Origin: a virus
Virus record (IMG/VR): IMGVR_UViG_3300025030_002857
Coordinates: 1-44,067 of that record
Length of the DNA stretch: 44,067 nt
Reading direction: 5' to 3' (one strand)
Under the pieces are notes generated by a model that had not been told where the DNA came from, did no database searches, and saw nothing but the letters and a program-made list of their open reading frames with translations. Within the stretch, counting starts at the first letter, position 1. The number at the start of each line of letters is the position of its first letter. The position numbers and the translations under genes are program-made. Shown piece after piece: positions 1-44,067 of this stretch.

Positions 1-2585
1 AGATAATAATTACCATTGATAGTAATGGTATTTGAATAGAGCGGATTATTGGGATTCAATTCATCACCTCTAGTATCCAGAGAAATGCCTCTGAAACGGA
101 TAGTATGTCCGATTTCATCCATAGGATAGGTATAGAAATAGGGGTCCATGACCAGGAGGGTTACAATACTATCGGCAGCATGACTAGCTGAGCTTGTAGC
201 ATCGATCCCACGGGAACACCGCCCCAGGATTTCGGTCGTATTAGCATAATCCTTAACCTGAATGATCTCATCCTCGATTCGGACCTTATAGGGCCGTGTT
301 GCGGAAGCGAAATTATCAGTCGGGGTTTCGATCAGGTAATACATATTGAGATCCAAATCAGAAGTCCCTATAGCAGTTTCGAGCAATCCGGTCGAAGTAG
401 GATTAAAGGCCCTGCCGATATAAGTCCAGATGCCTGAACCATCGAGTTCTTTATAAATATCCATCCCCGCCCATCTGCCACTATTCTGGGGCAATGAGAA
501 GGTAAGCTCGATTACTGAGGCAATCATGCTCTCGAAGGCCCGGAACCGATCCGGGAGGGCATAGCTCTGTCCTGGTGGGGCACTACTGCCGGAGCTTAGA
601 TTAACCGGGGTCACACCAGGGATCTCATAGACAGCCGGCGAATACTCGACTGCTTCTATAGTCGTGGTATCGTCATCATGAATCTTGATGGCGGTAATGC
701 GGAACTCTCTCTTATTCCATTTAGGGGCATCATGGGTTACAGTGATAACATCTCCGGCATCCAATAGCATCCCTTCGGTACCGGTCTTAAAGGCACAGCC
801 TATACGCAGATAATATTTTAGGCGTAAATAATAATGGGCCATACGCCATGCCTGATAATAATCACGGATGCCAAGTAGGGCCAATTCTTCCTGCCGATAG
901 GCATGACGCTCGATAATCCAATCGAAATGGGCCTCGGCATAATTACGCCGATAACTGTTTCCAGCATCGATAAACTCGACCCGCATATGAGAGGGCAATT
1001 CACTGACAGGGGTAATGTGGTTCCAGGTCAGAGAACCGGCAACGATATTGCCCAGATTAAAATTATAGACCGCTGCCTCTGGTTTATCGATCTTTAGAAA
1101 TATCTTTCCATTGGAATAGGTTAGAAAGCCACCAAAGGCACTCAACATCTTTTCCAGATGATCGAGATGCTTCTCGACTTCAGTAATGGCATAATCCAGC
1201 CGGAATCTGACCTGATCGCCTCCCCCACCACTATTCAAGGTGAATCCGTTAATCTTTAACTCTACCGCAGGGGCCACCTGGTTGGAAAAGAGCATATAAC
1301 GGCGGAAGCCTATAGCCAGTTGGACATTGTTGCCATGCCAGATAATGGATTGTTTACTCGCATCGGTCTTTTGTATCCAGGCACCACCGGCATTCTGTTT
1401 ATAATAAAAAGTCATCTCATCTCCCTGCCGTACAATACGCAAGAATCCCGTAGTGCCACTTACTAACCCAGCAGGAGAAGACATATGATCCTCCCAATCG
1501 CCTATCTCGGCCCCCCGGCGATTGAGATAAACGGCAATCATATTGGACCACCTAAAGCCTTCCGACCGGGAGATATATAAGAGATTATTTTGTCCATCCA
1601 TAACTCCTAAATAAAGATCATCCTGACAGCCCCTGGGGACAATTGGCCATGATACGATCTGATATTCCATCTGGATATCAAAATCGCCGGTCAGGATATA
1701 ATTCGATAATACCCGCCCATGAGCTGCAAGACCCCCAGCCGTTATTACCTGAATCTTTAAGCCTGCATCGATAGATACTGTGGAATTGGTCTCTAAGACA
1801 TCGTAATTATCGAGATCACCGGCTGCCAGAAACGAGGTACTGGGATTGGCAAAGACCTCGATAACCTCATCGCAATAATCGGCTACCTCATCAAAAGAGG
1901 CATTATCGAGTAAAGCTGAAGGGATTCCCATGCCCCAATCGTTATTTAATAGATATTCTTTGATCACATGCGCTGGATTATTGGAATAGCTTCCTAAATG
2001 GGATAATACCAAGCCCTCGAATTCCACTTCTGTATCGGGCAGGGCATTCAGATCGAGTCCTAGATGAAATTCGTTCCTGGACCAGTAGGTATAATAATCG
2101 GGTAGACCCTTACCAAAGATATAGGCCGTATTACGCCAATAGGGTGTATCATCTGGGATGGCCTTCACCAATTGGGCATCGGCAGTCTGGAGCGCAGTAC
2201 CTAGATATGATACTGTAGTATTACCTGGCATCTCCCGCGCAGATTTATCATTGAGCCATACCCGGATTACAGAGTTTATTTGTCCTTCCGCAAAGGCCAT
2301 AGCCCAATCGGCATAATAATGGCCCTCAAACCATACCTGTCCGCTCTGCCTGCGTCGGATAGATTCTGTGCGCTCATTACCAATCCAGATATAATTACCG
2401 GAAAGCTTGTTTCTGCCAAAGGCAATCGCCAGAGGCGCATTATGCTGGAAGGTCGGATATTGCAGATCCTGATATTCTCTAGCCGGAAAACGATCTTCGG
2501 ATTTACGTGCCAGACCGAATAGCTTAGAGGCAAAATGGGAGGCAACTAAGATTGCTGCATAAATTATAGGAGTAAACCAGGGCAT
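1..2585 (-). CDS. Phage tail tip / central hub protein (gpJ / GTA megatron-like), C-terminus outside window
   Basis: The minus-strand frame opens with ATG at 2585 and has no stop down to base 1, giving at least 861 residues, so the 3' end lies outside the window. The protein would sit at the distal tail tip and contact the host. A stretch around residues 175-215 (NPAHVIKEYLLNNDWGMGIP, then a DEVADYCDE segment) matches the Asn-Pro-x-x-V...YG(L/M)GI...YCDE pattern typical of lambda gpJ-type tip proteins. The later segment HLDHLEKMLSAFGGFLTYSNG is the usual hub motif before the Fn3-like part. Between them, roughly bases 1230-1840, is a beta-rich insert that looks like a concanavalin-type lectin. 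It is the last visible gene of the tail operon, directly after the Fe-S hub gene. Family assignment is by motif recognition; confidence in a tail-tip role is high. Confidence 0.82.
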   Translation of the reverse strand, partial: MPWFTPIIYAAILVASHFASKLFGLARKSEDRFPAREYQDLQYPTFQHNAPLAIAFGRNKLSGNYIWIGNERTESIRRRQSGQVWFEGHYYADWAMAFAEGQINSVIRVWLNDKSAREMPGNTTVSYLGTALQTADAQLVKAIPDDTPYWRNTAYIFGKGLPDYYTYWSRNEFHLGLDLNALPDTEVEFEGLVLSHLGSYSNNPAHVIKEYLLNNDWGMGIPSALLDNASFDEVADYCDEVIEVFANPSTSFLAAGDLDNYDVLETNSTVSIDAGLKIQVITAGGLAAHGRVLSNYILTGDFDIQMEYQIVSWPIVPRGCQDDLYLGVMDGQNNLLYISRSEGFRWSNMIAVYLNRRGAEIGDWEDHMSSPAGLVSGTTGFLRIVRQGDEMTFYYKQNAGGAWIQKTDASKQSIIWHGNNVQLAIGFRRYMLFSNQVAPAVELKINGFTLNSGGGGDQVRFRLDYAITEVEKHLDHLEKMLSAFGGFLTYSNGKIFLKIDKPEAAVYNFNLGNIVAGSLTWNHITPVSELPSHMRVEFIDAGNSYRRNYAEAHFDWIIERHAYRQEELALLGIRDYYQAWRMAHYYLRLKYYLRIGCAFKTGTEGMLLDAGDVITVTHDAPKWNKREFRITAIKIHDDDTTTIEAVEYSPAVYEIPGVTPVNLSSGSSAPPGQSYALPDRFRAFESMIASVIELTFSLPQNSGRWAGMDIYKELDGSGIWTYIGRAFNPTSTGLLETAIGTSDLDLNMYYLIETPTDNFASATRPYKVRIEDEIIQVKDYANTTEILGRCSRGIDATSSASHAADSIVTLLVMDPYFYTYPMDEIGHTIRFRGISLDTRGDELNPNNPLYSNTITINGNYY

Positions 2586-2587
2586 AA

Positions 2588-3418
2588 TTAAATAAATCCC
2601 CTCAGAGGCACATGAATAAAACCCGCAAAATTAATCTGATTAGCAAACTTGTTTTTGCAGGCAAAAAAAGTCTTTTCACAACCACGAAGCAGTATATATC
2701 CATCCCCATTAGAAACTGGATATGGAAAGGGATAATCTATTAAGACCGAAAAACCGGCAAAATCAATTACCTGGCGTTGCATAAAAATATTCATCCCACT
2801 GGTCATCTCCAGGGTCCCATAATTCCAATGATCATCGGCCTGAGTAAGATTCACTGTATCCGCAAGATGTCTGGAATCGCCTACCGTAGCCGTCCCTACA
2901 AGTGTATTGGATGATGCTGCTTTTGCTACTGTACAACGGCTATCATAGAGTCTGTAATTACATAACTTAGAGAACCTTCTCCGGGGCATAGGATAATTCA
3001 GGGCATCCAACCACGACCGTACTGGCAATTCAACAGCCTGGGGGGTAAATTTTGCCCCATCAATCCGACCATCATAGAGTGTGAGATAATCCGCTGATGC
3101 TAATGGGGCCTGGGTACGAGAAGAAATGGCAATTAGAACCGTCCGTCCAATAAGGTCCTCAGCGGCAAATCTATCTGCCCAAAAACCATCAATATTAGAA
3201 AGGGATAGGGTAAGCTGATCAATAGTATTTTCAGAAGAATATTGTAGCTCTGATATCTCGAACCCCTTACCCTGGTATTCATAATTGCCAAAAGTCAGAC
3301 CCACAGGGTCGGTTGTCAAGCGCACAGTTTGTGAAGATAAGCCTACCACACATAAAGCGATCTTATCAAATTGATCGCTGCTAATATCTGATGTTAAAGG
3401 AGCAGTTAAGCTTTTCAT
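2588..3418 (-). CDS. Tail tip hub protein, DUF2163 / phage BR0599 family (gpL-like, probable Fe-S)
   Basis: This 276-residue protein has the DUF2163/BR0599 layout: an N-terminal beta domain with a YDGRIDGAKF segment, and a C-terminal part with paired cysteines and the ending NKFANQINFAGFIHVP, which mirrors the family's N-x-x-NFGGFP-x-x-P signature. Four cysteines, C153, C162, C247 and C254, are placed like the four ligands described for an iron-sulfur cluster in lambda gpL and in the gene-transfer-agent hub. It follows the DUF2460-like gene and abuts the tip gene by 2 bases, the usual GTA/siphovirus order. The Fe-S cluster is inferred from the cysteine pattern only. Confidence 0.8.
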   Translation of the reverse strand: MKSLTAPLTSDISSDQFDKIALCVVGLSSQTVRLTTDPVGLTFGNYEYQGKGFEISELQYSSENTIDQLTLSLSNIDGFWADRFAAEDLIGRTVLIAISSRTQAPLASADYLTLYDGRIDGAKFTPQAVELPVRSWLDALNYPMPRRRFSKLCNYRLYDSRCTVAKAASSNTLVGTATVGDSRHLADTVNLTQADDHWNYGTLEMTSGMNIFMQRQVIDFAGFSVLIDYPFPYPVSNGDGYILLRGCEKTFFACKNKFANQINFAGFIHVPLRGFI

Positions 3419-3424
3419 GGAAAT

Positions 3425-4051
3425 TCAGGGCGTGGTCATATTAAGTCCGGTGGTTAAAAGAAGATCAATCATCTGCTCTATCTCTAAATTCTCTTCATCC
3501 CAGACTACATCATAGGCAAAGCGTAATTTGCCATCGGTATAAGTATTACCTATGGGATTAGTTAAATTCAGCGTAAAAGGAGATTGGCATCCGGAGACTG
3601 CGGCTATTTTGTTTATCTCACCTGTACTATCATTGGGAGTGCTTATATGGAGGACATGGCCCTCCCGTACCCGGGTCTCTGTCGTCAATCCTACAACTGC
3701 GGTCACAGTTATATTGGTAGCCCCAGCATTGCCAGTAATAATGTCAATATCGGGAATAGGAAAACCATAGATAAACCAGAATGCCTTCTCTTGGCCCCGA
3801 TGACGCTTATAGAATTCCCATATCTCACTCCATTCACCTTCTTGGGGAAAATTCTCTACTGGCAGACGGTTGGTTAATTGCCAGTTAAAACGATACCGTG
3901 GATAGGCCCACTGCCCTACACGTTGTATGCGTGTCCCACCGGCAAACTCGATAATGCTGACCGGGAACTCCATCTCATATTCAATGGTTCCCATCTGCGG
4001 AAAGACAGCCAGCAATTCTTTATTAAAATAACTATAAACCGCATTAACCAT
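3425..4051 (-). CDS. Distal tail protein, DUF2460-like
   Basis: The protein has 208 residues. The N-terminal half carries the sequence GGTRIQRVGQWAYPRYRFNW and then SEIWEFYKRHRGQEKAFWF, which resembles DUF2460/lambda gpM-like distal tail proteins (a pattern of Q/E-R-x-x-x-W-x-x-P-R followed by a FxxRxG segment). The C-terminal half contains a GATNITVTAVVGLTTE module that recurs in the 578-residue protein at 4871-6607. Position directly before the DUF2163 hub supports a role joining tail tube to tip. It overlaps the small zinc-ribbon ORF upstream by 8 bases. The family call is by pattern and neighbourhood. Confidence 0.65.
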   Translation of the reverse strand: MVNAVYSYFNKELLAVFPQMGTIEYEMEFPVSIIEFAGGTRIQRVGQWAYPRYRFNWQLTNRLPVENFPQEGEWSEIWEFYKRHRGQEKAFWFIYGFPIPDIDIITGNAGATNITVTAVVGLTTETRVREGHVLHISTPNDSTGEINKIAAVSGCQSPFTLNLTNPIGNTYTDGKLRFAYDVVWDEENLEIEQMIDLLLTTGLNMTTP

Positions 4052-4286
4052 TTAATATCTCTATAAATTCAATCCTGATTCTCTTATTATCATATAATTT
4101 AAGCTTGCTTATATCATAATGCTCTAGCCATATCTGCCCCAGATGGGCCATTACCCGGCCAGTAAAGATAGGAGATGATTTTCCCCAGACCCACTGGCAT
4201 TGTGGACAAAAGGAATTCTCACAAGGATCTTCTTTACTCAATAAAGTTCTACAGATGGGGCAGAGTCTCTGCCAAAACATTTTCAT
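4044..4286 (-). CDS. Small zinc-ribbon protein in tail operon
   Basis: About 80 residues, with CPIC near the N-terminus and a second CPQC knuckle 15 residues later, separated by another Cys (DPCENSF). This is a typical zinc-ribbon arrangement. The remainder (IWLEHYDISKLKLYDNKRIRIEFIEI-like) has no recognised domain. Its first codons overlap the 3' end of the HNH endonuclease gene by 38 bases, so the endonuclease may have inserted directly in front of or into it. An internal ATG at codon 3 is an alternative start. Function unknown; a tail assembly or metal-binding accessory is possible. Confidence 0.55.
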   Translation of the reverse strand: MKMFWQRLCPICRTLLSKEDPCENSFCPQCQWVWGKSSPIFTGRVMAHLGQIWLEHYDISKLKLYDNKRIRIEFIEILNG

Positions 4287-4839
4287 GCTGTATAGCTATC
4301 CAGCCTTTAACTTTATGTTTTCTTCGTATTGCTTCATTAACAGCATTTCTACTCAATTTCAATCCTCGACTTGCTGCTAATCCACTATCAAATTCCATGA
4401 TAACGTTATTTTTTATTAATATTACTCGTTTACTAAAGAGATTGTTTATTTTCATATGTAATGCACCATGGAACTTTTGAAGCAAGATCTCTAAATTATC
4501 AGGGTCATCGTTTTGATTATTTCTATCTTTATGATGAACGATATAACCTTTTGGAATTTCAGCACCATTTAAATAATAATTCTGATAAACAACATGAGAC
4601 CAAAGTGTTTTTCCCCCATCACGATTCCGTACTCGCCATCTACCATCTTTCATTTGTGTAAATCCATAATTCCATTTTCTATTTTTATAATCAGAAAAAA
4701 CATGTCCTCTAATATATCTAGCTGGATGTCCTTTAATATAACCTCTTCGGTTTTTATGCGTGTTCTTGATGATAGAAGTAAATTGACTGCAACCACATTC
4801 ACATAATTGTGTTGATTTAACTTGTTCTCTTTTTTTCAT
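4249..4839 (-). CDS. HNH homing endonuclease with NUMOD-like C-terminus
   Basis: This 196-residue protein has an N-terminal CECGC knuckle, a central HNH signature (VHHKDRNNQNDDPDNLEIL, the H-H-x-D-x-N-x-x-N-D-x-x-x-N-L form) and a C-terminal helix-turn-helix segment (SGLAASRGLKLSRNAVNEAI) resembling NUMOD1. Such free-standing enzymes cut DNA and spread themselves between phage genes. The gene is visibly more A+T rich than the tail genes on both sides. It lies between two distal-tail paralogues and overlaps the zinc-ribbon ORF. No clear Shine-Dalgarno is seen. I read it as a mobile insertion rather than a tail component. Confidence 0.85.
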   Translation of the reverse strand: MKKREQVKSTQLCECGCSQFTSIIKNTHKNRRGYIKGHPARYIRGHVFSDYKNRKWNYGFTQMKDGRWRVRNRDGGKTLWSHVVYQNYYLNGAEIPKGYIVHHKDRNNQNDDPDNLEILLQKFHGALHMKINNLFSKRVILIKNNVIMEFDSGLAASRGLKLSRNAVNEAIRRKHKVKGWIAIQHENVLAETLPHL

Positions 4840-4870
4840 AATAAATTCATTTCGATGTCATAGTAATTTC

Positions 4871-6607
4871 TTATCGGTTACAAGCTCCCACGGAACGGAA
4901 CCGCATCTCAAAATAATCAACAAACCGGTGCACCTGCCTTACTTTGAGTGGTTGATCAAAGATGACCTTATGGACGATAAAAATATCTGCATCAATGGTA
5001 TAGGAATAGGCTAATGCCCTATCTAAAGTAATAGTCATGCCAACGATGGTTGAGATACCAACCACATCGAATATATTACGCTCTGGCCGAGAGATAGCCA
5101 GCATATTACCCTCTGCCCCATCTTCTATCGTCAGGCCCACAACCGAGGCTAGATTAATATCTATTGCTCCGGCTACCGTGGCGCTCGTAAGCAGCAGATG
5201 TGGCCGGGGAAAAAATTCGGGCGTAAAGAAAGGCAGGAGCGATCCTTTACGATCATTATAGAAGCGCCAGATATCAGCCCCATAAGGACGTGCAGTTGGC
5301 TCTGAGCCATCAGGATAATTGAGGGCATCAGGGGTATTAATAACGGCAAAGGCCCCTTCCAGAAAGAGCTGACCATATTTCTGATAGGATTTGAAACCTA
5401 TAGCGCCTGCCTTGTCCCAGCGATAGCCACCAAAGCTTTTTGTGCGTATCCCTGGTTTTTGTTGCAGATCAAGGGCTAATAGGCTCTCCTGGCTGCCATT
5501 AAAAGGCCAGAATAGAGGGCGTGGGGTAATTTCTGGATCAGGACCACAGGGGGCAAATAAAGGTCGTGGGCCCTGGGGCGGCCCTGCTGCAGGAAGGAAA
5601 GACCATAATGAGGCCTCATAAAGCGCGTAGACATTCTCTGGGGATGCGTCTGTTGTAATATAAAATATTTCTTTGCCATCACCCTGTTTAGTCTGATCGT
5701 ATTGATGATAAAGAAGATAAGCACGTCTTATATTGTCTATGGCACTTCCGTTATCATCGGTGGATGTCTTGGTATAGGTTGCAATCAGGTCCCATCCAGT
5801 CCCATTCCAGCTCCAAAGACTTATTTGGGTATCAGAAGTCTTAGTAACAGCTCTAGGGATACCATCAGGGCCAATGGCTAAATAAATAGGCCCTTCTCCT
5901 GAGCCTATCTGTATTCCCGCAGTAGTATCTATCCCGGTATACCATGAGCCACCACTCTCATAGGAATAAATATATGAAGTCCCATATTGAATTACGTCCC
6001 TCAGTGTAACGGTACCAGTCAGAAAATCCTGGTCTGAGCCGCCACCCGATACATAAGTCTTAAAAATTCCCTGATCAGTGCCCACCTGCCAATTATGGAT
6101 TAATACTACCGCATTGGTCTCAGAGAATAATTTTGTGTTTCCTCTGCCTCCGGTAGCATTAACTTGTAGAGAAATTCCCCAATTCTGCCCCTCATCCTCA
6201 CTGCTTACAACTAATATAGTACCCGCCGGATAAGTCGTATCTTGGAATCCTAACCAAGTATAAGAAGCCCATAATTTTCCATCATCGGTAATAGCAAAAC
6301 CATTACCTTGTCTGGGAAACATTCCTGGATTAAAACCCTCATTAAAAATTGTTATCTTTCTCTCTTCAGTCTCTGAAGTCAGATCAACTAAATAGAAGCA
6401 GAAAGTTATACGTTCTGCGGCATTAGCTACTATCCCATAGAGTTTATTATTCTTTAATTGCCATTCATTGCCCGATGGTGTCCGATAAACACCCGAAATG
6501 CCAGAAGGGTTGGTTAATGTTAAGAAGATATTCCATGATATTCCCTCATCAATTGGGATTAGGGCCATCCTGCCAATAATCATTGAGGGACGCAGTGGCA
6601 CCAGCAT
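4871..6607 (-). CDS. Distal tail / adhesin protein: Asp-box beta-propeller-like N-terminus with Dit-like C-terminal module
   Basis: The 578-residue protein has an Asp-box motif (S136-E-D138-E-G140-Q-N-W143; pattern SxDxGxxW) within a region of repeated Trp/Gly-rich beta strands, as in sialidase-like propellers. From about residue 447 it has DIWRFYNDRKG, then VVGLTIED and a YTIDAD-IFIVHKVIFDQP end. This module lines up with the C-terminal half of the DUF2460-like protein at 3425-4051. It is therefore probably a distal tail protein fused to a receptor- or glycan-binding head. Starts at 6607, 6583 or 6568 are all possible; each overlaps the upstream gene. A hydrolytic sialidase activity is not claimed, because Asp-boxes are structural. 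Confidence 0.6.
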   Translation of the reverse strand: MLVPLRPSMIIGRMALIPIDEGISWNIFLTLTNPSGISGVYRTPSGNEWQLKNNKLYGIVANAAERITFCFYLVDLTSETEERKITIFNEGFNPGMFPRQGNGFAITDDGKLWASYTWLGFQDTTYPAGTILVVSSEDEGQNWGISLQVNATGGRGNTKLFSETNAVVLIHNWQVGTDQGIFKTYVSGGGSDQDFLTGTVTLRDVIQYGTSYIYSYESGGSWYTGIDTTAGIQIGSGEGPIYLAIGPDGIPRAVTKTSDTQISLWSWNGTGWDLIATYTKTSTDDNGSAIDNIRRAYLLYHQYDQTKQGDGKEIFYITTDASPENVYALYEASLWSFLPAAGPPQGPRPLFAPCGPDPEITPRPLFWPFNGSQESLLALDLQQKPGIRTKSFGGYRWDKAGAIGFKSYQKYGQLFLEGAFAVINTPDALNYPDGSEPTARPYGADIWRFYNDRKGSLLPFFTPEFFPRPHLLLTSATVAGAIDINLASVVGLTIEDGAEGNMLAISRPERNIFDVVGISTIVGMTITLDRALAYSYTIDADIFIVHKVIFDQPLKVRQVHRFVDYFEMRFRSVGACNR

Positions 6608-7568
6608 GGACCTTTATATTCTTGCTCAAGAAACTGATAGCTGGTTCTACACTAGCAGCTTTCCTGATCTTAAGGTCTTTGATCTTAAAGGTAAGATTAG
6701 TGCCCGAGGCCGAATATTCTTTACCCCATAAGACCACTTTACTAAAAGTTATATCACTATAAACAGAGCCAAATTGTGTCCAGCTAACTCCATTGGTACT
6801 ATCGAAAAACCTAAATTCGCTACCAGTTTTTTTTATACCATAATATCGTGGTAAGGGACGATAATTTGTCTGAGTCACAGAGCTTCCCGTTCCACCAACA
6901 ATCTTTTGAATCTGTATTCTATCAATTCCAGCCTCAATCCTTCCAAAGTGATAAACATTGGCATCATCTTGATAAGCTGCAATACCAAAGAACCAATTCG
7001 CTGGACCTGTTATCCCTGAAGGGATCAATATCTGAACAAAAAAATCGACTCCTGGAGTAGTATCTAACTGTAATGCCTTTCCCTGTCTACCAGTTCCTGT
7101 ACCCCACCAATCATTAGCCTCAGTGGTTGTATAGGCAAAATTTAATTGGTTACTACTCTCAGTTATAGACCCATTGCCAGATAAGACAGTCCATTTGGCT
7201 GGATCAATCGTATCATCATCAAACAGGTCATATTCCAGAAATATGCCTGTTATATCGCTATAGGCAGCGGCAGAGGCATTACCATAGTACATCCAGATAC
7301 CTGAATTGCCAGTAGGTATCGTATTTATCTTAATCCATATCTTTGTAGCTGCAGTGTTGATAGTTCCTGGCTCTAGCCAATAGGATAATAAAGTCTCAGT
7401 TGCCCCCTGGGTAAAGCGTATATCATCCCCATCGGCTTGCATCTTACCATCGGCTATCAGGCCCGTAGTATCAATACTAACTATGACGCTATAATCCGTT
7501 AATGGCCCACCGGAGGCTAGACTAATCTTAAATGCCTCTCTATAACTCCATCCTGTCAACCACGCCAT
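6549..7568 (-). CDS. DUF2341 / concanavalin-like tail protein (probable glycan-binding)
   Basis: This 339-residue protein starts with a DUF2341-like domain: GWSYREAFKISL, then ADGDDIRFTQ, a TKIWIKINTIP strand and the hallmark IWMYYGNASAA. Residues from about 125 to 300 form a second beta-sandwich (FDDDTIDPAKW, then DANVYHFGRIEAG and FRFFDSTNGVSWTQFG), typical of laminin-G/ConA-like lectins. It lies between the tape measure and the distal tail genes and overlaps the next gene by 59 bases. I infer a tail-associated carbohydrate-binding protein; catalytic activity is not indicated. Confidence 0.65.
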   Translation of the reverse strand: MAWLTGWSYREAFKISLASGGPLTDYSVIVSIDTTGLIADGKMQADGDDIRFTQGATETLLSYWLEPGTINTAATKIWIKINTIPTGNSGIWMYYGNASAAAYSDITGIFLEYDLFDDDTIDPAKWTVLSGNGSITESSNQLNFAYTTTEANDWWGTGTGRQGKALQLDTTPGVDFFVQILIPSGITGPANWFFGIAAYQDDANVYHFGRIEAGIDRIQIQKIVGGTGSSVTQTNYRPLPRYYGIKKTGSEFRFFDSTNGVSWTQFGSVYSDITFSKVVLWGKEYSASGTNLTFKIKDLKIRKAASVEPAISFLSKNIKVHAGATASLNDYWQDGPNPN

Positions 7569-7572
7569 AGAA

Positions 7573-7734
7573 TCATCCCATCCTGATCAATGTTTTCCTG
7601 ATATTTTTGTTGCGTAAAATATCAGATACAATAGTTGTGCTCAAGATATCGGCATTACGCCGTAAATATTCCGCAAAGTTTGCCCCATCCAGGGTATTGA
7701 TATTAAATTGCAGGCTTATAGGTGCGCTTCCCAT
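7573..7734 (-). CDS. Detached C-terminal segment of the tape measure protein (short ORF, 53 aa)
   Basis: An ATG at 7734 opens a 53-residue frame (MGSAPISLQFNINTLDG..., ending IRKTLIRMG) that overlaps the tape measure stop in another frame. Its N-terminal context is what a tape measure normally shows after GPEAVIPL: reading back through a near-duplicated CTGGG/CTGGA at 7736-7748 gives ...PLDRMGSAPISLQF. So this is probably the original C-terminus, displaced by a 5-bp insertion or a sequence error, or a separate translationally coupled peptide. A 99-bp part (7618-7716) is 77/99 identical to bases 22069-22167 in the ligase gene. Confidence 0.6.
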   Translation of the reverse strand: MGSAPISLQFNINTLDGANFAEYLRRNADILSTTIVSDILRNKNIRKTLIRMG

Positions 7735-10700
7735 ACGATCCAGCCCAGCGGGATAACCGCTTCCGGTCCCTTTTCCCCTAACATGCCTAATACGGGACTC
7801 TTTACAATACCACCTTCTTGGAATGGTAAAAATGGTAAAAAGCTGGTAATAGTGCCTAGAATGCCTCCCATGCCACCTTTCAATCCCCCTAAAATACCAC
7901 CTAATCCACCTCCACCTCCAAAGATGCCCATTATAGATTGCAATATTCCTTGTAAACCACCCGGAAATTTACCAAAGATGCCCAGGATGCTATCGAATAC
8001 ACCATCCATCTCTCTACCAAATTTATCAAACATACCAGTTATATTTATCATAGATTCCTCAAAAAATATCCCACCAGGAAAAGTAGTAGGAGTTCCTTTC
8101 CTTTCACCGCCTTTGCCACCAAATATATCAGTCAATCCCGGTAAAATATCAGTAAATTTTCTGGCTATTTCAGAGACTTTACCTGCTGCCTCCTCTTCCC
8201 CAACAATGATTTTTTTGACCCGCAATTCATCGGACACTATCTTGGGTATACGGGCTGCTGGTTGTTCCCATCCAAATATATCCTGGAGTAATTCAAGGAA
8301 TTTTCGCACGATCTCACCGGTAATAAAATCTGTTATAGCCCTTATAATGCCTCTTAAGAAATTCTTAAAAACATCTGTTATGGACTCCAATTCACCTGTT
8401 ATCCAATCAAAGAGAAAATCCGATAGTGTAGTGCGGATATTCTCTATTACTTCCCTGGTTGCTTCTCGTATTCGTTCAAGATAGCCAATAGCCTTGCCCT
8501 TGGCATCCTCGAAGCCCCGCATAATGGCATCGAGGACACTTGTTGAACGGTCATCTAGAATCTCCATCTCTTCGACAATTGCCCGCAAGACAGTTTGAAA
8601 CTGATCCATCTCCTCAATAGCTTCCGGGCGCATACCCATCTTTTCCAATTCCTGGCTGTATTGCTTCAAGGCCATCTGGGCCTGTTCGATAAATTGTCTC
8701 CGGGCCTCATCCTCTTCATCCATAGAGCGGGCAATCTTCTTACCGGTCTTTAATTCTTCATCCGCCCGCTTCATTACTCTATCTAGCCGCTTATCTTCTA
8801 ATTCAATAGTCCCTTTCTGTTTAGCAATAGTACCGGCAATAGCACTCCCAGTCTCTTTTTCTGCTTTTTTAGCCTCTAACGATATACGTTGTTGGGCAAA
8901 AAATTGTTCCTGTGCAAAATCACCTGCCAATCCAGCGGCCTCTTCCTGCAACTCTATATATTCGAGCAGGGGTTCAATAGCTTTTTGAAAAAGTTTTTTA
9001 TTTATATCTGTTATATCTTTTTCATAATCCTCCCAAGCTTTCGCCCCCATCAAGAGCTTTTCCTGCTCCGTTCGTGCCACAATCTCTATCTCAGCTAAAC
9101 GTTCATATAATTGTAATCGTCTTTGAGCTTCTTCATCGTCCATAATATCTTGCCGTTTTTTCTCATCTTCAATCTCTGCTTTAGTTATTGCCGCCGAGAA
9201 AGCTTTTAATACACGTTCACGCAATTTGGTATTGCCTATAGTTAATTTCAATATCTCATCAAATTCTTTTCGGGTTAATTCAACTCTTGTCATTCCTTCT
9301 TCTTCATATTTCTTAAGTAGCTTTTCGACTTCTTCACTTCTTTCTTTCGTAGCTTCTATGTCTTCCTTTGCCAACGTATCTGCTAAGATGATAAGATCAT
9401 TTAAGGCAACGCCTATCTCAGCTAAATTCAGGAGAACCGTACCTGGTTTTCCTGGAATACCAGGAATGAGAATCTTTCGCACTTCTGTTTCTGGTTTTCC
9501 TTCTAATGCTGGTGCTTTTATAATCTTTTTTGCTTCTATGCCCTCAGCTAGTGTTGTTTCTGTAAGCGCTTTTACTACCTTTTCAACTTCTTCGGCAGTA
9601 TCCAGTTTATATTCTTGCAGAAGGGCTTTGAGTTGGGCCGCTGTAAGCGCACGTTTTCTAATGGCCTCAGTAACTCCTTTTTGAAACTCTTCTTCTGTAG
9701 GCGGACGCCGAAAAAGATTGTCAACAACTTCTTTGTACTCTTTCAGCTTTTGTATGGTCTCATCTAATATGAATATAACCTTAAAGCGCATATCAGCTAC
9801 CCAATCTCTTATGCCCTTGGGAATAATATCTATAAAGCCTTTCCATGCTTTTTTAAGCAGGTTCATTGTTTCCGTGAAAACTATTCCCAAACCACGGAAC
9901 AATGCCTTAACAAGAGCAAAGCCTATTTTGAATTCTTCAACCAGAATTGTGATAAACCGAGAAATACTTCCCGGAATCGCAATATCGAATGCTGCAATAA
10001 AAAACGCAACCCAACCTGTAAAAAAACGTGCCACAAAGGTTAATGCTGGTACTAAACCAGGAACTGCTCTCCCTATAAATATTAAACCCTCACCTATTAA
10101 ACCAAGAGTTACTGCGAATTCTCTTAAAATGGGTGTTGTCAGTGTAAAGGTTTTTCCTAAATCGTATAATGTTCTAATAGGTATTGTTAACCAACGACCA
10201 AAAGATCGAACAGCTTGCCCAAGCCTATCCCAGAAGCGAAATATTAAGGCCCGTGAAGGATCTCTTACAGCGCCGCTAACTAAAAGATTAAGTTTTTTTT
10301 GAGCCTCCGCGGCTGTAATGCCTAATTTACTTGCTGCGACTGCCGATGCCTCCCCCATCGATATTGTGTGTACTCGTAATCGAGCAGCTAAAGCTCCCAT
10401 AGTCTGTGCCTGTTTATTGGATAGATCAGCAAATATTTTCGTAGCCTTTGTAGCAAGTTGGGGAGCAAGTACAAAAGAGCGTAATTGGTTCTCAACCCTG
10501 GCCAATATGGGGACTGTTCTTCCCATAGAACTACCCATGGCCTGGAAAGAAGCTCCGAGCGTACCAATTCGCTTAGCCAAAAGGAAAGTTGCGCTTAATA
10601 TTGTAGGCGCTAATAAAGCTCCATATATTCCTATAACAATTCCACTAATCTTTATCAGAAAACCGCTAGCAGCCGCTAATAAGGCAAGCACTGTGCCTAA

Positions 10701-11912
10701 ACCTACAATACTCAATGCTACTGCGGATATTGAATCAGGTAATTTAGTCATTAGGCGAAGGAATTTTCCGAACCCAACAATAAGAGGATCAAGACCTTTA
10801 AGGAGGGTATCAACCATTTTCTGACGTAGAATGACTAAGGCAGCTCCTACACGTTCTAATTTATTTACCGAGCTTTCTAAAACAAATAAAAATTTTTGGG
10901 TAAATGTCTCGGCTGTTCCTGCTACAACGTTATCAAGGAATTTTAAAAACCGAGCATTCTCTTTCAATAAAACGGTAAGTGCAGTTAAAGCTGGAATCCG
11001 CTCTGTTAATTTTCCAAGTGCTCTAGGAGCTACCTTTTCAAATTGTTTAAGCCAATTTACAAAGCCCATGGTTTCAATAGAACTGGCCTTGATATTGATT
11101 CCATACTCTTCTCCGACCTTTACAGCTTTATCGGAGATTTTGATGATACCTGTTAATAAACGTGCTAAAGCGGTTCCGGCTGTATTAGCATTTTTAAATC
11201 TAAAGGTAAGAATACCATAAGCCGCCAGTAGAGGTTCTATAGCCGCACCTACAAGTTTTGCCTGGGTAGCCACCTGAACAAATTCTGAAGCAAAATCCTC
11301 AGCTACAGCCTCTGAAACATCAATCGCAGCAAAAAGTTTGCCAAAAAATTCTCGGGTTCGATCCACTGGAATACTGAAGGCATCCATAATTTTTACAACT
11401 GCTGTAGTTGTTTTCTCCATATCGCTAAAAGCTACCACCGCAAATTCAGCGGATGCCCGCAATACTTCCAATGCCTCAGCTTCTTTATATCCAAACTGAA
11501 TTAAACGAGAAAGTCCTTCTGCAAGTTGATCCAGGGCGACGCCTGTATCCAGGCTGATCTTTTTGATAGCGTCTTTATATCTTGCAAGCTGTTCTTGAAC
11601 AGTGCCCAGGCCACCAGCAACATCATCTTTCAAAAACGTTCCTATCTTAATTAATTCACGCTGAAAATCTAATGAACCACGAACAAGCCGCATAAAAACT
11701 ATTGCGCCCGCAGCTCCCCAAAGCGCAAACTGTGCTGTATTTTTTTCTAAAGTTTTACTAAGTCCACCAACTGCAATATCTAATTTCTGGAATACACCTC
11801 GTGTTGCCGTAGAAAAACGATGTACCTGAGCACTAGCTTGCTGAAGCCCACTAGATAAAGGCCCCATATTTGCAACCACCCAGATGCCGAGTGTCCCTAA
11901 TGTAGCTGGCAT
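7716..11912 (-). CDS. Tail tape measure protein (TP901 family)
   Basis: This is the largest gene of the window, 1398 residues. The N-terminus (WVVANMGPLSSGLQQASAQV) and the region around residues 70-250 (DFQRELIKIGTFLKD; LDQLAEGLSRLIQFGYKEAE; SDMEKTTTAVVKIMDAF) match TP901-type tape measures. Several long hydrophobic segments follow (about residues 395-450 and 600-650), then Lys/Glu-rich coiled coils (about residues 700-1150) and a glycine-rich C-terminus with EGGIVKSPVLGMLGEKGPEAVIPL. Protein length sets tail length. It follows the frameshifted chaperone, as expected. Its last residues (GWIVWEAHL) look unnatural; see the short ORF at 7573-7734 for the displaced C-terminus. Confidence 0.93.
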   Translation of the reverse strand: MPATLGTLGIWVVANMGPLSSGLQQASAQVHRFSTATRGVFQKLDIAVGGLSKTLEKNTAQFALWGAAGAIVFMRLVRGSLDFQRELIKIGTFLKDDVAGGLGTVQEQLARYKDAIKKISLDTGVALDQLAEGLSRLIQFGYKEAEALEVLRASAEFAVVAFSDMEKTTTAVVKIMDAFSIPVDRTREFFGKLFAAIDVSEAVAEDFASEFVQVATQAKLVGAAIEPLLAAYGILTFRFKNANTAGTALARLLTGIIKISDKAVKVGEEYGINIKASSIETMGFVNWLKQFEKVAPRALGKLTERIPALTALTVLLKENARFLKFLDNVVAGTAETFTQKFLFVLESSVNKLERVGAALVILRQKMVDTLLKGLDPLIVGFGKFLRLMTKLPDSISAVALSIVGLGTVLALLAAASGFLIKISGIVIGIYGALLAPTILSATFLLAKRIGTLGASFQAMGSSMGRTVPILARVENQLRSFVLAPQLATKATKIFADLSNKQAQTMGALAARLRVHTISMGEASAVAASKLGITAAEAQKKLNLLVSGAVRDPSRALIFRFWDRLGQAVRSFGRWLTIPIRTLYDLGKTFTLTTPILREFAVTLGLIGEGLIFIGRAVPGLVPALTFVARFFTGWVAFFIAAFDIAIPGSISRFITILVEEFKIGFALVKALFRGLGIVFTETMNLLKKAWKGFIDIIPKGIRDWVADMRFKVIFILDETIQKLKEYKEVVDNLFRRPPTEEEFQKGVTEAIRKRALTAAQLKALLQEYKLDTAEEVEKVVKALTETTLAEGIEAKKIIKAPALEGKPETEVRKILIPGIPGKPGTVLLNLAEIGVALNDLIILADTLAKEDIEATKERSEEVEKLLKKYEEEGMTRVELTRKEFDEILKLTIGNTKLRERVLKAFSAAITKAEIEDEKKRQDIMDDEEAQRRLQLYERLAEIEIVARTEQEKLLMGAKAWEDYEKDITDINKKLFQKAIEPLLEYIELQEEAAGLAGDFAQEQFFAQQRISLEAKKAEKETGSAIAGTIAKQKGTIELEDKRLDRVMKRADEELKTGKKIARSMDEEDEARRQFIEQAQMALKQYSQELEKMGMRPEAIEEMDQFQTVLRAIVEEMEILDDRSTSVLDAIMRGFEDAKGKAIGYLERIREATREVIENIRTTLSDFLFDWITGELESITDVFKNFLRGIIRAITDFITGEIVRKFLELLQDIFGWEQPAARIPKIVSDELRVKKIIVGEEEAAGKVSEIARKFTDILPGLTDIFGGKGGERKGTPTTFPGGIFFEESMINITGMFDKFGREMDGVFDSILGIFGKFPGGLQGILQSIMGIFGGGGGLGGILGGLKGGMGGILGTITSFLPFLPFQEGGIVKSPVLGMLGEKGPEAVIPLGWIVWEAHL

Positions 11913-12001
11913 AGTTCTAATTCCTTCTAGTTTTGTTTCTTAGATTTACTCTTTCGCAAGAATACCCTGGGGACTTGCCTCAGGGATAAAATCTTGATAT
12001 T

Positions 12002-12322
12002 TTAATCATCAGTTAATAATCCTTGTGCCTTGAGTTTTTCTAATTTTCCCATAGTCTCGGCAATAGCTTGTTTTTGCGAGGTTTTGCCGAATAGAGCATG
12101 AAGAATGCCCTGGAACCAATCAACTTTACGTTTAGCAATTCCCTCGGCCAATAATCGAAGTGCATCCATGGATAGGTCAAGGGTTTGTTCCGGAGACCAC
12201 CCACACTCCAGGGCAAAAAAAGAAAGTACCTGTACTAAGGAGTCAAGTTTGTCGGTATCGGTATTTTCTGCCCCATCACCTGGAACTGTTCTATCCAGGT
12301 CTTGAAAGCGTATAACAAAAAA
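12002..12322 (-). CDS. Tail assembly chaperone, T part made by -1 frameshift (gpGT-like)
   Basis: A frame that is -1 relative to the gpG-like gene stays open from the slippery site to a TAA at 12002-12004. It encodes about 106 residues beginning FVIRFQDLDRTVPGDGAENT and ending LEKLKAQGLLTDD. It has no convincing start of its own. In lambda and most long-tailed phages the two consecutive genes before the tape measure are made as G and GT by a programmed -1 shift, and GT binds the tape measure. Position, direction of shift and slippery sequence all fit. The T frame is followed by a 90-base gap before the tape measure ATG. Confidence 0.85.
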   Translation of the reverse strand, partial: FFVIRFQDLDRTVPGDGAENTDTDKLDSLVQVLSFFALECGWSPEQTLDLSMDALRLLAEGIAKRKVDWFQGILHALFGKTSQKQAIAETMGKLEKLKAQGLLTDD

Positions 12323-12702
12323 GGGACTAGTACCTCGATCATATAAGCTAGATTAAATCGCTCTAAAACTTCCTCTTTATTCAAATCAATAAGAATAGAA
12401 AAGCATTCTACAATATGATCGGGAAGTACACTGAGGATTTTTGGGAGATGAATAAGCAGAATATTAATATTATCGGGATTAAGAGCCTCTTCAGGAGTCT
12501 CTATTGGCTCTTGTTTCATAGCCATTTGTTCTAAAAACTCTTTGAGCTGAGTCTCTTCTAATGCCCGAATAAGTAATTTTAAAATCGGTATCTCTTTACG
12601 GGCAGGAATCTGACGCTTGATTTGACAGACACGATTACCATCAATATCAATAATATCTATTTTTTCGGGTAAAAAAACTTCTTCGCTTGGTATAGACTTC
12701 AT
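12235..12702 (-). CDS. Tail assembly chaperone gpG-like
   Basis: This 155-residue protein is largely alpha-helical and acidic, with no catalytic motif. It lies between the tail tube gene and the tape measure, where the lambda gpG equivalent is found. Its start has a GGAGAGAGG ribosome-binding sequence upstream. The zero frame runs through CCC-TTT-TTT-G at 12316-12325 and then ends shortly after, at 12235, while the -1 frame remains open. Function as a tail assembly chaperone is inferred from synteny plus the frameshift; the sequence alone is not diagnostic. Confidence 0.75.
   Translation of the reverse strand: MKSIPSEEVFLPEKIDIIDIDGNRVCQIKRQIPARKEIPILKLLIRALEETQLKEFLEQMAMKQEPIETPEEALNPDNINILLIHLPKILSVLPDHIVECFSILIDLNKEEVLERFNLAYMIEVLVPFLLYAFKTWIEQFQVMGQKIPIPTNLTP
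12316..12325 (-). promoter_or_regulatory. Programmed -1 ribosomal frameshift site (CCCTTTTTTG)
   Basis: Read on the minus strand, zero-frame codons are GTC CCT TTT TTG. This contains two overlapping canonical X-XXY-YYZ heptamers, C-CCT-TTT and T-TTT-TTG. Slipping back one base at either joins the G frame to the open T frame. The site lies in the last third of the G gene, as in other phages. Confidence 0.85.
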
Positions 12703-12764
12703 GAGCCTCTCTCCTCTTATAACTGGCCTCTCGGACCCGGGAGTACCATTAAATTGTTTTTAAC

Positions 12765-13316
12765 TTAGGCTTTTATTCTTCGGATCTTAAACAGCGATTT
12801 ATTATCAGGCAAATCTCCTCCAGCCCAATCGCTCCCTGCATGGAGTGCCTTAAAGGTATAAGGGAACTCATGGAGATCATCACCAAAAGTAATAGTTATC
12901 TCACCCCCGCCCTGTGCCTTCCATAGATATATCTCTACGGTATGTCCACTAGGCATACTATGGACTGCCTTTACAGCAACATTATCAACATTTAAATCGC
13001 CACCAAATTCAAGATCATCTTCACCCGCTGCTAGGGTTAATTCTCCTGCACCCAGGGCATATTGTAAATTCTGTAGATTCCATTCGATACTGGTTACGGT
13101 AAAAGTAGCTTCTTCCTTGGTGGCAAACTGTGCCGTTAATCGCTGTGGGGCACCCTGGGGCACCTCAAGCAGGGTCCGGGTAACGACAAGCTTGGCATCA
13201 CCCCGAATGGCCCCGACATCTACTGTAGGTGTAGCACCCGCCGCACCTAGATATAATACTCCCTGGCCAAAATCATAATTAGTGGTATTGTATTGTGGAA
13301 CATTACGCCATACCAT
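12765..13316 (-). CDS. Major tail tube protein
   Basis: The 183-residue protein is beta-rich with no signal or membrane segment. It starts MVWRNVPQYNTTNYDFGQGVLYLG and contains a QFATKEEATFTVTSIEWNLQ strand pair, which resembles the tube-fold pattern in which a conserved segment contrasts the tube value with the expected feature. It is followed by GEITITFGDDLHEFPYTFKAL, a typical tail-tube C-terminal strand. It sits directly upstream of the frameshifted chaperone pair and downstream of neck genes, the standard position. It polymerises into the tail tube around the tape measure. Confidence 0.75.
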   Translation of the reverse strand: MVWRNVPQYNTTNYDFGQGVLYLGAAGATPTVDVGAIRGDAKLVVTRTLLEVPQGAPQRLTAQFATKEEATFTVTSIEWNLQNLQYALGAGELTLAAGEDDLEFGGDLNVDNVAVKAVHSMPSGHTVEIYLWKAQGGGEITITFGDDLHEFPYTFKALHAGSDWAGGDLPDNKSLFKIRRIKA

Positions 13317-13339
13317 TTTTTACGCCCTCCACTATGAAA

Positions 13340-13552
13340 TTAATTTTCTTTAATGAGTTTTGGACATTCTTGACAATCATCATCACTCATGATATTGGGC
13401 GTTCCACAATAACGACAATCAACAATCACTTGCCCTTTAATAATCTTTATGGACAACTGCTTCCATTTTATTTGTATTTGATTGGTCTCCTTATTTGTAA
13501 ACCCTATTAGCTTTCCGCATCCGTAACATAACGATTTATCAACAAGTGCCAT
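13340..13552 (-). CDS. Small zinc-ribbon protein, Com-like
   Basis: This 70-residue protein has CYGCGKL near residue 9, a basic stretch, a VDCRYCGTPN knuckle near residue 46 and a final CQECPKL. The C-x2-C...C-x2-C-GT-x-N layout resembles the Mu Com family of small zinc-binding RNA regulators, which in Mu controls translation of the DNA-modification gene mom. No mom-like gene is visible in the window, so the likeness may be only structural. It lies between the tail completion and tail tube genes. Confidence 0.5.
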   Translation of the reverse strand: MALVDKSLCYGCGKLIGFTNKETNQIQIKWKQLSIKIIKGQVIVDCRYCGTPNIMSDDDCQECPKLIKEN

Positions 13553-13558
13553 AAAATA

Positions 13559-14107
13559 TCATTCTTTCGCGTAGGTGGCTGCTTTAATAGCCTCTTCCAT
13601 ATGCTTCCAATAGCGTTTAGTAGTTCTTTTTAATACTGGGGTTATAAAGTCCCTGGGAATCATCTTAGAAGTACCTGGAGGGTCCATCAAATACCCTAAT
13701 AATCGTCTGATAGTTATGGTCTTAGTCCCTCCCCCAGGCCTGCCACCTTTGACCCGCATCTTCTCATCAAATCCAATCCGATATGCTATTTTATCGCCTG
13801 TAAATCTTACGAATTGGGGCTGTTTCTTCAAGAGAGATTTGAGCAGACCACCTGATTGTGTATGAATAATAGGCACTTGATGAGGTGCTTTCATACCTGG
13901 CGCATATCCAGTGCCTTGCTTATTAAGAATACGCAGAGCACTCTTCGGATGATCTGTGGCCGAGATCATTGTAATTAAATCCTGTCGAACTCTATTTGCT
14001 TCAGCCCATAGAACTTTTTTGGCAGTCGCATGATAACGAGAATTTTTTTTACTTATCTTGGCAATGACAGCCTGAGCATTATCGCGGTAAGTAATAAAGT
14101 TAGGCAT
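13559..14107 (-). CDS. HK97 gp10-like neck / tail completion protein
   Basis: This is a basic 182-residue protein. After an N-terminal helix it has HTQSGGLLKSLLKK, a beta hairpin (FVRFTGDKIAYRIGFD), and a C-terminal FITPVLKRTTKRYWKHMEEAIKAA helix. The family's hallmark, R-x-F-(I/L)-x-P-(A/V)-(L/W) near the C-terminus, is approximated by PRDFITPVL. It overlaps the glycosyltransferase stop by 8 bases, so the two are translationally coupled, and is followed by the zinc-ribbon and tail-tube genes. It would close the tail end or join tail to head. Confidence 0.6.
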   Translation of the reverse strand: MPNFITYRDNAQAVIAKISKKNSRYHATAKKVLWAEANRVRQDLITMISATDHPKSALRILNKQGTGYAPGMKAPHQVPIIHTQSGGLLKSLLKKQPQFVRFTGDKIAYRIGFDEKMRVKGGRPGGGTKTITIRRLLGYLMDPPGTSKMIPRDFITPVLKRTTKRYWKHMEEAIKAATYAKE

Positions 14108-16235
14108 CCGGGTTTCCTACCTGTATTCTGGGTTCGTATAAGGGTTGCAAGATAGAGACTGCTTTCTTACATATATTGGTTAAGAATGCATCTGGATTGC
14201 TACCCTGAGCAATCAGGCTAAATTCTTTATAGGCAGCACTCACATGCTCAAAAGCCAATTCTTTCCTGGGCAATAATAAGTCGGGTTTTAATACCAAGGC
14301 CCTACGGAAAAATTCTTTTCCCTTAACATTATTTCTTTCATTAATATAGTGCAGGGCTAGATCATAATAGGGCCTTGCCCGAAAAGGGTCCTGTGCAATT
14401 TCCTGATAGAGAAGCGCCTCATATTGCTCCAATTTATCCTGAATACGATCCCTGGACTTGAGATAGCCAAAATGATTTATCTTCAAGCCTTCAGCCATCT
14501 GTACACTCTGCCCTTGATCAATTATCGATTCCAATACTGATTCATGCACCAATCCCTGATAATAAATATCTGGCTTATTACGGAATAGCCGGACATTTTC
14601 AGTCTGAGAAGGCTTGCTTTGAGGCATAAGCGATAAGATGGGAATAAAATATCCCTGAATAGCCGGGTTATGGACCTGGAAAAAGAAGCTAGGGTCAACA
14701 AGCAACTCCTCATCCCAATCTAAATGCATAATCCAGGGTGTATTTGCGGCCTTCATAACTTTATTTCTGGCCGAGCTAAAATCAGGAAAGGCTCCATCAT
14801 TAATAATCTTGATTGGCCAATTGCTCAATCGCTCTATAGTATTATCAATAGAGCCTGTATCCATTATGATAAAATCGTGAAAGAACGACCCATGTTTAAA
14901 AAGAAAAGAATCTATGTGCTCGATCTCATCTCTGGCTATCATGCAGGCTGTTATTTGATAATCATTAAAATAGGGTTTTAATACTGTACGGGTATCAAGA
15001 TTATTAAGCTCCAGAGGGTTCGTTATACGGAAAGGGATTTGTCGGGCTAGAGGAGCATCTTTACAAAGTGCATCCAGATTCCTTCGATGCGGCAATAGCT
15101 TATAAAGTCTGGTAGTAAATGAACATGATTGTGGATTATAAAAACCATCATGGACCTTAAATGACGGAAAGGCATAAATAGTTATTAGGGGATCCGAAGG
15201 ATGCGTCAGTTCTTTTAATTTCGAGGCAGTAAGCCAATCATCCAGATTATCATCCGGGTCCATAAATAATATCCAATCTGCACCAGCTTGATGTGCCTTA
15301 TCCAGAAGCTTATTAATAGCCTCCCGCTCCATTTGCCCTTCATCCTTTGTTAATACGTCGGTATTCGTTTCTTCGATTTCCAGTAAAGGATGAATGTCTA
15401 GTCTCTGGGCTAAAGTCTGAATCTTGTTAATCGCCTCTGGTAATGGGTGCTTGATATAAGAACCCAGGACAATCTTTTGCTCCTTCGCTTGCAGATTACG
15501 CCATTTCTCTAAATAAATGCCTAGATTCTTGAGTCCAATATTCATCTCGGGATAAAAGCGTTTAAAAGTAACTGAGCCCTTATGAACAATAAAAACTCCT
15601 TCAGCAACCGCTGTCCTATAACCAGCGTGCCAGGCCCGGGCACAAAAATCATTATCCTCAAAACCACCCGGAAAATAACGTTCATCAAATCCATCAATCT
15701 TCTCAATAAGTTCTCTCCGGATCATCATGGCAACCCCAGGAACCCAGGGAACAATAGATATTGTTTTATTGAATTGATGATGGATTTTGTTAGCCAATCC
15801 CCAGGGATCGCCTAAATAATTTGCCTCTTCATTGCTGATTCGGCAATGATCAACCGCATAATTAGTCCTTGGACTAATTATACCGATTCTAGCACATTCG
15901 TCTCCACCCGCCTCCATAGCCTCGGATAGATATAAATTCCATTTGGGAGTAGTTATACAATCATCATTAAGACAGATAAGATAAATTCCTTTTGCCTCTT
16001 TTATGCCTTTATTCACTCCTCCAGCATATCCCTTATTGCTATCCAGAGAAATAATGTTTAAAAAATGGGCATAACGCTTATGCATAAATTCTAAATAGGC
16101 CGATGTACCATCAAAAGATCCATTATCAACAACAACAATTTCTGGATCAATACTGGTCTCTATAACCGATTCCAGACAGGGCTTTAGATTCTCCAGGTTA
16201 TTATAGGTCGGAATAATAATGCTATATTTTGGCAA
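14100..16235 (-). CDS. Three-module family 2 glycosyltransferase with TPR-like C-terminus
   Basis: This 711-residue protein sits inside the neck gene cluster. Module 1 (residues 1-240) is a complete GT-A fold: IIIPTYNN, VVVDNGS, LNDD at 89-92 and GGFEDNDF near 190. Module 2 (about 300-420) keeps only FMDPDDNLDDW at 324-334 and lacks a Rossmann half, so it may be degenerate. Module 3 (about 425-600) starts ACMIARDEIEHI and has IIMDTGSIDNT and MHLDWDEE, like SunS/TPR-type transferases. The C-terminus has helical TPR-like repeats (RPYYDLALHYINERNNVKGKEFFRRAL). The start is TTG, 2 bases before the stop of the upstream neck gene. I infer it glycosylates a virion component or host surface glycan; acceptor unknown. 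Confidence 0.85.
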   Translation of the reverse strand: MPKYSIIIPTYNNLENLKPCLESVIETSIDPEIVVVDNGSFDGTSAYLEFMHKRYAHFLNIISLDSNKGYAGGVNKGIKEAKGIYLICLNDDCITTPKWNLYLSEAMEAGGDECARIGIISPRTNYAVDHCRISNEEANYLGDPWGLANKIHHQFNKTISIVPWVPGVAMMIRRELIEKIDGFDERYFPGGFEDNDFCARAWHAGYRTAVAEGVFIVHKGSVTFKRFYPEMNIGLKNLGIYLEKWRNLQAKEQKIVLGSYIKHPLPEAINKIQTLAQRLDIHPLLEIEETNTDVLTKDEGQMEREAINKLLDKAHQAGADWILFMDPDDNLDDWLTASKLKELTHPSDPLITIYAFPSFKVHDGFYNPQSCSFTTRLYKLLPHRRNLDALCKDAPLARQIPFRITNPLELNNLDTRTVLKPYFNDYQITACMIARDEIEHIDSFLFKHGSFFHDFIIMDTGSIDNTIERLSNWPIKIINDGAFPDFSSARNKVMKAANTPWIMHLDWDEELLVDPSFFFQVHNPAIQGYFIPILSLMPQSKPSQTENVRLFRNKPDIYYQGLVHESVLESIIDQGQSVQMAEGLKINHFGYLKSRDRIQDKLEQYEALLYQEIAQDPFRARPYYDLALHYINERNNVKGKEFFRRALVLKPDLLLPRKELAFEHVSAAYKEFSLIAQGSNPDAFLTNICKKAVSILQPLYEPRIQVGNPDA

Positions 16236-16236
16236 T

Positions 16237-16812
16237 TCATTCCCTTTCTAAAAAGGTTTTGTAATAAAGAATGCTTGAATCAAAATTGATAATAGGCGTG
16301 GGAGCACCCATCACCCGAAACCATTCTCCCTGTCGTAATAAAAAATCGCCAGTACATATCCCGGCAACTTTATGATATGCAACCAATCTTCCTATGTCCT
16401 CTGCGCCAGGAATCATAATTCTGAGATCACTCTTAAAGAAAGATATCTGTCCTTTAAAAGAACCGATCAATCTCCGCTGTGTCAGAGGTTGTAACGATTC
16501 TGTCTTTGCCCTTATATAAAATATATCTGCAGCCGTCAAACCAGCGATAGAAACGGAATCAATCTGATCAAATGTAGCATTCGTTAATTTCTGTCCATTG
16601 GCAGATAGAGCAAGATTCTCTGTCTGCCCTACGGAAGCCAGAGAGCCACCGATAGTTACTGTCCCTCCCACTGGAGCATTAGTTGAGACTTCTATTAGCC
16701 CTGCTTCTAATGGCTGTCGGGAGACATTAGTTAAAGTTATATCACCAGCATAAAGAAGGTCGTCTTCTCGATGCTGATAAATCTTTTCCCGTAAAAAAAA
16801 GTCCAGGGCCAT
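16237..16812 (-). CDS. Putative head closure protein with Ig-like insert
   Basis: This 191-residue protein shows two parts. Residues 20-105 are a Ser/Thr/Gly-rich beta domain (GGTVTIGGSLASVGQ, then NATFDQIDSVSIAGLT) like Ig-type or decoration domains of phage structural proteins. Residues 105-191 (SFFKSDLRIMIPG, then GDFLLRQGEWFRVMGAP) resemble head-closure/stopper proteins, which carry a short beta barrel with a D-x-(I/V)...G-x-x-(F/Y)-x-V motif. Position after the connector gene supports a neck role. The assignment is tentative. Confidence 0.45.
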   Translation of the reverse strand: MALDFFLREKIYQHREDDLLYAGDITLTNVSRQPLEAGLIEVSTNAPVGGTVTIGGSLASVGQTENLALSANGQKLTNATFDQIDSVSIAGLTAADIFYIRAKTESLQPLTQRRLIGSFKGQISFFKSDLRIMIPGAEDIGRLVAYHKVAGICTGDFLLRQGEWFRVMGAPTPIINFDSSILYYKTFLERE

Positions 16813-16813
16813 A

Positions 16814-17059
16814 TTACGGCCACAAAAATTTAGCCAGTAAAGGAATATAGATCGTTACTAAAAGCCCAAAAAAATAAAGCCAGATTTTTTTGGTCTTGCT
16901 CGAAATCATTATGAATTCGTTTATATTTCGATGGCTCAATCCATGTCCTTTCAATTCATCTTTGGTAAGGCCTTCACTTAAGGGACAGGTAACGAGATGC
17001 TGTCTAAGGGCATCCTCGATAATCTTTTTCACAGCATTTAGATCATTAGTGTCTAGCAT
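16814..17059 (-). CDS. Small protein with C-terminal membrane anchor, unknown function
   Basis: An 81-residue protein with a charged N-terminal half (residues 1-55, including CPLSEGLTKDELKG) and one hydrophobic helix at the C-terminus (WLYFFGLLVTIYIPLLAKFLW). It resembles XhlA-type or other small single-span phage proteins but no motif is diagnostic. It sits between the connector and the putative head closure gene. A holin accessory or membrane-associated assembly factor is possible; no function is assigned. Confidence 0.55.
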   Translation of the reverse strand: MLDTNDLNAVKKIIEDALRQHLVTCPLSEGLTKDELKGHGLSHRNINEFIMISSKTKKIWLYFFGLLVTIYIPLLAKFLWP

Positions 17060-17087
17060 TGATAATTAGTCCTTTCGTATTCGGGCG

Positions 17088-17636
17088 TTACAGGCCAGGA
17101 TCGATAAATTGATCTAAAATAAGATGAATATCTCTGGGCAATCCTTCATCTGTTAGTTTCCCTTTCTTAAATGAATAATCCCCTAACTTGGCTGATTCAA
17201 AGCCAATATAACTACGATCCCGATAATCAAGAGCAACCAATTTTTTTATAGCCAGCTTTAAACGATCTGGCATAGGGCTATAACCAGCCTGATATCGGAT
17301 CTCAACTTGATCTCTTGCCTTGAGCCAGCGATTGGTATAAGGGAGCTTTACTATGCTAGCATCAAGATCATAATGCCATTCATCAACATCCAGAGTTACC
17401 CCAGCTACCTGGAGCCAATTGATAGTCTGGGCAGGAAATTGCCGCAGGATAATTTCATTCTGCCACTCAAAAGGCACATCATATTTTTCTTGATAAGTTG
17501 TAAGACTGAATACCCTCCCACAATATCCCTCTACCCAATCACCCCAATCACTTATCAAAGAAGAAATAAGGGCATCACTATCGGTATCAGTGATACCCAT
17601 ATAGGTTTTCGCTTCACTAAGAGTAATAAAACCCAT
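17088..17636 (-). CDS. Head-tail connector protein (gp6-like adaptor)
   Basis: The 182-residue protein begins LITSEAK-like (MGFITLSEAKTYMGI) with helix pairs followed by EGYCGRVFSLTTYQE, then a beta strand pair (VTLDVDEWHYDLD), an IRYQAGYSPMPDRLKLAIKKL segment and a C-terminal helix. This matches the HK97 gp6/SPP1 gp15 head-tail connector family: D-x-x-L...I-x-x-Y-C-x-R and (V/I)-x-Y-x-A-G-Y-x-x-(I/M)-P...(L/I)-K-x-A. It binds the portal in the head-completion complex. Encoded just downstream of the capsid and its small partner, as in HK97. Confidence 0.85.
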   Translation of the reverse strand: MGFITLSEAKTYMGITDTDSDALISSLISDWGDWVEGYCGRVFSLTTYQEKYDVPFEWQNEIILRQFPAQTINWLQVAGVTLDVDEWHYDLDASIVKLPYTNRWLKARDQVEIRYQAGYSPMPDRLKLAIKKLVALDYRDRSYIGFESAKLGDYSFKKGKLTDEGLPRDIHLILDQFIDPGL

Positions 17637-17642
17637 TTATTT

Positions 17643-17664
17643 AAAAAAATCCTCGATTAGCGAG
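17643..17664 (-). terminator. Weak hairpin plus U-run (possible terminator or pause)
   Basis: On the minus strand CTCG-CTAAT-CGAG (17652-17664) is followed within two bases by seven T residues (17643-17649). The stem is only four base pairs, so efficient termination is doubtful; it may give partial attenuation between the capsid-partner gene and the connector gene. Confidence 0.25.
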
Positions 17665-17681
17665 TGAAGCTTTTAGGGGTC

Positions 17682-18071
17682 TTAATTGCCAATTACTTCA
17701 TAGTTTACCAATAGAGTAACCCGGGTTAATCTTGCCCCATTGCCTTGCTGAAGGACTTCCAGATACATATTGTGACAAGACATTACTTCTTGAACCCCTG
17801 CGGCTGGTGCAGAAAAATCCCTGAATGTCCGGGCAGTTAAGGCCACTGTTTCAGTAGTCAAAGTACAAATGGTCTCAGTAGCTGATCTGCGTAATCGAGC
17901 ATCAAAATAATTAGTAGGACTCGATGCAACATTACAAGACCCCGCTAGTGCTGCCCGGGTAATCTTAATGGTCCTCTCTGGCTTTACAATCGGTACATCA
18001 AAACTACAAAGTAAAGGTACATCCCCCAGATGTACAGTAAATCCTTGTTGTTCTAAACCCGTAAGAGCCAT
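17682..18071 (-). CDS. Capsid-associated protein of unknown fold (possible decoration protein)
   Basis: This 129-residue protein follows the major capsid gene with an excellent AGGAGG ribosome-binding site 9 bases before ATG. It is beta-rich (TVHLGDVPLLCSFDVPIVK; TLTTETVALTART), has four Cys residues and no membrane segment. Genes in this position usually encode head decoration or head-stabilising proteins and are made in large amounts, which fits the strong ribosome-binding site. No family is recognised from sequence, so the role rests on position. Confidence 0.5.
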   Translation of the reverse strand: MALTGLEQQGFTVHLGDVPLLCSFDVPIVKPERTIKITRAALAGSCNVASSPTNYFDARLRRSATETICTLTTETVALTARTFRDFSAPAAGVQEVMSCHNMYLEVLQQGNGARLTRVTLLVNYEVIGN

Positions 18072-18101
18072 TGTTCCATGCCTCCTTTTTTTTGCTTTTA
18101 G

Positions 18102-19337
18102 TTAAAAGTTATACCCAAAGGCGACGACCTTATCCACGGTAGTATCGAAAGGCGATTCGAAATCAACCCGAGTAGTTATGATTAACTCTTGCTGATCGGT
18201 GCGAGGATCTTCCCATATTTTTACCGTAACCTTGCGTAGATCTCCGATCATAAACGCATCCCGATTAACCAGGACTATGACCGATTTGCTCGTTGTTACC
18301 CCATCATATACTCCACTGGCATTAAGGTCATCTCGCACATACTCGGATAGAATGACTGGAATGTTATCGATCTTGGCAATTTCCCCGGTAAGGATAGAGG
18401 CCTTTGGACCATATTTATCGACAGTAAGCACTTCATCCAGATTCATCAGGTTGATCATGCCCTTAACTGAACAGATATAGGCCAACTTGATCGCATCTGC
18501 AGCATAGGTATTAGTTAGATTGGAACGGAGGGTCCGTAAATTAGCTATATTAAAGGTTGCTAAAGATACTTGGGCCGCCGCAAGGGTTGTCTTACGGTAT
18601 CCATTCCAGGCCTTTCGGGCATCCTTAGAATCGATTACATCACTATCCTGATGAGTTGCCGAGACATCCCCATCGATAATAGCCTTCTCTTCCCCCGCCC
18701 GAAGGGCTTTTACAATCTGGTCTTTCAGGTGAGGTAAAAGCGGAACAATGGAATCTTCAGTTAATTCTTCAGAAAATACGATCCGGACTGCCAATTTTTT
18801 CGCATCAAATTGGAAGTTCCGGGTTACATCTTGGGAGGTCTTAAATTTAGGGGCCTCATCGCTAGTCGATTCAGCGATTAGATAAGCGATAGGATCCGTT
18901 TTTAAGACCGGCACTTTAAAAGGATTGGTGGGCATATTGATGCGCCGATGTAAGGTAGCTACCTTCATCTCGATCCGTACCCGATCAATCAACTCTTTAG
19001 AGAATCCGGTCGGTATCCATTCGGCACCTCCACCAGTCTCGGCAGTATCCATCGCCTTTCTCAACTCGGTAATAGCGCTGGAATTCGCTTTCCATAACTG
19101 AAGTGATTGGGGCGATTGCTGGAGAAGGGTGGAAGTTAGATAAAGATCATCGGCAATGGCGAGAAGTTCAGGAGAAACGAGAGGATTCCTATCTGCTATA
19201 TAGGAAAATTCTCCTTTTCGGAGAGGTCTTTGATCTTCGAGGAGTCGTTGCTTAACAACATTGATAAGGGTTTCTTTTTTGCTGCCTACTTTCTCATGCA
19301 GTTGTTTTAAGACAGCCTGTATTTCAGCGTTATTCAT
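18102..19337 (-). CDS. Major capsid protein, HK97 fold
   Basis: Start is set at ATG 19337, which has AGGAGG at 19345-19350; the frame is open upstream to 19379 but without such a site. The 411-residue protein has a helical N-terminal delta-like domain (about 1-90), then HK97 E-loop/A-domain features: PTGFSKELIDRVR, MKVATLHRRINMP, FQFDAKKLAVRIVFSEELTEDSI (a typical capsid spine/P-domain segment) and a C-terminal VKIWEDPRTDQQELIITTRVDFESP. Upstream are protease and scaffold, downstream the connector. The N-terminal domain may be cleaved by the encoded protease; this is inferred. Confidence 0.9.
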   Translation of the reverse strand: MNNAEIQAVLKQLHEKVGSKKETLINVVKQRLLEDQRPLRKGEFSYIADRNPLVSPELLAIADDLYLTSTLLQQSPQSLQLWKANSSAITELRKAMDTAETGGGAEWIPTGFSKELIDRVRIEMKVATLHRRINMPTNPFKVPVLKTDPIAYLIAESTSDEAPKFKTSQDVTRNFQFDAKKLAVRIVFSEELTEDSIVPLLPHLKDQIVKALRAGEEKAIIDGDVSATHQDSDVIDSKDARKAWNGYRKTTLAAAQVSLATFNIANLRTLRSNLTNTYAADAIKLAYICSVKGMINLMNLDEVLTVDKYGPKASILTGEIAKIDNIPVILSEYVRDDLNASGVYDGVTTSKSVIVLVNRDAFMIGDLRKVTVKIWEDPRTDQQELIITTRVDFESPFDTTVDKVVAFGYNF

Positions 19338-19358
19338 TGATCTACCTCCTATTAAATA

Positions 19359-19394
19359 AGCGATTTTGAGTTTCGCCACTTTTTTTAAATCGCT
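19359..19394 (-). other. Inverted repeat in the capsid gene leader
   Basis: Eight-base arms AGCGATTT (19387-19394) and AAATCGCT (19359-19366) flank a 20-base A-rich loop, ending 8 bases before the capsid gene's Shine-Dalgarno sequence. It could form an RNA hairpin in the 5' leader. It does not have a U-run, so I do not call it a terminator; mRNA stabilisation is one possible role. Confidence 0.4.
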
Positions 19395-19459
19395 CTAGAG
19401 ATAGATCAACGTGTGGATAAATGTGGCTCTTACTGGATATTTATATCAATTTGAGAAAC

Positions 19460-19939
19460 TTACATCTTTTTTGCTTCGGCCAGGATAGCCTCTGGATTCA
19501 TATCCTCGATCTGATTTTGCAAACTTGGCACTAATTCATCAACTATCTTTTTAAATTCCGATAATTCTTGTACTTGAGTCTTTAACCGGGCCATTTCTTC
19601 CTCTTCTTCTTTCTTTTTCTTTCGAGCCATTTCCTCTTCTTCATCTTCCTTCTTCTTCTTGGCTAAGACATCCTCACTTGCCTTTTTCTCTTTCTCCGCA
19701 TCCGGGTAAGGATATTTATAATCCTTCTTCCCGACCTTAGCCATCATACGGGTTATATGCTCATGCATATTCTTCATCATGCTGGCCAATACTTCAAGGT
19801 CCGAAGCTAACAAAAGATCATTGATCACATCTTTTGGAGGGTCTTCGGATTTATAAAGAAGCCATTGTTTTTCTTTGTTCGCTCCTTTTTTTACCAGCGA
19901 AAGCTCTTTTACCTCCAATTTATCAAAATGGACGGACAT
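19460..19939 (-). CDS. Capsid scaffold protein with protease-type N-terminal tail
   Basis: This 159-residue protein starts with VKELSLVKKGANKEKQWLLY, which is the tail signature commonly seen at the end of XkdF-type phage proteases (SLVxxGAN). After that it becomes a highly charged Lys/Glu coiled coil (about residues 75-125) typical of scaffolds. It has a strong AGGAGG site 8 bases before ATG. Order protease-scaffold-capsid matches HK97-like phages, so it probably guides procapsid assembly and is removed by the protease. It may represent a protease tail and scaffold fused together. Confidence 0.75.
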   Translation of the reverse strand: MSVHFDKLEVKELSLVKKGANKEKQWLLYKSEDPPKDVINDLLLASDLEVLASMMKNMHEHITRMMAKVGKKDYKYPYPDAEKEKKASEDVLAKKKKEDEEEEMARKKKKEEEEEMARLKTQVQELSEFKKIVDELVPSLQNQIEDMNPEAILAEAKKM

Positions 19940-19967
19940 GATTTATTCCTCCTTATAAAAAAGTATT

Positions 19968-20873
19968 CTACTCTTCAATACCTAGAGCCCCTATAGAAAA
20001 GCCATTCAATTCACCATTTTTAATCTTCTCCCATGCCTCGGAATTATAAACTTTTACCCCGGCTATCCAGGTATCAGCAGGAAGCAATCGCCCACATATC
20101 ACTGTATCATGAGGCAAGACCAAAGAATCCACTACTTGTATATCTGAATAACCTTCGATAGTTTTTTCATCAAATAAATTGGGCATTTTTCCTCGTCTAT
20201 CCCGGTGCTCTACCAACATGACATTATAATCTGTCCAAAATTTCCGTGCACCTTCCCTGATGGCTTTGCCACTATAGCTATGATCATGCGCATCTGGCTC
20301 ATCAGGCTTTAGGACAATACCTAAAGCATATTGTTCTTCATCTTCCATTTTTAAAAGAGTTACAGGTTCTCCCTCTCCATCTTCTTCAAGATCACTAAAA
20401 ATAATCTCATCCTCATCCTCTTCAAAGTCATCTTCTTCCGCTAGCATCAATTCTTTTCCACCCGCTGGCCGTAAGACAAAAGCCCAGGACTTAGGCTTAA
20501 AAGCTATAACTTCTCCCTTCTCATTTTCTAAAACCTTTAATCTTGGTGAGATTCCCCATTTGGAATCATCATTCTGTATCATATAATCTAACTTGTCTGC
20601 TGCATCCCGATCCACAATCCATAAGTCTCCAATGATCTGTTTTTCTTTAGTATCATAACGAATTTTACGAACTTCACCTAGCCAATTAGCACAAGAATCA
20701 TCATGATCGTAAAAGAGAGAATCTCGGTTCTTAAATTCTAAATCATCCTCAGCTATCTCTTCTTTTAACCAGGCAACTCCATTCTCTAATGCCTTGCCGG
20801 GATAAAAGATACCATTTGCCTCTCCCTCTTTCATCAAAGTTCGATTCTTTACAACATATGGTATGGCTACCAT
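19968..20873 (-). CDS. Capsid maturation protease, XkdF-like, with extra N-terminal domain
   Basis: The C-terminal half of this 301-residue protein has the XkdF serine protease pattern: YALGIVLKPDEPDAHDHSYS, REGARKFWTDYNVMLVEH, LLPADTWIAGVKV and IKNGELNGFSIGALG. The N-terminal 150 residues (SLFYDHDDSCANWLGEVRKI, then DSKWGISPRLKV) resemble the DUF2213/S78-like prohead protease fold, so the protein looks like two protease-type domains joined by an acidic linker (EEDDFEEDEDE). It cleaves scaffold and capsid in the procapsid. The gene is first after a strong promoter and has AGGAG 10 bases before ATG. Confidence 0.85.
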   Translation of the reverse strand: MVAIPYVVKNRTLMKEGEANGIFYPGKALENGVAWLKEEIAEDDLEFKNRDSLFYDHDDSCANWLGEVRKIRYDTKEKQIIGDLWIVDRDAADKLDYMIQNDDSKWGISPRLKVLENEKGEVIAFKPKSWAFVLRPAGGKELMLAEEDDFEEDEDEIIFSDLEEDGEGEPVTLLKMEDEEQYALGIVLKPDEPDAHDHSYSGKAIREGARKFWTDYNVMLVEHRDRRGKMPNLFDEKTIEGYSDIQVVDSLVLPHDTVICGRLLPADTWIAGVKVYNSEAWEKIKNGELNGFSIGALGIEE

Positions 20874-20908
20874 AAGATTTTTCTCCTATATAGAAAAGCT
20901 TTCTTGTT

Positions 20909-20938
20909 ATTGTAAATTAATTAAAATTAATTTGTCAA
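20909..20938 (-). promoter_or_regulatory. Sigma70-type promoter for the head-tail operon
   Basis: On the minus strand TTGACA (20933-20938) is followed after 18 bases by TACAAT (20909-20914): a perfect -35 box and a -10 box with five of six consensus bases, in an A+T-rich spacer. It lies in the 106-bp gap before the capsid protease, giving a leader of about 30 bases. It would drive protease, scaffold, capsid and downstream tail genes. Confidence 0.7.
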
Positions 20939-20979
20939 ACATTATATTTGTTTATGTCCTATATCCGCTATAAAAAAGA

Positions 20980-23900
20980 TTAGCTTTTCTCAAATTGCCA
21001 GAAAACCCCAGTATCTTCTTGTTTTCCTAACCATTTTCCCTTCAATCTTTTGCCTTCAAAATTCAATTCTCTTTGATTATTTTCTTCTGCAATAACTACT
21101 TTACCAGCATCAGCCTGTTCAATAAAAGCAGGGATCGTTTTGTTGGGATTTCCGAATTTCCCTGCCGGTATCTTCCCTTCCCAGGTAAACCAGGCAACAA
21201 TATCTTTTTTATTAAAAGGCGGTTTCTGTAATTTATTTAAGCGCGCCGATAAAGGCCCATCAATCTCCAATGGATTAAACTCGAATTGATATTCCTCTAA
21301 ATATTTATTGCTATCTGATTCCATAATCAAATCCCAATGTTCAATCGGCAAATCCCGCACCACCGTATTATGCACTGGACCAAGAGCCGACAAGAAAGAT
21401 CGTGCCGAAGTCCACCGACTCTTAACTTCTAAAGATATGAAAGAACGAAACTCATGATGTATAGTAATTTTTTTTATAGGCGTATAAACAAAAAAGGTCT
21501 GCCCAATTTCTATAGCCGTCTTAATCAATTGCTGGCTATATTTTTCCTGCGTCATATCAGGGTTACAAGCTGATAAATGCTTATAAAGAATAAATGAAGG
21601 TGCTCGAAAACCACAATCTGAACAAATAAATACCGGAATCTTTAATTTATCACCTTGCTTCAAGGCATCAGCCCTAACCCATCCTTCATATAAATCATCT
21701 GCTGATCGAATCCATATCGGAGTATTCTCTGTTATCGCCTTAGTCCATTGTCCTGATTTCCAGTTTTCTTTCTGAGGATCATAGATCGTCAAGCCATAAA
21801 CGATCTTTAAATATCGAGGAAAGACTATGCGGTGTGCCTTAATAATCTCTAGAGGTTTGAGATCAGAAGCAAGAATAAAATTTCTATCCTTCAACTCACC
21901 GGCCTTAATCAGACCCATTGGTGCCGCAATCTCCAAGCTTGGATCCACACATTGCCCTTTGTAGTAATGCCTGTTCAAAACAAATCTTCTAGTCTTTCCA
22001 GCTCTTAAATCAATACTATCCGGTCTTAATAATGCCTTTCCAGTATCCTTTACCAATCCCGCTTCTTGAATCTCGGATTGAATAGTTCTGCTCAAGATAT
22101 CAGCATTATGCCGTAAATATTCTTGAAAGCTTGTGCTATCCAGGGTATTAATAGTGAATTGTAAAGAAACTTTTTGTTTCTTTGCTTTTGCTTTCTCCTT
22201 CAGATAGGCATAGGCATCATCCATATGGTTTAACATTTCAGCACGAGACAAATCCTTTCCCCACCAGCGCATCTCTTCTGGGACCTTCTCTTCCCACCAA
22301 GGTGGGAGTCCAGAAATGATCTCTTTTCCATCCGGTACCCAATCCCTTTTCTTTCTCCCCCGGGTGGTCAGGATATAAGGGGTATCAGTTTTTGCAATGA
22401 ATCCAGCCCAGAAGGTAGGAGTTTTTAATGGCGTCCTCATCTTCTTCGGCTCTTCTGGGGTGGCTATTTGTCTGAAGACCAATCGCTTCCGATAATAAAT
22501 CTCTTTTGGTCCTTTCATATCAAGAAAATACTCTTCGAAATATGGCCTTCGGATACCGGGATAAGCGAAGCCTACAGCCCGGGTAATAAAGACACCCTCT
22601 TCGAATCGTGTATTATGGGAGATACCCAGAGGCGTTAGATAATTCTCATGTTTTTTGATACTTAGATTATATGTTGTAGCTACTCCATCAAATTCTCTAA
22701 TCATAATAGGATGCAATAGCCAATACTTATTTCGTGATGATTTCCAGCCCCATTGTCGAAATTGTTTTATAATAGTCCTCTTTAATCCCTGTATCGGAAT
22801 AGTCATATAAATATAAGGATGTTCATACCAATCTCCATCCTTATCCTTCTTTTGGCCATCCTCTTTTAATGCCTCCAGAAAAATATCTTTTGTTAATTCC
22901 CATCCTATTTTTGCTATGTCACTGATCAGATCACTTTTATCAATATGGGCACAATACCATAGATGATCATAGGTAGCGCCTACATAGAATTCCCCAACCT
23001 TAATCTCATATTTCTGCTTGGGATCAGCCGGATTCTCAAAGACCTCCTGTACCCGATCCCATTGCATAATCATCAATCCATTCTCTGCTTTTGCCCGTAC
23101 CGAGACCTTATGACCCCGTGAGATGCCCCTGATATTCTGCCACCCCCGGGCCATTAAAACATCTACTTCAGTCAGGCAGGCTCCAGTAGAACCAGGCTCA
23201 ACAACATTCTCTCTGGCAACATTGATCCAGATTTGCGGTTGGGATGCCTTCCTCTCAACTAAAACCTTTTTATTAGGATCCATGTCAGGTCCGAATTTCC
23301 ATTCTGTTTGATCGGTTATCTTCCGACCCTGTTCAATGGTATTTATATCCTCTTTGATAATCCCAGCCGGTTGATCATCAATAGTCCATCCCCTCAAGTG
23401 GGAATTAAATTTTACACGAAAGTCGAGGTGAGCTGAGGCCCCACGAAAATGCTCTGACATGATAGCATAATGCTGCGGATATTTATTAGGAGCAACTTTC
23501 AGCTTCCAATTCAGCCATTTGTCAGGATTAACCTTTGCCAGTGCTGAAATATCTTCTTCAGCCTTTTTTATCTGCTGGGAAGAGGCCTTAATAATCCTTT
23601 CTGCATCGATATAGATATCGGGTTCTGTCCGTTCGGTATCAATTTCTTCTAAACGTGGGTTTTCCCAGGCGATCCCCTGGGTCCCATCTGGCCTCTTAAA
23701 GAAACGCATCGTGGTAGGCCTAATTGTAGCAATATCCCCAATCCTGGGGGCCGGATCCAGTTTCTTAGCATAGGTTTTACCATATGCTATTTCTGATTTC
23801 CCCCGATTTTTAAACCCAGCCCCCATCTGCCAGATATGCGGATCTTCGGTTCCTGACCAGACTTTGCGTTTAGCATCCCATCTCAATTCCAAATCGCCTT

Positions 23901-24633
23901 GCGATAATCGATGATCGCTTTCTATAGCTATCAGAGTCTTTCCATCTTTTCCTAAAATAGCCCCCCAAAGAATATAGGTCTCGGATTTCTTTTGCAGTTT
24001 TTTAAAGGCATCTAGAGCTTCCTGGCCAGTCAGATCCCCATCTGGTTTTTCAGGCCATGGATTAGGCTCAATTAGAATGCCTATAGTTTTTATTTTAAGC
24101 TCATAAGTTATCTTGACTTTAACCCACCCAGGTCCCCGACCAATTTCATAAAGACTTTCCAATTCTTTCCCCATAAAACCCTCGCTCGCCGGGAAAGCAA
24201 TCGCCTTCTTTACTGCCGCATCATATTCTTTCTTATTGGATACTTCCCAGGATGGCATACGCTTGATATATTTCAAGTCTTTAGGCAGGATCTTATCGAG
24301 GATTTTTAGACGTTCGGAAAGCGGCTTTTGAGATATATCCTCTTCATGATAAGGGATATCGAAGACATAATACCAGGTCTCTTCATCTCTAATAGGTTCT
24401 TTACCCACCCCTACTTTGGCCATCTCGGCCCGAGGAATAAGCTGCCCATCCTTGATCAGAATTAATTCTCCATCAAGGATAAAATTATCATGACGAAGCG
24501 ATTGAATTTCTCTCACCAAATCAGGCAGAATGGTACTACGTTCTTTGCCGCCATCAGTATAGACTTTTACTCCATCATTTTTATGAATTTGGATCCTAAA
24601 TCCATTTATTTTCGCAGAGATTTCAACAGCCAT
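20980..24633 (-). CDS. ATP-dependent DNA ligase with LigD 3'-phosphoesterase-like domains, carrying two inteins
   Basis: This is a 1217-residue precursor, about 833 residues after removal of the inteins at 486-674 and 895-1089. Residues 1-310 are a ligase core: motif I KINGFR (K8, with Asn in place of the usual Asp), ILDGELI, YYVFDIP, EGFMGKEL and GWVKVK, so the key residues are present although the usual N-terminal DNA-binding domain is missing. Residues 370-480 contain SEHFRGASAHLDFRV and GWTIDDQP, like LigD phosphoesterase domains. A second such domain is rebuilt by splicing, RFVLNRHYYKGQ joined to TVVRDLPIEHWDL. Residues 823-855 copy the tape-measure C-terminus. A TAA stop lies two codons upstream, so ATG 24633 is the first start. 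Probable role: end-healing and joining of DNA. Confidence 0.85.
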   Translation of the reverse strand: MAVEISAKINGFRIQIHKNDGVKVYTDGGKERSTILPDLVREIQSLRHDNFILDGELILIKDGQLIPRAEMAKVGVGKEPIRDEETWYYVFDIPYHEEDISQKPLSERLKILDKILPKDLKYIKRMPSWEVSNKKEYDAAVKKAIAFPASEGFMGKELESLYEIGRGPGWVKVKITYELKIKTIGILIEPNPWPEKPDGDLTGQEALDAFKKLQKKSETYILWGAILGKDGKTLIAIESDHRLSQGDLELRWDAKRKVWSGTEDPHIWQMGAGFKNRGKSEIAYGKTYAKKLDPAPRIGDIATIRPTTMRFFKRPDGTQGIAWENPRLEEIDTERTEPDIYIDAERIIKASSQQIKKAEEDISALAKVNPDKWLNWKLKVAPNKYPQHYAIMSEHFRGASAHLDFRVKFNSHLRGWTIDDQPAGIIKEDINTIEQGRKITDQTEWKFGPDMDPNKKVLVERKASQPQIWINVARENVVEPGSTGACLTEVDVLMARGWQNIRGISRGHKVSVRAKAENGLMIMQWDRVQEVFENPADPKQKYEIKVGEFYVGATYDHLWYCAHIDKSDLISDIAKIGWELTKDIFLEALKEDGQKKDKDGDWYEHPYIYMTIPIQGLKRTIIKQFRQWGWKSSRNKYWLLHPIMIREFDGVATTYNLSIKKHENYLTPLGISHNTRFEEGVFITRAVGFAYPGIRRPYFEEYFLDMKGPKEIYYRKRLVFRQIATPEEPKKMRTPLKTPTFWAGFIAKTDTPYILTTRGRKKRDWVPDGKEIISGLPPWWEEKVPEEMRWWGKDLSRAEMLNHMDDAYAYLKEKAKAKKQKVSLQFTINTLDSTSFQEYLRHNADILSRTIQSEIQEAGLVKDTGKALLRPDSIDLRAGKTRRFVLNRHYYKGQCVDPSLEIAAPMGLIKAGELKDRNFILASDLKPLEIIKAHRIVFPRYLKIVYGLTIYDPQKENWKSGQWTKAITENTPIWIRSADDLYEGWVRADALKQGDKLKIPVFICSDCGFRAPSFILYKHLSACNPDMTQEKYSQQLIKTAIEIGQTFFVYTPIKKITIHHEFRSFISLEVKSRWTSARSFLSALGPVHNTVVRDLPIEHWDLIMESDSNKYLEEYQFEFNPLEIDGPLSARLNKLQKPPFNKKDIVAWFTWEGKIPAGKFGNPNKTIPAFIEQADAGKVVIAEENNQRELNFEGKRLKGKWLGKQEDTGVFWQFEKS
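21367..21951 (-). other. Intein 2 of the ligase (residues 895-1089)
   Basis: Starts at Cys895 (CVDPSLEIAAPMGL) and ends GPVHN at 1089, followed by Thr1090 as +1 residue. Block B appears as TENTPIWI, in which the usual His is Thr. The 195-residue element contains a zinc-ribbon-like CSDC...H...C insert (residues 1004-1023) but no HNH or LAGLIDADG endonuclease. Its removal joins HYYKGQ to TVVRDLPIEHWDL and restores a phosphoesterase-type motif. Boundary residues and the restored extein support the call. Confidence 0.75.
22069..22167 (-). repeat. Copy of tape-measure C-terminal segment inside the ligase
   Basis: The 99 bases coding VSLQFTINTLDSTSFQEYL... differ from bases 7618-7716 at 22 positions (77/99 identical) and encode a closely similar peptide in the same frame (SLQFxINTLDxxxFxEYLRxNADILS). 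It is the only such similarity I noticed between distant genes of the window. Confidence 0.85.
22612..23178 (-). other. Intein 1 of the ligase (residues 486-674), mini-intein
   Basis: Begins at Cys486 (CLTEVDVLMARGWQNI), has a block B TYDH at 554-557, and ends with the typical YNLSIKKHENYLTPLGISHN before Thr675. At 189 residues and without an HNH or LAGLIDADG motif, it is a mini-intein. Splicing joins VVEPGSTGA to TRFEEGVFI, giving a continuous domain. Confidence 0.88.
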
Positions 24634-24637
24634 AATA

Positions 24638-24859
24638 TTAAACTATATCCATATTTGAATTTTCCCACTGCTTCTCCATACTACGAAGCGATGAATAAGG
24701 AATATTCAATTTTCTAATTCGAAATCCTGGAGGTAATTGAATCCAGTTTGCCTCAAACCAAGCATATTGATTAGGTGGAATAACTCCTTGATAATTTCCT
24801 AACCTACTAAAATAATAAAAAGCAATGCCAACAATTAATATTACAATCATATAGCCCAT
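24638..24859 (-). CDS. Small membrane protein, unknown function
   Basis: The ATG at 24859 overlaps the upstream stop as TAATG and follows AGGAG, so translation is coupled; a longer frame from 24901 lacks this. The 73-residue product has an N-terminal membrane helix (YMIVILIVGIAFYYF) followed by a short soluble part (VIPPNQYAWFEANWIQLPPG). No family is recognised. It sits between the nuclease-like and ligase genes. Confidence 0.65.
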   Translation of the reverse strand: MGYMIVILIVGIAFYYFSRLGNYQGVIPPNQYAWFEANWIQLPPGFRIRKLNIPYSSLRSMEKQWENSNMDIV

Positions 24860-26934
24860 TATTTTTCTCCTTCCATAAATATTTTTGCCCATTGCTCCCA
24901 TGCTTCAGAACTCGAAAAAAATTCTCCCCGGTGATATGCCGTCTTAGAAGTTTTCATTGGGGCGAAGAACTTTCCCAATTCTATCTTTTTATTGGTCATC
25001 CGGACGATCTTCCATTCCTCGGGAGGTTTAAACCTAACCTCCAGATCAGCCAATGGGATATAAGAAGTAATCGGGCCTCCATCAATACTAGACACCATAT
25101 GAATCCGATCCTTAAATTCCTCTGGTAATATGGATCTTAATCGGTATTCAATGAGATCAATCAATCGTTCCGCGGATTTATCCGTCCAGTTAATCCAGAT
25201 ATCCAGGTCAGTACCCCTGCCTGAAATAACCGTGCCCCCGATCATAGCAAGAAAGGGTTCTTTCACAATAATATCAGTAAAATTTCTCTGTAGGGCCTCT
25301 AATGGTATTTTATGTAAGACAGATAAGCTTTTATCAAGAGAATCCAATGCTCTATGTTCCAGCTTCCGTTTATGCATCTCATCTACGATTAATTGATGGG
25401 AATTGATAGTAAGTTCGTCACTTTGTCGATTCCCTCTCTGTGCAAAGATATCGTGGATTTTACCATGGAGAGTGATAAGCTGCATATCGCTTATCCTGCT
25501 TAATTTATCTGGATCCAGATTGAATATATCTAAACTATCTAATTGTTTCATCAATTGAACAAAAGTCTGAGTCCCTGCTTTTATCCGTACCCTCTTGGGC
25601 GTTAAAAGAGGAAAACGATCTTGTATAGGATAATAATAAAGTAATCCTTTTTTCGCCCACCAAGATTTTCGTTCTGAATCCGATATCCGATGCGATTCAA
25701 ATAATTTATTAAATTGATCAAGATTGATTTCTTTTGGTTCCTTGAATCTCGCATAACCATATAACTTATTATCACTTATGATTCCAAGAGGTTCCTGAAT
25801 AATATCAAATTTCTTGGATTTCACTAATGCTTTTTTAGAGCCATCAATAATCATCTTTCCATGAGGAGGAACAAGATATAAAGCCCGCTTTGCTATTTTG
25901 CCTATAATCTCAGGTAAAATTCTTTGTGTAATTGGCTTTTGTTTTTCTGGATGGAAAGTTGTTTTCCCACGATTAAATATTTCTCTAATTATTTTTTCTA
26001 AGAATTCTTTTGCCTCATCAATACTCGAGAATTCGCTTTTCCCTCCACGCCTCATAGTTGAGAGTTTGCCGAGAGTTAATCTTAAATCATCACTTAAAGC
26101 TATATCTGTTATCTTTGATGGATCATATCCCTCTAACCGGAAAAGCATAGCTTCTGTAGATAAAGATTTGCTGGTCTTATAATAATCAGGAAAATCCATC
26201 TTCATATTATCCCGAGCAACTTGAGTCTTGATCCCATATTTCCTTCCTATTTCAGCTACTGCTAGAGTAAGATCGTTATAAGCCAGGCCAATATGCCCTA
26301 CATGGGTTATGATAACATTTCTGATATTAAACTTATCTGCTGTTATCAAAGCAGATTCAATACTAGCATGACCTACATTTCCAGATCTTTTAATATCTCG
26401 CCGCAAAGACGAGCCATCAACAATTAATAATTTCACTCCACGCAGCTTTTCTGGCTCCAGAAAACGTAAATAATCAGGGGCATAGATAATCTGATTAAAT
26501 TTAATAGCAATAGCTGGACTCAATTTGCTATGATTGACTTTTATAGGCTCAAAAAGAAGACCGCCTATTTCCTGTGGCAGCTCCAGAAATTCTCCTGTGA
26601 GCTGAAACCGATTTTTAACATCATCTAGGGTAGGTTTATGGCTCCATACTGGAAAAGGAACTTCACCTCGAGCAAATTCCCGCAGAGCATATGAATGATC
26701 ATGATGACTATGAGATAAAATAAGTGCCTGATACTTGGCCATAGAAAGCTCTCCTATAGCCTCCCCTCCTGCGTCTATTCTAATTCTATGCTCATCAAAT
26801 TCTACTAATAAAGATGCCTGTTTATAATGATAAAAGCGATCCTTCATGCGCCTGGCCTCTGCATCTTGCGCGGTCTTCATATCCTTTCTTGGAAAGACTT
26901 TCTCTGAACGGGTACCTAAGAATGTTAGCTTCAT
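24859..26934 (-). CDS. Metallo-beta-lactamase fold / nucleotidyltransferase fusion
   Basis: This is a 691-residue protein. The first 230 residues are an MBL-fold hydrolase: LTFLGTR, a metal site HSHHDH at 75-80, a VNHSKLSPAIAIKF strand, IIYAPDYLRF, LLIVDGSS, GNVGHASIESAL and ITHVGH. This resembles a subgroup that I associate with bacterial DNA repair genes. The middle has unassigned helical parts, including LITLHGKIHDIFAQ and NSHQLIVDEMHKR. Near residues 560-600, MIGGTVISGRGTDLDIWI is a polymerase-beta type nucleotidyltransferase motif (GG...S...DxD). It overlaps the upstream gene by ATGA and is followed by the ligase. Probable role is DNA end processing; substrate untested. Confidence 0.75.
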   Translation of the reverse strand: MKLTFLGTRSEKVFPRKDMKTAQDAEARRMKDRFYHYKQASLLVEFDEHRIRIDAGGEAIGELSMAKYQALILSHSHHDHSYALREFARGEVPFPVWSHKPTLDDVKNRFQLTGEFLELPQEIGGLLFEPIKVNHSKLSPAIAIKFNQIIYAPDYLRFLEPEKLRGVKLLIVDGSSLRRDIKRSGNVGHASIESALITADKFNIRNVIITHVGHIGLAYNDLTLAVAEIGRKYGIKTQVARDNMKMDFPDYYKTSKSLSTEAMLFRLEGYDPSKITDIALSDDLRLTLGKLSTMRRGGKSEFSSIDEAKEFLEKIIREIFNRGKTTFHPEKQKPITQRILPEIIGKIAKRALYLVPPHGKMIIDGSKKALVKSKKFDIIQEPLGIISDNKLYGYARFKEPKEINLDQFNKLFESHRISDSERKSWWAKKGLLYYYPIQDRFPLLTPKRVRIKAGTQTFVQLMKQLDSLDIFNLDPDKLSRISDMQLITLHGKIHDIFAQRGNRQSDELTINSHQLIVDEMHKRKLEHRALDSLDKSLSVLHKIPLEALQRNFTDIIVKEPFLAMIGGTVISGRGTDLDIWINWTDKSAERLIDLIEYRLRSILPEEFKDRIHMVSSIDGGPITSYIPLADLEVRFKPPEEWKIVRMTNKKIELGKFFAPMKTSKTAYHRGEFFSSSEAWEQWAKIFMEGEK

Positions 26935-27194
26935 GGCTTTTCCGGTCTTCGCAGCTTGAGTATTGCACGGAATTTTTTTTCGGGTTTTGTTTCTTTTGGT
27001 TCAGGCGGAGTTTCAAAAACAAATTCGCCATTATTTAGAGTACCTATATTTATTCCATTAAAAATTACCTCGGCTTCTCTTACTTTATAATTCATGATGT
27101 CGATAATAGAACTGAGTTGTTCATAGTTAATATCATCTGTTGTAATTTCATTAGTTATTTCTATACTATTTCTCTGAGTAGAATTATTCGGCAT
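26931..27194 (-). CDS. Small protein of unknown function
   Basis: About 87 residues from the ATG at 27194, which has a GAGAAGG site; a GTG at 27200 is an alternative. The sequence is Asn/Thr/Glu-rich at the N-terminus with a NGINIGTLNNGEFVFETPP segment and a basic Lys/Pro-rich tail (KETKPEKKFRAILKLRRPEKP). It overlaps the start of the MBL gene by ATGA, so both are co-translated. No family recognised. Confidence 0.55.
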   Translation of the reverse strand: MPNNSTQRNSIEITNEITTDDINYEQLSSIIDIMNYKVREAEVIFNGINIGTLNNGEFVFETPPEPKETKPEKKFRAILKLRRPEKP

Positions 27195-27212
27195 ATTCAC
27201 CTTCTCGCTAGT

Positions 27213-27278
27213 TTAGTGAGCTACCCTATAATCGGGCCGGGATCCAATAGGCTTCTTGGCTTTAAATTTAAGCTCCAT
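27213..27278 (-). CDS. Possible 21-residue mini-ORF
   Basis: Immediately after the TAG of the upstream gene, ATG at 27276-27278 opens a frame MELKFKAKKPIGSRPDYRVAH that ends in TAA. It is basic and compact and could be a translated short peptide, but there is little evidence beyond its position with zero spacing. Confidence 0.25.
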   Translation of the reverse strand: MELKFKAKKPIGSRPDYRVAH

Positions 27279-27518
27279 CTATTTTTTCTCTTGCATACTA
27301 CCATTGATTATTTCTAATGCCTTTTGGCCTATGGTATTAATAGTCTTATTGAGATAACCAGCCAGGCTTAGTATCTCCTGCCGCATCATAGGTGCACTAT
27401 ACCTGGCTTCTTCTGCTAATCGCAATTTTTCATTAAATATATCAATCACACTCTTCCGGAATTCTGTATGGGCATCTAGTAAGTCTTCTTTCCTATATTC
27501 TAGCCTGCCTAACTTCAT
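27279..27518 (-). CDS. Small helical protein of unknown function
   Basis: A 79-residue, mostly helical and charged protein (MKLGRLEYRKEDLLDAHTEF; KTINTIGQKALEIINGSM). It follows the glycosyltransferase gene by six bases and precedes the MBL/ligase block. There is no signal peptide or catalytic motif. It may be a short structural or regulatory protein. Confidence 0.55.
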   Translation of the reverse strand: MKLGRLEYRKEDLLDAHTEFRKSVIDIFNEKLRLAEEARYSAPMMRQEILSLAGYLNKTINTIGQKALEIINGSMQEKK

Positions 27519-27524
27519 TTATTA

Positions 27525-28244
27525 TTACGCAATTCTCAAAGAATATTTCTCTTTTAACTCTTTTCTGATTTGCTTCCAAAGTTCTTGTTTGTCGGGTCGA
27601 AAAGTTAATTGACAGTGGTGTTGCCGATAATAATGAAGAGATTCAGCTAAAACCGGAATCCCTCCTTTAAATGCCAATGCACGGGCACAGCGCAACATCA
27701 AGTCCCAATCCTGATAGCCCATCAGATCGATTTGTAGGCCCCCTACCTCGTCGAAGAAGTCTCTTGCTATTAAGATTTCGCCATAGTCGACATAATTATC
27801 CGTTTGCAATAATCCAAAAGTAATCATAGATGGCTTCGGCGTCCGGCATATAACCCCTGGCTCTTCAATCCCATCCTCAGTAACAACCCGGGAATTGCAT
27901 ACCACTATAGGGCTGTTAATTTGTAAACTAAAATTAAGCATCTTTTCAATAAAATATTCATGCTTCCAATTATCATCATCCAGAAAAGTTAAATAATCTC
28001 CATCTGAGTGTTCTACACCATATTGAGCAGCAGAAGCAGGGGTCTCTAATTCCCCATAAAATATCTTGACTCTAGCTCCATGCTGACTCAATAAAGGTAC
28101 TAGGCAGGAGCTTATTTCCTTCTGATCTACCAAGATCAATTGCCATTCAGGATAAGTTTGAGCAAAAACCGATTCAATAGCCTTTGTTAAAAAATCGATT
28201 CTCTGCCAGCCTAAAAGAATTATAGAAATAAGAGGTAAGGACAT
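27525..28244 (-). CDS. Glycosyltransferase family 2
   Basis: This 239-residue protein has the GT-A fold: ISIILLGWQRIDFL at the start, WQLILVDQKE, the metal-binding FLDDDNW (D89-D91) and MGYQDWDLMLRCA near residue 180. It transfers a sugar from a nucleotide donor, acceptor unknown. ATG follows the TAA of the HAD gene directly, so it is coupled to the sugar-synthesis genes (HAD, kinase, isomerase). Length is usual for a soluble single-domain enzyme. Confidence 0.85.
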   Translation of the reverse strand: MSLPLISIILLGWQRIDFLTKAIESVFAQTYPEWQLILVDQKEISSCLVPLLSQHGARVKIFYGELETPASAAQYGVEHSDGDYLTFLDDDNWKHEYFIEKMLNFSLQINSPIVVCNSRVVTEDGIEEPGVICRTPKPSMITFGLLQTDNYVDYGEILIARDFFDEVGGLQIDLMGYQDWDLMLRCARALAFKGGIPVLAESLHYYRQHHCQLTFRPDKQELWKQIRKELKEKYSLRIA

Positions 28245-28931
28245 TTAGTTAAATAAATCTTCGACATTAACATCATCCCAACAAGAATATACTTTAAATG
28301 CTCCGGCTTTTAGCATTTGAGCCATAAATGAATTATTATTTAACGTTGGTATACCAATAGGAATACTATTAGCTCTACGTGCTGCTATAATACCATTTAT
28401 AGAATCCTCAAAAACCAATTGCTGTTCAGGTAAGATATTCATTCTCCTTGCTGTTTTTAGATAGATTTCTGGATCTGGCTTAACTTTCTTTACATCTTCT
28501 CTTAATAAAATACATTCTGGAAAGAAATATTGATCTAAACTGCTTTTTTTTAATAATATTTCTGCAATAGAACGGGTAGTAAGAGAGCCAATAGTCATTG
28601 GCAAACAACGATCTTTAAATGAACAATATATTCTTAAAAAGCTTTTCCTTATTTCAATCTTATCTATATCTTCTAAAGATTTAATAAAATAATATCGTGT
28701 TCGATTTAAAATAAAATCAGATTGATCCTTATTACTTTTATTTAATAAAGCAGCAATTTCCTCCGCTATTGCCTCATCGGGACCCCCCACAAAATGTGGG
28801 ATATATTTAATAGCTTCCTCTAATTCCATATGAATACCAAATTCCCGGGCAGCGGCTAAATGCCCTTGCCAATGCAAATACTCTAAATCAATTATTGTCC
28901 CTTCAAGATCAAAAGCGATTCCTTGTATCAT
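28245..28931 (-). CDS. HAD-family phosphatase (sugar phosphate, phosphoglucomutase-like)
   Basis: Start set at ATG 28931, preceded by GGAGG; a longer frame reaches 29012 but would overlap the kinase. The 228-residue protein has motif I FDLEGTIID (D8 nucleophile; second acidic residue Glu rather than Asp), a Thr/Ser region MTIGSLTTRS, KPDPEIYLKTA and FEDSINGIIAARRA. This is the beta-phosphoglucomutase/phosphatase HAD type I subfamily. In context with a GmhA-like isomerase and HddA-like kinase it may play the phosphatase step of a heptose pathway; it is not canonical GmhB. Confidence 0.75.
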   Translation of the reverse strand: MIQGIAFDLEGTIIDLEYLHWQGHLAAAREFGIHMELEEAIKYIPHFVGGPDEAIAEEIAALLNKSNKDQSDFILNRTRYYFIKSLEDIDKIEIRKSFLRIYCSFKDRCLPMTIGSLTTRSIAEILLKKSSLDQYFFPECILLREDVKKVKPDPEIYLKTARRMNILPEQQLVFEDSINGIIAARRANSIPIGIPTLNNNSFMAQMLKAGAFKVYSCWDDVNVEDLFN

Positions 28932-28962
28932 AAGGAAAACCCCTCCTTTAGCTGGCAGTGGT

Positions 28963-29934
28963 TTACGGATTACTAAAATCCAAACAGACTCCATCTGATT
29001 CAACAGCGACATCTAAAGCAGGAAAAAGAGTAAACCGTTCTTTAAATTCTGCCTTATTACGCACGCATACTAAATAAAAACCCTGTGCCCCAGCTCCGCA
29101 GCTTTGATAGGCATCAACCCCTGCATAAATTATAGACTCTATTATTTTTTCACTTTCTTGAGGTCTATGTATAGGACTCATCAATCTTAAAGTATGACTT
29201 TTTTGTATCAATTGAAAAAGATCTTCATAGGAAATATGAGGTATTGTTTTTGCAAAGTCCTCAGCTAATCTTGTGCTCTCCTCTATTGCCTCCAGATTAA
29301 ATGCCTCTTCTCGATTAAGGTCTAAATAACGGGTGCGTTCCTTTGAATTTGGAATTAACAATAGATGCTCCTTAACTAATCTATTAAAAGCAATGATTTC
29401 TTTTTCAGGATATCTATAATGTTTAACGAGACTGGAATTTTTAATACCGATCATATTTACTCCTCCAGAAACCGCTGCAATATGATCTTGTATTCCAATA
29501 GCAGCACCAACTCTATTTATCTCGATCTCTATAGCATCTTGAAAAATAGCCATTGGAGTTATTTTTTCTTTCTTCCTGGCACGAAGTGCTAAAGAAAGGG
29601 CACATATAAGAGCTGATGATCCTCCTAAACCAGTCCCTTTTGCTGATAAATCACTGGTTATATGAATCTCTAAGGGTTGGTTTGATAAATCATAAAATTT
29701 TAGTGCCTCACGAATCAAATTATGCTTAATATCTTCTATCGAATCTACTCTTTCAATCTCAGAATATTGGATGACCCATGATTTTAAAAACCGATCATGG
29801 ATGGCGCAATAAACACGATAAGGGATGCTAAAGGATATAATGGAACCGGATAAGCCTGATCTCTGATATATAGGCAAATCGGAAGAACCGCCAGTTAAAC
29901 TAATCCTCATAGGGGCTGAAGCCAATAAAAACAT
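28963..29934 (-). CDS. hddA: HddA-like heptose-7-phosphate kinase (GHMP family)
   Basis: ATG 29934 has GGGGAG 8 bases upstream and follows the TGA of the isomerase gene. The 323-residue product carries PMRISLTGGSSDLP at the start and the ATP-binding GTGLGGSSAL at about residues 100-109, as in D-glycero-D-manno-heptose 7-phosphate kinases. The end has CGAGAQGFYLVCV, the third GHMP motif. It phosphorylates the sugar at C1 on the way to a nucleotide-activated heptose. The preceding GmhA-like gene supports the pathway; the exact substrate is inferred. Confidence 0.8.
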   Translation of the reverse strand: MFLLASAPMRISLTGGSSDLPIYQRSGLSGSIISFSIPYRVYCAIHDRFLKSWVIQYSEIERVDSIEDIKHNLIREALKFYDLSNQPLEIHITSDLSAKGTGLGGSSALICALSLALRARKKEKITPMAIFQDAIEIEINRVGAAIGIQDHIAAVSGGVNMIGIKNSSLVKHYRYPEKEIIAFNRLVKEHLLLIPNSKERTRYLDLNREEAFNLEAIEESTRLAEDFAKTIPHISYEDLFQLIQKSHTLRLMSPIHRPQESEKIIESIIYAGVDAYQSCGAGAQGFYLVCVRNKAEFKERFTLFPALDVAVESDGVCLDFSNP

Positions 29935-29938
29935 CAAT

Positions 29939-30469
29939 TCAACTCCCCAATAACCATCGGTTAAAGGCTGCTTTTATACAATGGCCAATAATTAAATGCA
30001 TATCCTCATTAATTCCATCATTATCCGATTGTATAGGAATAATAAGCTGATATTGAGATTGAGGTGGAGGATTAATTCCTGTTAGCAATATAGCTCTGGG
30101 ATAATCAGCAGCAATAGCTAGAATAGTTGGCGAACGGCCTGAAGAGCTAAATGCAATAAGCAATTCTTTTCCTATTCGTCGTTTTCGCTTGAAAGCACTG
30201 GAATAGCCATAATCATTTGCTCGTGCTGTTAAAAATGCAGGACTGAATATTTTTGTTTGAAATCCTAGAGATTCTAAATCAATAGCCCAATGCTCTGCAG
30301 TACAATATGAGCCACCATTGCCACAAAAAGTTATAGGCCATTTGTGTACATAAGCTTCCTGGAGATCAGAAATAAGCTCTGTAAATAGATATTCAGCATT
30401 GTGGGGCAAATAATCTATTAATTGATTTAAATAGCTTGATATTTCCAATCCTGGTAAATCAATTAACAT
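29939..30469 (-). CDS. gmhA: GmhA-like sedoheptulose-7-phosphate isomerase (SIS domain)
   Basis: ATG 30469 is preceded by AAAGG; a TTG at 30478 would add three residues. The 176-residue product has the SIS signature FCGNGGSYCTAEHWAIDL (compare GmhA's GNGGSA-x-x-A-Q-H) and IAFSSSGRSP near residue 112. It would make D-glycero-D-manno-heptose 7-phosphate from sedoheptulose 7-phosphate. It overlaps the radical SAM stop by 11 bases and is followed by the HddA-like kinase. It lacks the usual Zn-binding details I could verify, so the substrate is a family-based inference. Confidence 0.75.
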   Translation of the reverse strand: MLIDLPGLEISSYLNQLIDYLPHNAEYLFTELISDLQEAYVHKWPITFCGNGGSYCTAEHWAIDLESLGFQTKIFSPAFLTARANDYGYSSAFKRKRRIGKELLIAFSSSGRSPTILAIAADYPRAILLTGINPPPQSQYQLIIPIQSDNDGINEDMHLIIGHCIKAAFNRWLLGS

Positions 30470-32420
30470 TGGCTGCAATCCTTTGCTGGATCTTTTTCAA
30501 GAACTCATAATCAATATTCTTAATTTTTTGGCAACAGGGTGAATAGGCACTCCAATTTTCATTCAGGATTAAGCCATTCTCTTTACAATAATCATAAAGC
30601 TTAGAGCCAGGGAAAAGAGTATAGATAGATGGGGATAGTCGCTCGGGTTTAATCTCTTCGATAAACTGCGCGGTTTCTAATGCCTCGGCATGAGTCTCAG
30701 TAGGCAGCCCGAGAATGAAATTGCAAAAAATCTTTACTTTATTTTCTCGTAATATGGCAACGGCTTCTCGGGTTATTTCTTTTGTAGTCTCTTTCTTAAT
30801 AAATTCTAATACCCTATTGCTTCCTGATTCCACGCCAAGCGAGACCCAGATCAATCCGATCTTTGCCAGACCAGCTATTAACTCTTTTCGTTCAACAATT
30901 ATTCTGGGATGGATCTGCATAAAAAAAGGAGCCGAGCCGAAAACAGCGCCAAACTGCTCGATAAACTCTTCTATCCAGGAGGGCTTGGCAACTAAATCAT
31001 CATGGAACATAATCGAATTAAAAGAAGATTGATCTCGTAATTGTTTTAATTCTGCCATAACATTTTCTACAGAGCGCATACGTGGAGGTCCATTTATTCG
31101 CCTTCGATCTGAGCAGAATTTGCAGTTATGCACTAAGACATCATTGGCATAAAACCAATCAAATTCAGGTACTTCAAGACAATAAACATCTTCTTTCTTA
31201 GATAATTTTATTACTTCACTCACTTTGTGATTTATTCCTTCGGAATAAAATGTTGATACTCGTGATTTTTCTCCTATATATTTTCCATCTTTATAATTTG
31301 GATTTTTTTCTCCTTGTTTTGACAAAGAATATCGGATACGTTGTTCAAAGGTTCTTTTTTTCCCAGTTATTGCCTGACGTATTTTTTCACGTGATTCTGA
31401 AGTGCAATATTTTGAAGGATTATTTGTTCTCATCCGTTCCTTAATTTCTGGATGAAAAATAAAATGATCCTTTTGATTTCTTACATATATCAAATTTTTG
31501 ATTGAATTATCTTTTTTACATCTATTATCATGATGAACCAGTTCACTTCGTTTTAAAGGCCGTCCTAATTCATATTCTATTTTTAACCTCGATAGTCTTT
31601 TTTTTAATTTTCGCCTCCAGGTAATAATAGGATAACCATATGCATCTATATATTCATGAATTGCCCGCACGCGCATTCCTGGTTTCAAATGGTCTGCCCG
31701 AATTTCTTCTTCTCTTTCTCCGATAAATTGATTACCCCATTTAAATATTTTGAAGAGATGGTCCGATGTACAATCAATGAATGATCCATTATCAAACTTT
31801 ACTCGTATCAATTCTGCATTTGTTCGTGTCTTTGCTACCATCCTCGGTTTAACAAATAATATTCGATCATTCTGTGAATCAAGCGTCATAACAGGATAAG
31901 GATCAGTCATTTTAGCTAGGTCCTTAATGGGAATTTTGCCATTTATAGTATTAACTGCTGTATCACCTGCCAAACAATGAAAAGAGCATCCCCTTCCCAA
32001 GATCATAGTCAAAACCGGCGATTTTAATTCTGGAAATAAAGGAAAATTCATTTCTTCTATCCCAAAAATATTCCGGTCAATAAAAGGCAACCTATCTAAC
32101 CCTACTAGACGACAATTTGCACCAGAATCAGGACCTATACCATCCGGGCCATATTCTATGAAGGTTGGTAATAGATATTCCCCTTCACCTCGAATGACCA
32201 TATCTGCCCCAGTCTCTTCTTCTATCATCTCACTTAAAGAGGCATGGGCACCTCCCACGATAATCTTCGCATTCGGTTTATTTTTTCTCAAAATCTCTAT
32301 GGCCCTCTGCCCATGCAGATAATCTGTAGATAAATACGAGAAACACCAAAAATCTGCATCAACGGATTGGCAGATCTGATCCCATGTATGCCAAGAAGCC
32401 AGTTTTCTGAAATCAAACAA
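30459..32420 (-). CDS. B12-binding radical SAM enzyme interrupted by an intein; N-terminus frameshifted
   Basis: The open frame begins at TTG 32420 because the first part of the B12-binding domain lies in another frame upstream. Residues 20-90 are the remaining Rossmann half (AKIIVGGAHAS, MVIRGEGEYLLP). The radical SAM core starts at GRGCSFHC (C145, C149), where an intein (residues 149-432) sits; after splicing, C-x3-C-x2-C (CSFHCKFC) is rebuilt. SLGVESGSNRVLEFIKKET and FCNFILGLPTET are typical later segments. Such enzymes do methylations or rearrangements on lipids, sugars or antibiotics; the substrate here is unknown, but the neighbouring genes suggest a glycan or its precursor. Confidence 0.85.
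   Translation of the reverse strand: MFDFRKLASWHTWDQICQSVDADFWCFSYLSTDYLHGQRAIEILRKNKPNAKIIVGGAHASLSEMIEEETGADMVIRGEGEYLLPTFIEYGPDGIGPDSGANCRLVGLDRLPFIDRNIFGIEEMNFPLFPELKSPVLTMILGRGCSFHCLAGDTAVNTINGKIPIKDLAKMTDPYPVMTLDSQNDRILFVKPRMVAKTRTNAELIRVKFDNGSFIDCTSDHLFKIFKWGNQFIGEREEEIRADHLKPGMRVRAIHEYIDAYGYPIITWRRKLKKRLSRLKIEYELGRPLKRSELVHHDNRCKKDNSIKNLIYVRNQKDHFIFHPEIKERMRTNNPSKYCTSESREKIRQAITGKKRTFEQRIRYSLSKQGEKNPNYKDGKYIGEKSRVSTFYSEGINHKVSEVIKLSKKEDVYCLEVPEFDWFYANDVLVHNCKFCSDRRRINGPPRMRSVENVMAELKQLRDQSSFNSIMFHDDLVAKPSWIEEFIEQFGAVFGSAPFFMQIHPRIIVERKELIAGLAKIGLIWVSLGVESGSNRVLEFIKKETTKEITREAVAILRENKVKIFCNFILGLPTETHAEALETAQFIEEIKPERLSPSIYTLFPGSKLYDYCKENGLILNENWSAYSPCCQKIKNIDYEFLKKIQQRIAANVN
31125..31976 (-). 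other. Intein with HNH homing endonuclease in the radical SAM gene
   Basis: The 284-residue element starts Cys149 (CLAGDTAVNTINGKIPIKD), has a block B SDHLFK near residue 217-222, and ends NDVLVHN before Cys. Between them lie an HNH motif (LVHHDNRCKKDNSIKNLIYV) and NUMOD3-like repeats (KIRQAITGKK; KQGEKNPNYKDGKY), so it is a full homing intein. The DNA is A+T rich. It is placed between the first and second Cys of the Fe-S motif. Confidence 0.93.
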
Positions 32421-32560
32421 CTGACCTGATGGCCATCCTCTTTAAGTATGGTAATCAGCATAGCTACTCCATGGCTGATCAAGGTCCCTTCAAAGCCCCG
32501 ATTGAAGCTATTGAATCCCGGGACTTGAATATTCACATAGGCAAAAATTATCCTGGCCAT
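32421..32560 (-). pseudogene. Frame-displaced N-terminus of the radical SAM B12-binding domain
   Basis: ATG 32560 codes for MARIIFAYVNIQVPGFNSF..., then LKEDGHQV, a classic start of a cobalamin-binding domain (hydrophobic strand, then L-x-x-x-GH-x-V). At about 32421 the reading frame has to shift by one base to continue as LFDFRKLASW in the gene at 30459-32420. Without the shift, the frame runs on to 32297 into unrelated sequence. No slippery heptamer is seen. A one-base deletion, or a sequencing error, best explains this. Confidence 0.7.
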
Positions 32561-32761
32561 TTAGATATAATTCCTAATTTTCATGATTATCCCCACCGGA
32601 CATCGGCAATGTTTCTCGCATTTTTGACAGAACCAGCAACCCGAAAAGATTCTACAGGCGCATAAATATTCTGTTAAACACCCCCGGTCCTGTATCGGCG
32701 CATTACAGCAAGGACAAACAGAATTATAAACAATCTGAACTATGGGGCTAATTGGCTGCAT
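32561..32761 (-). CDS. Small cysteine-rich (zinc-binding) protein
   Basis: From ATG 32761 (M4 of a longer frame) this about 66-residue protein contains CPCC, then GCLTEYLCACRIF and CWFCQKCEKHCRCP, 13 or so cysteines in all. It resembles a pair of fused zinc ribbons. It overlaps the end of the methyltransferase gene and precedes the B12-binding radical SAM gene with no gap. Role unknown; metal-binding accessory is possible. Confidence 0.5.
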   Translation of the reverse strand: MQPISPIVQIVYNSVCPCCNAPIQDRGCLTEYLCACRIFSGCWFCQKCEKHCRCPVGIIMKIRNYI

Positions 32762-33425
32762 GATATTCAAATATCCTTAGTCCCAGATGCCAACCTTTTT
32801 CTTTCGGTTGTCCATAATATCCTATCTCTCTTATGCCTTTATCAGAATATGAGGCCAATATCTGTTCCGTTGCCTCCCATACCTCCCCGACCCATTCCGG
32901 CAAATCTTTCTGAAACCTGGCGGCATCATCAAAAATTAGTAAAGCATCCCTGGATAAATAGGGATAGATCAATTCAAAATATCGTAATACGGCATCCTTG
33001 GTATGAAGCGCATCAAAAAAACACACGCCAATATTATTGATAGGATCAGAAGCAAAAGCCGTTTCAATAGATTGCGCTTTAAACTTAAAATGTGCAGGGA
33101 GGCCATCAGGAAATATCATACTCAAATTGGTAAATAGATGCCCTGTGTTCCCACCGTATTGACTAAAATCATCGATGGCAATAAAATTTTTATCTTCATT
33201 ATGGAGCATAGCTCCACAAAGGGTTAGTCCCCGATGGGTCCCTAATTCCACAAAAGTTTCATCATTCTCCATAGCCTTTACTGCTATATTCAAGACCATT
33301 AAGATATTAGCCGAGGTCATCCCCCCAAACTCGGGTGTTCCGATCTTCTCAATAACTTTTGATAAATAATCATTCGGTATTCGATTCACTGTCTTTAATT
33401 GCTCTAGAAAATATTTCAGCCTCAT
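32748..33425 (-). CDS. SAM-dependent methyltransferase (Methyltransf_24-like)
   Basis: This 225-residue protein has the class I motif I TFVELGTHRGLTL, motif II-like NFIAIDDFSQY and a CFFDALHTKDAVLRYFELIYPYLS segment followed by LIFDDA, the arrangement of cephalosporin-hydroxylase/Methyltransf_24 enzymes, which act on sugars or small metabolites. Its ATG overlaps the glycosyltransferase TGA as ATGA. It probably methylates a sugar unit. Confidence 0.75.
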   Translation of the reverse strand: MRLKYFLEQLKTVNRIPNDYLSKVIEKIGTPEFGGMTSANILMVLNIAVKAMENDETFVELGTHRGLTLCGAMLHNEDKNFIAIDDFSQYGGNTGHLFTNLSMIFPDGLPAHFKFKAQSIETAFASDPINNIGVCFFDALHTKDAVLRYFELIYPYLSRDALLIFDDAARFQKDLPEWVGEVWEATEQILASYSDKGIREIGYYGQPKEKGWHLGLRIFEYHAAN

Positions 33426-34303
33426 GAGATCATCTCTTCTACATCTGGAATGCCAGATCCCCAGCCAGACCAGGCTTTTGCCTGTTCAAACCATCTCCAT
33501 TGCTCAACATAAGAGCGATTATAGATTACTGGAGCCTGTTGACACTTATCTCTCCATGCCTTTTCTGCATGGCCTAGATGCCACCAGGGTCCCACTGCAT
33601 GATACAGCCGGTATCCCCATATGATACCCAGGGCACATCCTTGCGCTCTTACATAATCTCCCCATTCACCATTCATATCCGACATTATTCCCGCATGGCT
33701 TTTCCATGAATATCCTCGCAGCAGATCGGTCTTCCAAATAGCACAAGAGCCTGAGAATGTATGGGGAGGTGAAAGCAGAATTGCCTGATTGCCACATCTA
33801 ATCCAGGAGCTATCTAGCCCTTGAGGGTCAATTACAGGGATATTTTCTTCAACTATATTTTCATATTGAAATCGTGGCTCGGAAAAACTATTATAATCAA
33901 CTCCTCCCCAAGAAACCCCCATCTGATTTCTCTCATCCCTGGGGCCACCGAGATTTAAACCAGCCAGAGTAGGGTAATTTTCAAAGCATTCTATCATGGC
34001 TGGCAACCAGCCTTTGGTTACTAGCCATATATCATCATCGATACTCATCACATAAGGGGTAGTCACAATTTTTAATAATTTATTCCTGGCTTCGGTCCCA
34101 ATATTAATCTTCGAGTGCATAGGAATGAAATAAGGCCATTTTTTTAAAGTAGCCAGATAATCTGCCGTATCATCCTCTGAGGCATTATCCCAGATATAAA
34201 TCATAACCTGCTCTCTTTCTGTGGTCGCATAGAGACTATAGATGCAGCGTTCCACAAATTCCCGCCGATTTCTGGTAACAAGTAATACGCTTAATTGGCT
34301 CAT
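33422..34303 (-). CDS. Glycosyltransferase family 2
   Basis: This 293-residue GT-A enzyme has LSVLLVTRNRREFVE, IYIWDNASEDDTADYL and SIDDDIW (D89-D91). The later part (GSCAIWKTDLLRGYSW) is a usual acceptor-side segment. A reasonable AAGGATTTGGG site precedes ATG 34303. It is followed by the overlapping methyltransferase gene, so sugar transfer and methylation may be coupled. Confidence 0.85.
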   Translation of the reverse strand: MSQLSVLLVTRNRREFVERCIYSLYATTEREQVMIYIWDNASEDDTADYLATLKKWPYFIPMHSKINIGTEARNKLLKIVTTPYVMSIDDDIWLVTKGWLPAMIECFENYPTLAGLNLGGPRDERNQMGVSWGGVDYNSFSEPRFQYENIVEENIPVIDPQGLDSSWIRCGNQAILLSPPHTFSGSCAIWKTDLLRGYSWKSHAGIMSDMNGEWGDYVRAQGCALGIIWGYRLYHAVGPWWHLGHAEKAWRDKCQQAPVIYNRSYVEQWRWFEQAKAWSGWGSGIPDVEEMIS

Positions 34304-34365
34304 ATCCCAAATCCTTCCCCCCTTTAAATATGTGCTAAGCCATTAAACCGATCTGTTGCATTTTT

Positions 34366-34947
34366 TTAACCTTTTATGGTCCTCACCCAAATATGAACCC
34401 CTTGATCCCATGAATCTAATGATTCCACTGGGACAATGGTTCCATCGGTATGATGATAACCAGGAAAGATGTCTTTCTTCTGTAATTTAGATTGATATTT
34501 TTCCAGAAAATCATGAATCATTTCCGCTGTCCATCCACTCTGATGGGTATCAAGATCAAACTTTTGCCATCCCCAAAGTAATCCTCGCAAAAATATCCAA
34601 TTTACCTTTCCCTGATTGTAGAGTTTTATCGCATGGTCTACTGGCGGAAAATTGAATTCAATAATACCTTCTGGTATTAATATGCGTAACCATTCTTCAA
34701 ATGCGAGAGTACATTGGCGATAATTCATGTGCTCCCACATTCCACGGCCATAAATATGGCCTATTGAGGCATCTTCAAAGGGCAATTCCCAAGCAAAACA
34801 TTCGATCTCGATATGATGCTCTCCTTCAGGGACATGAGGATCAGTATGTATCCATTCATCCCATTTTTCTCTTCCAAAACCACCAGAGCCTACCTCAACT
34901 TTAAAAGGCTTAGGAAACCCCTTCAGATCTTTTAATATCCTGGGCAT
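34366..34947 (-). CDS. SAM-dependent methyltransferase (type 11-like)
   Basis: The 193-residue protein has a class I core: KVEVGSGGFGREKWD (motif I, VGSGG), then DPHVPEGEHHIEIECFAWELPFEDASI and MWEHMNYRQCTLAFEEWLRIL, which carries the D/E-H-(M/I/V)-x-x-x-E segment common in type 11 enzymes. It is likely an O- or C-methyltransferase for the glycan of the island. A 62-base gap separates it from the downstream glycosyltransferase. Confidence 0.75.
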   Translation of the reverse strand: MPRILKDLKGFPKPFKVEVGSGGFGREKWDEWIHTDPHVPEGEHHIEIECFAWELPFEDASIGHIYGRGMWEHMNYRQCTLAFEEWLRILIPEGIIEFNFPPVDHAIKLYNQGKVNWIFLRGLLWGWQKFDLDTHQSGWTAEMIHDFLEKYQSKLQKKDIFPGYHHTDGTIVPVESLDSWDQGVHIWVRTIKG

Positions 34948-34954
34948 GTTTTAT

Positions 34955-35683
34955 TTATCCCGGCAGTGTTGCCAGAAATGCATCCCAGGCAGGTCCAAAT
35001 ATCTCGCTATTCAGAGGAAAGCTGCTTCGATAGACAATCGTATCTTTATCCCAATGACCAAAGCGCAGGGTATAGATCACAAAATAAGGAATATGACTAT
35101 CTTTAAATATTTCTTCCCATACATTCCAGGCAACCATATTCACATGTTCGGGTGCATTCTGCCATTCCTCTTCAAATTGCTCCCGTCGTGGATCATCAAT
35201 CTCTGGCAACGCGGCAAAGCAGGTAAATACGTTTTCACCTACTCCAATCATCTTCTCGATCAGTTTCCCGCCATTTATTATCGGCAGATGTTCTAGTAAA
35301 TCCTGCATGAATATCAGAGAAAATTTAACCTTCTTACTCGGCATTCCCACCCGGAAAGGCCGATCCTCACAAAACTTTAATGCATCCATACAGAAGAGAT
35401 ACCGGCTGATTTCCTCCGGGGCATTCTCGATGGCATATTTAGAAAAGTCCACCCCCCAGGCATTTACCCCTCTATCCCGGAATGCCTTGACATAATAACC
35501 CTTGGCACATCCCAAATCCAGACACGATTTAGGCTGGAACAAGACCATAGCCAGATCAACCAAGGTAGGATTAATCGAAGCCTCACTATAGCCCTTATAG
35601 CCCACTAATGCCTCAGGGTCATCATAATAGTGATAATCATAAAAACTGCCATCCAATAAATTAATCTTTTCTAAATCCTGCAT
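34955..35683 (-). CDS. SAM-dependent methyltransferase
   Basis: The 242-residue protein has motif I CLDLGCAKGYYVKAFRDRG at about residues 54-72, acidic GVDFSKYAIENA and the LIFMQDLLEHLP active-site strand. It has a strong AAGGAGG ribosome-binding site. It is a soluble class I methyltransferase placed between two glycosyltransferase/methyltransferase pairs. The acceptor is unknown. Confidence 0.85.
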   Translation of the reverse strand: MQDLEKINLLDGSFYDYHYYDDPEALVGYKGYSEASINPTLVDLAMVLFQPKSCLDLGCAKGYYVKAFRDRGVNAWGVDFSKYAIENAPEEISRYLFCMDALKFCEDRPFRVGMPSKKVKFSLIFMQDLLEHLPIINGGKLIEKMIGVGENVFTCFAALPEIDDPRREQFEEEWQNAPEHVNMVAWNVWEEIFKDSHIPYFVIYTLRFGHWDKDTIVYRSSFPLNSEIFGPAWDAFLATLPG

Positions 35684-35693
35684 CCCTACCTCC

Positions 35694-36521
35694 TTATTGT
35701 TTTTTGGTTATTCTGGCTAGGCCATTATGCTCAAGCTCTGCGATCTCCCTTCCTAATTTAGCCCAGCGCTCTTTTTTATAATAAAGAAATTGCTCTTTCG
35801 TCTCAAACTGCCCAAAGCTGATTCCATCAAATTTAAAGGCCCCTTTGTCCCGAAGTTTCGGGTGGCATATCGGAAAAGGTTCTTCCAATACCCAATGGTA
35901 TTGCTCCTGGAATCCGGTAGCCAGGCGATCTTTTGCCCGGGCCTGTGCTTGCTGCGGATTCCTCAAAGGATAATGCCTGATAATTGGACCAAAAGGTAAA
36001 TGCTGGCCTGATAACCCATGGGGGGTCGTCTTATGGTCCTGTAAAGGATGGTAATATAACCCCGACTTATTCTTGAATTGCCTTTCTTCAATGGTCCCCG
36101 GTGAATAATAAACGGGCAATCCGTTACTTAGATCATCCTCGGGATGGAGGAAAAAATACATGGTATGCCAATTCACCTGGTCTCTACCATAAGCATCAGT
36201 CTCTTCGGCCATCATGATCGGGTCATCCCAGAAAAATTCATCGGGATGCAGCAGATGAAACCATCCTTCATAACCATAGTTCCTCTGGGCATATTCCAGC
36301 AGGCATTGTCGCATCCCATCACAGGGTCGTTGGTCGCCATATAAAGTCTTCTGCTTCACGATATATTTTACCCTTGGCCAATCCCGCAACCTCTCATAGG
36401 TTCCATCATTCGAGTCATCCAAAACTAAGACCGGGTAAATACCAAAACTATCGATATGCTCGATATAGCGCTCAATAATATCGATTTCGTTCCTAACCAT
36501 CATCAGCCCAATATGTTGCAT
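35694..36521 (-). CDS. Glycosyltransferase (Glyco_tranf_2_4 / GT92-like)
   Basis: The 275-residue protein starts HIGLMMVRNEIDIIERYIEH and has PVLVLDDSNDGTYE. WFHLLHPDEFFWDDP holds the metal-binding D-x-D-equivalent (PDEF). This is the NE-I-x-(I/L)-x-E-(F/Y)-x-x-x-H family of glycosyltransferases that act near GT2. It has a GGAGAG site. It belongs to the sugar island; the linkage made is unknown. Confidence 0.7.
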   Translation of the reverse strand: MQHIGLMMVRNEIDIIERYIEHIDSFGIYPVLVLDDSNDGTYERLRDWPRVKYIVKQKTLYGDQRPCDGMRQCLLEYAQRNYGYEGWFHLLHPDEFFWDDPIMMAEETDAYGRDQVNWHTMYFFLHPEDDLSNGLPVYYSPGTIEERQFKNKSGLYYHPLQDHKTTPHGLSGQHLPFGPIIRHYPLRNPQQAQARAKDRLATGFQEQYHWVLEEPFPICHPKLRDKGAFKFDGISFGQFETKEQFLYYKKERWAKLGREIAELEHNGLARITKKQ

Positions 36522-36529
36522 AATCTCTC

Positions 36530-37399
36530 CTATTTAAAACGAGATTTTTGGTGAATAAGTGCGGTCTGACAAGTTGAGCAAATAGGTAAATCTCTTTTTT
36601 GCCGTGTCAGATGCGCCTGCCGGAATCGCTGAAAGGCTTCTCCCTGCCAAATCTCTAATAAAGTCGATTCCTTCAGATTCCCCATCTTCAACTTTCCCTC
36701 CCAATCGATACAGCAAGGAACCACATCCAGATTAGTCAATACAATAGCATTCTCCAGGACATAATCGCAAGGACGATCATCTGGCTCTGAATAAGCCCGT
36801 TCTTTTAAAGGCCAGCCCCGGCCATCACACCATTGGAAATATACCTGGCAATTGCCTTTCTCAGTCCAATAGGCTTTAAAATCCTCCACTTCCTTTTCAT
36901 TCTCTTCCATAACCGTAAAAACAATCCCAATCGGAAACTTTCTCTTTTTTGATATCTTCCAAAAATGATCTATCCCGCTCAAAACCCGAGTTAGATTAAG
37001 TCCCGGTCGTATTCTCTGATATACTTGAGGCCTCATAGAATCCAGGGAAAACCAGACATGATGCGGTTCTAATTGCAAGATCCGCTCAGCCAGAATCTCA
37101 TCCATAGTAGAGCCATTGGTCACAATACCGATTTTATTTGGCCCCAAAACATCCCGGGCAGCGCTAGCAAAATAGAAGAAGTAATTGGGATAAAGCAGAG
37201 GTTCATTATAGTTATGGAATTCTATATATTCCAGGTCCGGCCAATATCTAAGACTCTTAATCAGTTCTATCGCACTCTCATAATCAATCCTGGGAGCTCT
37301 CAAATCTTCAATTACAGACTGGGGACAATGGCGGCACTGCCCATTGCACTCGGTACTGATCTCTATGCTTATATGTTTTAAGGGAAAATCTACCGTCAT
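36530..37399 (-). CDS. Radical SAM / SPASM enzyme
   Basis: The 289-residue protein has the radical SAM cluster motif CNGQCRHC (C18, C22, C25), the GIVTNGST segment and a C-terminal SPASM-like Cys set (RPCDYVL, VVPCCIDW, MGNL then CSTC). Such proteins modify peptides or sugar-bound substrates using auxiliary clusters. The gene is between glycosyltransferases, so a role in glycan tailoring is possible but not shown. Confidence 0.85.
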   Translation of the reverse strand: MTVDFPLKHISIEISTECNGQCRHCPQSVIEDLRAPRIDYESAIELIKSLRYWPDLEYIEFHNYNEPLLYPNYFFYFASAARDVLGPNKIGIVTNGSTMDEILAERILQLEPHHVWFSLDSMRPQVYQRIRPGLNLTRVLSGIDHFWKISKKRKFPIGIVFTVMEENEKEVEDFKAYWTEKGNCQVYFQWCDGRGWPLKERAYSEPDDRPCDYVLENAIVLTNLDVVPCCIDWEGKLKMGNLKESTLLEIWQGEAFQRFRQAHLTRQKRDLPICSTCQTALIHQKSRFK

Positions 37400-37414
37400 T
37401 AAATTCTTTTACTT

Positions 37415-37609
37415 CTATGTTTCTTTAAGCCTACTTTTTTTATTTTCTAAGGATTGAAGTTCACGCCTGGCATCTTCTATAGCCTCGATTTCAGTAAGTC
37501 CAACACCCGTTACTTTCAAATCAATGCGACGATCTATGGTTGTCAATTCTGCAAGCCATAAATTATTATCGAAATGCAAAACATACTTAAGCGATTCATT
37601 TTGCCACAT
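37415..37609 (-). CDS. Small protein of unknown function, HicB-like pattern
   Basis: A 64-residue protein with a GGAGG site 7 bases before ATG. The sequence (YVLHFDNNLWLAELTT, then GVGLTEIEAIEDARREL) recalls the alpha-beta fold of HicB-type antitoxins (strand, strand, helix with T-x-x-E-A-x-x-x-A). No HicA partner is seen beside it, so I do not call a toxin-antitoxin system. Confidence 0.45.
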   Translation of the reverse strand: MWQNESLKYVLHFDNNLWLAELTTIDRRIDLKVTGVGLTEIEAIEDARRELQSLENKKSRLKET

Positions 37610-37631
37610 TGGCTTCCTCCATCAGATACGA

Positions 37632-37686
37632 GCCTCGATCCGAGGCCAACTTTGATCTCGCTTAACCCCCCGCCTTTAGGCGTGGG
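37632..37686. repeat. IS200/IS605-like end hairpin and a 6-bp palindrome
   Basis: Bases 37666-37686 read on the minus strand as a CC-rich/GG-rich hairpin with a TAAA loop (CCCACGCC-TAAA-GGCGGGGG), the form common at ends of IS200/IS605 elements. Next to it, GCCTCG-ATC-CGAGGC (37632-37646) is a perfect stem. No transposase is linked, so this may be a decayed or non-autonomous element end. Confidence 0.4.
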
Positions 37687-37708
37687 ATTGCGCTCGTGTT
37701 TTGTTCAT

Positions 37709-39346
37709 TTACTCGATCCACCGCGGTTTTCTTCCAGAAATCCAATTTGCGATAATCTGGCCGATCCTATTGCGATAAGTCCAGGGCCGCCAATCCGGTC
37801 TATTATCTTGGTGTTCTCGGGTCAATATTTCCTCTAATTCTCTTGCTGAGCCATAAGTCAATGGCCGCCCAAATCTATTCAGATCCCGTTGATGGTGTTT
37901 AAAGATAGGCCATGCCGTACTGACATATTCGATATAGCCCCGGGATGGAATGCTTGGAGAGAAGCCCGCATAACAGCCTGCGACATCATTGATTTCTCGT
38001 TCTAAACATAGAACATATCTGCCCTTATTAAGCAAAGCAACCTGATATTCTGATTTAACTGAATGTAAAACGCTAATATGCTTATCTCTATATCTAGACC
38101 ATCCTTCACCTACCAATAAAACTTTTACCCTGTGCCTATCGAATGTAGGCATCAAGCTCTCTATTTCCCTCTGACGCGAAGGATAAGCATATCCCACGAG
38201 AATAAGGTCATATTCTTTTTCAATTTCTATTGCATTCTCAATATGTTTCATGGAAACGCTATTAGTAGGAAGTATTCCTGGAGCTATCCCATCATATTGC
38301 CCAATCCCAGAAATATCATTGGTATAAATGTAATCGAATTGCAGGGCATTTTGTATATTTGTCCTTAATGCCCAGGGGTCCTCCATCTGGATAGCAATCT
38401 TCGTTCCAGGAAAACTCTTTACCCTGAGCATGTCTTGAGAAGAATATTGAAAAGGGGCCAGACATAATAATAAGTCTCTTCTTTGAGCGATATGCTCTCC
38501 AGGATCAAATAGCTTTAGGGGTCTTAACCAGCCTTCTTCTATAATCCGCTCACAAACAAATTTCTGTGAAGTTGTCAATACATTGCCCGGCAAATAGGCA
38601 AATATTTCGGGAGGCTCGAAAGCACGAATAGAACATAAGTCCCTCTCATGTGTCCGGCCAAACTCCGGCTCATCCTTCACTCTATGAATGGTTTGTAAGG
38701 CATGTTGGCGATAGAGATGTAATATATCCGGGATAGTTGTTATCTTGGCTTCCATGACCGCTGAGCGATAAAGTATATCCCAATCCTCGGCAGTAGATAG
38801 CCTTTCATTAAATAGGCCATAGGTATTCTCATAGCTCTCTTTTCTAAATAAAAAGCTTCCAATATCCAGAGGATTTTGCTCCCGAATAGCTTTTATAGAT
38901 AATCTATTAGGCTCGGCTTTTTGCACAGCATTCAAAGGAGCATTCTTAATCAAGTTATTCGTGATACCCACGGAACAACAAATCAGATCTGCATCACTTG
39001 TTTCACCAATATGAACCATGCGTTGAAGTTTCTCTGGCAAAAAATAATCATCATCATTTAATATCAGAAAATATTTGCCTTTTGCCTTATCTAATAATTC
39101 ATTCCGGCGGGTTGTAAAAGGACATTTTGTCTTATCTATGGAAATAGGGAAGTATTTAATCCGATCATCTCTAAGATTCTGTAAATATTCCCTGGTAGCA
39201 GCTATCCCTGAATCATCACTCTCATCCAGAATAAGCCATTCCCACGAATTATATAGCTGGTGTTGTAGAGATTTTGCCGCTTCTATCAAATAATGAAAGC
39301 GATTCATAGTAACGGTTATAACTGATATTAACGGTGTTGCGGACAT
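37709..39346 (-). CDS. Bimodular glycosyltransferase (GT2 plus CgeB/GT1-like)
   Basis: This is a 545-residue protein. Residues 1-230 are GT-A: ISVITVTMNRFHYLIEA, LILDESDDSGIAAT, ILNDDDYF near 97 and LSTAEDWDILYRSA. Residues 250-545 (ILTREH near the end; VLLVGEGWSRYRDKH; VALLNKGRYVLCLE; GYIEYVSTAWPIFKHHQ) fit a GT-B/CgeB-like second transferase, with the family's terminal alignment region. Both sugars might be added in succession to the same acceptor. An AGGA site precedes ATG 39346. Confidence 0.8.
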   Translation of the reverse strand: MSATPLISVITVTMNRFHYLIEAAKSLQHQLYNSWEWLILDESDDSGIAATREYLQNLRDDRIKYFPISIDKTKCPFTTRRNELLDKAKGKYFLILNDDDYFLPEKLQRMVHIGETSDADLICCSVGITNNLIKNAPLNAVQKAEPNRLSIKAIREQNPLDIGSFLFRKESYENTYGLFNERLSTAEDWDILYRSAVMEAKITTIPDILHLYRQHALQTIHRVKDEPEFGRTHERDLCSIRAFEPPEIFAYLPGNVLTTSQKFVCERIIEEGWLRPLKLFDPGEHIAQRRDLLLCLAPFQYSSQDMLRVKSFPGTKIAIQMEDPWALRTNIQNALQFDYIYTNDISGIGQYDGIAPGILPTNSVSMKHIENAIEIEKEYDLILVGYAYPSRQREIESLMPTFDRHRVKVLLVGEGWSRYRDKHISVLHSVKSEYQVALLNKGRYVLCLEREINDVAGCYAGFSPSIPSRGYIEYVSTAWPIFKHHQRDLNRFGRPLTYGSARELEEILTREHQDNRPDWRPWTYRNRIGQIIANWISGRKPRWIE

Positions 39347-39364
39347 TAACTTTTTCCTGGTTTA

Positions 39365-39928
39365 TTAAAGGTAAATAACAGAAAGTGCTTGCTGTAGCCC
39401 TTGACTGATCTTTTTTATCAATAGTTCTCGAAAGTCTTTTCGCCTAATAGCTGCTGCATTTTCCAGATTAGTTAAAAAAAGTGGTTCCAGAATAATAGCT
39501 GGGGGGATAGTACGACGTAGAAAACCCAGCGTGTACCAAACCTTCTTTCCATTAATCAGACGCCAATATGCGCCATGCTTTATACCACGATCTTCTTTAC
39601 CTAATTCCAGGAGATTGTTTTGAAATATTTCTGCAAATACCTTTCCTGTTTCTGACCAATACCATGTCTCTGTACCGGAGGCTGCTTCCCGATACGCAGC
39701 ATTAAAATGAAGCTCTATAGCCAGACCGAGCTCTGGTGCATGGTCATTAATCCATTCAATCTTATTCGCTAAAGGCTGGTTATAAGAAAAGACTATCCTT
39801 TTATCGCCAATAAAAATATCAGCCAAATTACGTGTTATATCGTAGGCAATCTGATATTCATCCAAATCACCTACAATCGCCCCAGGCCTGGATGCTGTAT
39901 GTCCGGAAGAAAAGAATATTTTTTTCAT
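39365..39928 (-). CDS. N-acetylmuramoyl-L-alanine amidase (endolysin)
   Basis: The 187-residue protein is an Amidase_3 enzyme. Zn ligands are H10 (SSGHTAS), E24 (DEYQIA) and H74 (IELHFNA); E148 (IILEPLF) is the catalytic acid. It cleaves the lactyl-amide bond in peptidoglycan. There is no signal peptide, so it needs a holin or other export. Immediately upstream of ATG 39928 lies the IsrB element's right end, and I see no Shine-Dalgarno sequence; translation may now depend on the inserted element. It is the only lysis gene seen. Confidence 0.9.
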   Translation of the reverse strand: MKKIFFSSGHTASRPGAIVGDLDEYQIAYDITRNLADIFIGDKRIVFSYNQPLANKIEWINDHAPELGLAIELHFNAAYREAASGTETWYWSETGKVFAEIFQNNLLELGKEDRGIKHGAYWRLINGKKVWYTLGFLRRTIPPAIILEPLFLTNLENAAAIRRKDFRELLIKKISQGLQQALSVIYL

Positions 39929-39955
39929 AACATTCGGGCGTGGAGACCGCCTGCT

Positions 39956-40936
39956 TTATCTGGCGGAGGAATTGCCCGTCCTCCAACTATTAAAGGTTAG
40001 AAACTTGACTTCTGACAGCTTAGCGTTCTGGCACAATCGCTTACCATCTATTAGCGAATGTAGACTGATACGATCCTTTAGCCAGCCACCGACATAACTC
40101 AGACCCCATACTGGGTGCTTAACCAGGCTACCACGCTTAAACCCTAAGCTCTGTGTGCCACCATAAACACGCCTTATGCCTCCTTTAGCAGGTTGTAGGG
40201 CATGAAGCTGCCTGCGGTGAAAACGCAGGGGAATCAAGCCAAGAACTTGCTTATTATCTGGCATGTTGCCTTGGGTTTGGGAATAAGCCAGACACCAGGC
40301 ATCTACCCAATGATCCTTCTTGAGTCCCAAAGCTTCTCGTATGGCTTTAGTCTCATAGCCCTGCAAAGTTATTAATTGGCCTAGCTTTTGTATCTCTTTA
40401 TAAAAAAATCTCTTACCGACTTCCAGAGGTGAAAAAGACCTATTCCATCTGCCTTTGCCTTTCTTTGTCCGTGCTCTTATATCCTCTACCACAAAATGGC
40501 TTATGGGATATAGCTTCTTTAGCCACCAGCATATCCGTAACTTCCACTGCCAGCGTGCCCTGGTACTGGGTGGCAGGCCGCCTATCCTGCGGTTACTTCG
40601 ATTAGCCCGGCAAGGTGTATTCCGGCTCCGTCTCGCTCTGCGCATCTGCCGCCGCTGCTTGACATGATCCTTCACCCAGGTTACGGCATCGGCCTCGATA
40701 TTCAGATAAGTATGGGCGTTGGACTTAACTGATAAGCCCTCTTTCTTACTACCAGGATCAATGTCCACCACTACATCCTGTACATGTCTGGCAGAGGGTT
40801 CTACGTTAAGTCTCACACAAAATACTCCTCGCTTCCAAAATGGTGTTGCCTTGCCTGACTCTATCCACTTCCTGGCTTTCTTTGGTCTAGTAGGCATCAA
40901 GGGTACTTGGTTCTTATCTACTACCGGTACAAACAT
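39956..40936 (-). CDS. isrB: IsrB, RNA-guided RuvC nickase (IscB relative lacking HNH)
   Basis: The start is set at ATG 40936 (GGAG 8 bases upstream; a longer frame to 40972 covers omega RNA). The 326-residue protein has the PLMP motif (VPLMPTRPKKARKWI), RuvC-I IDPGSKKEGL, an Arg-rich bridge helix (RRQMRRARRSRNTP), RuvC-II VVEDIRA and RuvC-III KKDHWVDAWCLA, with all acidic catalytic residues intact. Only about 57 residues separate RuvC-II and RuvC-III, with no HNH motif, which separates IsrB from IscB. In this family an upstream omega RNA guides nicking of the non-target strand. Presence in a phage structural/glycan region is unusual. Confidence 0.9.
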   Translation of the reverse strand: MFVPVVDKNQVPLMPTRPKKARKWIESGKATPFWKRGVFCVRLNVEPSARHVQDVVVDIDPGSKKEGLSVKSNAHTYLNIEADAVTWVKDHVKQRRQMRRARRSRNTPCRANRSNRRIGGLPPSTRARWQWKLRICWWLKKLYPISHFVVEDIRARTKKGKGRWNRSFSPLEVGKRFFYKEIQKLGQLITLQGYETKAIREALGLKKDHWVDAWCLAYSQTQGNMPDNKQVLGLIPLRFHRRQLHALQPAKGGIRRVYGGTQSLGFKRGSLVKHPVWGLSYVGGWLKDRISLHSLIDGKRLCQNAKLSEVKFLTFNSWRTGNSSAR

Positions 40937-41140
40937 GAGATTACTCCCCTTGTATTTACTGCCCTTCGCCACTGGCCTGCATAGCGGGTAGGGATTAGGG
41001 CGGCGTTCCTACCGTATCTCAGGCTGCCACGCCCAGCAAGCTCAGTTACTATCCGGCTAGTCAACTGCTTTTAATCCTGCTCAGGCTGGTTGGCTTCCAG
41101 CCTTTCGCAAGCCGTCTGCTTTAGCTGACGGTAGTTGACG
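40937..41140 (-). ncRNA. Omega RNA (HEARO) of IsrB
   Basis: Directly upstream of isrB, the minus strand has a structured G+C-rich region: the hairpin with CTAAAG (41112-41131), GCTTGCGAAAGGC, paired CCAACCAGCCTGAGCAGG, a later stem-loop set (TGAGCTTGCTGGGCG; TACGGTAGGAACGCCGCCC) and ACCCGCTATGCAGGC. This is the layout of HEARO/omega RNAs. The bases just upstream (41141-41156, GGTGATTGCTGATCTA) would act as the guide and are part of the kinase coding sequence. The first part of the RNA is read as the kinase's last 18 or so residues. Confidence 0.8.
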
Positions 41141-42127
41141 TAGATCAGCAATCACCTTAGAACTATCAGAAGTAAAAGCGAATGGTATTTCAGCAAAATC
41201 TTTTAAAGCCATACGTACTTCATCTTGTTTATCCTGTTTACAACATAATAATAGCATTGCGCGCCCCGAACCACACATTTTACCACCATAGGCCCCTGCT
41301 TCTCTGCTTATTTTCCATGCTTTATGAAATTTATCATCTGTTGCACCAGCACCGCATTTTAATTTGAGTTCATAAGCCTTATTGAGGCAAGAACCATAAA
41401 ATTGTAAATCCTGACTTTCCGAATTAAGCCAGTCAAAAACATCATGTGCAAGTTTATTTAACTGATCCATTATTTCAAAATCCTGGTTATTTCGCATGTC
41501 GCATTTCAAATTATCACTTGATTGAATGTCTCCTCGGCCTATATAAAACAGTAACAGATTATCTCTTAGCCATTCTTGCCTTGAAATATCAATAAATTCT
41601 ATTATGGGTTGCACCATTTCATTTTTGCTCTTAAATTCTATGCCCATGATCCCTCCTCCAAAAGCTATTGGAAAAGGATTTTGATACCCTACGGGCCGTC
41701 CTAAAATGTTTCTTTCTATATGATATGTTGTTTTGGCTAATTCCATTTGTGATAAATCCGATAGATTAAGATAACGGCGAACGCCCTGGATTAAGCCCAT
41801 CAGAAGGGCAGTGCTGCCAGCCAGACCGGAATGTTTTGGAATATCACTGAAAATAGCTATTTCTAATGATCGAAAGGGAATATCATAAAAAGAAAATACT
41901 GCCTCTATATATTCTTTAGGAACGGATTGCGCTAAATTTTTATCAGTATCTATAATGCTTTTAGAGCCTATCTGTATAGGTGCTTCTCTAATCCATAAAT
42001 ACAAAAATTTATTGATAGTCGAAGTAACAATAAATGCACTCCCCCGATCCTCGATATAATCAGGAAAATCACACCCGGCAAGTAGCGGCAAACGAAATGG
42101 GGTCTTTGTAATAATAATCCTTGACAT
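41081..42127 (-). CDS. GHMP kinase, HddA-like, with a tail encoded by inserted omega RNA
   Basis: Start set at ATG 42127 (GGAG nearby; a longer frame starts 42151). The 348-residue protein has TPFRLPLLAGCDFPDYIE at the start, KHSGLAGSTALLMGL (the GHMP ATP loop) and GGKMCGSGRAMLLLCC at the end. It is a paralogue of the HddA-like kinase at 28963-29934. The last residues (RQLPSAKADGLRKAGSQPA) come from the IsrB omega RNA, and by comparison with the paralogue the native end is near VIADL. It probably phosphorylates a sugar 7-phosphate or similar. Confidence 0.8.
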   Translation of the reverse strand: MSRIIITKTPFRLPLLAGCDFPDYIEDRGSAFIVTSTINKFLYLWIREAPIQIGSKSIIDTDKNLAQSVPKEYIEAVFSFYDIPFRSLEIAIFSDIPKHSGLAGSTALLMGLIQGVRRYLNLSDLSQMELAKTTYHIERNILGRPVGYQNPFPIAFGGGIMGIEFKSKNEMVQPIIEFIDISRQEWLRDNLLLFYIGRGDIQSSDNLKCDMRNNQDFEIMDQLNKLAHDVFDWLNSESQDLQFYGSCLNKAYELKLKCGAGATDDKFHKAWKISREAGAYGGKMCGSGRAMLLLCCKQDKQDEVRMALKDFAEIPFAFTSDSSKVIADLRQLPSAKADGLRKAGSQPA

Positions 42128-43172
42128 TACCTTCTCCATCGCAATAAGCAAAATATCGTGGTGAACGAATGATGTTTAAGATGGCTATCATTTGCTTTAA
42201 ATTCAAATCAGGAAAAGATGGGCAAATAATAAGGCGTCCCGCAGAGATGATCTCAGGGGCTATATGTGAGGGATCAGAAACTAGATAATAATCATCATAA
42301 TTACTTTGCGAGAATTTATTGTTACAGACAAGGCTTAATGTCCCCATATCCGAGTTTATTATATCCGGTTCATTCAAAACGGGAAGTATAAAATTACCTT
42401 CTATTTCTATTGTTCTGAAATCTATTTCTGGTAGCTTGCAATTTAAAGAAATTTTTGTTGGACTTGAATAATCTTTTTCTTCCTGGATATAATGATAATC
42501 CCTTAACCCGCCAAGTTGGATTGATTGACGCCCTGAATTACCACTATGTACACGATATTGAGCTAGGCGATCTTCTATCAATCCAATGCCTTGTGATTGA
42601 AACATGAGACGTATAATATAATCCCAATCCTCTGCCGTACGAAGTTTTTCGTCGAACCAACCAATGCGCTGCAGCATTTCTTTCCGTATCGCCAGACAAC
42701 CGCTATCAATGAAATTCCGGTGCATTATAGTATCTTTTGAGCATAATAGTGGTAAATCAAATGGCCCAATTATAGTATCCTGTTCATCAATATAATCACC
42801 CAGGCAGGATACTGCATCATATTCGGTATGCTTATCTAAATAAGCTACCATAGCTTCACAAAATGTGGGGCTTTTTGTATTGTCATCATCAAGAATGGCA
42901 AAATAATCACCATTCATACAATCTAATGCTGTATTCCATAACAAAGAAACATTCCGGTAGGTGGGATGATCGCGTTTTATGATTCTGATATGAGGGTCGT
43001 TTTGAATCGAGACCAGATATTCATGAAGATCTATAGAAGGAGAATAATCATCAACAATAATTAATTCCCAATTATCAATAGATTGTGCGAGCAACGATTC
43101 AACTGCTCGCGGTAGCAGATGAGGTCGATTGCGTGATTTCATTATGATAGAAATCCGAGGCTTATTTTGCAT
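42069..43172 (-). CDS. Glycosyltransferase family 2 with C-terminal extension
   Basis: ATG 43172 is preferred over TTG 43175. The 367-residue protein has a GT-A N-terminus (ISIIMKSRNRPHLLPRAVE, ELIIVDDYSPSI, FAILDDDNTKSP and RTAEDWDYIIRLMF). Residues about 230-367 form an extra part without recognised motif (PEIDFRTIEIEGNFILP and a VSDPSHIAPEIIS segment). Its end overlaps the kinase by 59 bases. Likely to transfer the activated sugar made by the linked kinases. Confidence 0.8.
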   Translation of the reverse strand: MQNKPRISIIMKSRNRPHLLPRAVESLLAQSIDNWELIIVDDYSPSIDLHEYLVSIQNDPHIRIIKRDHPTYRNVSLLWNTALDCMNGDYFAILDDDNTKSPTFCEAMVAYLDKHTEYDAVSCLGDYIDEQDTIIGPFDLPLLCSKDTIMHRNFIDSGCLAIRKEMLQRIGWFDEKLRTAEDWDYIIRLMFQSQGIGLIEDRLAQYRVHSGNSGRQSIQLGGLRDYHYIQEEKDYSSPTKISLNCKLPEIDFRTIEIEGNFILPVLNEPDIINSDMGTLSLVCNNKFSQSNYDDYYLVSDPSHIAPEIISAGRLIICPSFPDLNLKQMIAILNIIRSPRYFAYCDGEGNVKDYYYKDPISFAATCRV

Positions 43173-43210
43173 CAAAACTCAATCCGTTTCCAGGATAAAA
43201 GGTTTTTTGT

Positions 43211-43246
43211 TGACACTCCCCAGAACTAAAGGGCGGGGCTTGAGGG
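43211..43246 (-). repeat. IS200/IS605-like end hairpin (possible remnant)
   Basis: On the minus strand AAGCCCCGCCC-TTTAGTTC-TGGGGAGTGTCAAC resembles the conserved right-end structure of TnpB/IscB-type elements (CC-rich stem, TTTAG loop, GGGG, then AGTGTCAAC). It lies between the radical SAM and glycosyltransferase genes, with no associated nuclease or transposase. Confidence 0.4.
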
Positions 43247-43257
43247 ATTTTTGGTCA

Positions 43258-43334
43258 CAATCATATTTTGCCAGAAGCTGGCCTATCTGGGGTAAATTTT
43301 TTTTTGCAATTATATTTTGTCAGGAGCTGGCCTA
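43258..43334 (-). repeat. 28-bp imperfect direct repeat, period 49 bp
   Basis: Bases 43258-43285 and 43307-43334 match at 25 of 28 positions. They lie at the 3' end of the radical SAM gene and the second copy is in another frame, so the gene's final residues come from the spacer and part of the second copy. A nine-A run separates them. Confidence 0.85.
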
Positions 43335-44067
43335 AAAGACATAATAGAATCTTACCGGTATCACCTTTAGTCGAATGGAGCGAAGATTCTTTAGCAAGCT
43401 GTTCTTGCACAAAAGATTCTTCTAGAGATTTAAACTCCAGAACGAGCTGCCTGACAATAGGATCTTTTGGTAAAAGATATTCGCTAAATTTTAACTTCTC
43501 ACAATTATTTTCAAGCGTCTTAAAAGAATATTCAATGGCATAATCCTGATTAAATATTGGTGTGCCCCTATAAGCCCGGATTACGGGTTCAATACTAATT
43601 CGCACACCTCGCTCTTGCCAGCGATTCAACTGGATATAATTAATCCATAAATCCTCCATAGAACTTTCTGGTGGAAATAACATAATCAGATAATATAAAT
43701 CGATTTGATACTTATTGGCCCAATCAATAATTTGATTTGCTTTTATCAAGTCAACCGATTTATTAAGAGATTTCAAGACGGCTGGGCTGCAATTCTCGAT
43801 CCCTAGCGTGATACGCCAGACACCAAGTTCCTTCAACCGAACAATATCTTCTTTTTCTAAACTCTGGACAGACGTTTGAATAAGAAATTTGCATTTAGAT
43901 TTATCCTTTAATCCGGAAGCCAGATATAAATCAATAAATTTATTAAAATGCTCTTTATAAGGAAAATAAATATCATCGGTAACAAAATAGATAGATTCAA
44001 GATCAGGAACTTGCTCTAGAACACGCTGTACCAAAATAAATATTTGTTCTCCAGTTAAATAATTTAT
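43261..44067 (-). CDS. Radical SAM enzyme (B12-type), N-terminus outside window
   Basis: The frame is open at the window edge, so the 5' end lies beyond 44067. The visible 268 residues include ELGVWRITLGIENCSPAVLKSLNKS, which is the usual radical SAM LGxES segment, and LDYYLIMLFPPESS-like parts (ILDLYYLIMLFPPESSMED). The CxxxCxxC motif must be upstream. The C-terminus (LLTKYNCKKKFTPDRPASGKI) is built from tandem repeats and may be abnormal. The gene heads the island of glycosyltransferases and kinases. Confidence 0.8.
   Translation of the reverse strand: MNYLTGEQIFILVQRVLEQVPDLESIYFVTDDIYFPYKEHFNKFIDLYLASGLKDKSKCKFLIQTSVQSLEKEDIVRLKELGVWRITLGIENCSPAVLKSLNKSVDLIKANQIIDWANKYQIDLYYLIMLFPPESSMEDLWINYIQLNRWQERGVRISIEPVIRAYRGTPIFNQDYAIEYSFKTLENNCEKLKFSEYLLPKDPIVRQLVLEFKSLEESFVQEQLAKESSLHSTKGDTGKILLCLLGQLLTKYNCKKKFTPDRPASGKI

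Follow-up and report, generated by a model that had tools for sequence, protein, structure and literature searches.

The window analysed here is the whole 44,067-nucleotide stretch of an uncultured tailed virus (IMG/VR record IMGVR_UViG_3300025030_002857, positions 1 to 44,067). Two long open reading frames lie side by side on its minus strand, as do all the features described below: an upstream ORF of 691 aa (24859-26934) and a downstream ligase ORF of 1217 aa (20980-24633), with the same limits as in an earlier sequence-only reading of this DNA. The upstream ORF encodes, in this order, a PhnP/RNase Z-type metallo-beta-lactamase (MBL), an ASCH domain and a Pol-beta-like nucleotidyltransferase (NTase); the downstream ORF encodes an ATP-dependent DNA-ligase domain with an OB fold and two LigD 3'-phosphoesterase (PE) domains. 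The capsid genes noticed in the earlier reading follow directly downstream, namely a prohead protease (19968..20873; XkdF domain at aa 173-297, PF14550, E=6e-17) and an HK97-type major capsid protein (18102..19379; PF05065, E=6e-14). Profile and fold searches assigned the domains of the two ORFs to the MBL, NTase, ligase and LigD-PE families.

The MBL domain (aa 1-255; 26170..26934), of PhnP/YhfI/RNase Z type, was recognised by Pfam Lactamase_B_2 (PF12706, E=6e-11), and its metal ligands (HxHxDH at 75-80, H135, D154 and H211) are kept in 11-12 of 12 relatives. The top PDB matches of its AF2 model were the PhnP-family structure 6b9v (E=1e-13) and 3g1p (TMt 0.73). An Artemis/SNM1 beta-CASP identity was rejected, Artemis matching at E~0.3 against E~1e-13 for the PhnP/RNase Z family. 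The HSHHDH metallohydrolase fused to a GG..S..DxD NTase that had been read from the sequence is therefore present (motifs at aa 75-80 and 566-578 of this first ORF), but an Artemis-like nuclease is not supported, the best matches being PhnP, YhfI, RNase Z and Apyc1. Of the proposed capacity to trim, extend, heal and seal ends, the domain logic stands along with the domain assignments, and trimming by an Artemis-like MBL nuclease does not.

A helical region and the ASCH (PUA-like) domain follow (aa ~256-475; 25510..26169); profile A6 matched the ASCH structures 1wk2/2dp9 with E=3e-7, and 4 of 12 members had a Pfam match to the domain, the best at E=5.5e-4. The Pol-beta-type NTase (aa ~500-640; 25015..25437) carries a GG(x)9DxD motif whose two aspartates, D576 and D578, are conserved in 39/39 relatives, the third carboxylate being replaced by Arg in one large group of them. 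Profile A7 retrieved solely Pol beta/lambda/TdT structures from the PDB, all of them marginal (best E=0.029), and AF2 modelled the domain poorly, so that its family assignment rests on the motif together with these marginal profile matches. An AEP-type polymerase domain, a trait of LigD, was not found in this position, the NTase being of the G[GS]..DxD Pol-beta type.

The ligase fold is divided between the two ORFs. Its first ~38 residues are encoded at the C-terminal end of the upstream ORF (24862..24975; GKFFAPMK...EFFSSSEAWEQWAKIFMEGEK), and in many relatives the same segment precedes ligase motif I within one polypeptide; since the upstream protein supplies the first strand and helix of the ligase, the proteins made from the two ORFs probably assemble into a single complex. 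The halves are separated by a small ORF of 73 aa with one predicted TM segment (24638..24859), the start of which overlaps the stop of the upstream ORF (TAATG); other small ORFs lie at the same ligase break in locus L005. For the 216-bp gap that separates the long ORFs, an intron of group I/II or any other kind was rejected and an inserted small gene preferred: no Rfam family matched the gap at gathering score, a loose E-value gave chance-level matches only, and the RNA fold of the gap is not unusual (z=0.89).

The ATP-dependent DNA-ligase nucleotidyltransferase domain itself (aa 1-180 of the downstream ORF; 24094..24633) confirmed the ligase of the earlier reading, matching Pfam DNA_ligase_A_M (PF01068) with E=5e-23 and 82 bits against a cut-off of 26; its PDB matches are archaeal and LIG1 DNA ligases. 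Motifs I-V are conserved in an alignment of 45 sequences and read KING (I), DGEL (III), VFDIPY (IIIa), SEGFMGK (IV) and WVKVK (V) in the window, where motif I is a KxNG variant common to nine loci of layout A. The OB-fold domain (23554..23871), supported by an alignment of 40+ relatives, has a degenerate motif VI (DTER..PD) in the window; the RxDK form is present in many relatives and is also degenerate in L005. As some of its ligase motifs are altered, the activity of the window copy is not assured.

Both phosphoesterase-like domains noticed earlier proved to be LigD-PEs by profile and by fold, although each is interrupted by a mini-intein, a feature that was overlooked when the ligase ORF was read as ordinary sequence throughout. 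PE1 consists of an N part (23179..23496; H395, H402, D404, R406) and a C part (22234..22611; ...GIRRPYFEEYF...) flanking mini-intein 1 (189 aa; 22612..23178; site GSTGA^TRFEEG), and PE2 of an N part (21952..21993; RRFVLNRHYYKGQ) and a C part (20983..21366; detected with profile A4) flanking mini-intein 2 (195 aa; 21367..21951; site YYKGQ^TVVRD). Both mini-inteins start with Cys1 and end in HN followed by a +1 Thr (Cys...HN|Thr); block B reads TYDH in intein 1 and TENT, with the His replaced, in intein 2. Precise empty sites for intein 1 were found in intein-free relatives, and those for intein 2 in L003, L004 and L011; the proteins of L004 (1534 aa) and L011 (1566 aa) carry no intein. Sequence searches of Pfam and the PDB returned no match to the mini-inteins, and the call thus rests on the junction motifs and the empty sites. 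The inteins must be spliced out before either PE domain can fold.

PE1 aligned to CkoPE with E=4e-9 (hhalign), PE2 gave E=2e-8 to 3p43 with profile A4 and E=2e-11 with hhalign, and the Foldseek search with the PE fold yielded seven PDB matches at E<=0.001, all of them LigD PEs (TMt up to 0.81). The Mn site of PE1 (equivalents of His42/His48/Asp50 plus Arg52) is kept in 44-45 of 45 sequences, the window included; judged by fold, profile and Mn-site residues, PE1 is thus assigned to the LigD 3'-phosphoesterase superfamily. In PE2 the Mn triad (H700, H715 and D717 in spliced numbering) is kept in the window and in about a dozen relatives, and it is lost in most others, PE2 being degenerate in many lineages. 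A second pair of residues that is essential to the PE of P. aeruginosa LigD, His84/Tyr88 (PMC8656161), is absent from both window domains, where Gln/Trp (PE1) and Asp/Trp (PE2) are aligned; window PE1 has EEYF where relatives conserve HEYF. Such changes, together with the KING and DTER motifs, the inteins (the second lacking its block-B His) and the split ligase, would suit an enzyme that in the window lineage has partly decayed into a structural or nucleic-acid-binding head protein. We regard this as very unlikely: both ORFs are long and open, close pairs among the nine KxNG loci are under strong purifying selection, and window PE2 retains the H, H and D that are lost elsewhere.

One scan of IMG/VR with a two-sequence profile recovered 50 related loci, 51 with that of the archaeal virus ANMV-1. 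IMG/VR yielded nothing when searched with single protein sequences from the window or ANMV-1, tblastn of the window ORFs against phages gave no match at 1e-5, and among 50,697 public phage records the module was found in ANMV-1 only, annotated just as 'ligase'. The same domain set (the earlier reading had suggested looking for the gene pair in other phages) occupies the same place in ~50 virus contigs, a recurrence far above chance, and the domain content, splicing sites and synteny of the block are established at the level of sequence. NTase, ligase, OB fold, PE1 and PE2 form an invariant core, the ligase missing, contig-end loci aside, only in L027 and L044; MBL (11/51 loci) and an ASCH-type region (25/51) are accessory, and L023 additionally carries 2H and PNKP-type (phosphatase) domains. 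dN/dS is mostly 0.02-0.1 in every domain tested, indicating strong purifying selection.

The ASCH domain and the 2H and PNKP-type domains of L023 could equally point to an RNA substrate. On such grounds the block might be an ejected protein of 'polyvalent' or counter-defence kind that, early in infection, repairs host RNA such as cleaved tRNA or destroys cyclic-nucleotide signals: ASCH is a PUA-like domain of RNA-binding type, the MBL is similar to PhnP, RNase Z and Apyc1 (an anti-Pycsar enzyme), L023 has PNKP-phosphatase and 2H phosphoesterase domains in addition, and large multidomain head-linked proteins have been described as packaged effectors (PMC5512222). It is nonetheless rather unlikely, as the invariant core is of DNA-ligase type by Pfam and PDB matches, many members keep motif VI in the OB domain, the PEs belong to a DNA-repair family, and both MBL and ASCH are accessory.

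Among relatives the module lies between portal and prohead protease, with the portal directly upstream in L005, L017, L011, L004 and ANMV-1. The protease is present in 43/51 loci, usually as the next gene (0-80 bp), and in 14/51 the PE domains and the protease share one polypeptide (L017, for example, has a PE-ligase-XkdF fusion), and the domains are arranged in at least three orders; no recognised protease was found in the available sequence of ANMV-1, L003, L004, L023, L038 and L050. Position in a late operon points to packaging only indirectly. The constant location and repeated fusion speak against an ordinary cytoplasmic ligase of replication, recombination or packaging, expressed from the late operon and never packaged. 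Such a role would agree with the module ligase being the sole recognised ATP ligase in most records, and with the lack of an adjacent recognised protease in ANMV-1. Two large viruses, however, encode a second, ordinary ligase, so the module ligase is not simply the replicative one, and the NTase/PE/PE set is, to our knowledge, not part of ordinary phage ligases; we therefore hold this explanation to be unlikely.

From the domains and their setting we infer the substrate, the activity and the packaging. We give about an even chance to the reading that the virus encodes in this block a Ku-less, LigD-like machine for healing and sealing ends, which is made as part of head assembly, is probably packaged and acts on ends or nicks of the virus DNA. 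The complex would enter the procapsid together with the prohead protease, its fusion partner in other lineages, be released by that protease and act on the viral genome during packaging or immediately after ejection, in line with the earlier suggestion of work on packaged or injected DNA. Cleaning of blocked or ribonucleotide 3' ends would be the task of PE1 and PE2, nucleotide addition that of the NTase, and nick sealing or end joining, as in genome circularisation, that of the ligase; MBL and ASCH may handle cyclic-phosphate or RNA-containing ends. As the earlier reading had stated for this locus, no Ku is visible: PF02735 was found in 0/38 records, with a positive B. subtilis control.

Like LigD of bacterial NHEJ, the module unites ligase, 3'-phosphoesterase and a nucleotide-adding domain in one multi-tool, and its PEs align and fold like that of LigD. 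It differs in having an NTase of Pol-beta type where LigD has the AEP polymerase, two PEs in which His84/Tyr88 are replaced, no Ku, and a place in a virus head cluster; in the window MBL/ASCH and inteins are added. The 'ATP-dependent DNA ligase' of ANMV-1 (KP703175, AJP62006) has NTase-ligase-OB-PE1-PE2 in one protein adjoining the portal and, unlike the window, no inteins, MBL/ASCH or adjacent recognised protease; the words ligase and intein are absent from the main text of the ANMV-1 paper. The polyvalent proteins described from phages and conjugative elements (PMC5512222) are likewise large, head-linked and multidomain (NTase, 2H, peptidase and similar domains) and are thought to be packaged. 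According to that work no RNA ligase is ever associated with their 2H domains, and neither 'DNA ligase' nor LigD occurs in its main text; the module differs in its DNA-ligase/PE core. Mycobacteriophages Omega and Corndog, according to Pitcher 2006 as cited in PMC7719229, encode their own Ku and use the host LigD. On that account they share with the module, as read here, NHEJ-type chemistry on the phage's own genome ends, and differ in that they bring Ku and borrow LigD, whereas the module viruses bring a LigD-like enzyme and no Ku. The downstream or fused protease of the module loci is the same XkdF (PF14550) type as in known phages with a portal-XkdF-MCP order, which unlike the module viruses lack the ligase module; HSTV-1 and RHph_TM16 have portal, protease and MCP without the block.

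More tentatively, and with somewhat less than even probability, many uncultured archaeal and bacterial tailed viruses may package in the head a Ku-less, LigD-like DNA end-joining machine that is produced next to the prohead protease or fused to it, is released during maturation and is ejected with the genome to repair and circularise it, which would make it the first virion-borne ligase/end-healing system of tailed viruses. If true, this would answer how Ku-less viruses mend or close their own DNA after entry in both archaea and bacteria, add a new kind of cargo for prohead proteases, and offer new ligase and phosphoesterase enzymes for biotechnology. Regarding hosts, a TBP test for an archaeal host was negative in five records; the archaeal MAG among these was negative too, which makes the test uninformative. 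A prophage origin was rejected, a pattern match having turned up in just a single genome among ~85,000 species genomes; in the same phylum ~7/295 genomes had matches beyond host ligases, mostly on small contigs, and the other matches were host replicative ligases. The family is conserved in ~50 virus contigs and yet known from one public phage record, and its many active-site inteins make it well suited as a natural laboratory in which to study intein invasion.

The module at 20980-26934 is filled by two minus-strand ORFs. The upstream one (24859-26934, 691 aa) encodes, in this order, a metallo-beta-lactamase (MBL) domain, an ASCH domain and a Pol-beta-type nucleotidyltransferase (NTase). The MBL assignment is firm, with a PF12706 match and an AlphaFold model that matched PhnP-family phosphodiesterases, YhfI, RNase Z and Apyc1, while that of the ASCH domain is good (profile E=3e-7 to structures 1wk2/2dp9). 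The NTase is recognized at motif level: both aspartates of its DxD are invariant in 39/39 aligned relatives, and its profile retrieved from the PDB solely Pol beta/lambda/TdT, all marginal (best E=0.029).

The second ORF (20980-24633, 1217 aa) encodes an ATP-dependent DNA ligase domain (PF01068, E=5e-23), an OB domain and two LigD 3'-phosphoesterase-like domains (PE1 and PE2); the ligase, PE1 and PE2 identities are likewise firm. Ligase motifs I-V were all found; in the window, as in nine other loci, motif I reads KxNG rather than KxDG. At E<=0.001, a PE1-PE2 model built from the intein-free relative L005 matched seven PDB entries, every one a LigD phosphoesterase, with target-normalised TM scores reaching 0.81. 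PE1 has retained the His/His/Asp that binds Mn, together with the Arg, but has lost the His84/Tyr88 pair, so its exact chemistry may not be that of LigD. The triad of PE2 is intact in the window; in many relatives PE2 is degenerate, yet under purifying selection, and may serve for binding. Between close pairs of relatives, dN/dS was mostly 0.02-0.1 in every enzymatic domain.

The sequence-only reading of this ligase and phosphoesterase ORF missed two mini-inteins within it, at aa 486-674 (22612-23178, minus strand) and aa 895-1089 (21367-21951, minus strand). Both begin with Cys and end with His-Asn followed by Thr; block B holds TxxH in the first and TENT in the second. In silico excision rejoined GSTGA-TRFEEG and YYKGQ-TVVRD at conserved positions, which are unbroken in L003 and L004, among other relatives, and left an 833-aa product. 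Other inteins in relatives' modules, part of them with LAGLIDADG domains, lie at further active-site positions (ligase motifs I and V, PE1, MBL); L037, L039, L041, L049, L050 and L051 show several distinct sites in one module, nearly all in catalytic motifs. Elsewhere in the window, a radical SAM/B12 protein (30459-32420, minus strand) carries a large HNH-type intein within its CxxxCxxC cluster (PF14890, E=7e-12).

The ligase is also split. In those relatives whose NTase and ligase share a polypeptide, motif I is preceded by a segment like KPxxGFxKxEFFDxxExWxKWA..IDxGI. In the window this segment is found at the end of the upstream ORF, and motif I comes only seven residues after the start of the second one; a 73-aa membrane-type ORF lies in between (TAATG overlap with the upstream stop codon). 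Both products probably work together in a single complex. In L005 the break falls at the same point but holds different small ORFs; in six further loci (L008-L010, L022, L025, L034) it lies between motifs IIIa and IV. L005, the nearest relative, also has a frameshift exactly at motif I (KFDG; 9900-10020), either real or an assembly error.

In line with the proposal to look for the same genes in other viruses, IMG/VR was scanned with a profile of two sequences (the window extein and ANMV-1), which yielded 50 related loci, 51 with ANMV-1, although near-duplicates (e.g. L017/L020/L021) make this larger than the number of independent lineages. By our own profiles, NTase and OB are each present in 46 of these 51 loci, the ligase in 45 and the two PEs in every one, the PE1 count being partly by design, as its peptide formed part of the search pattern; most absences fall at contig ends. 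Three domain orders were seen: MBL-ASCH-NTase-ligase-OB / PE1-PE2 / protease / major capsid protein; NTase-PE1-PE2-ligase-OB-XkdF; and NTase-ligase-OB-PE1-PE2-XkdF, XkdF being a prohead protease domain. L023 (8258-13162) encodes a single 1635-aa protein joining the NTase-ligase-PE-PE core to a PNKP-type 3' phosphatase and a 2H phosphoesterase, and L028 (6863-12778) a 1972-aa fusion of a D12 adenine methyltransferase with NTase-PE1-PE2-ligase-XkdF. Among 50,697 phage records the module occurred only in ANMV-1, the PE model had a single significant viral hit by structure in BFVD, and text searches of the open-access literature found no paper describing it.

The position beside capsid genes, noted from the window, is conserved: the prohead protease occurs in 43/51 loci, for the most part 0-80 bp downstream, and 14 loci encode it and the PE domains as a single polypeptide; in the loci tested, the portal lies just upstream. 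The module is missing from HSTV-1 and Rhizobium phage RHph_TM16, in which a gene at the portal position, the protease and the capsid genes keep this order. Pfam identifies the ANMV-1 gene at 1913-3193 as a portal protein (PF06381, E=3e-22), despite its annotation 'MutT-like phage hydrolase'. The module's place between portal and protease, and its fusion to the latter, suggest that its products enter the procapsid and are freed at maturation; they would then be ejected.

In LigD (PMC8656161), PE strips 3'-ribonucleotides or 3'-phosphates, while nucleotide addition is the task of the polymerase domain and sealing that of the ligase. A similar division of labour fits the viral module: PE domains would process 3' ends, presumably of DNA rather than RNA, the NTase would add nucleotides in place of LigD's AEP polymerase, and the ligase would seal. 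As the window had suggested, Ku was found in 0/38 records. Two of the larger viruses hold a second, ordinary ligase, which argues that the module ligase is specialised. The closest biological precedent is that of mycobacteriophages Omega and Corndog, which encode Ku and use host LigD (Pitcher 2006, as cited in PMC7719229), and the closest in the literature is the polyvalent-protein concept (PMC5512222).

Regarding hosts, ANMV-1 is an archaeal virus from a methane seep (PMC4372165), and L053 is located in an Archaeoglobales MAG; it equals L033 in length and is probably the same contig. The window encodes an N-acetylmuramoyl-L-alanine amidase (39365-39928, minus strand), found in none of 37 other records tested; despite several archaeal relatives, this suggests a bacterial host. 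With a PLMP-like start and RuvC-like motifs, and lacking an evident HNH, an RRXRR protein (39956-40972, minus strand; PF14239, E=2e-35) resembles IsrB, an IscB relative, here borne by a virus; no guide RNA reached the Rfam gathering score. Directly upstream of the head genes lies a large sugar/glycosylation cassette (27525-44034, minus strand) with several glycosyltransferases, GHMP kinases, a SIS isomerase, a HAD-like protein, methyltransferases and radical SAM/SPASM.

Follow-up and report, generated by a model that had tools for sequence, protein, structure and literature searches.

A tape measure C-terminus-like segment in the linker of a modular phage DNA ligase

A short segment of a phage DNA ligase is probably a recent in-frame copy of the C-terminal end of a tape measure protein (TMP), most likely that of the resident TMP, placed in an insertion-tolerant linker where its likeliest role is that of a tolerated extension. 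We favour this reading because the segment is homologous to TMPs, is missing from related ligases and lies in a linker of variable length. The DNA analysed, here called the window, spans the 44,067 bases of a virus record in IMG/VR, and the features discussed are collected in Table 1.

Table 1. Positions of the ligase segment, its counterpart at the tape measure end and neighbouring features in the window
Feature	Position	Strand	Basis or remark
TMP ORF, 1398 aa, frameshift-shortened before the C-terminal segment	7716-11912	-	PF10145, TIGR01760, PHROG TMP families
Matching segment at TMP C-terminus, in the frame adjoining the TMP ORF	7618-7716	-	profile match 7588-7743
Tandem pentamer CCAGCCCAGC (CCAGC CCAGC), at the point of the TMP frame change	7740-7749	+	
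XkdF-type serine protease, encoded by its own gene here, fused to the ligase/phosphoesterase protein in many relatives	19968-20873	-	PF14550 E 6e-17
Ligase ORF, 1217 aa	20980-24633	-	PF01068; relatives of domain 1 match PF13298; alignments A1 and A4
Putative intein 2, at KGQ^T of phosphoesterase-like domain 2	21367-21951	-	C start, HN end
TMP C-terminus-like segment in the ligase ORF	22069-22167	-	protein-level similarity spans 22057-22170
Putative intein 1, at GA^T of phosphoesterase-like domain 1	22612-23178	-	C start, HN end
Metallo-beta-lactamase and nucleotidyltransferase-like ORF	24859-26934	-	PF12706

A repeat shared by the tape measure and ligase genes

An earlier note on this DNA had claimed that the two segments match at 77 of 99 bases and code for the same type of peptide. 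An exact count confirmed the 77 identical positions, which lie on the same strand, and the minus-strand translations of the TMP-end and ligase copies, SLQFNINTLDGANFAEYLRRNADILSTTIVSDI and SLQFTINTLDSTSFQEYLRHNADILSRTIQSEI, were identical at 24 of 33 residues. When the window was compared with itself by blastn, this pair was the strongest repeat (82% over 93 bp, E 6e-19). Because the next-best pair had an E-value of 0.011, chance could be excluded, and chance similarity was rejected as well on the matches to a profile of outside TMPs described below. The divergence of the two copies, calculated on few sites, was about 0.56 for dS and about 0.20 for dN.

Only the C-terminal ends of the annotated TMPs of three phages, HTVC026P, HTVC111P and DSL-LC06, went into the outside-TMP profile, which was searched against 11,117 distinct ORFs of the window and of the relatives fetched by then. 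Apart from its seeds, it matched the TMP end of the window (E 1.4e-5) and the ligase (E 0.0015), and after these the next match had an E-value of 0.64, with none other below 0.1. The ligase peptide also matched positions 1180-1222 of 1225 in the TMP family PHROG 3779 (E 0.006), which places the match within the last 45 residues of that family. A tblastn search of 50,697 phage records with the ligase peptide gave three matches (best E 0.08), among them the TMP ends of HTVC026P and HTVC111P, and a search of phages with the TMP-end consensus matched TMPs alone. TMPs from unrelated phages carry the peptide type at their very C-terminal end, namely those of the Pelagibacter phages HTVC026P, HTVC111P and HTVC202P, DSL-LC06 and contig L159, where it makes up the last ~45 residues of the protein. 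Within IMG/VR, the TMP-end profile matched a single locus, a TMP, and the DNA pattern for FxEYLRxNADIL had no other match; more than 600 stretches matched the short TMP motif, and rare further non-TMP carriers may be among them.

The profile of outside TMPs, PHROG 3779 and the TMP ends of unrelated phages thus agree with the earlier assignment of the peptide to a TMP C-terminal type, and at the level of sequence the homology of the ligase peptide to TMP C-termini is well supported. The segment has the motif F-x-I-N-T-x-D-x3-F-x3-L and the length in common with the C-terminal segments of siphophage TMPs (HTVC026P/HTVC111P, DSL-LC06, PHROG 3779). However, it is terminal in those proteins, whereas the copy in the window ligase is internal to the ORF.

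The TMP ORF of the window was recognised by PF10145 with an E-value of 5e-23. The tail-tip cassette that comes next gave a BR0599/baseplate hub match, a Phage-tail_3 match and, weakly, a DUF2460 match; its hub protein lies at 2588-3418 and its DUF2460-like protein at 3425-4051. The stop of the TMP ORF falls immediately before the C-terminal peptide, which is encoded in the neighbouring frame (a 131-codon open frame, 7576-7968). A frameshift at the tandem pentamer removes the last ~60 codons of the ORF. Position and homology bear out the earlier description of the peptide as TMP C-terminal, but the peptide is out of frame with the TMP in this assembly. Since the last 30 aa of the TMP of phage TP901-1 are essential for tail formation (PMC5099701), the frameshift would be either an indel error of the assembly or the mark of a defective or recoded genome.

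The ligase linker in the window and in relatives

The ligase ORF consists of an ATP-dependent DNA ligase domain (residues 6-174; PF01068 E 5e-23), a LigD-type phosphoesterase (PE)-like domain 1, the linker that bears the segment and a PE-like domain 2, and the segment is in frame within it. PF13298 (3'-phosphoesterase) was matched by seven of ten aligned family members, with a best E-value of 1.9e-7; the window member taken alone was unmatched. Two putative inteins, one in each PE-like domain, were assigned because relatives are continuous across both junctions, and Pfam gave no intein match for either of the two intervals. The combination of ligase and PE-like domains within a single protein recalls the LigD-type DNA repair proteins (PF13298), a likeness drawn at the domain level; phages with Ku or LigD are also known from the literature. 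Unlike LigD, the ORF has two PE-like domains, and a Pfam scan showed no polymerase domain in it. The gene belongs to a phage and sits in the head cassette, and in the family its product is often joined in a single polypeptide with domains of the metallo-beta-lactamase (MBL), nucleotidyltransferase, methylase or XkdF protease type.

Neither the whole ligase nor the segment brought up any relative in exact-peptide searches of IMG/VR and GTDB. Ligase relatives in IMG/VR were gathered by a degenerate DNA pattern (H-x-D-x-R...GWT) and then by profile A1. At E<=1, the motif was present in 0 of the 67 other IMG/VR ORFs carrying PE domain 1, some of which are overlapping fetches of one contig. It was likewise absent at E<=1 from anywhere in the records of 47 relatives when these were searched with the TMP-end profile A2, which matched the window, the positive control, twice. 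Linker length varied from 13 to 441 aa across 40 non-duplicate measurable relatives, none of which had the motif. In the closest relatives, L112-L114 (42-48% identity in the search), the linker is short and without the segment; in alignment A4, it aligns on both sides of an insert found in the window only. The insertion of the segment is known from this one genome.

Other relatives carry different inserts at the same linker. These include a MethyltransfD12 domain (D12-class adenine methyltransferase, Dam-type; E 2e-20), an AAA+ ATPase domain (PF00004 E 3e-18) in another phage (L152, 3994-5316), a probable zinc-cluster domain and other small domains. Because of this diversity of inserts, the linker between the two LigD-type domains is, as judged from the sequences of the family, an insertion-prone joint.

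The earlier note had asked whether related ligases contain the segment and had named, as the alternative, a segment common in the ligase family without similarity to TMPs. The search was run and the segment was absent from the relatives, so this alternative does not hold: a common ligase-family segment was rejected on its absence from all 67 other ORFs, the closest relatives among them. Together with the DNA-level E-value of the repeat, the same absence makes it extremely improbable that the segment is an ordinary part of the ligase or a chance resemblance.

Origin and role of the segment

The direction of transfer was likely from TMP to ligase, since other phages have the motif at the end of their TMPs and other ligases lack it. 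The resident TMP, or one closely related to it, was the likely donor, because the two copies in the window resemble each other far more than they resemble any outside TMP. We propose that TMP C-terminal coding DNA was copied, most likely out of the phage's own TMP gene, and that the copy was inserted by recombination, in frame, between the two LigD-type PE-like domains of the modular ligase. Some details fit another history, in which a related phage's TMP was the donor or the resident TMP end was replaced by the copy borne on the ligase. The ligase copy aligns to positions 10-47 of the TMP profile and the window TMP to positions 5-39. Near the end of the segment, the ligase copy is nearer to the outside TMP consensus than the window TMP is, and therefore a related phage could have supplied it; PHROG 3779 was also matched by the ligase copy and not by the window TMP end. 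However, with the window copies 82% identical in DNA and only about 25-40% identical in amino acids to any outside TMP, and with the motif belonging to TMP C-termini rather than to ligases in other phages, both versions of this history are decidedly improbable. The copying of a short coding module between unrelated genes is familiar from phage mosaicism and intragenomic domain shuffling, but the piece moved here is a structural tail anchor and the recipient is an enzyme. No published account of a TMP tail anchor moved into an enzyme was found in a literature search of partial coverage.

As a copy of a TMP end, the segment would be a solvent-exposed extension of the linker that leaves the ligase and phosphoesterase activities unchanged. 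It may form a helix-kink-helix appendage, as AlphaFold2 predicted this pattern at matching residues of the ligase linker (pLDDT about 58-69) and of the TMP end, in both cases with low confidence. Docking to tail-hub proteins is a possible extra role. A stronger form of this idea takes the segment for a functional docking peptide that binds a partner of the TMP end (the tail hub, a TMP chaperone or the distal tail protein). The ligase would then travel with the particle, on it or inside it, or be retained where particles are assembled, and could act on the incoming genome. We consider this unlikely, although several observations speak for it. The TMP C-termini that have been studied are hub anchors (TP901-1, PMC5099701; JBD30, PMC11445458), and in JBD30 the last 33 residues of the TMP trimerise within the core of the baseplate (PMC11445458). 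By analogy with these phages, it is conceivable that the segment docks to the hub. Moreover, all six residues that are invariant in the aligned core of TMP ends are kept in the ligase copy, which could point to function rather than to a passenger, and relatives fuse the ligase with an XkdF-type protease.

Against a docking function, no relative uses a peptide of this kind, and profile A2 had no convincing match among solved structures, where sequence homology to the ends of JBD30, T5 and 80alpha was not found. A purely neutral model was disfavoured (P 0.007 for nine or fewer changes), but a neutral ligase copy combined with a constrained TMP fitted the observed amino-acid conservation (P 0.11 to 0.91 for nine or fewer changes across settings), and thus the selection tests do not separate a functional graft from a passenger. 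A large folded enzyme would not be expected to fit the tail lumen, and a ligase of roughly 95 kDa beside the TMP is unlikely there. Targeting of the ligase to the tail or virion by the segment is possible; the earlier note had raised it for the tail or capsid, for example for ejection with the DNA. We consider an insert that the linker tolerates more likely than a functional targeting tag. It is distinctly doubtful that the phage has re-used its hub-anchoring TMP end as a tag on the ligase, with end-processing and ligation enzymes carried in the virion and delivered with the genome.

Neighbouring genes and possible virion association of the ligase family

A role in head processing has been proposed for XkdF-type proteases (PMC7824862), and ligase and XkdF-type protease are both encoded in one ORF in L010, L011, L012, L016, L022, L134, L136 and L150. 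Such giant ligase/PE/XkdF modular ORFs often add MBL, nucleotidyltransferase or methylase parts, and in L113 and other relatives the MBL/nucleotidyltransferase part and the ligase are one polypeptide; in the window, the parts are separate ORFs (19968-26934). The MBL/nucleotidyltransferase ORF and the ligase ORF are separated by a small ORF (24638-24901) with what looks like a membrane helix at its N-terminus, and the gene may have been split at this point, as the flanking ORFs are one polypeptide in relatives. Because of the fusion to a proposed head-processing protease, virion association of the ligase family is plausible on domain content, and the fusion is a stronger hint than the TMP peptide that ligases of the family may enter the capsid. 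A literature search, again partial in coverage, found no description of the ligase/PE/XkdF fusion.

Elsewhere in the window, about 16 kb downstream of the virion cassette (27525-44067) hold glycosyltransferase-like, sugar-kinase-like, methyltransferase-like and radical SAM genes. Within this region are a B12-binding radical SAM protein interrupted by an intein (30459-32420; PF14890 E 7e-12), an amidase (39365-39928) and an RRXRR protein (39956-40972). No terminase or portal gene was recognised in the 44,067 bases of the window.

Even as a passenger, the segment points to a hot spot for insertions in this ligase family, a single joint that takes up entire enzymes as well as structural fragments. 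If the graft is functional, a natural tail-assembly signal would have been moved onto a cargo enzyme, and the loading of cargo into siphophage tails or heads would become directly testable. The presence of a ligase, a LigD phosphoesterase and a head protease in one chain suggests repair enzymes that may travel in the capsid, where they could, for example, serve to seal genome ends after entry.

Follow-up and report, generated by a model that had tools for sequence, protein, structure and literature searches.

An HNH-family intein at the second cysteine of the radical SAM CxxxCxxC motif in viral genes

Comparison of one viral intein with its relatives makes it highly probable that a mobile class-1-type intein of the HNH family is targeted to the stretch of phage radical SAM genes that encodes the CxxxCxxC motif. 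The intein was found in a window (the whole stretch of DNA analyzed here) that consists of the 44,067 bases of the IMG/VR virus record IMGVR_UViG_3300025030_002857. According to its annotation, the window contains a capsid gene, minor tail and baseplate-type genes, and an amidase gene. It also contains a long run of glycosyltransferase, methyltransferase, GHMP sugar-kinase, SIS-domain protein, and HAD phosphatase genes with three radical SAM genes. One of these three carries the intein, and the radical SAM motif of the gene at 36530-37399 is uninterrupted. No RNA introns or tRNAs were found in the window. In two relatives described below (L004 and L005), the intein-bearing radical SAM gene lies within a cluster of transketolase-like and aminotransferase-like genes, to which L005 adds a GHMP-kinase-like gene and a nucleotidyltransferase-like gene; this setting resembles the place of the window gene among sugar genes.

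The open reading frame (ORF) that holds the intein (30459..32420, minus strand; 653 amino acids when read from TTG) encodes a B12-binding radical SAM protein, with matches to the Pfam models Radical_SAM (6.3e-18), B12-binding (1.8e-8), and Intein_splicing (6.8e-12) that are all above the curated cut-offs. Pfam, the alignment of relatives, and an AlphaFold2 model delimit an intein of 284 amino acids (ORF residues 149-432), from C1 (CLAGDT...) to N284 (...ANDVLVHN), at 31125..31976 on the minus strand, exactly where the initial annotation had placed it. It is preceded by the N-extein end MILGRGCSFH (31977..32006, minus strand), in which the first cluster cysteine is at position -4, and followed by the C-extein start CKFCSDRR (31101..31124, minus strand), in which the +1 and +4 residues are the second and third cluster cysteines; the reading frame is continuous across both junctions. 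As read from these flanks, the intein splits CSFH/CKFC ahead of the second [4Fe-4S] cysteine, which would double as the +1 nucleophile. On joining, the exteins give CSFHCKFC, and together with the radical SAM and B12-binding domains this identifies the host product as a B12-binding radical SAM protein. The proposal of an intein inside the CxxxCxxC motif is upheld by the flanks, Pfam, NCBIfam, and the Hint-fold model. The further suggestion that the precursor has an incomplete iron-sulfur site agrees with cluster cysteines that lie 284 residues apart; such a precursor would presumably be unable to hold the cluster.

The sequence confirms the insert as a class-1-type intein (C1...HN/C+1), for which splicing is predicted. 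It has C1, T70xxH73, H283-N284, and C+1, and it scores 40.2 bits with the NCBIfam intein_Nterm model (cut-off, 24.5). C1, T70, H73, Cys266, and N284 are invariant in all 21 aligned members, and two intein cysteines, Cys69 and Cys266, are invariant across the family. The AlphaFold2 model, built on 21 aligned relatives (pLDDT 87), has a Hint fold that resembles the DnaB, RecA, and NrdJ inteins (Z about 20; for 1mi8, Z 20.3 and rmsd 1.6 over 135 residues). Splicing would thus be of the ordinary class-1 type, with the second cluster cysteine as the +1 nucleophile. The penultimate residue is His in the window copy; 16 of the 24 members described below are without this usual residue and have either Lys (12 members: L007, L008, L009, L011, L013, L018, L020, L021, L024, L025, L062, and L100) or Arg, Ala, or Ser (four members).

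Both endonuclease elements named in the initial annotation were recovered between the splicing halves. An HNH_3 region (VHHDN...KDN...KNL...KDH) spans intein residues 130-169 (31470..31589, minus strand), and a NUMOD3-like stretch spans residues 192-207 (31356..31403, minus strand). In the window copy by itself, neither match reaches its threshold (E 0.0095 and 0.056, respectively); across members, HNH_3 is matched in 18 of 21 (best 3e-9) and NUMOD3 in 6 of 21. All 18 full-length members retain the histidine pair of the HNH motif and the asparagine of NL. Three members (L024, L025, and L062) have lost the endonuclease and retained the splicing residues. In L110, Cys1 of the same-site intein (3998-4756) is replaced by Pro (CCA) and Thr70 by Ser, and the frame of this intein is still open; it is probably splice-dead, judging from these substitutions.

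Upstream of about position 32420, the N-terminal part of the window's radical SAM gene is in another frame (32297..32560, minus strand), and the B12-binding domain is split between the two frames. The B12-binding model covered positions 9-119 when both frames were read as one (with X at the join), versus 49-119 for the ORF alone. Because of this frame break, the window copy could be either a pseudogene or misassembled. It could be argued from the break near 32420 that the insert is decaying and no longer splices, and that the radical SAM gene of this phage is dead. We regard this as unlikely, since the intein and the C-terminal part of the radical SAM protein form an unbroken frame of 653 codons in which no splicing or HNH residue is missing, and since a single-base assembly error is an equally likely cause of such a break in a metagenomic contig.

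A search with the intein alone retrieved two copies at the same site, and a search with an alignment retrieved some twenty others; L100 and L110 came from a third scan. When near-identical records are taken once, 24 distinct same-site inteins are known, including that of the window: 22 others are viral, all from uncultured viral contigs, and one (L085) is on a 7.6-kb contig of a gammaproteobacterial metagenome-assembled genome (MAG). The latter is the sole same-site copy found among 84,980 cellular genomes scanned with two patterns; the patterns included IDCT[SP]DH, so that copies lacking this cysteine could have escaped the scan. No radical SAM gene with this intein was found in plasmids, nor in 50,697 cultured phage records when the window protein, L008, and L011 served as tblastn queries. 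Every close relative has the arrangement C-x-x-x/intein/C-x-x-C and resides in a radical SAM protein. None of the distant relatives does; these are inteins of ribonucleotide reductase (RNR), terminase, RtcB, and other proteins, which match at 23-40% identity and often over partial length.

For uninterrupted sites, we searched viral contigs with an alignment of the joined flanks from four members of an HpnJ-like host family. Among the 80 viral loci retrieved, the motif is uninterrupted in 78 (for example, YTSLGCPFKCSFCCIN), one locus is filled (L008), and one is unreadable; because the ranking favors empty genes, these counts do not translate into a frequency of empty sites. The closest empty relative, L157, is 83% identical to the L008 host protein. 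The comparison with intein-free homologues that the initial annotation had called for is therefore available for the HpnJ-like family, whereas the extein search found no relative of the window's own host protein in the viral contigs. The junction in the window thus rests on the radical SAM motif itself and on sister families.

The inteins are more alike than the proteins that carry them. Mean identity is 47% among inteins and 25% among host proteins; between the window and the other members, the respective ranges are 37-49% and 16-25%. The phylogenies conflict as well. The L004 host protein falls in the HpnJ-like clade of the host tree (support 100/99), a grouping rejected by the intein data in the AU test (p-AU 1.6e-77). 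Conversely, the host data reject two groupings that the inteins suggest, L013 with the HpnJ-like clade (p 0.006) and L004 with L010 (p 0.0004); the direction of these tests is clear, and the exact p-values need care, given the long branches of the host tree and given that the identities were already known when some of the groups were chosen. At a shorter time scale, three closely related phages have a full-length intein (L011) or an endonuclease-less mini-intein (L024 and L025) at the site. The first 224 nucleotides of the intein are 98-99% identical between L011 and the other two, versus 81-83% for the flanks, and the 100 nucleotides directly upstream of the intein are 95% identical, as expected from co-conversion. 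Both the conflict between trees and an intein identity above that of the flanks support lateral transfer. Given the shared site, the 78 uninterrupted motifs, the difference in mean identity, and the tree conflict, it looks like one intein family has spread among different radical SAM enzymes via their conserved motif.

At the DNA level, third codon positions of the target are largely unconstrained; GGA is mildly preferred at the Gly codon (A in 13 of 24) and TTC at positions +7 to +9 (C in 20 of 24), and we do not claim strong conservation of the target beyond its codons. The G+C content of the intein in the window is 0.32 versus 0.41 for the window, and in the family it is mostly near or somewhat below that of the respective contig (contigs range from 0.27 to 0.65). 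A recent foreign origin, considered on grounds of base composition, was set aside because intein G+C mostly tracks the contig; the intein family is probably old in these genomes.

The following course of events is proposed. (i) The gene would be translated as a single precursor, in which Cys1 would attack the bond between His-1 and Cys1, and Cys+1 would then take over the N-extein. Asn284 would cyclize and the exteins would join, restoring CSFHCKFC, after which the [4Fe-4S] cluster could be built; these steps are suggested by the conservation of the catalytic residues and by what is known of intein chemistry. (ii) Where a co-infecting phage or a related gene has the motif without an intein, the HNH endonuclease would cut it, and the intein would be copied in during repair. 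This homing proposal is supported by the presence and absence of the intein at one site, by the conflict between intein and host trees, and by inteins that are more alike than their flanks. (iii) The intein may have moved between different radical SAM families, since the target motif is common to many radical SAM enzymes. As far as the sequences tell, filled, empty, endonuclease-less, and broken alleles occur at one site, as a homing cycle would predict. Target conservation and the need for exact excision explain the position in the motif without a regulatory role.

The initial annotation had gone further, suggesting that splicing at a metal-binding site might couple enzyme maturation to redox or metal status. 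Splicing would then be gated by a metal on the precursor cysteines or by a disulfide that links Cys1 to Cys-4 or to Cys+1, and the oxygen-sensitive enzyme would mature only under reducing conditions. Such a switch is possible, and it is not needed to explain the occurrence of the family; we consider it decidedly unlikely. Cys-4, Cys1, and Cys+1 are present in nearly all members, but Cys-4 and Cys+1 are fixed by the host motif and are present in empty homologues as well. Because the enzyme requires both cysteines regardless of the intein, they provide no evidence of selection for a switch, and no other residue, the invariant intein cysteines Cys69 and Cys266 included, points to one. There is a precedent in another radical SAM enzyme, the MoaA of Pyrococcus abyssi, whose intein is reported to be trapped, when oxidized, by a disulfide between Cys-3 and Cys1 (Callahan et al. 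2011, cited in PMC10663303 and PMC3922620). In the present family, however, the N-extein cysteine is at -4 in all 24 members, and position -3, which the known trap uses, is Ser, Pro, or Lys. The AlphaFold2 model resembles the redox-trap structure of DnaE (3nzm; Z 17), yet 3nzm scores no better than other inteins, and the match therefore reflects the shared fold only. Finally, the distribution is phage-borne, sporadic, and host-hopping, and a selfish element that homes into a conserved active-site motif would account for it with no switch involved. A more comprehensive reading combines codons of the motif as a universal address across non-orthologous phage radical SAM enzymes with splicing that depends on the redox or iron state of the infected cell, the +1 nucleophile being a cluster ligand and cluster building strictly following splicing; this joint claim, in all its parts together, seems to us very unlikely. 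There is next to no chance that the insert is a fixed domain of the enzyme rather than an intein, since its presence at the same site in 24 distinct proteins is outweighed by intein signatures at both ends, the Hint fold, and the uninterrupted homologues in the sister HpnJ-like family, which contradict the fixed insert that the initial annotation had named as grounds for refutation.

The window has several further features of note. An ORF with a DNA ligase domain (20980-24633, minus strand) has two intein-like inserts, at 22612-23178 (189 amino acids; ends C...SHN/T) and at 21367-21951 (195 amino acids; ends C...VHN/T), neither of which is matched by a Pfam intein model. A relative, L006, appears to be without an insert at both places (GSVGATRYE and KGQKVIRD) and has an intein-like insert elsewhere. 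The protein encoded at 39956-40972 (minus strand) has a strong RRXRR domain (1.8e-35), an N-terminal part known from IscB/IsrB-like proteins, and no HNH domain was matched in it. Between tail genes, a free-standing HNH_3 endonuclease gene (4249-4839, minus strand) may be a separate homing element.

Among named families, the Rv2578c radical SAM family (NCBIfam NF038136) also has an intein within CxxxCxxC. It matches P0001 across the intein (profile positions 67-335, E 1.1e-6) at 27.9 bits, far from the full-family cut-off of 700 bits. In intein-free members of NF038136, profile position 335, the start of the C-extein, falls on the third cysteine, from which we infer an intein site three residues further on (CxxxCxx/C). 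The present family is thus inserted before the second cysteine and NF038136 apparently before the third, a difference drawn from the profile and not from an intein sequence. No intein-bearing Rv2578c genes above the cut-off were found in 400 genomes of one phylum, nor did we find literature that joins Rv2578c with an intein. Compared by description, the MoaA intein shares with the present family an oxygen-sensitive radical SAM host and an N-extein cysteine close to Cys1, and it differs in that this cysteine is at -3 and not -4, in being archaeal and cellular, and in having a reported redox trap; it is probably located at the third-cysteine site as well. MoaA is the one radical SAM enzyme for which redox-gated splicing is reported in the parts of the literature covered (PMC10663303 and PMC3922620).

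Of the named intein families, the one that scores best is the RtcB family (NF052663, RtcB_rel_intein2; E 9.5e-24 with P0001), which has a different host protein and a cut-off of 1050 bits that P0001 does not reach. The +1 Cys of the RtcB intein is a metal ligand too. The RNR and terminase inteins of mycobacteriophages and other phages are likewise phage-borne, many of them with endonucleases, and occupy conserved sites of phage enzymes (PMC5050341). The present family differs from these in that it occupies one motif in several distinct enzyme families. To our knowledge, the phage RNR and terminase inteins reside in orthologous hosts as a rule. No description of the second-cysteine site was found in the covered parts of the literature on inteins and radical SAM enzymes or in the searched records. 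The family is tied to a short catalytic motif of a very large enzyme superfamily and not to one orthologous gene, so that the homing cycle and the rules by which inteins choose their targets can be put to the test. It also supplies numerous natural precursors whose +1 nucleophile is an iron-sulfur ligand, well suited to asking whether redox-gated splicing is general or incidental. Set against the known inteins, its chemistry is ordinary, its site is apparently undescribed, and its choice of host enzymes appears unusually wide.
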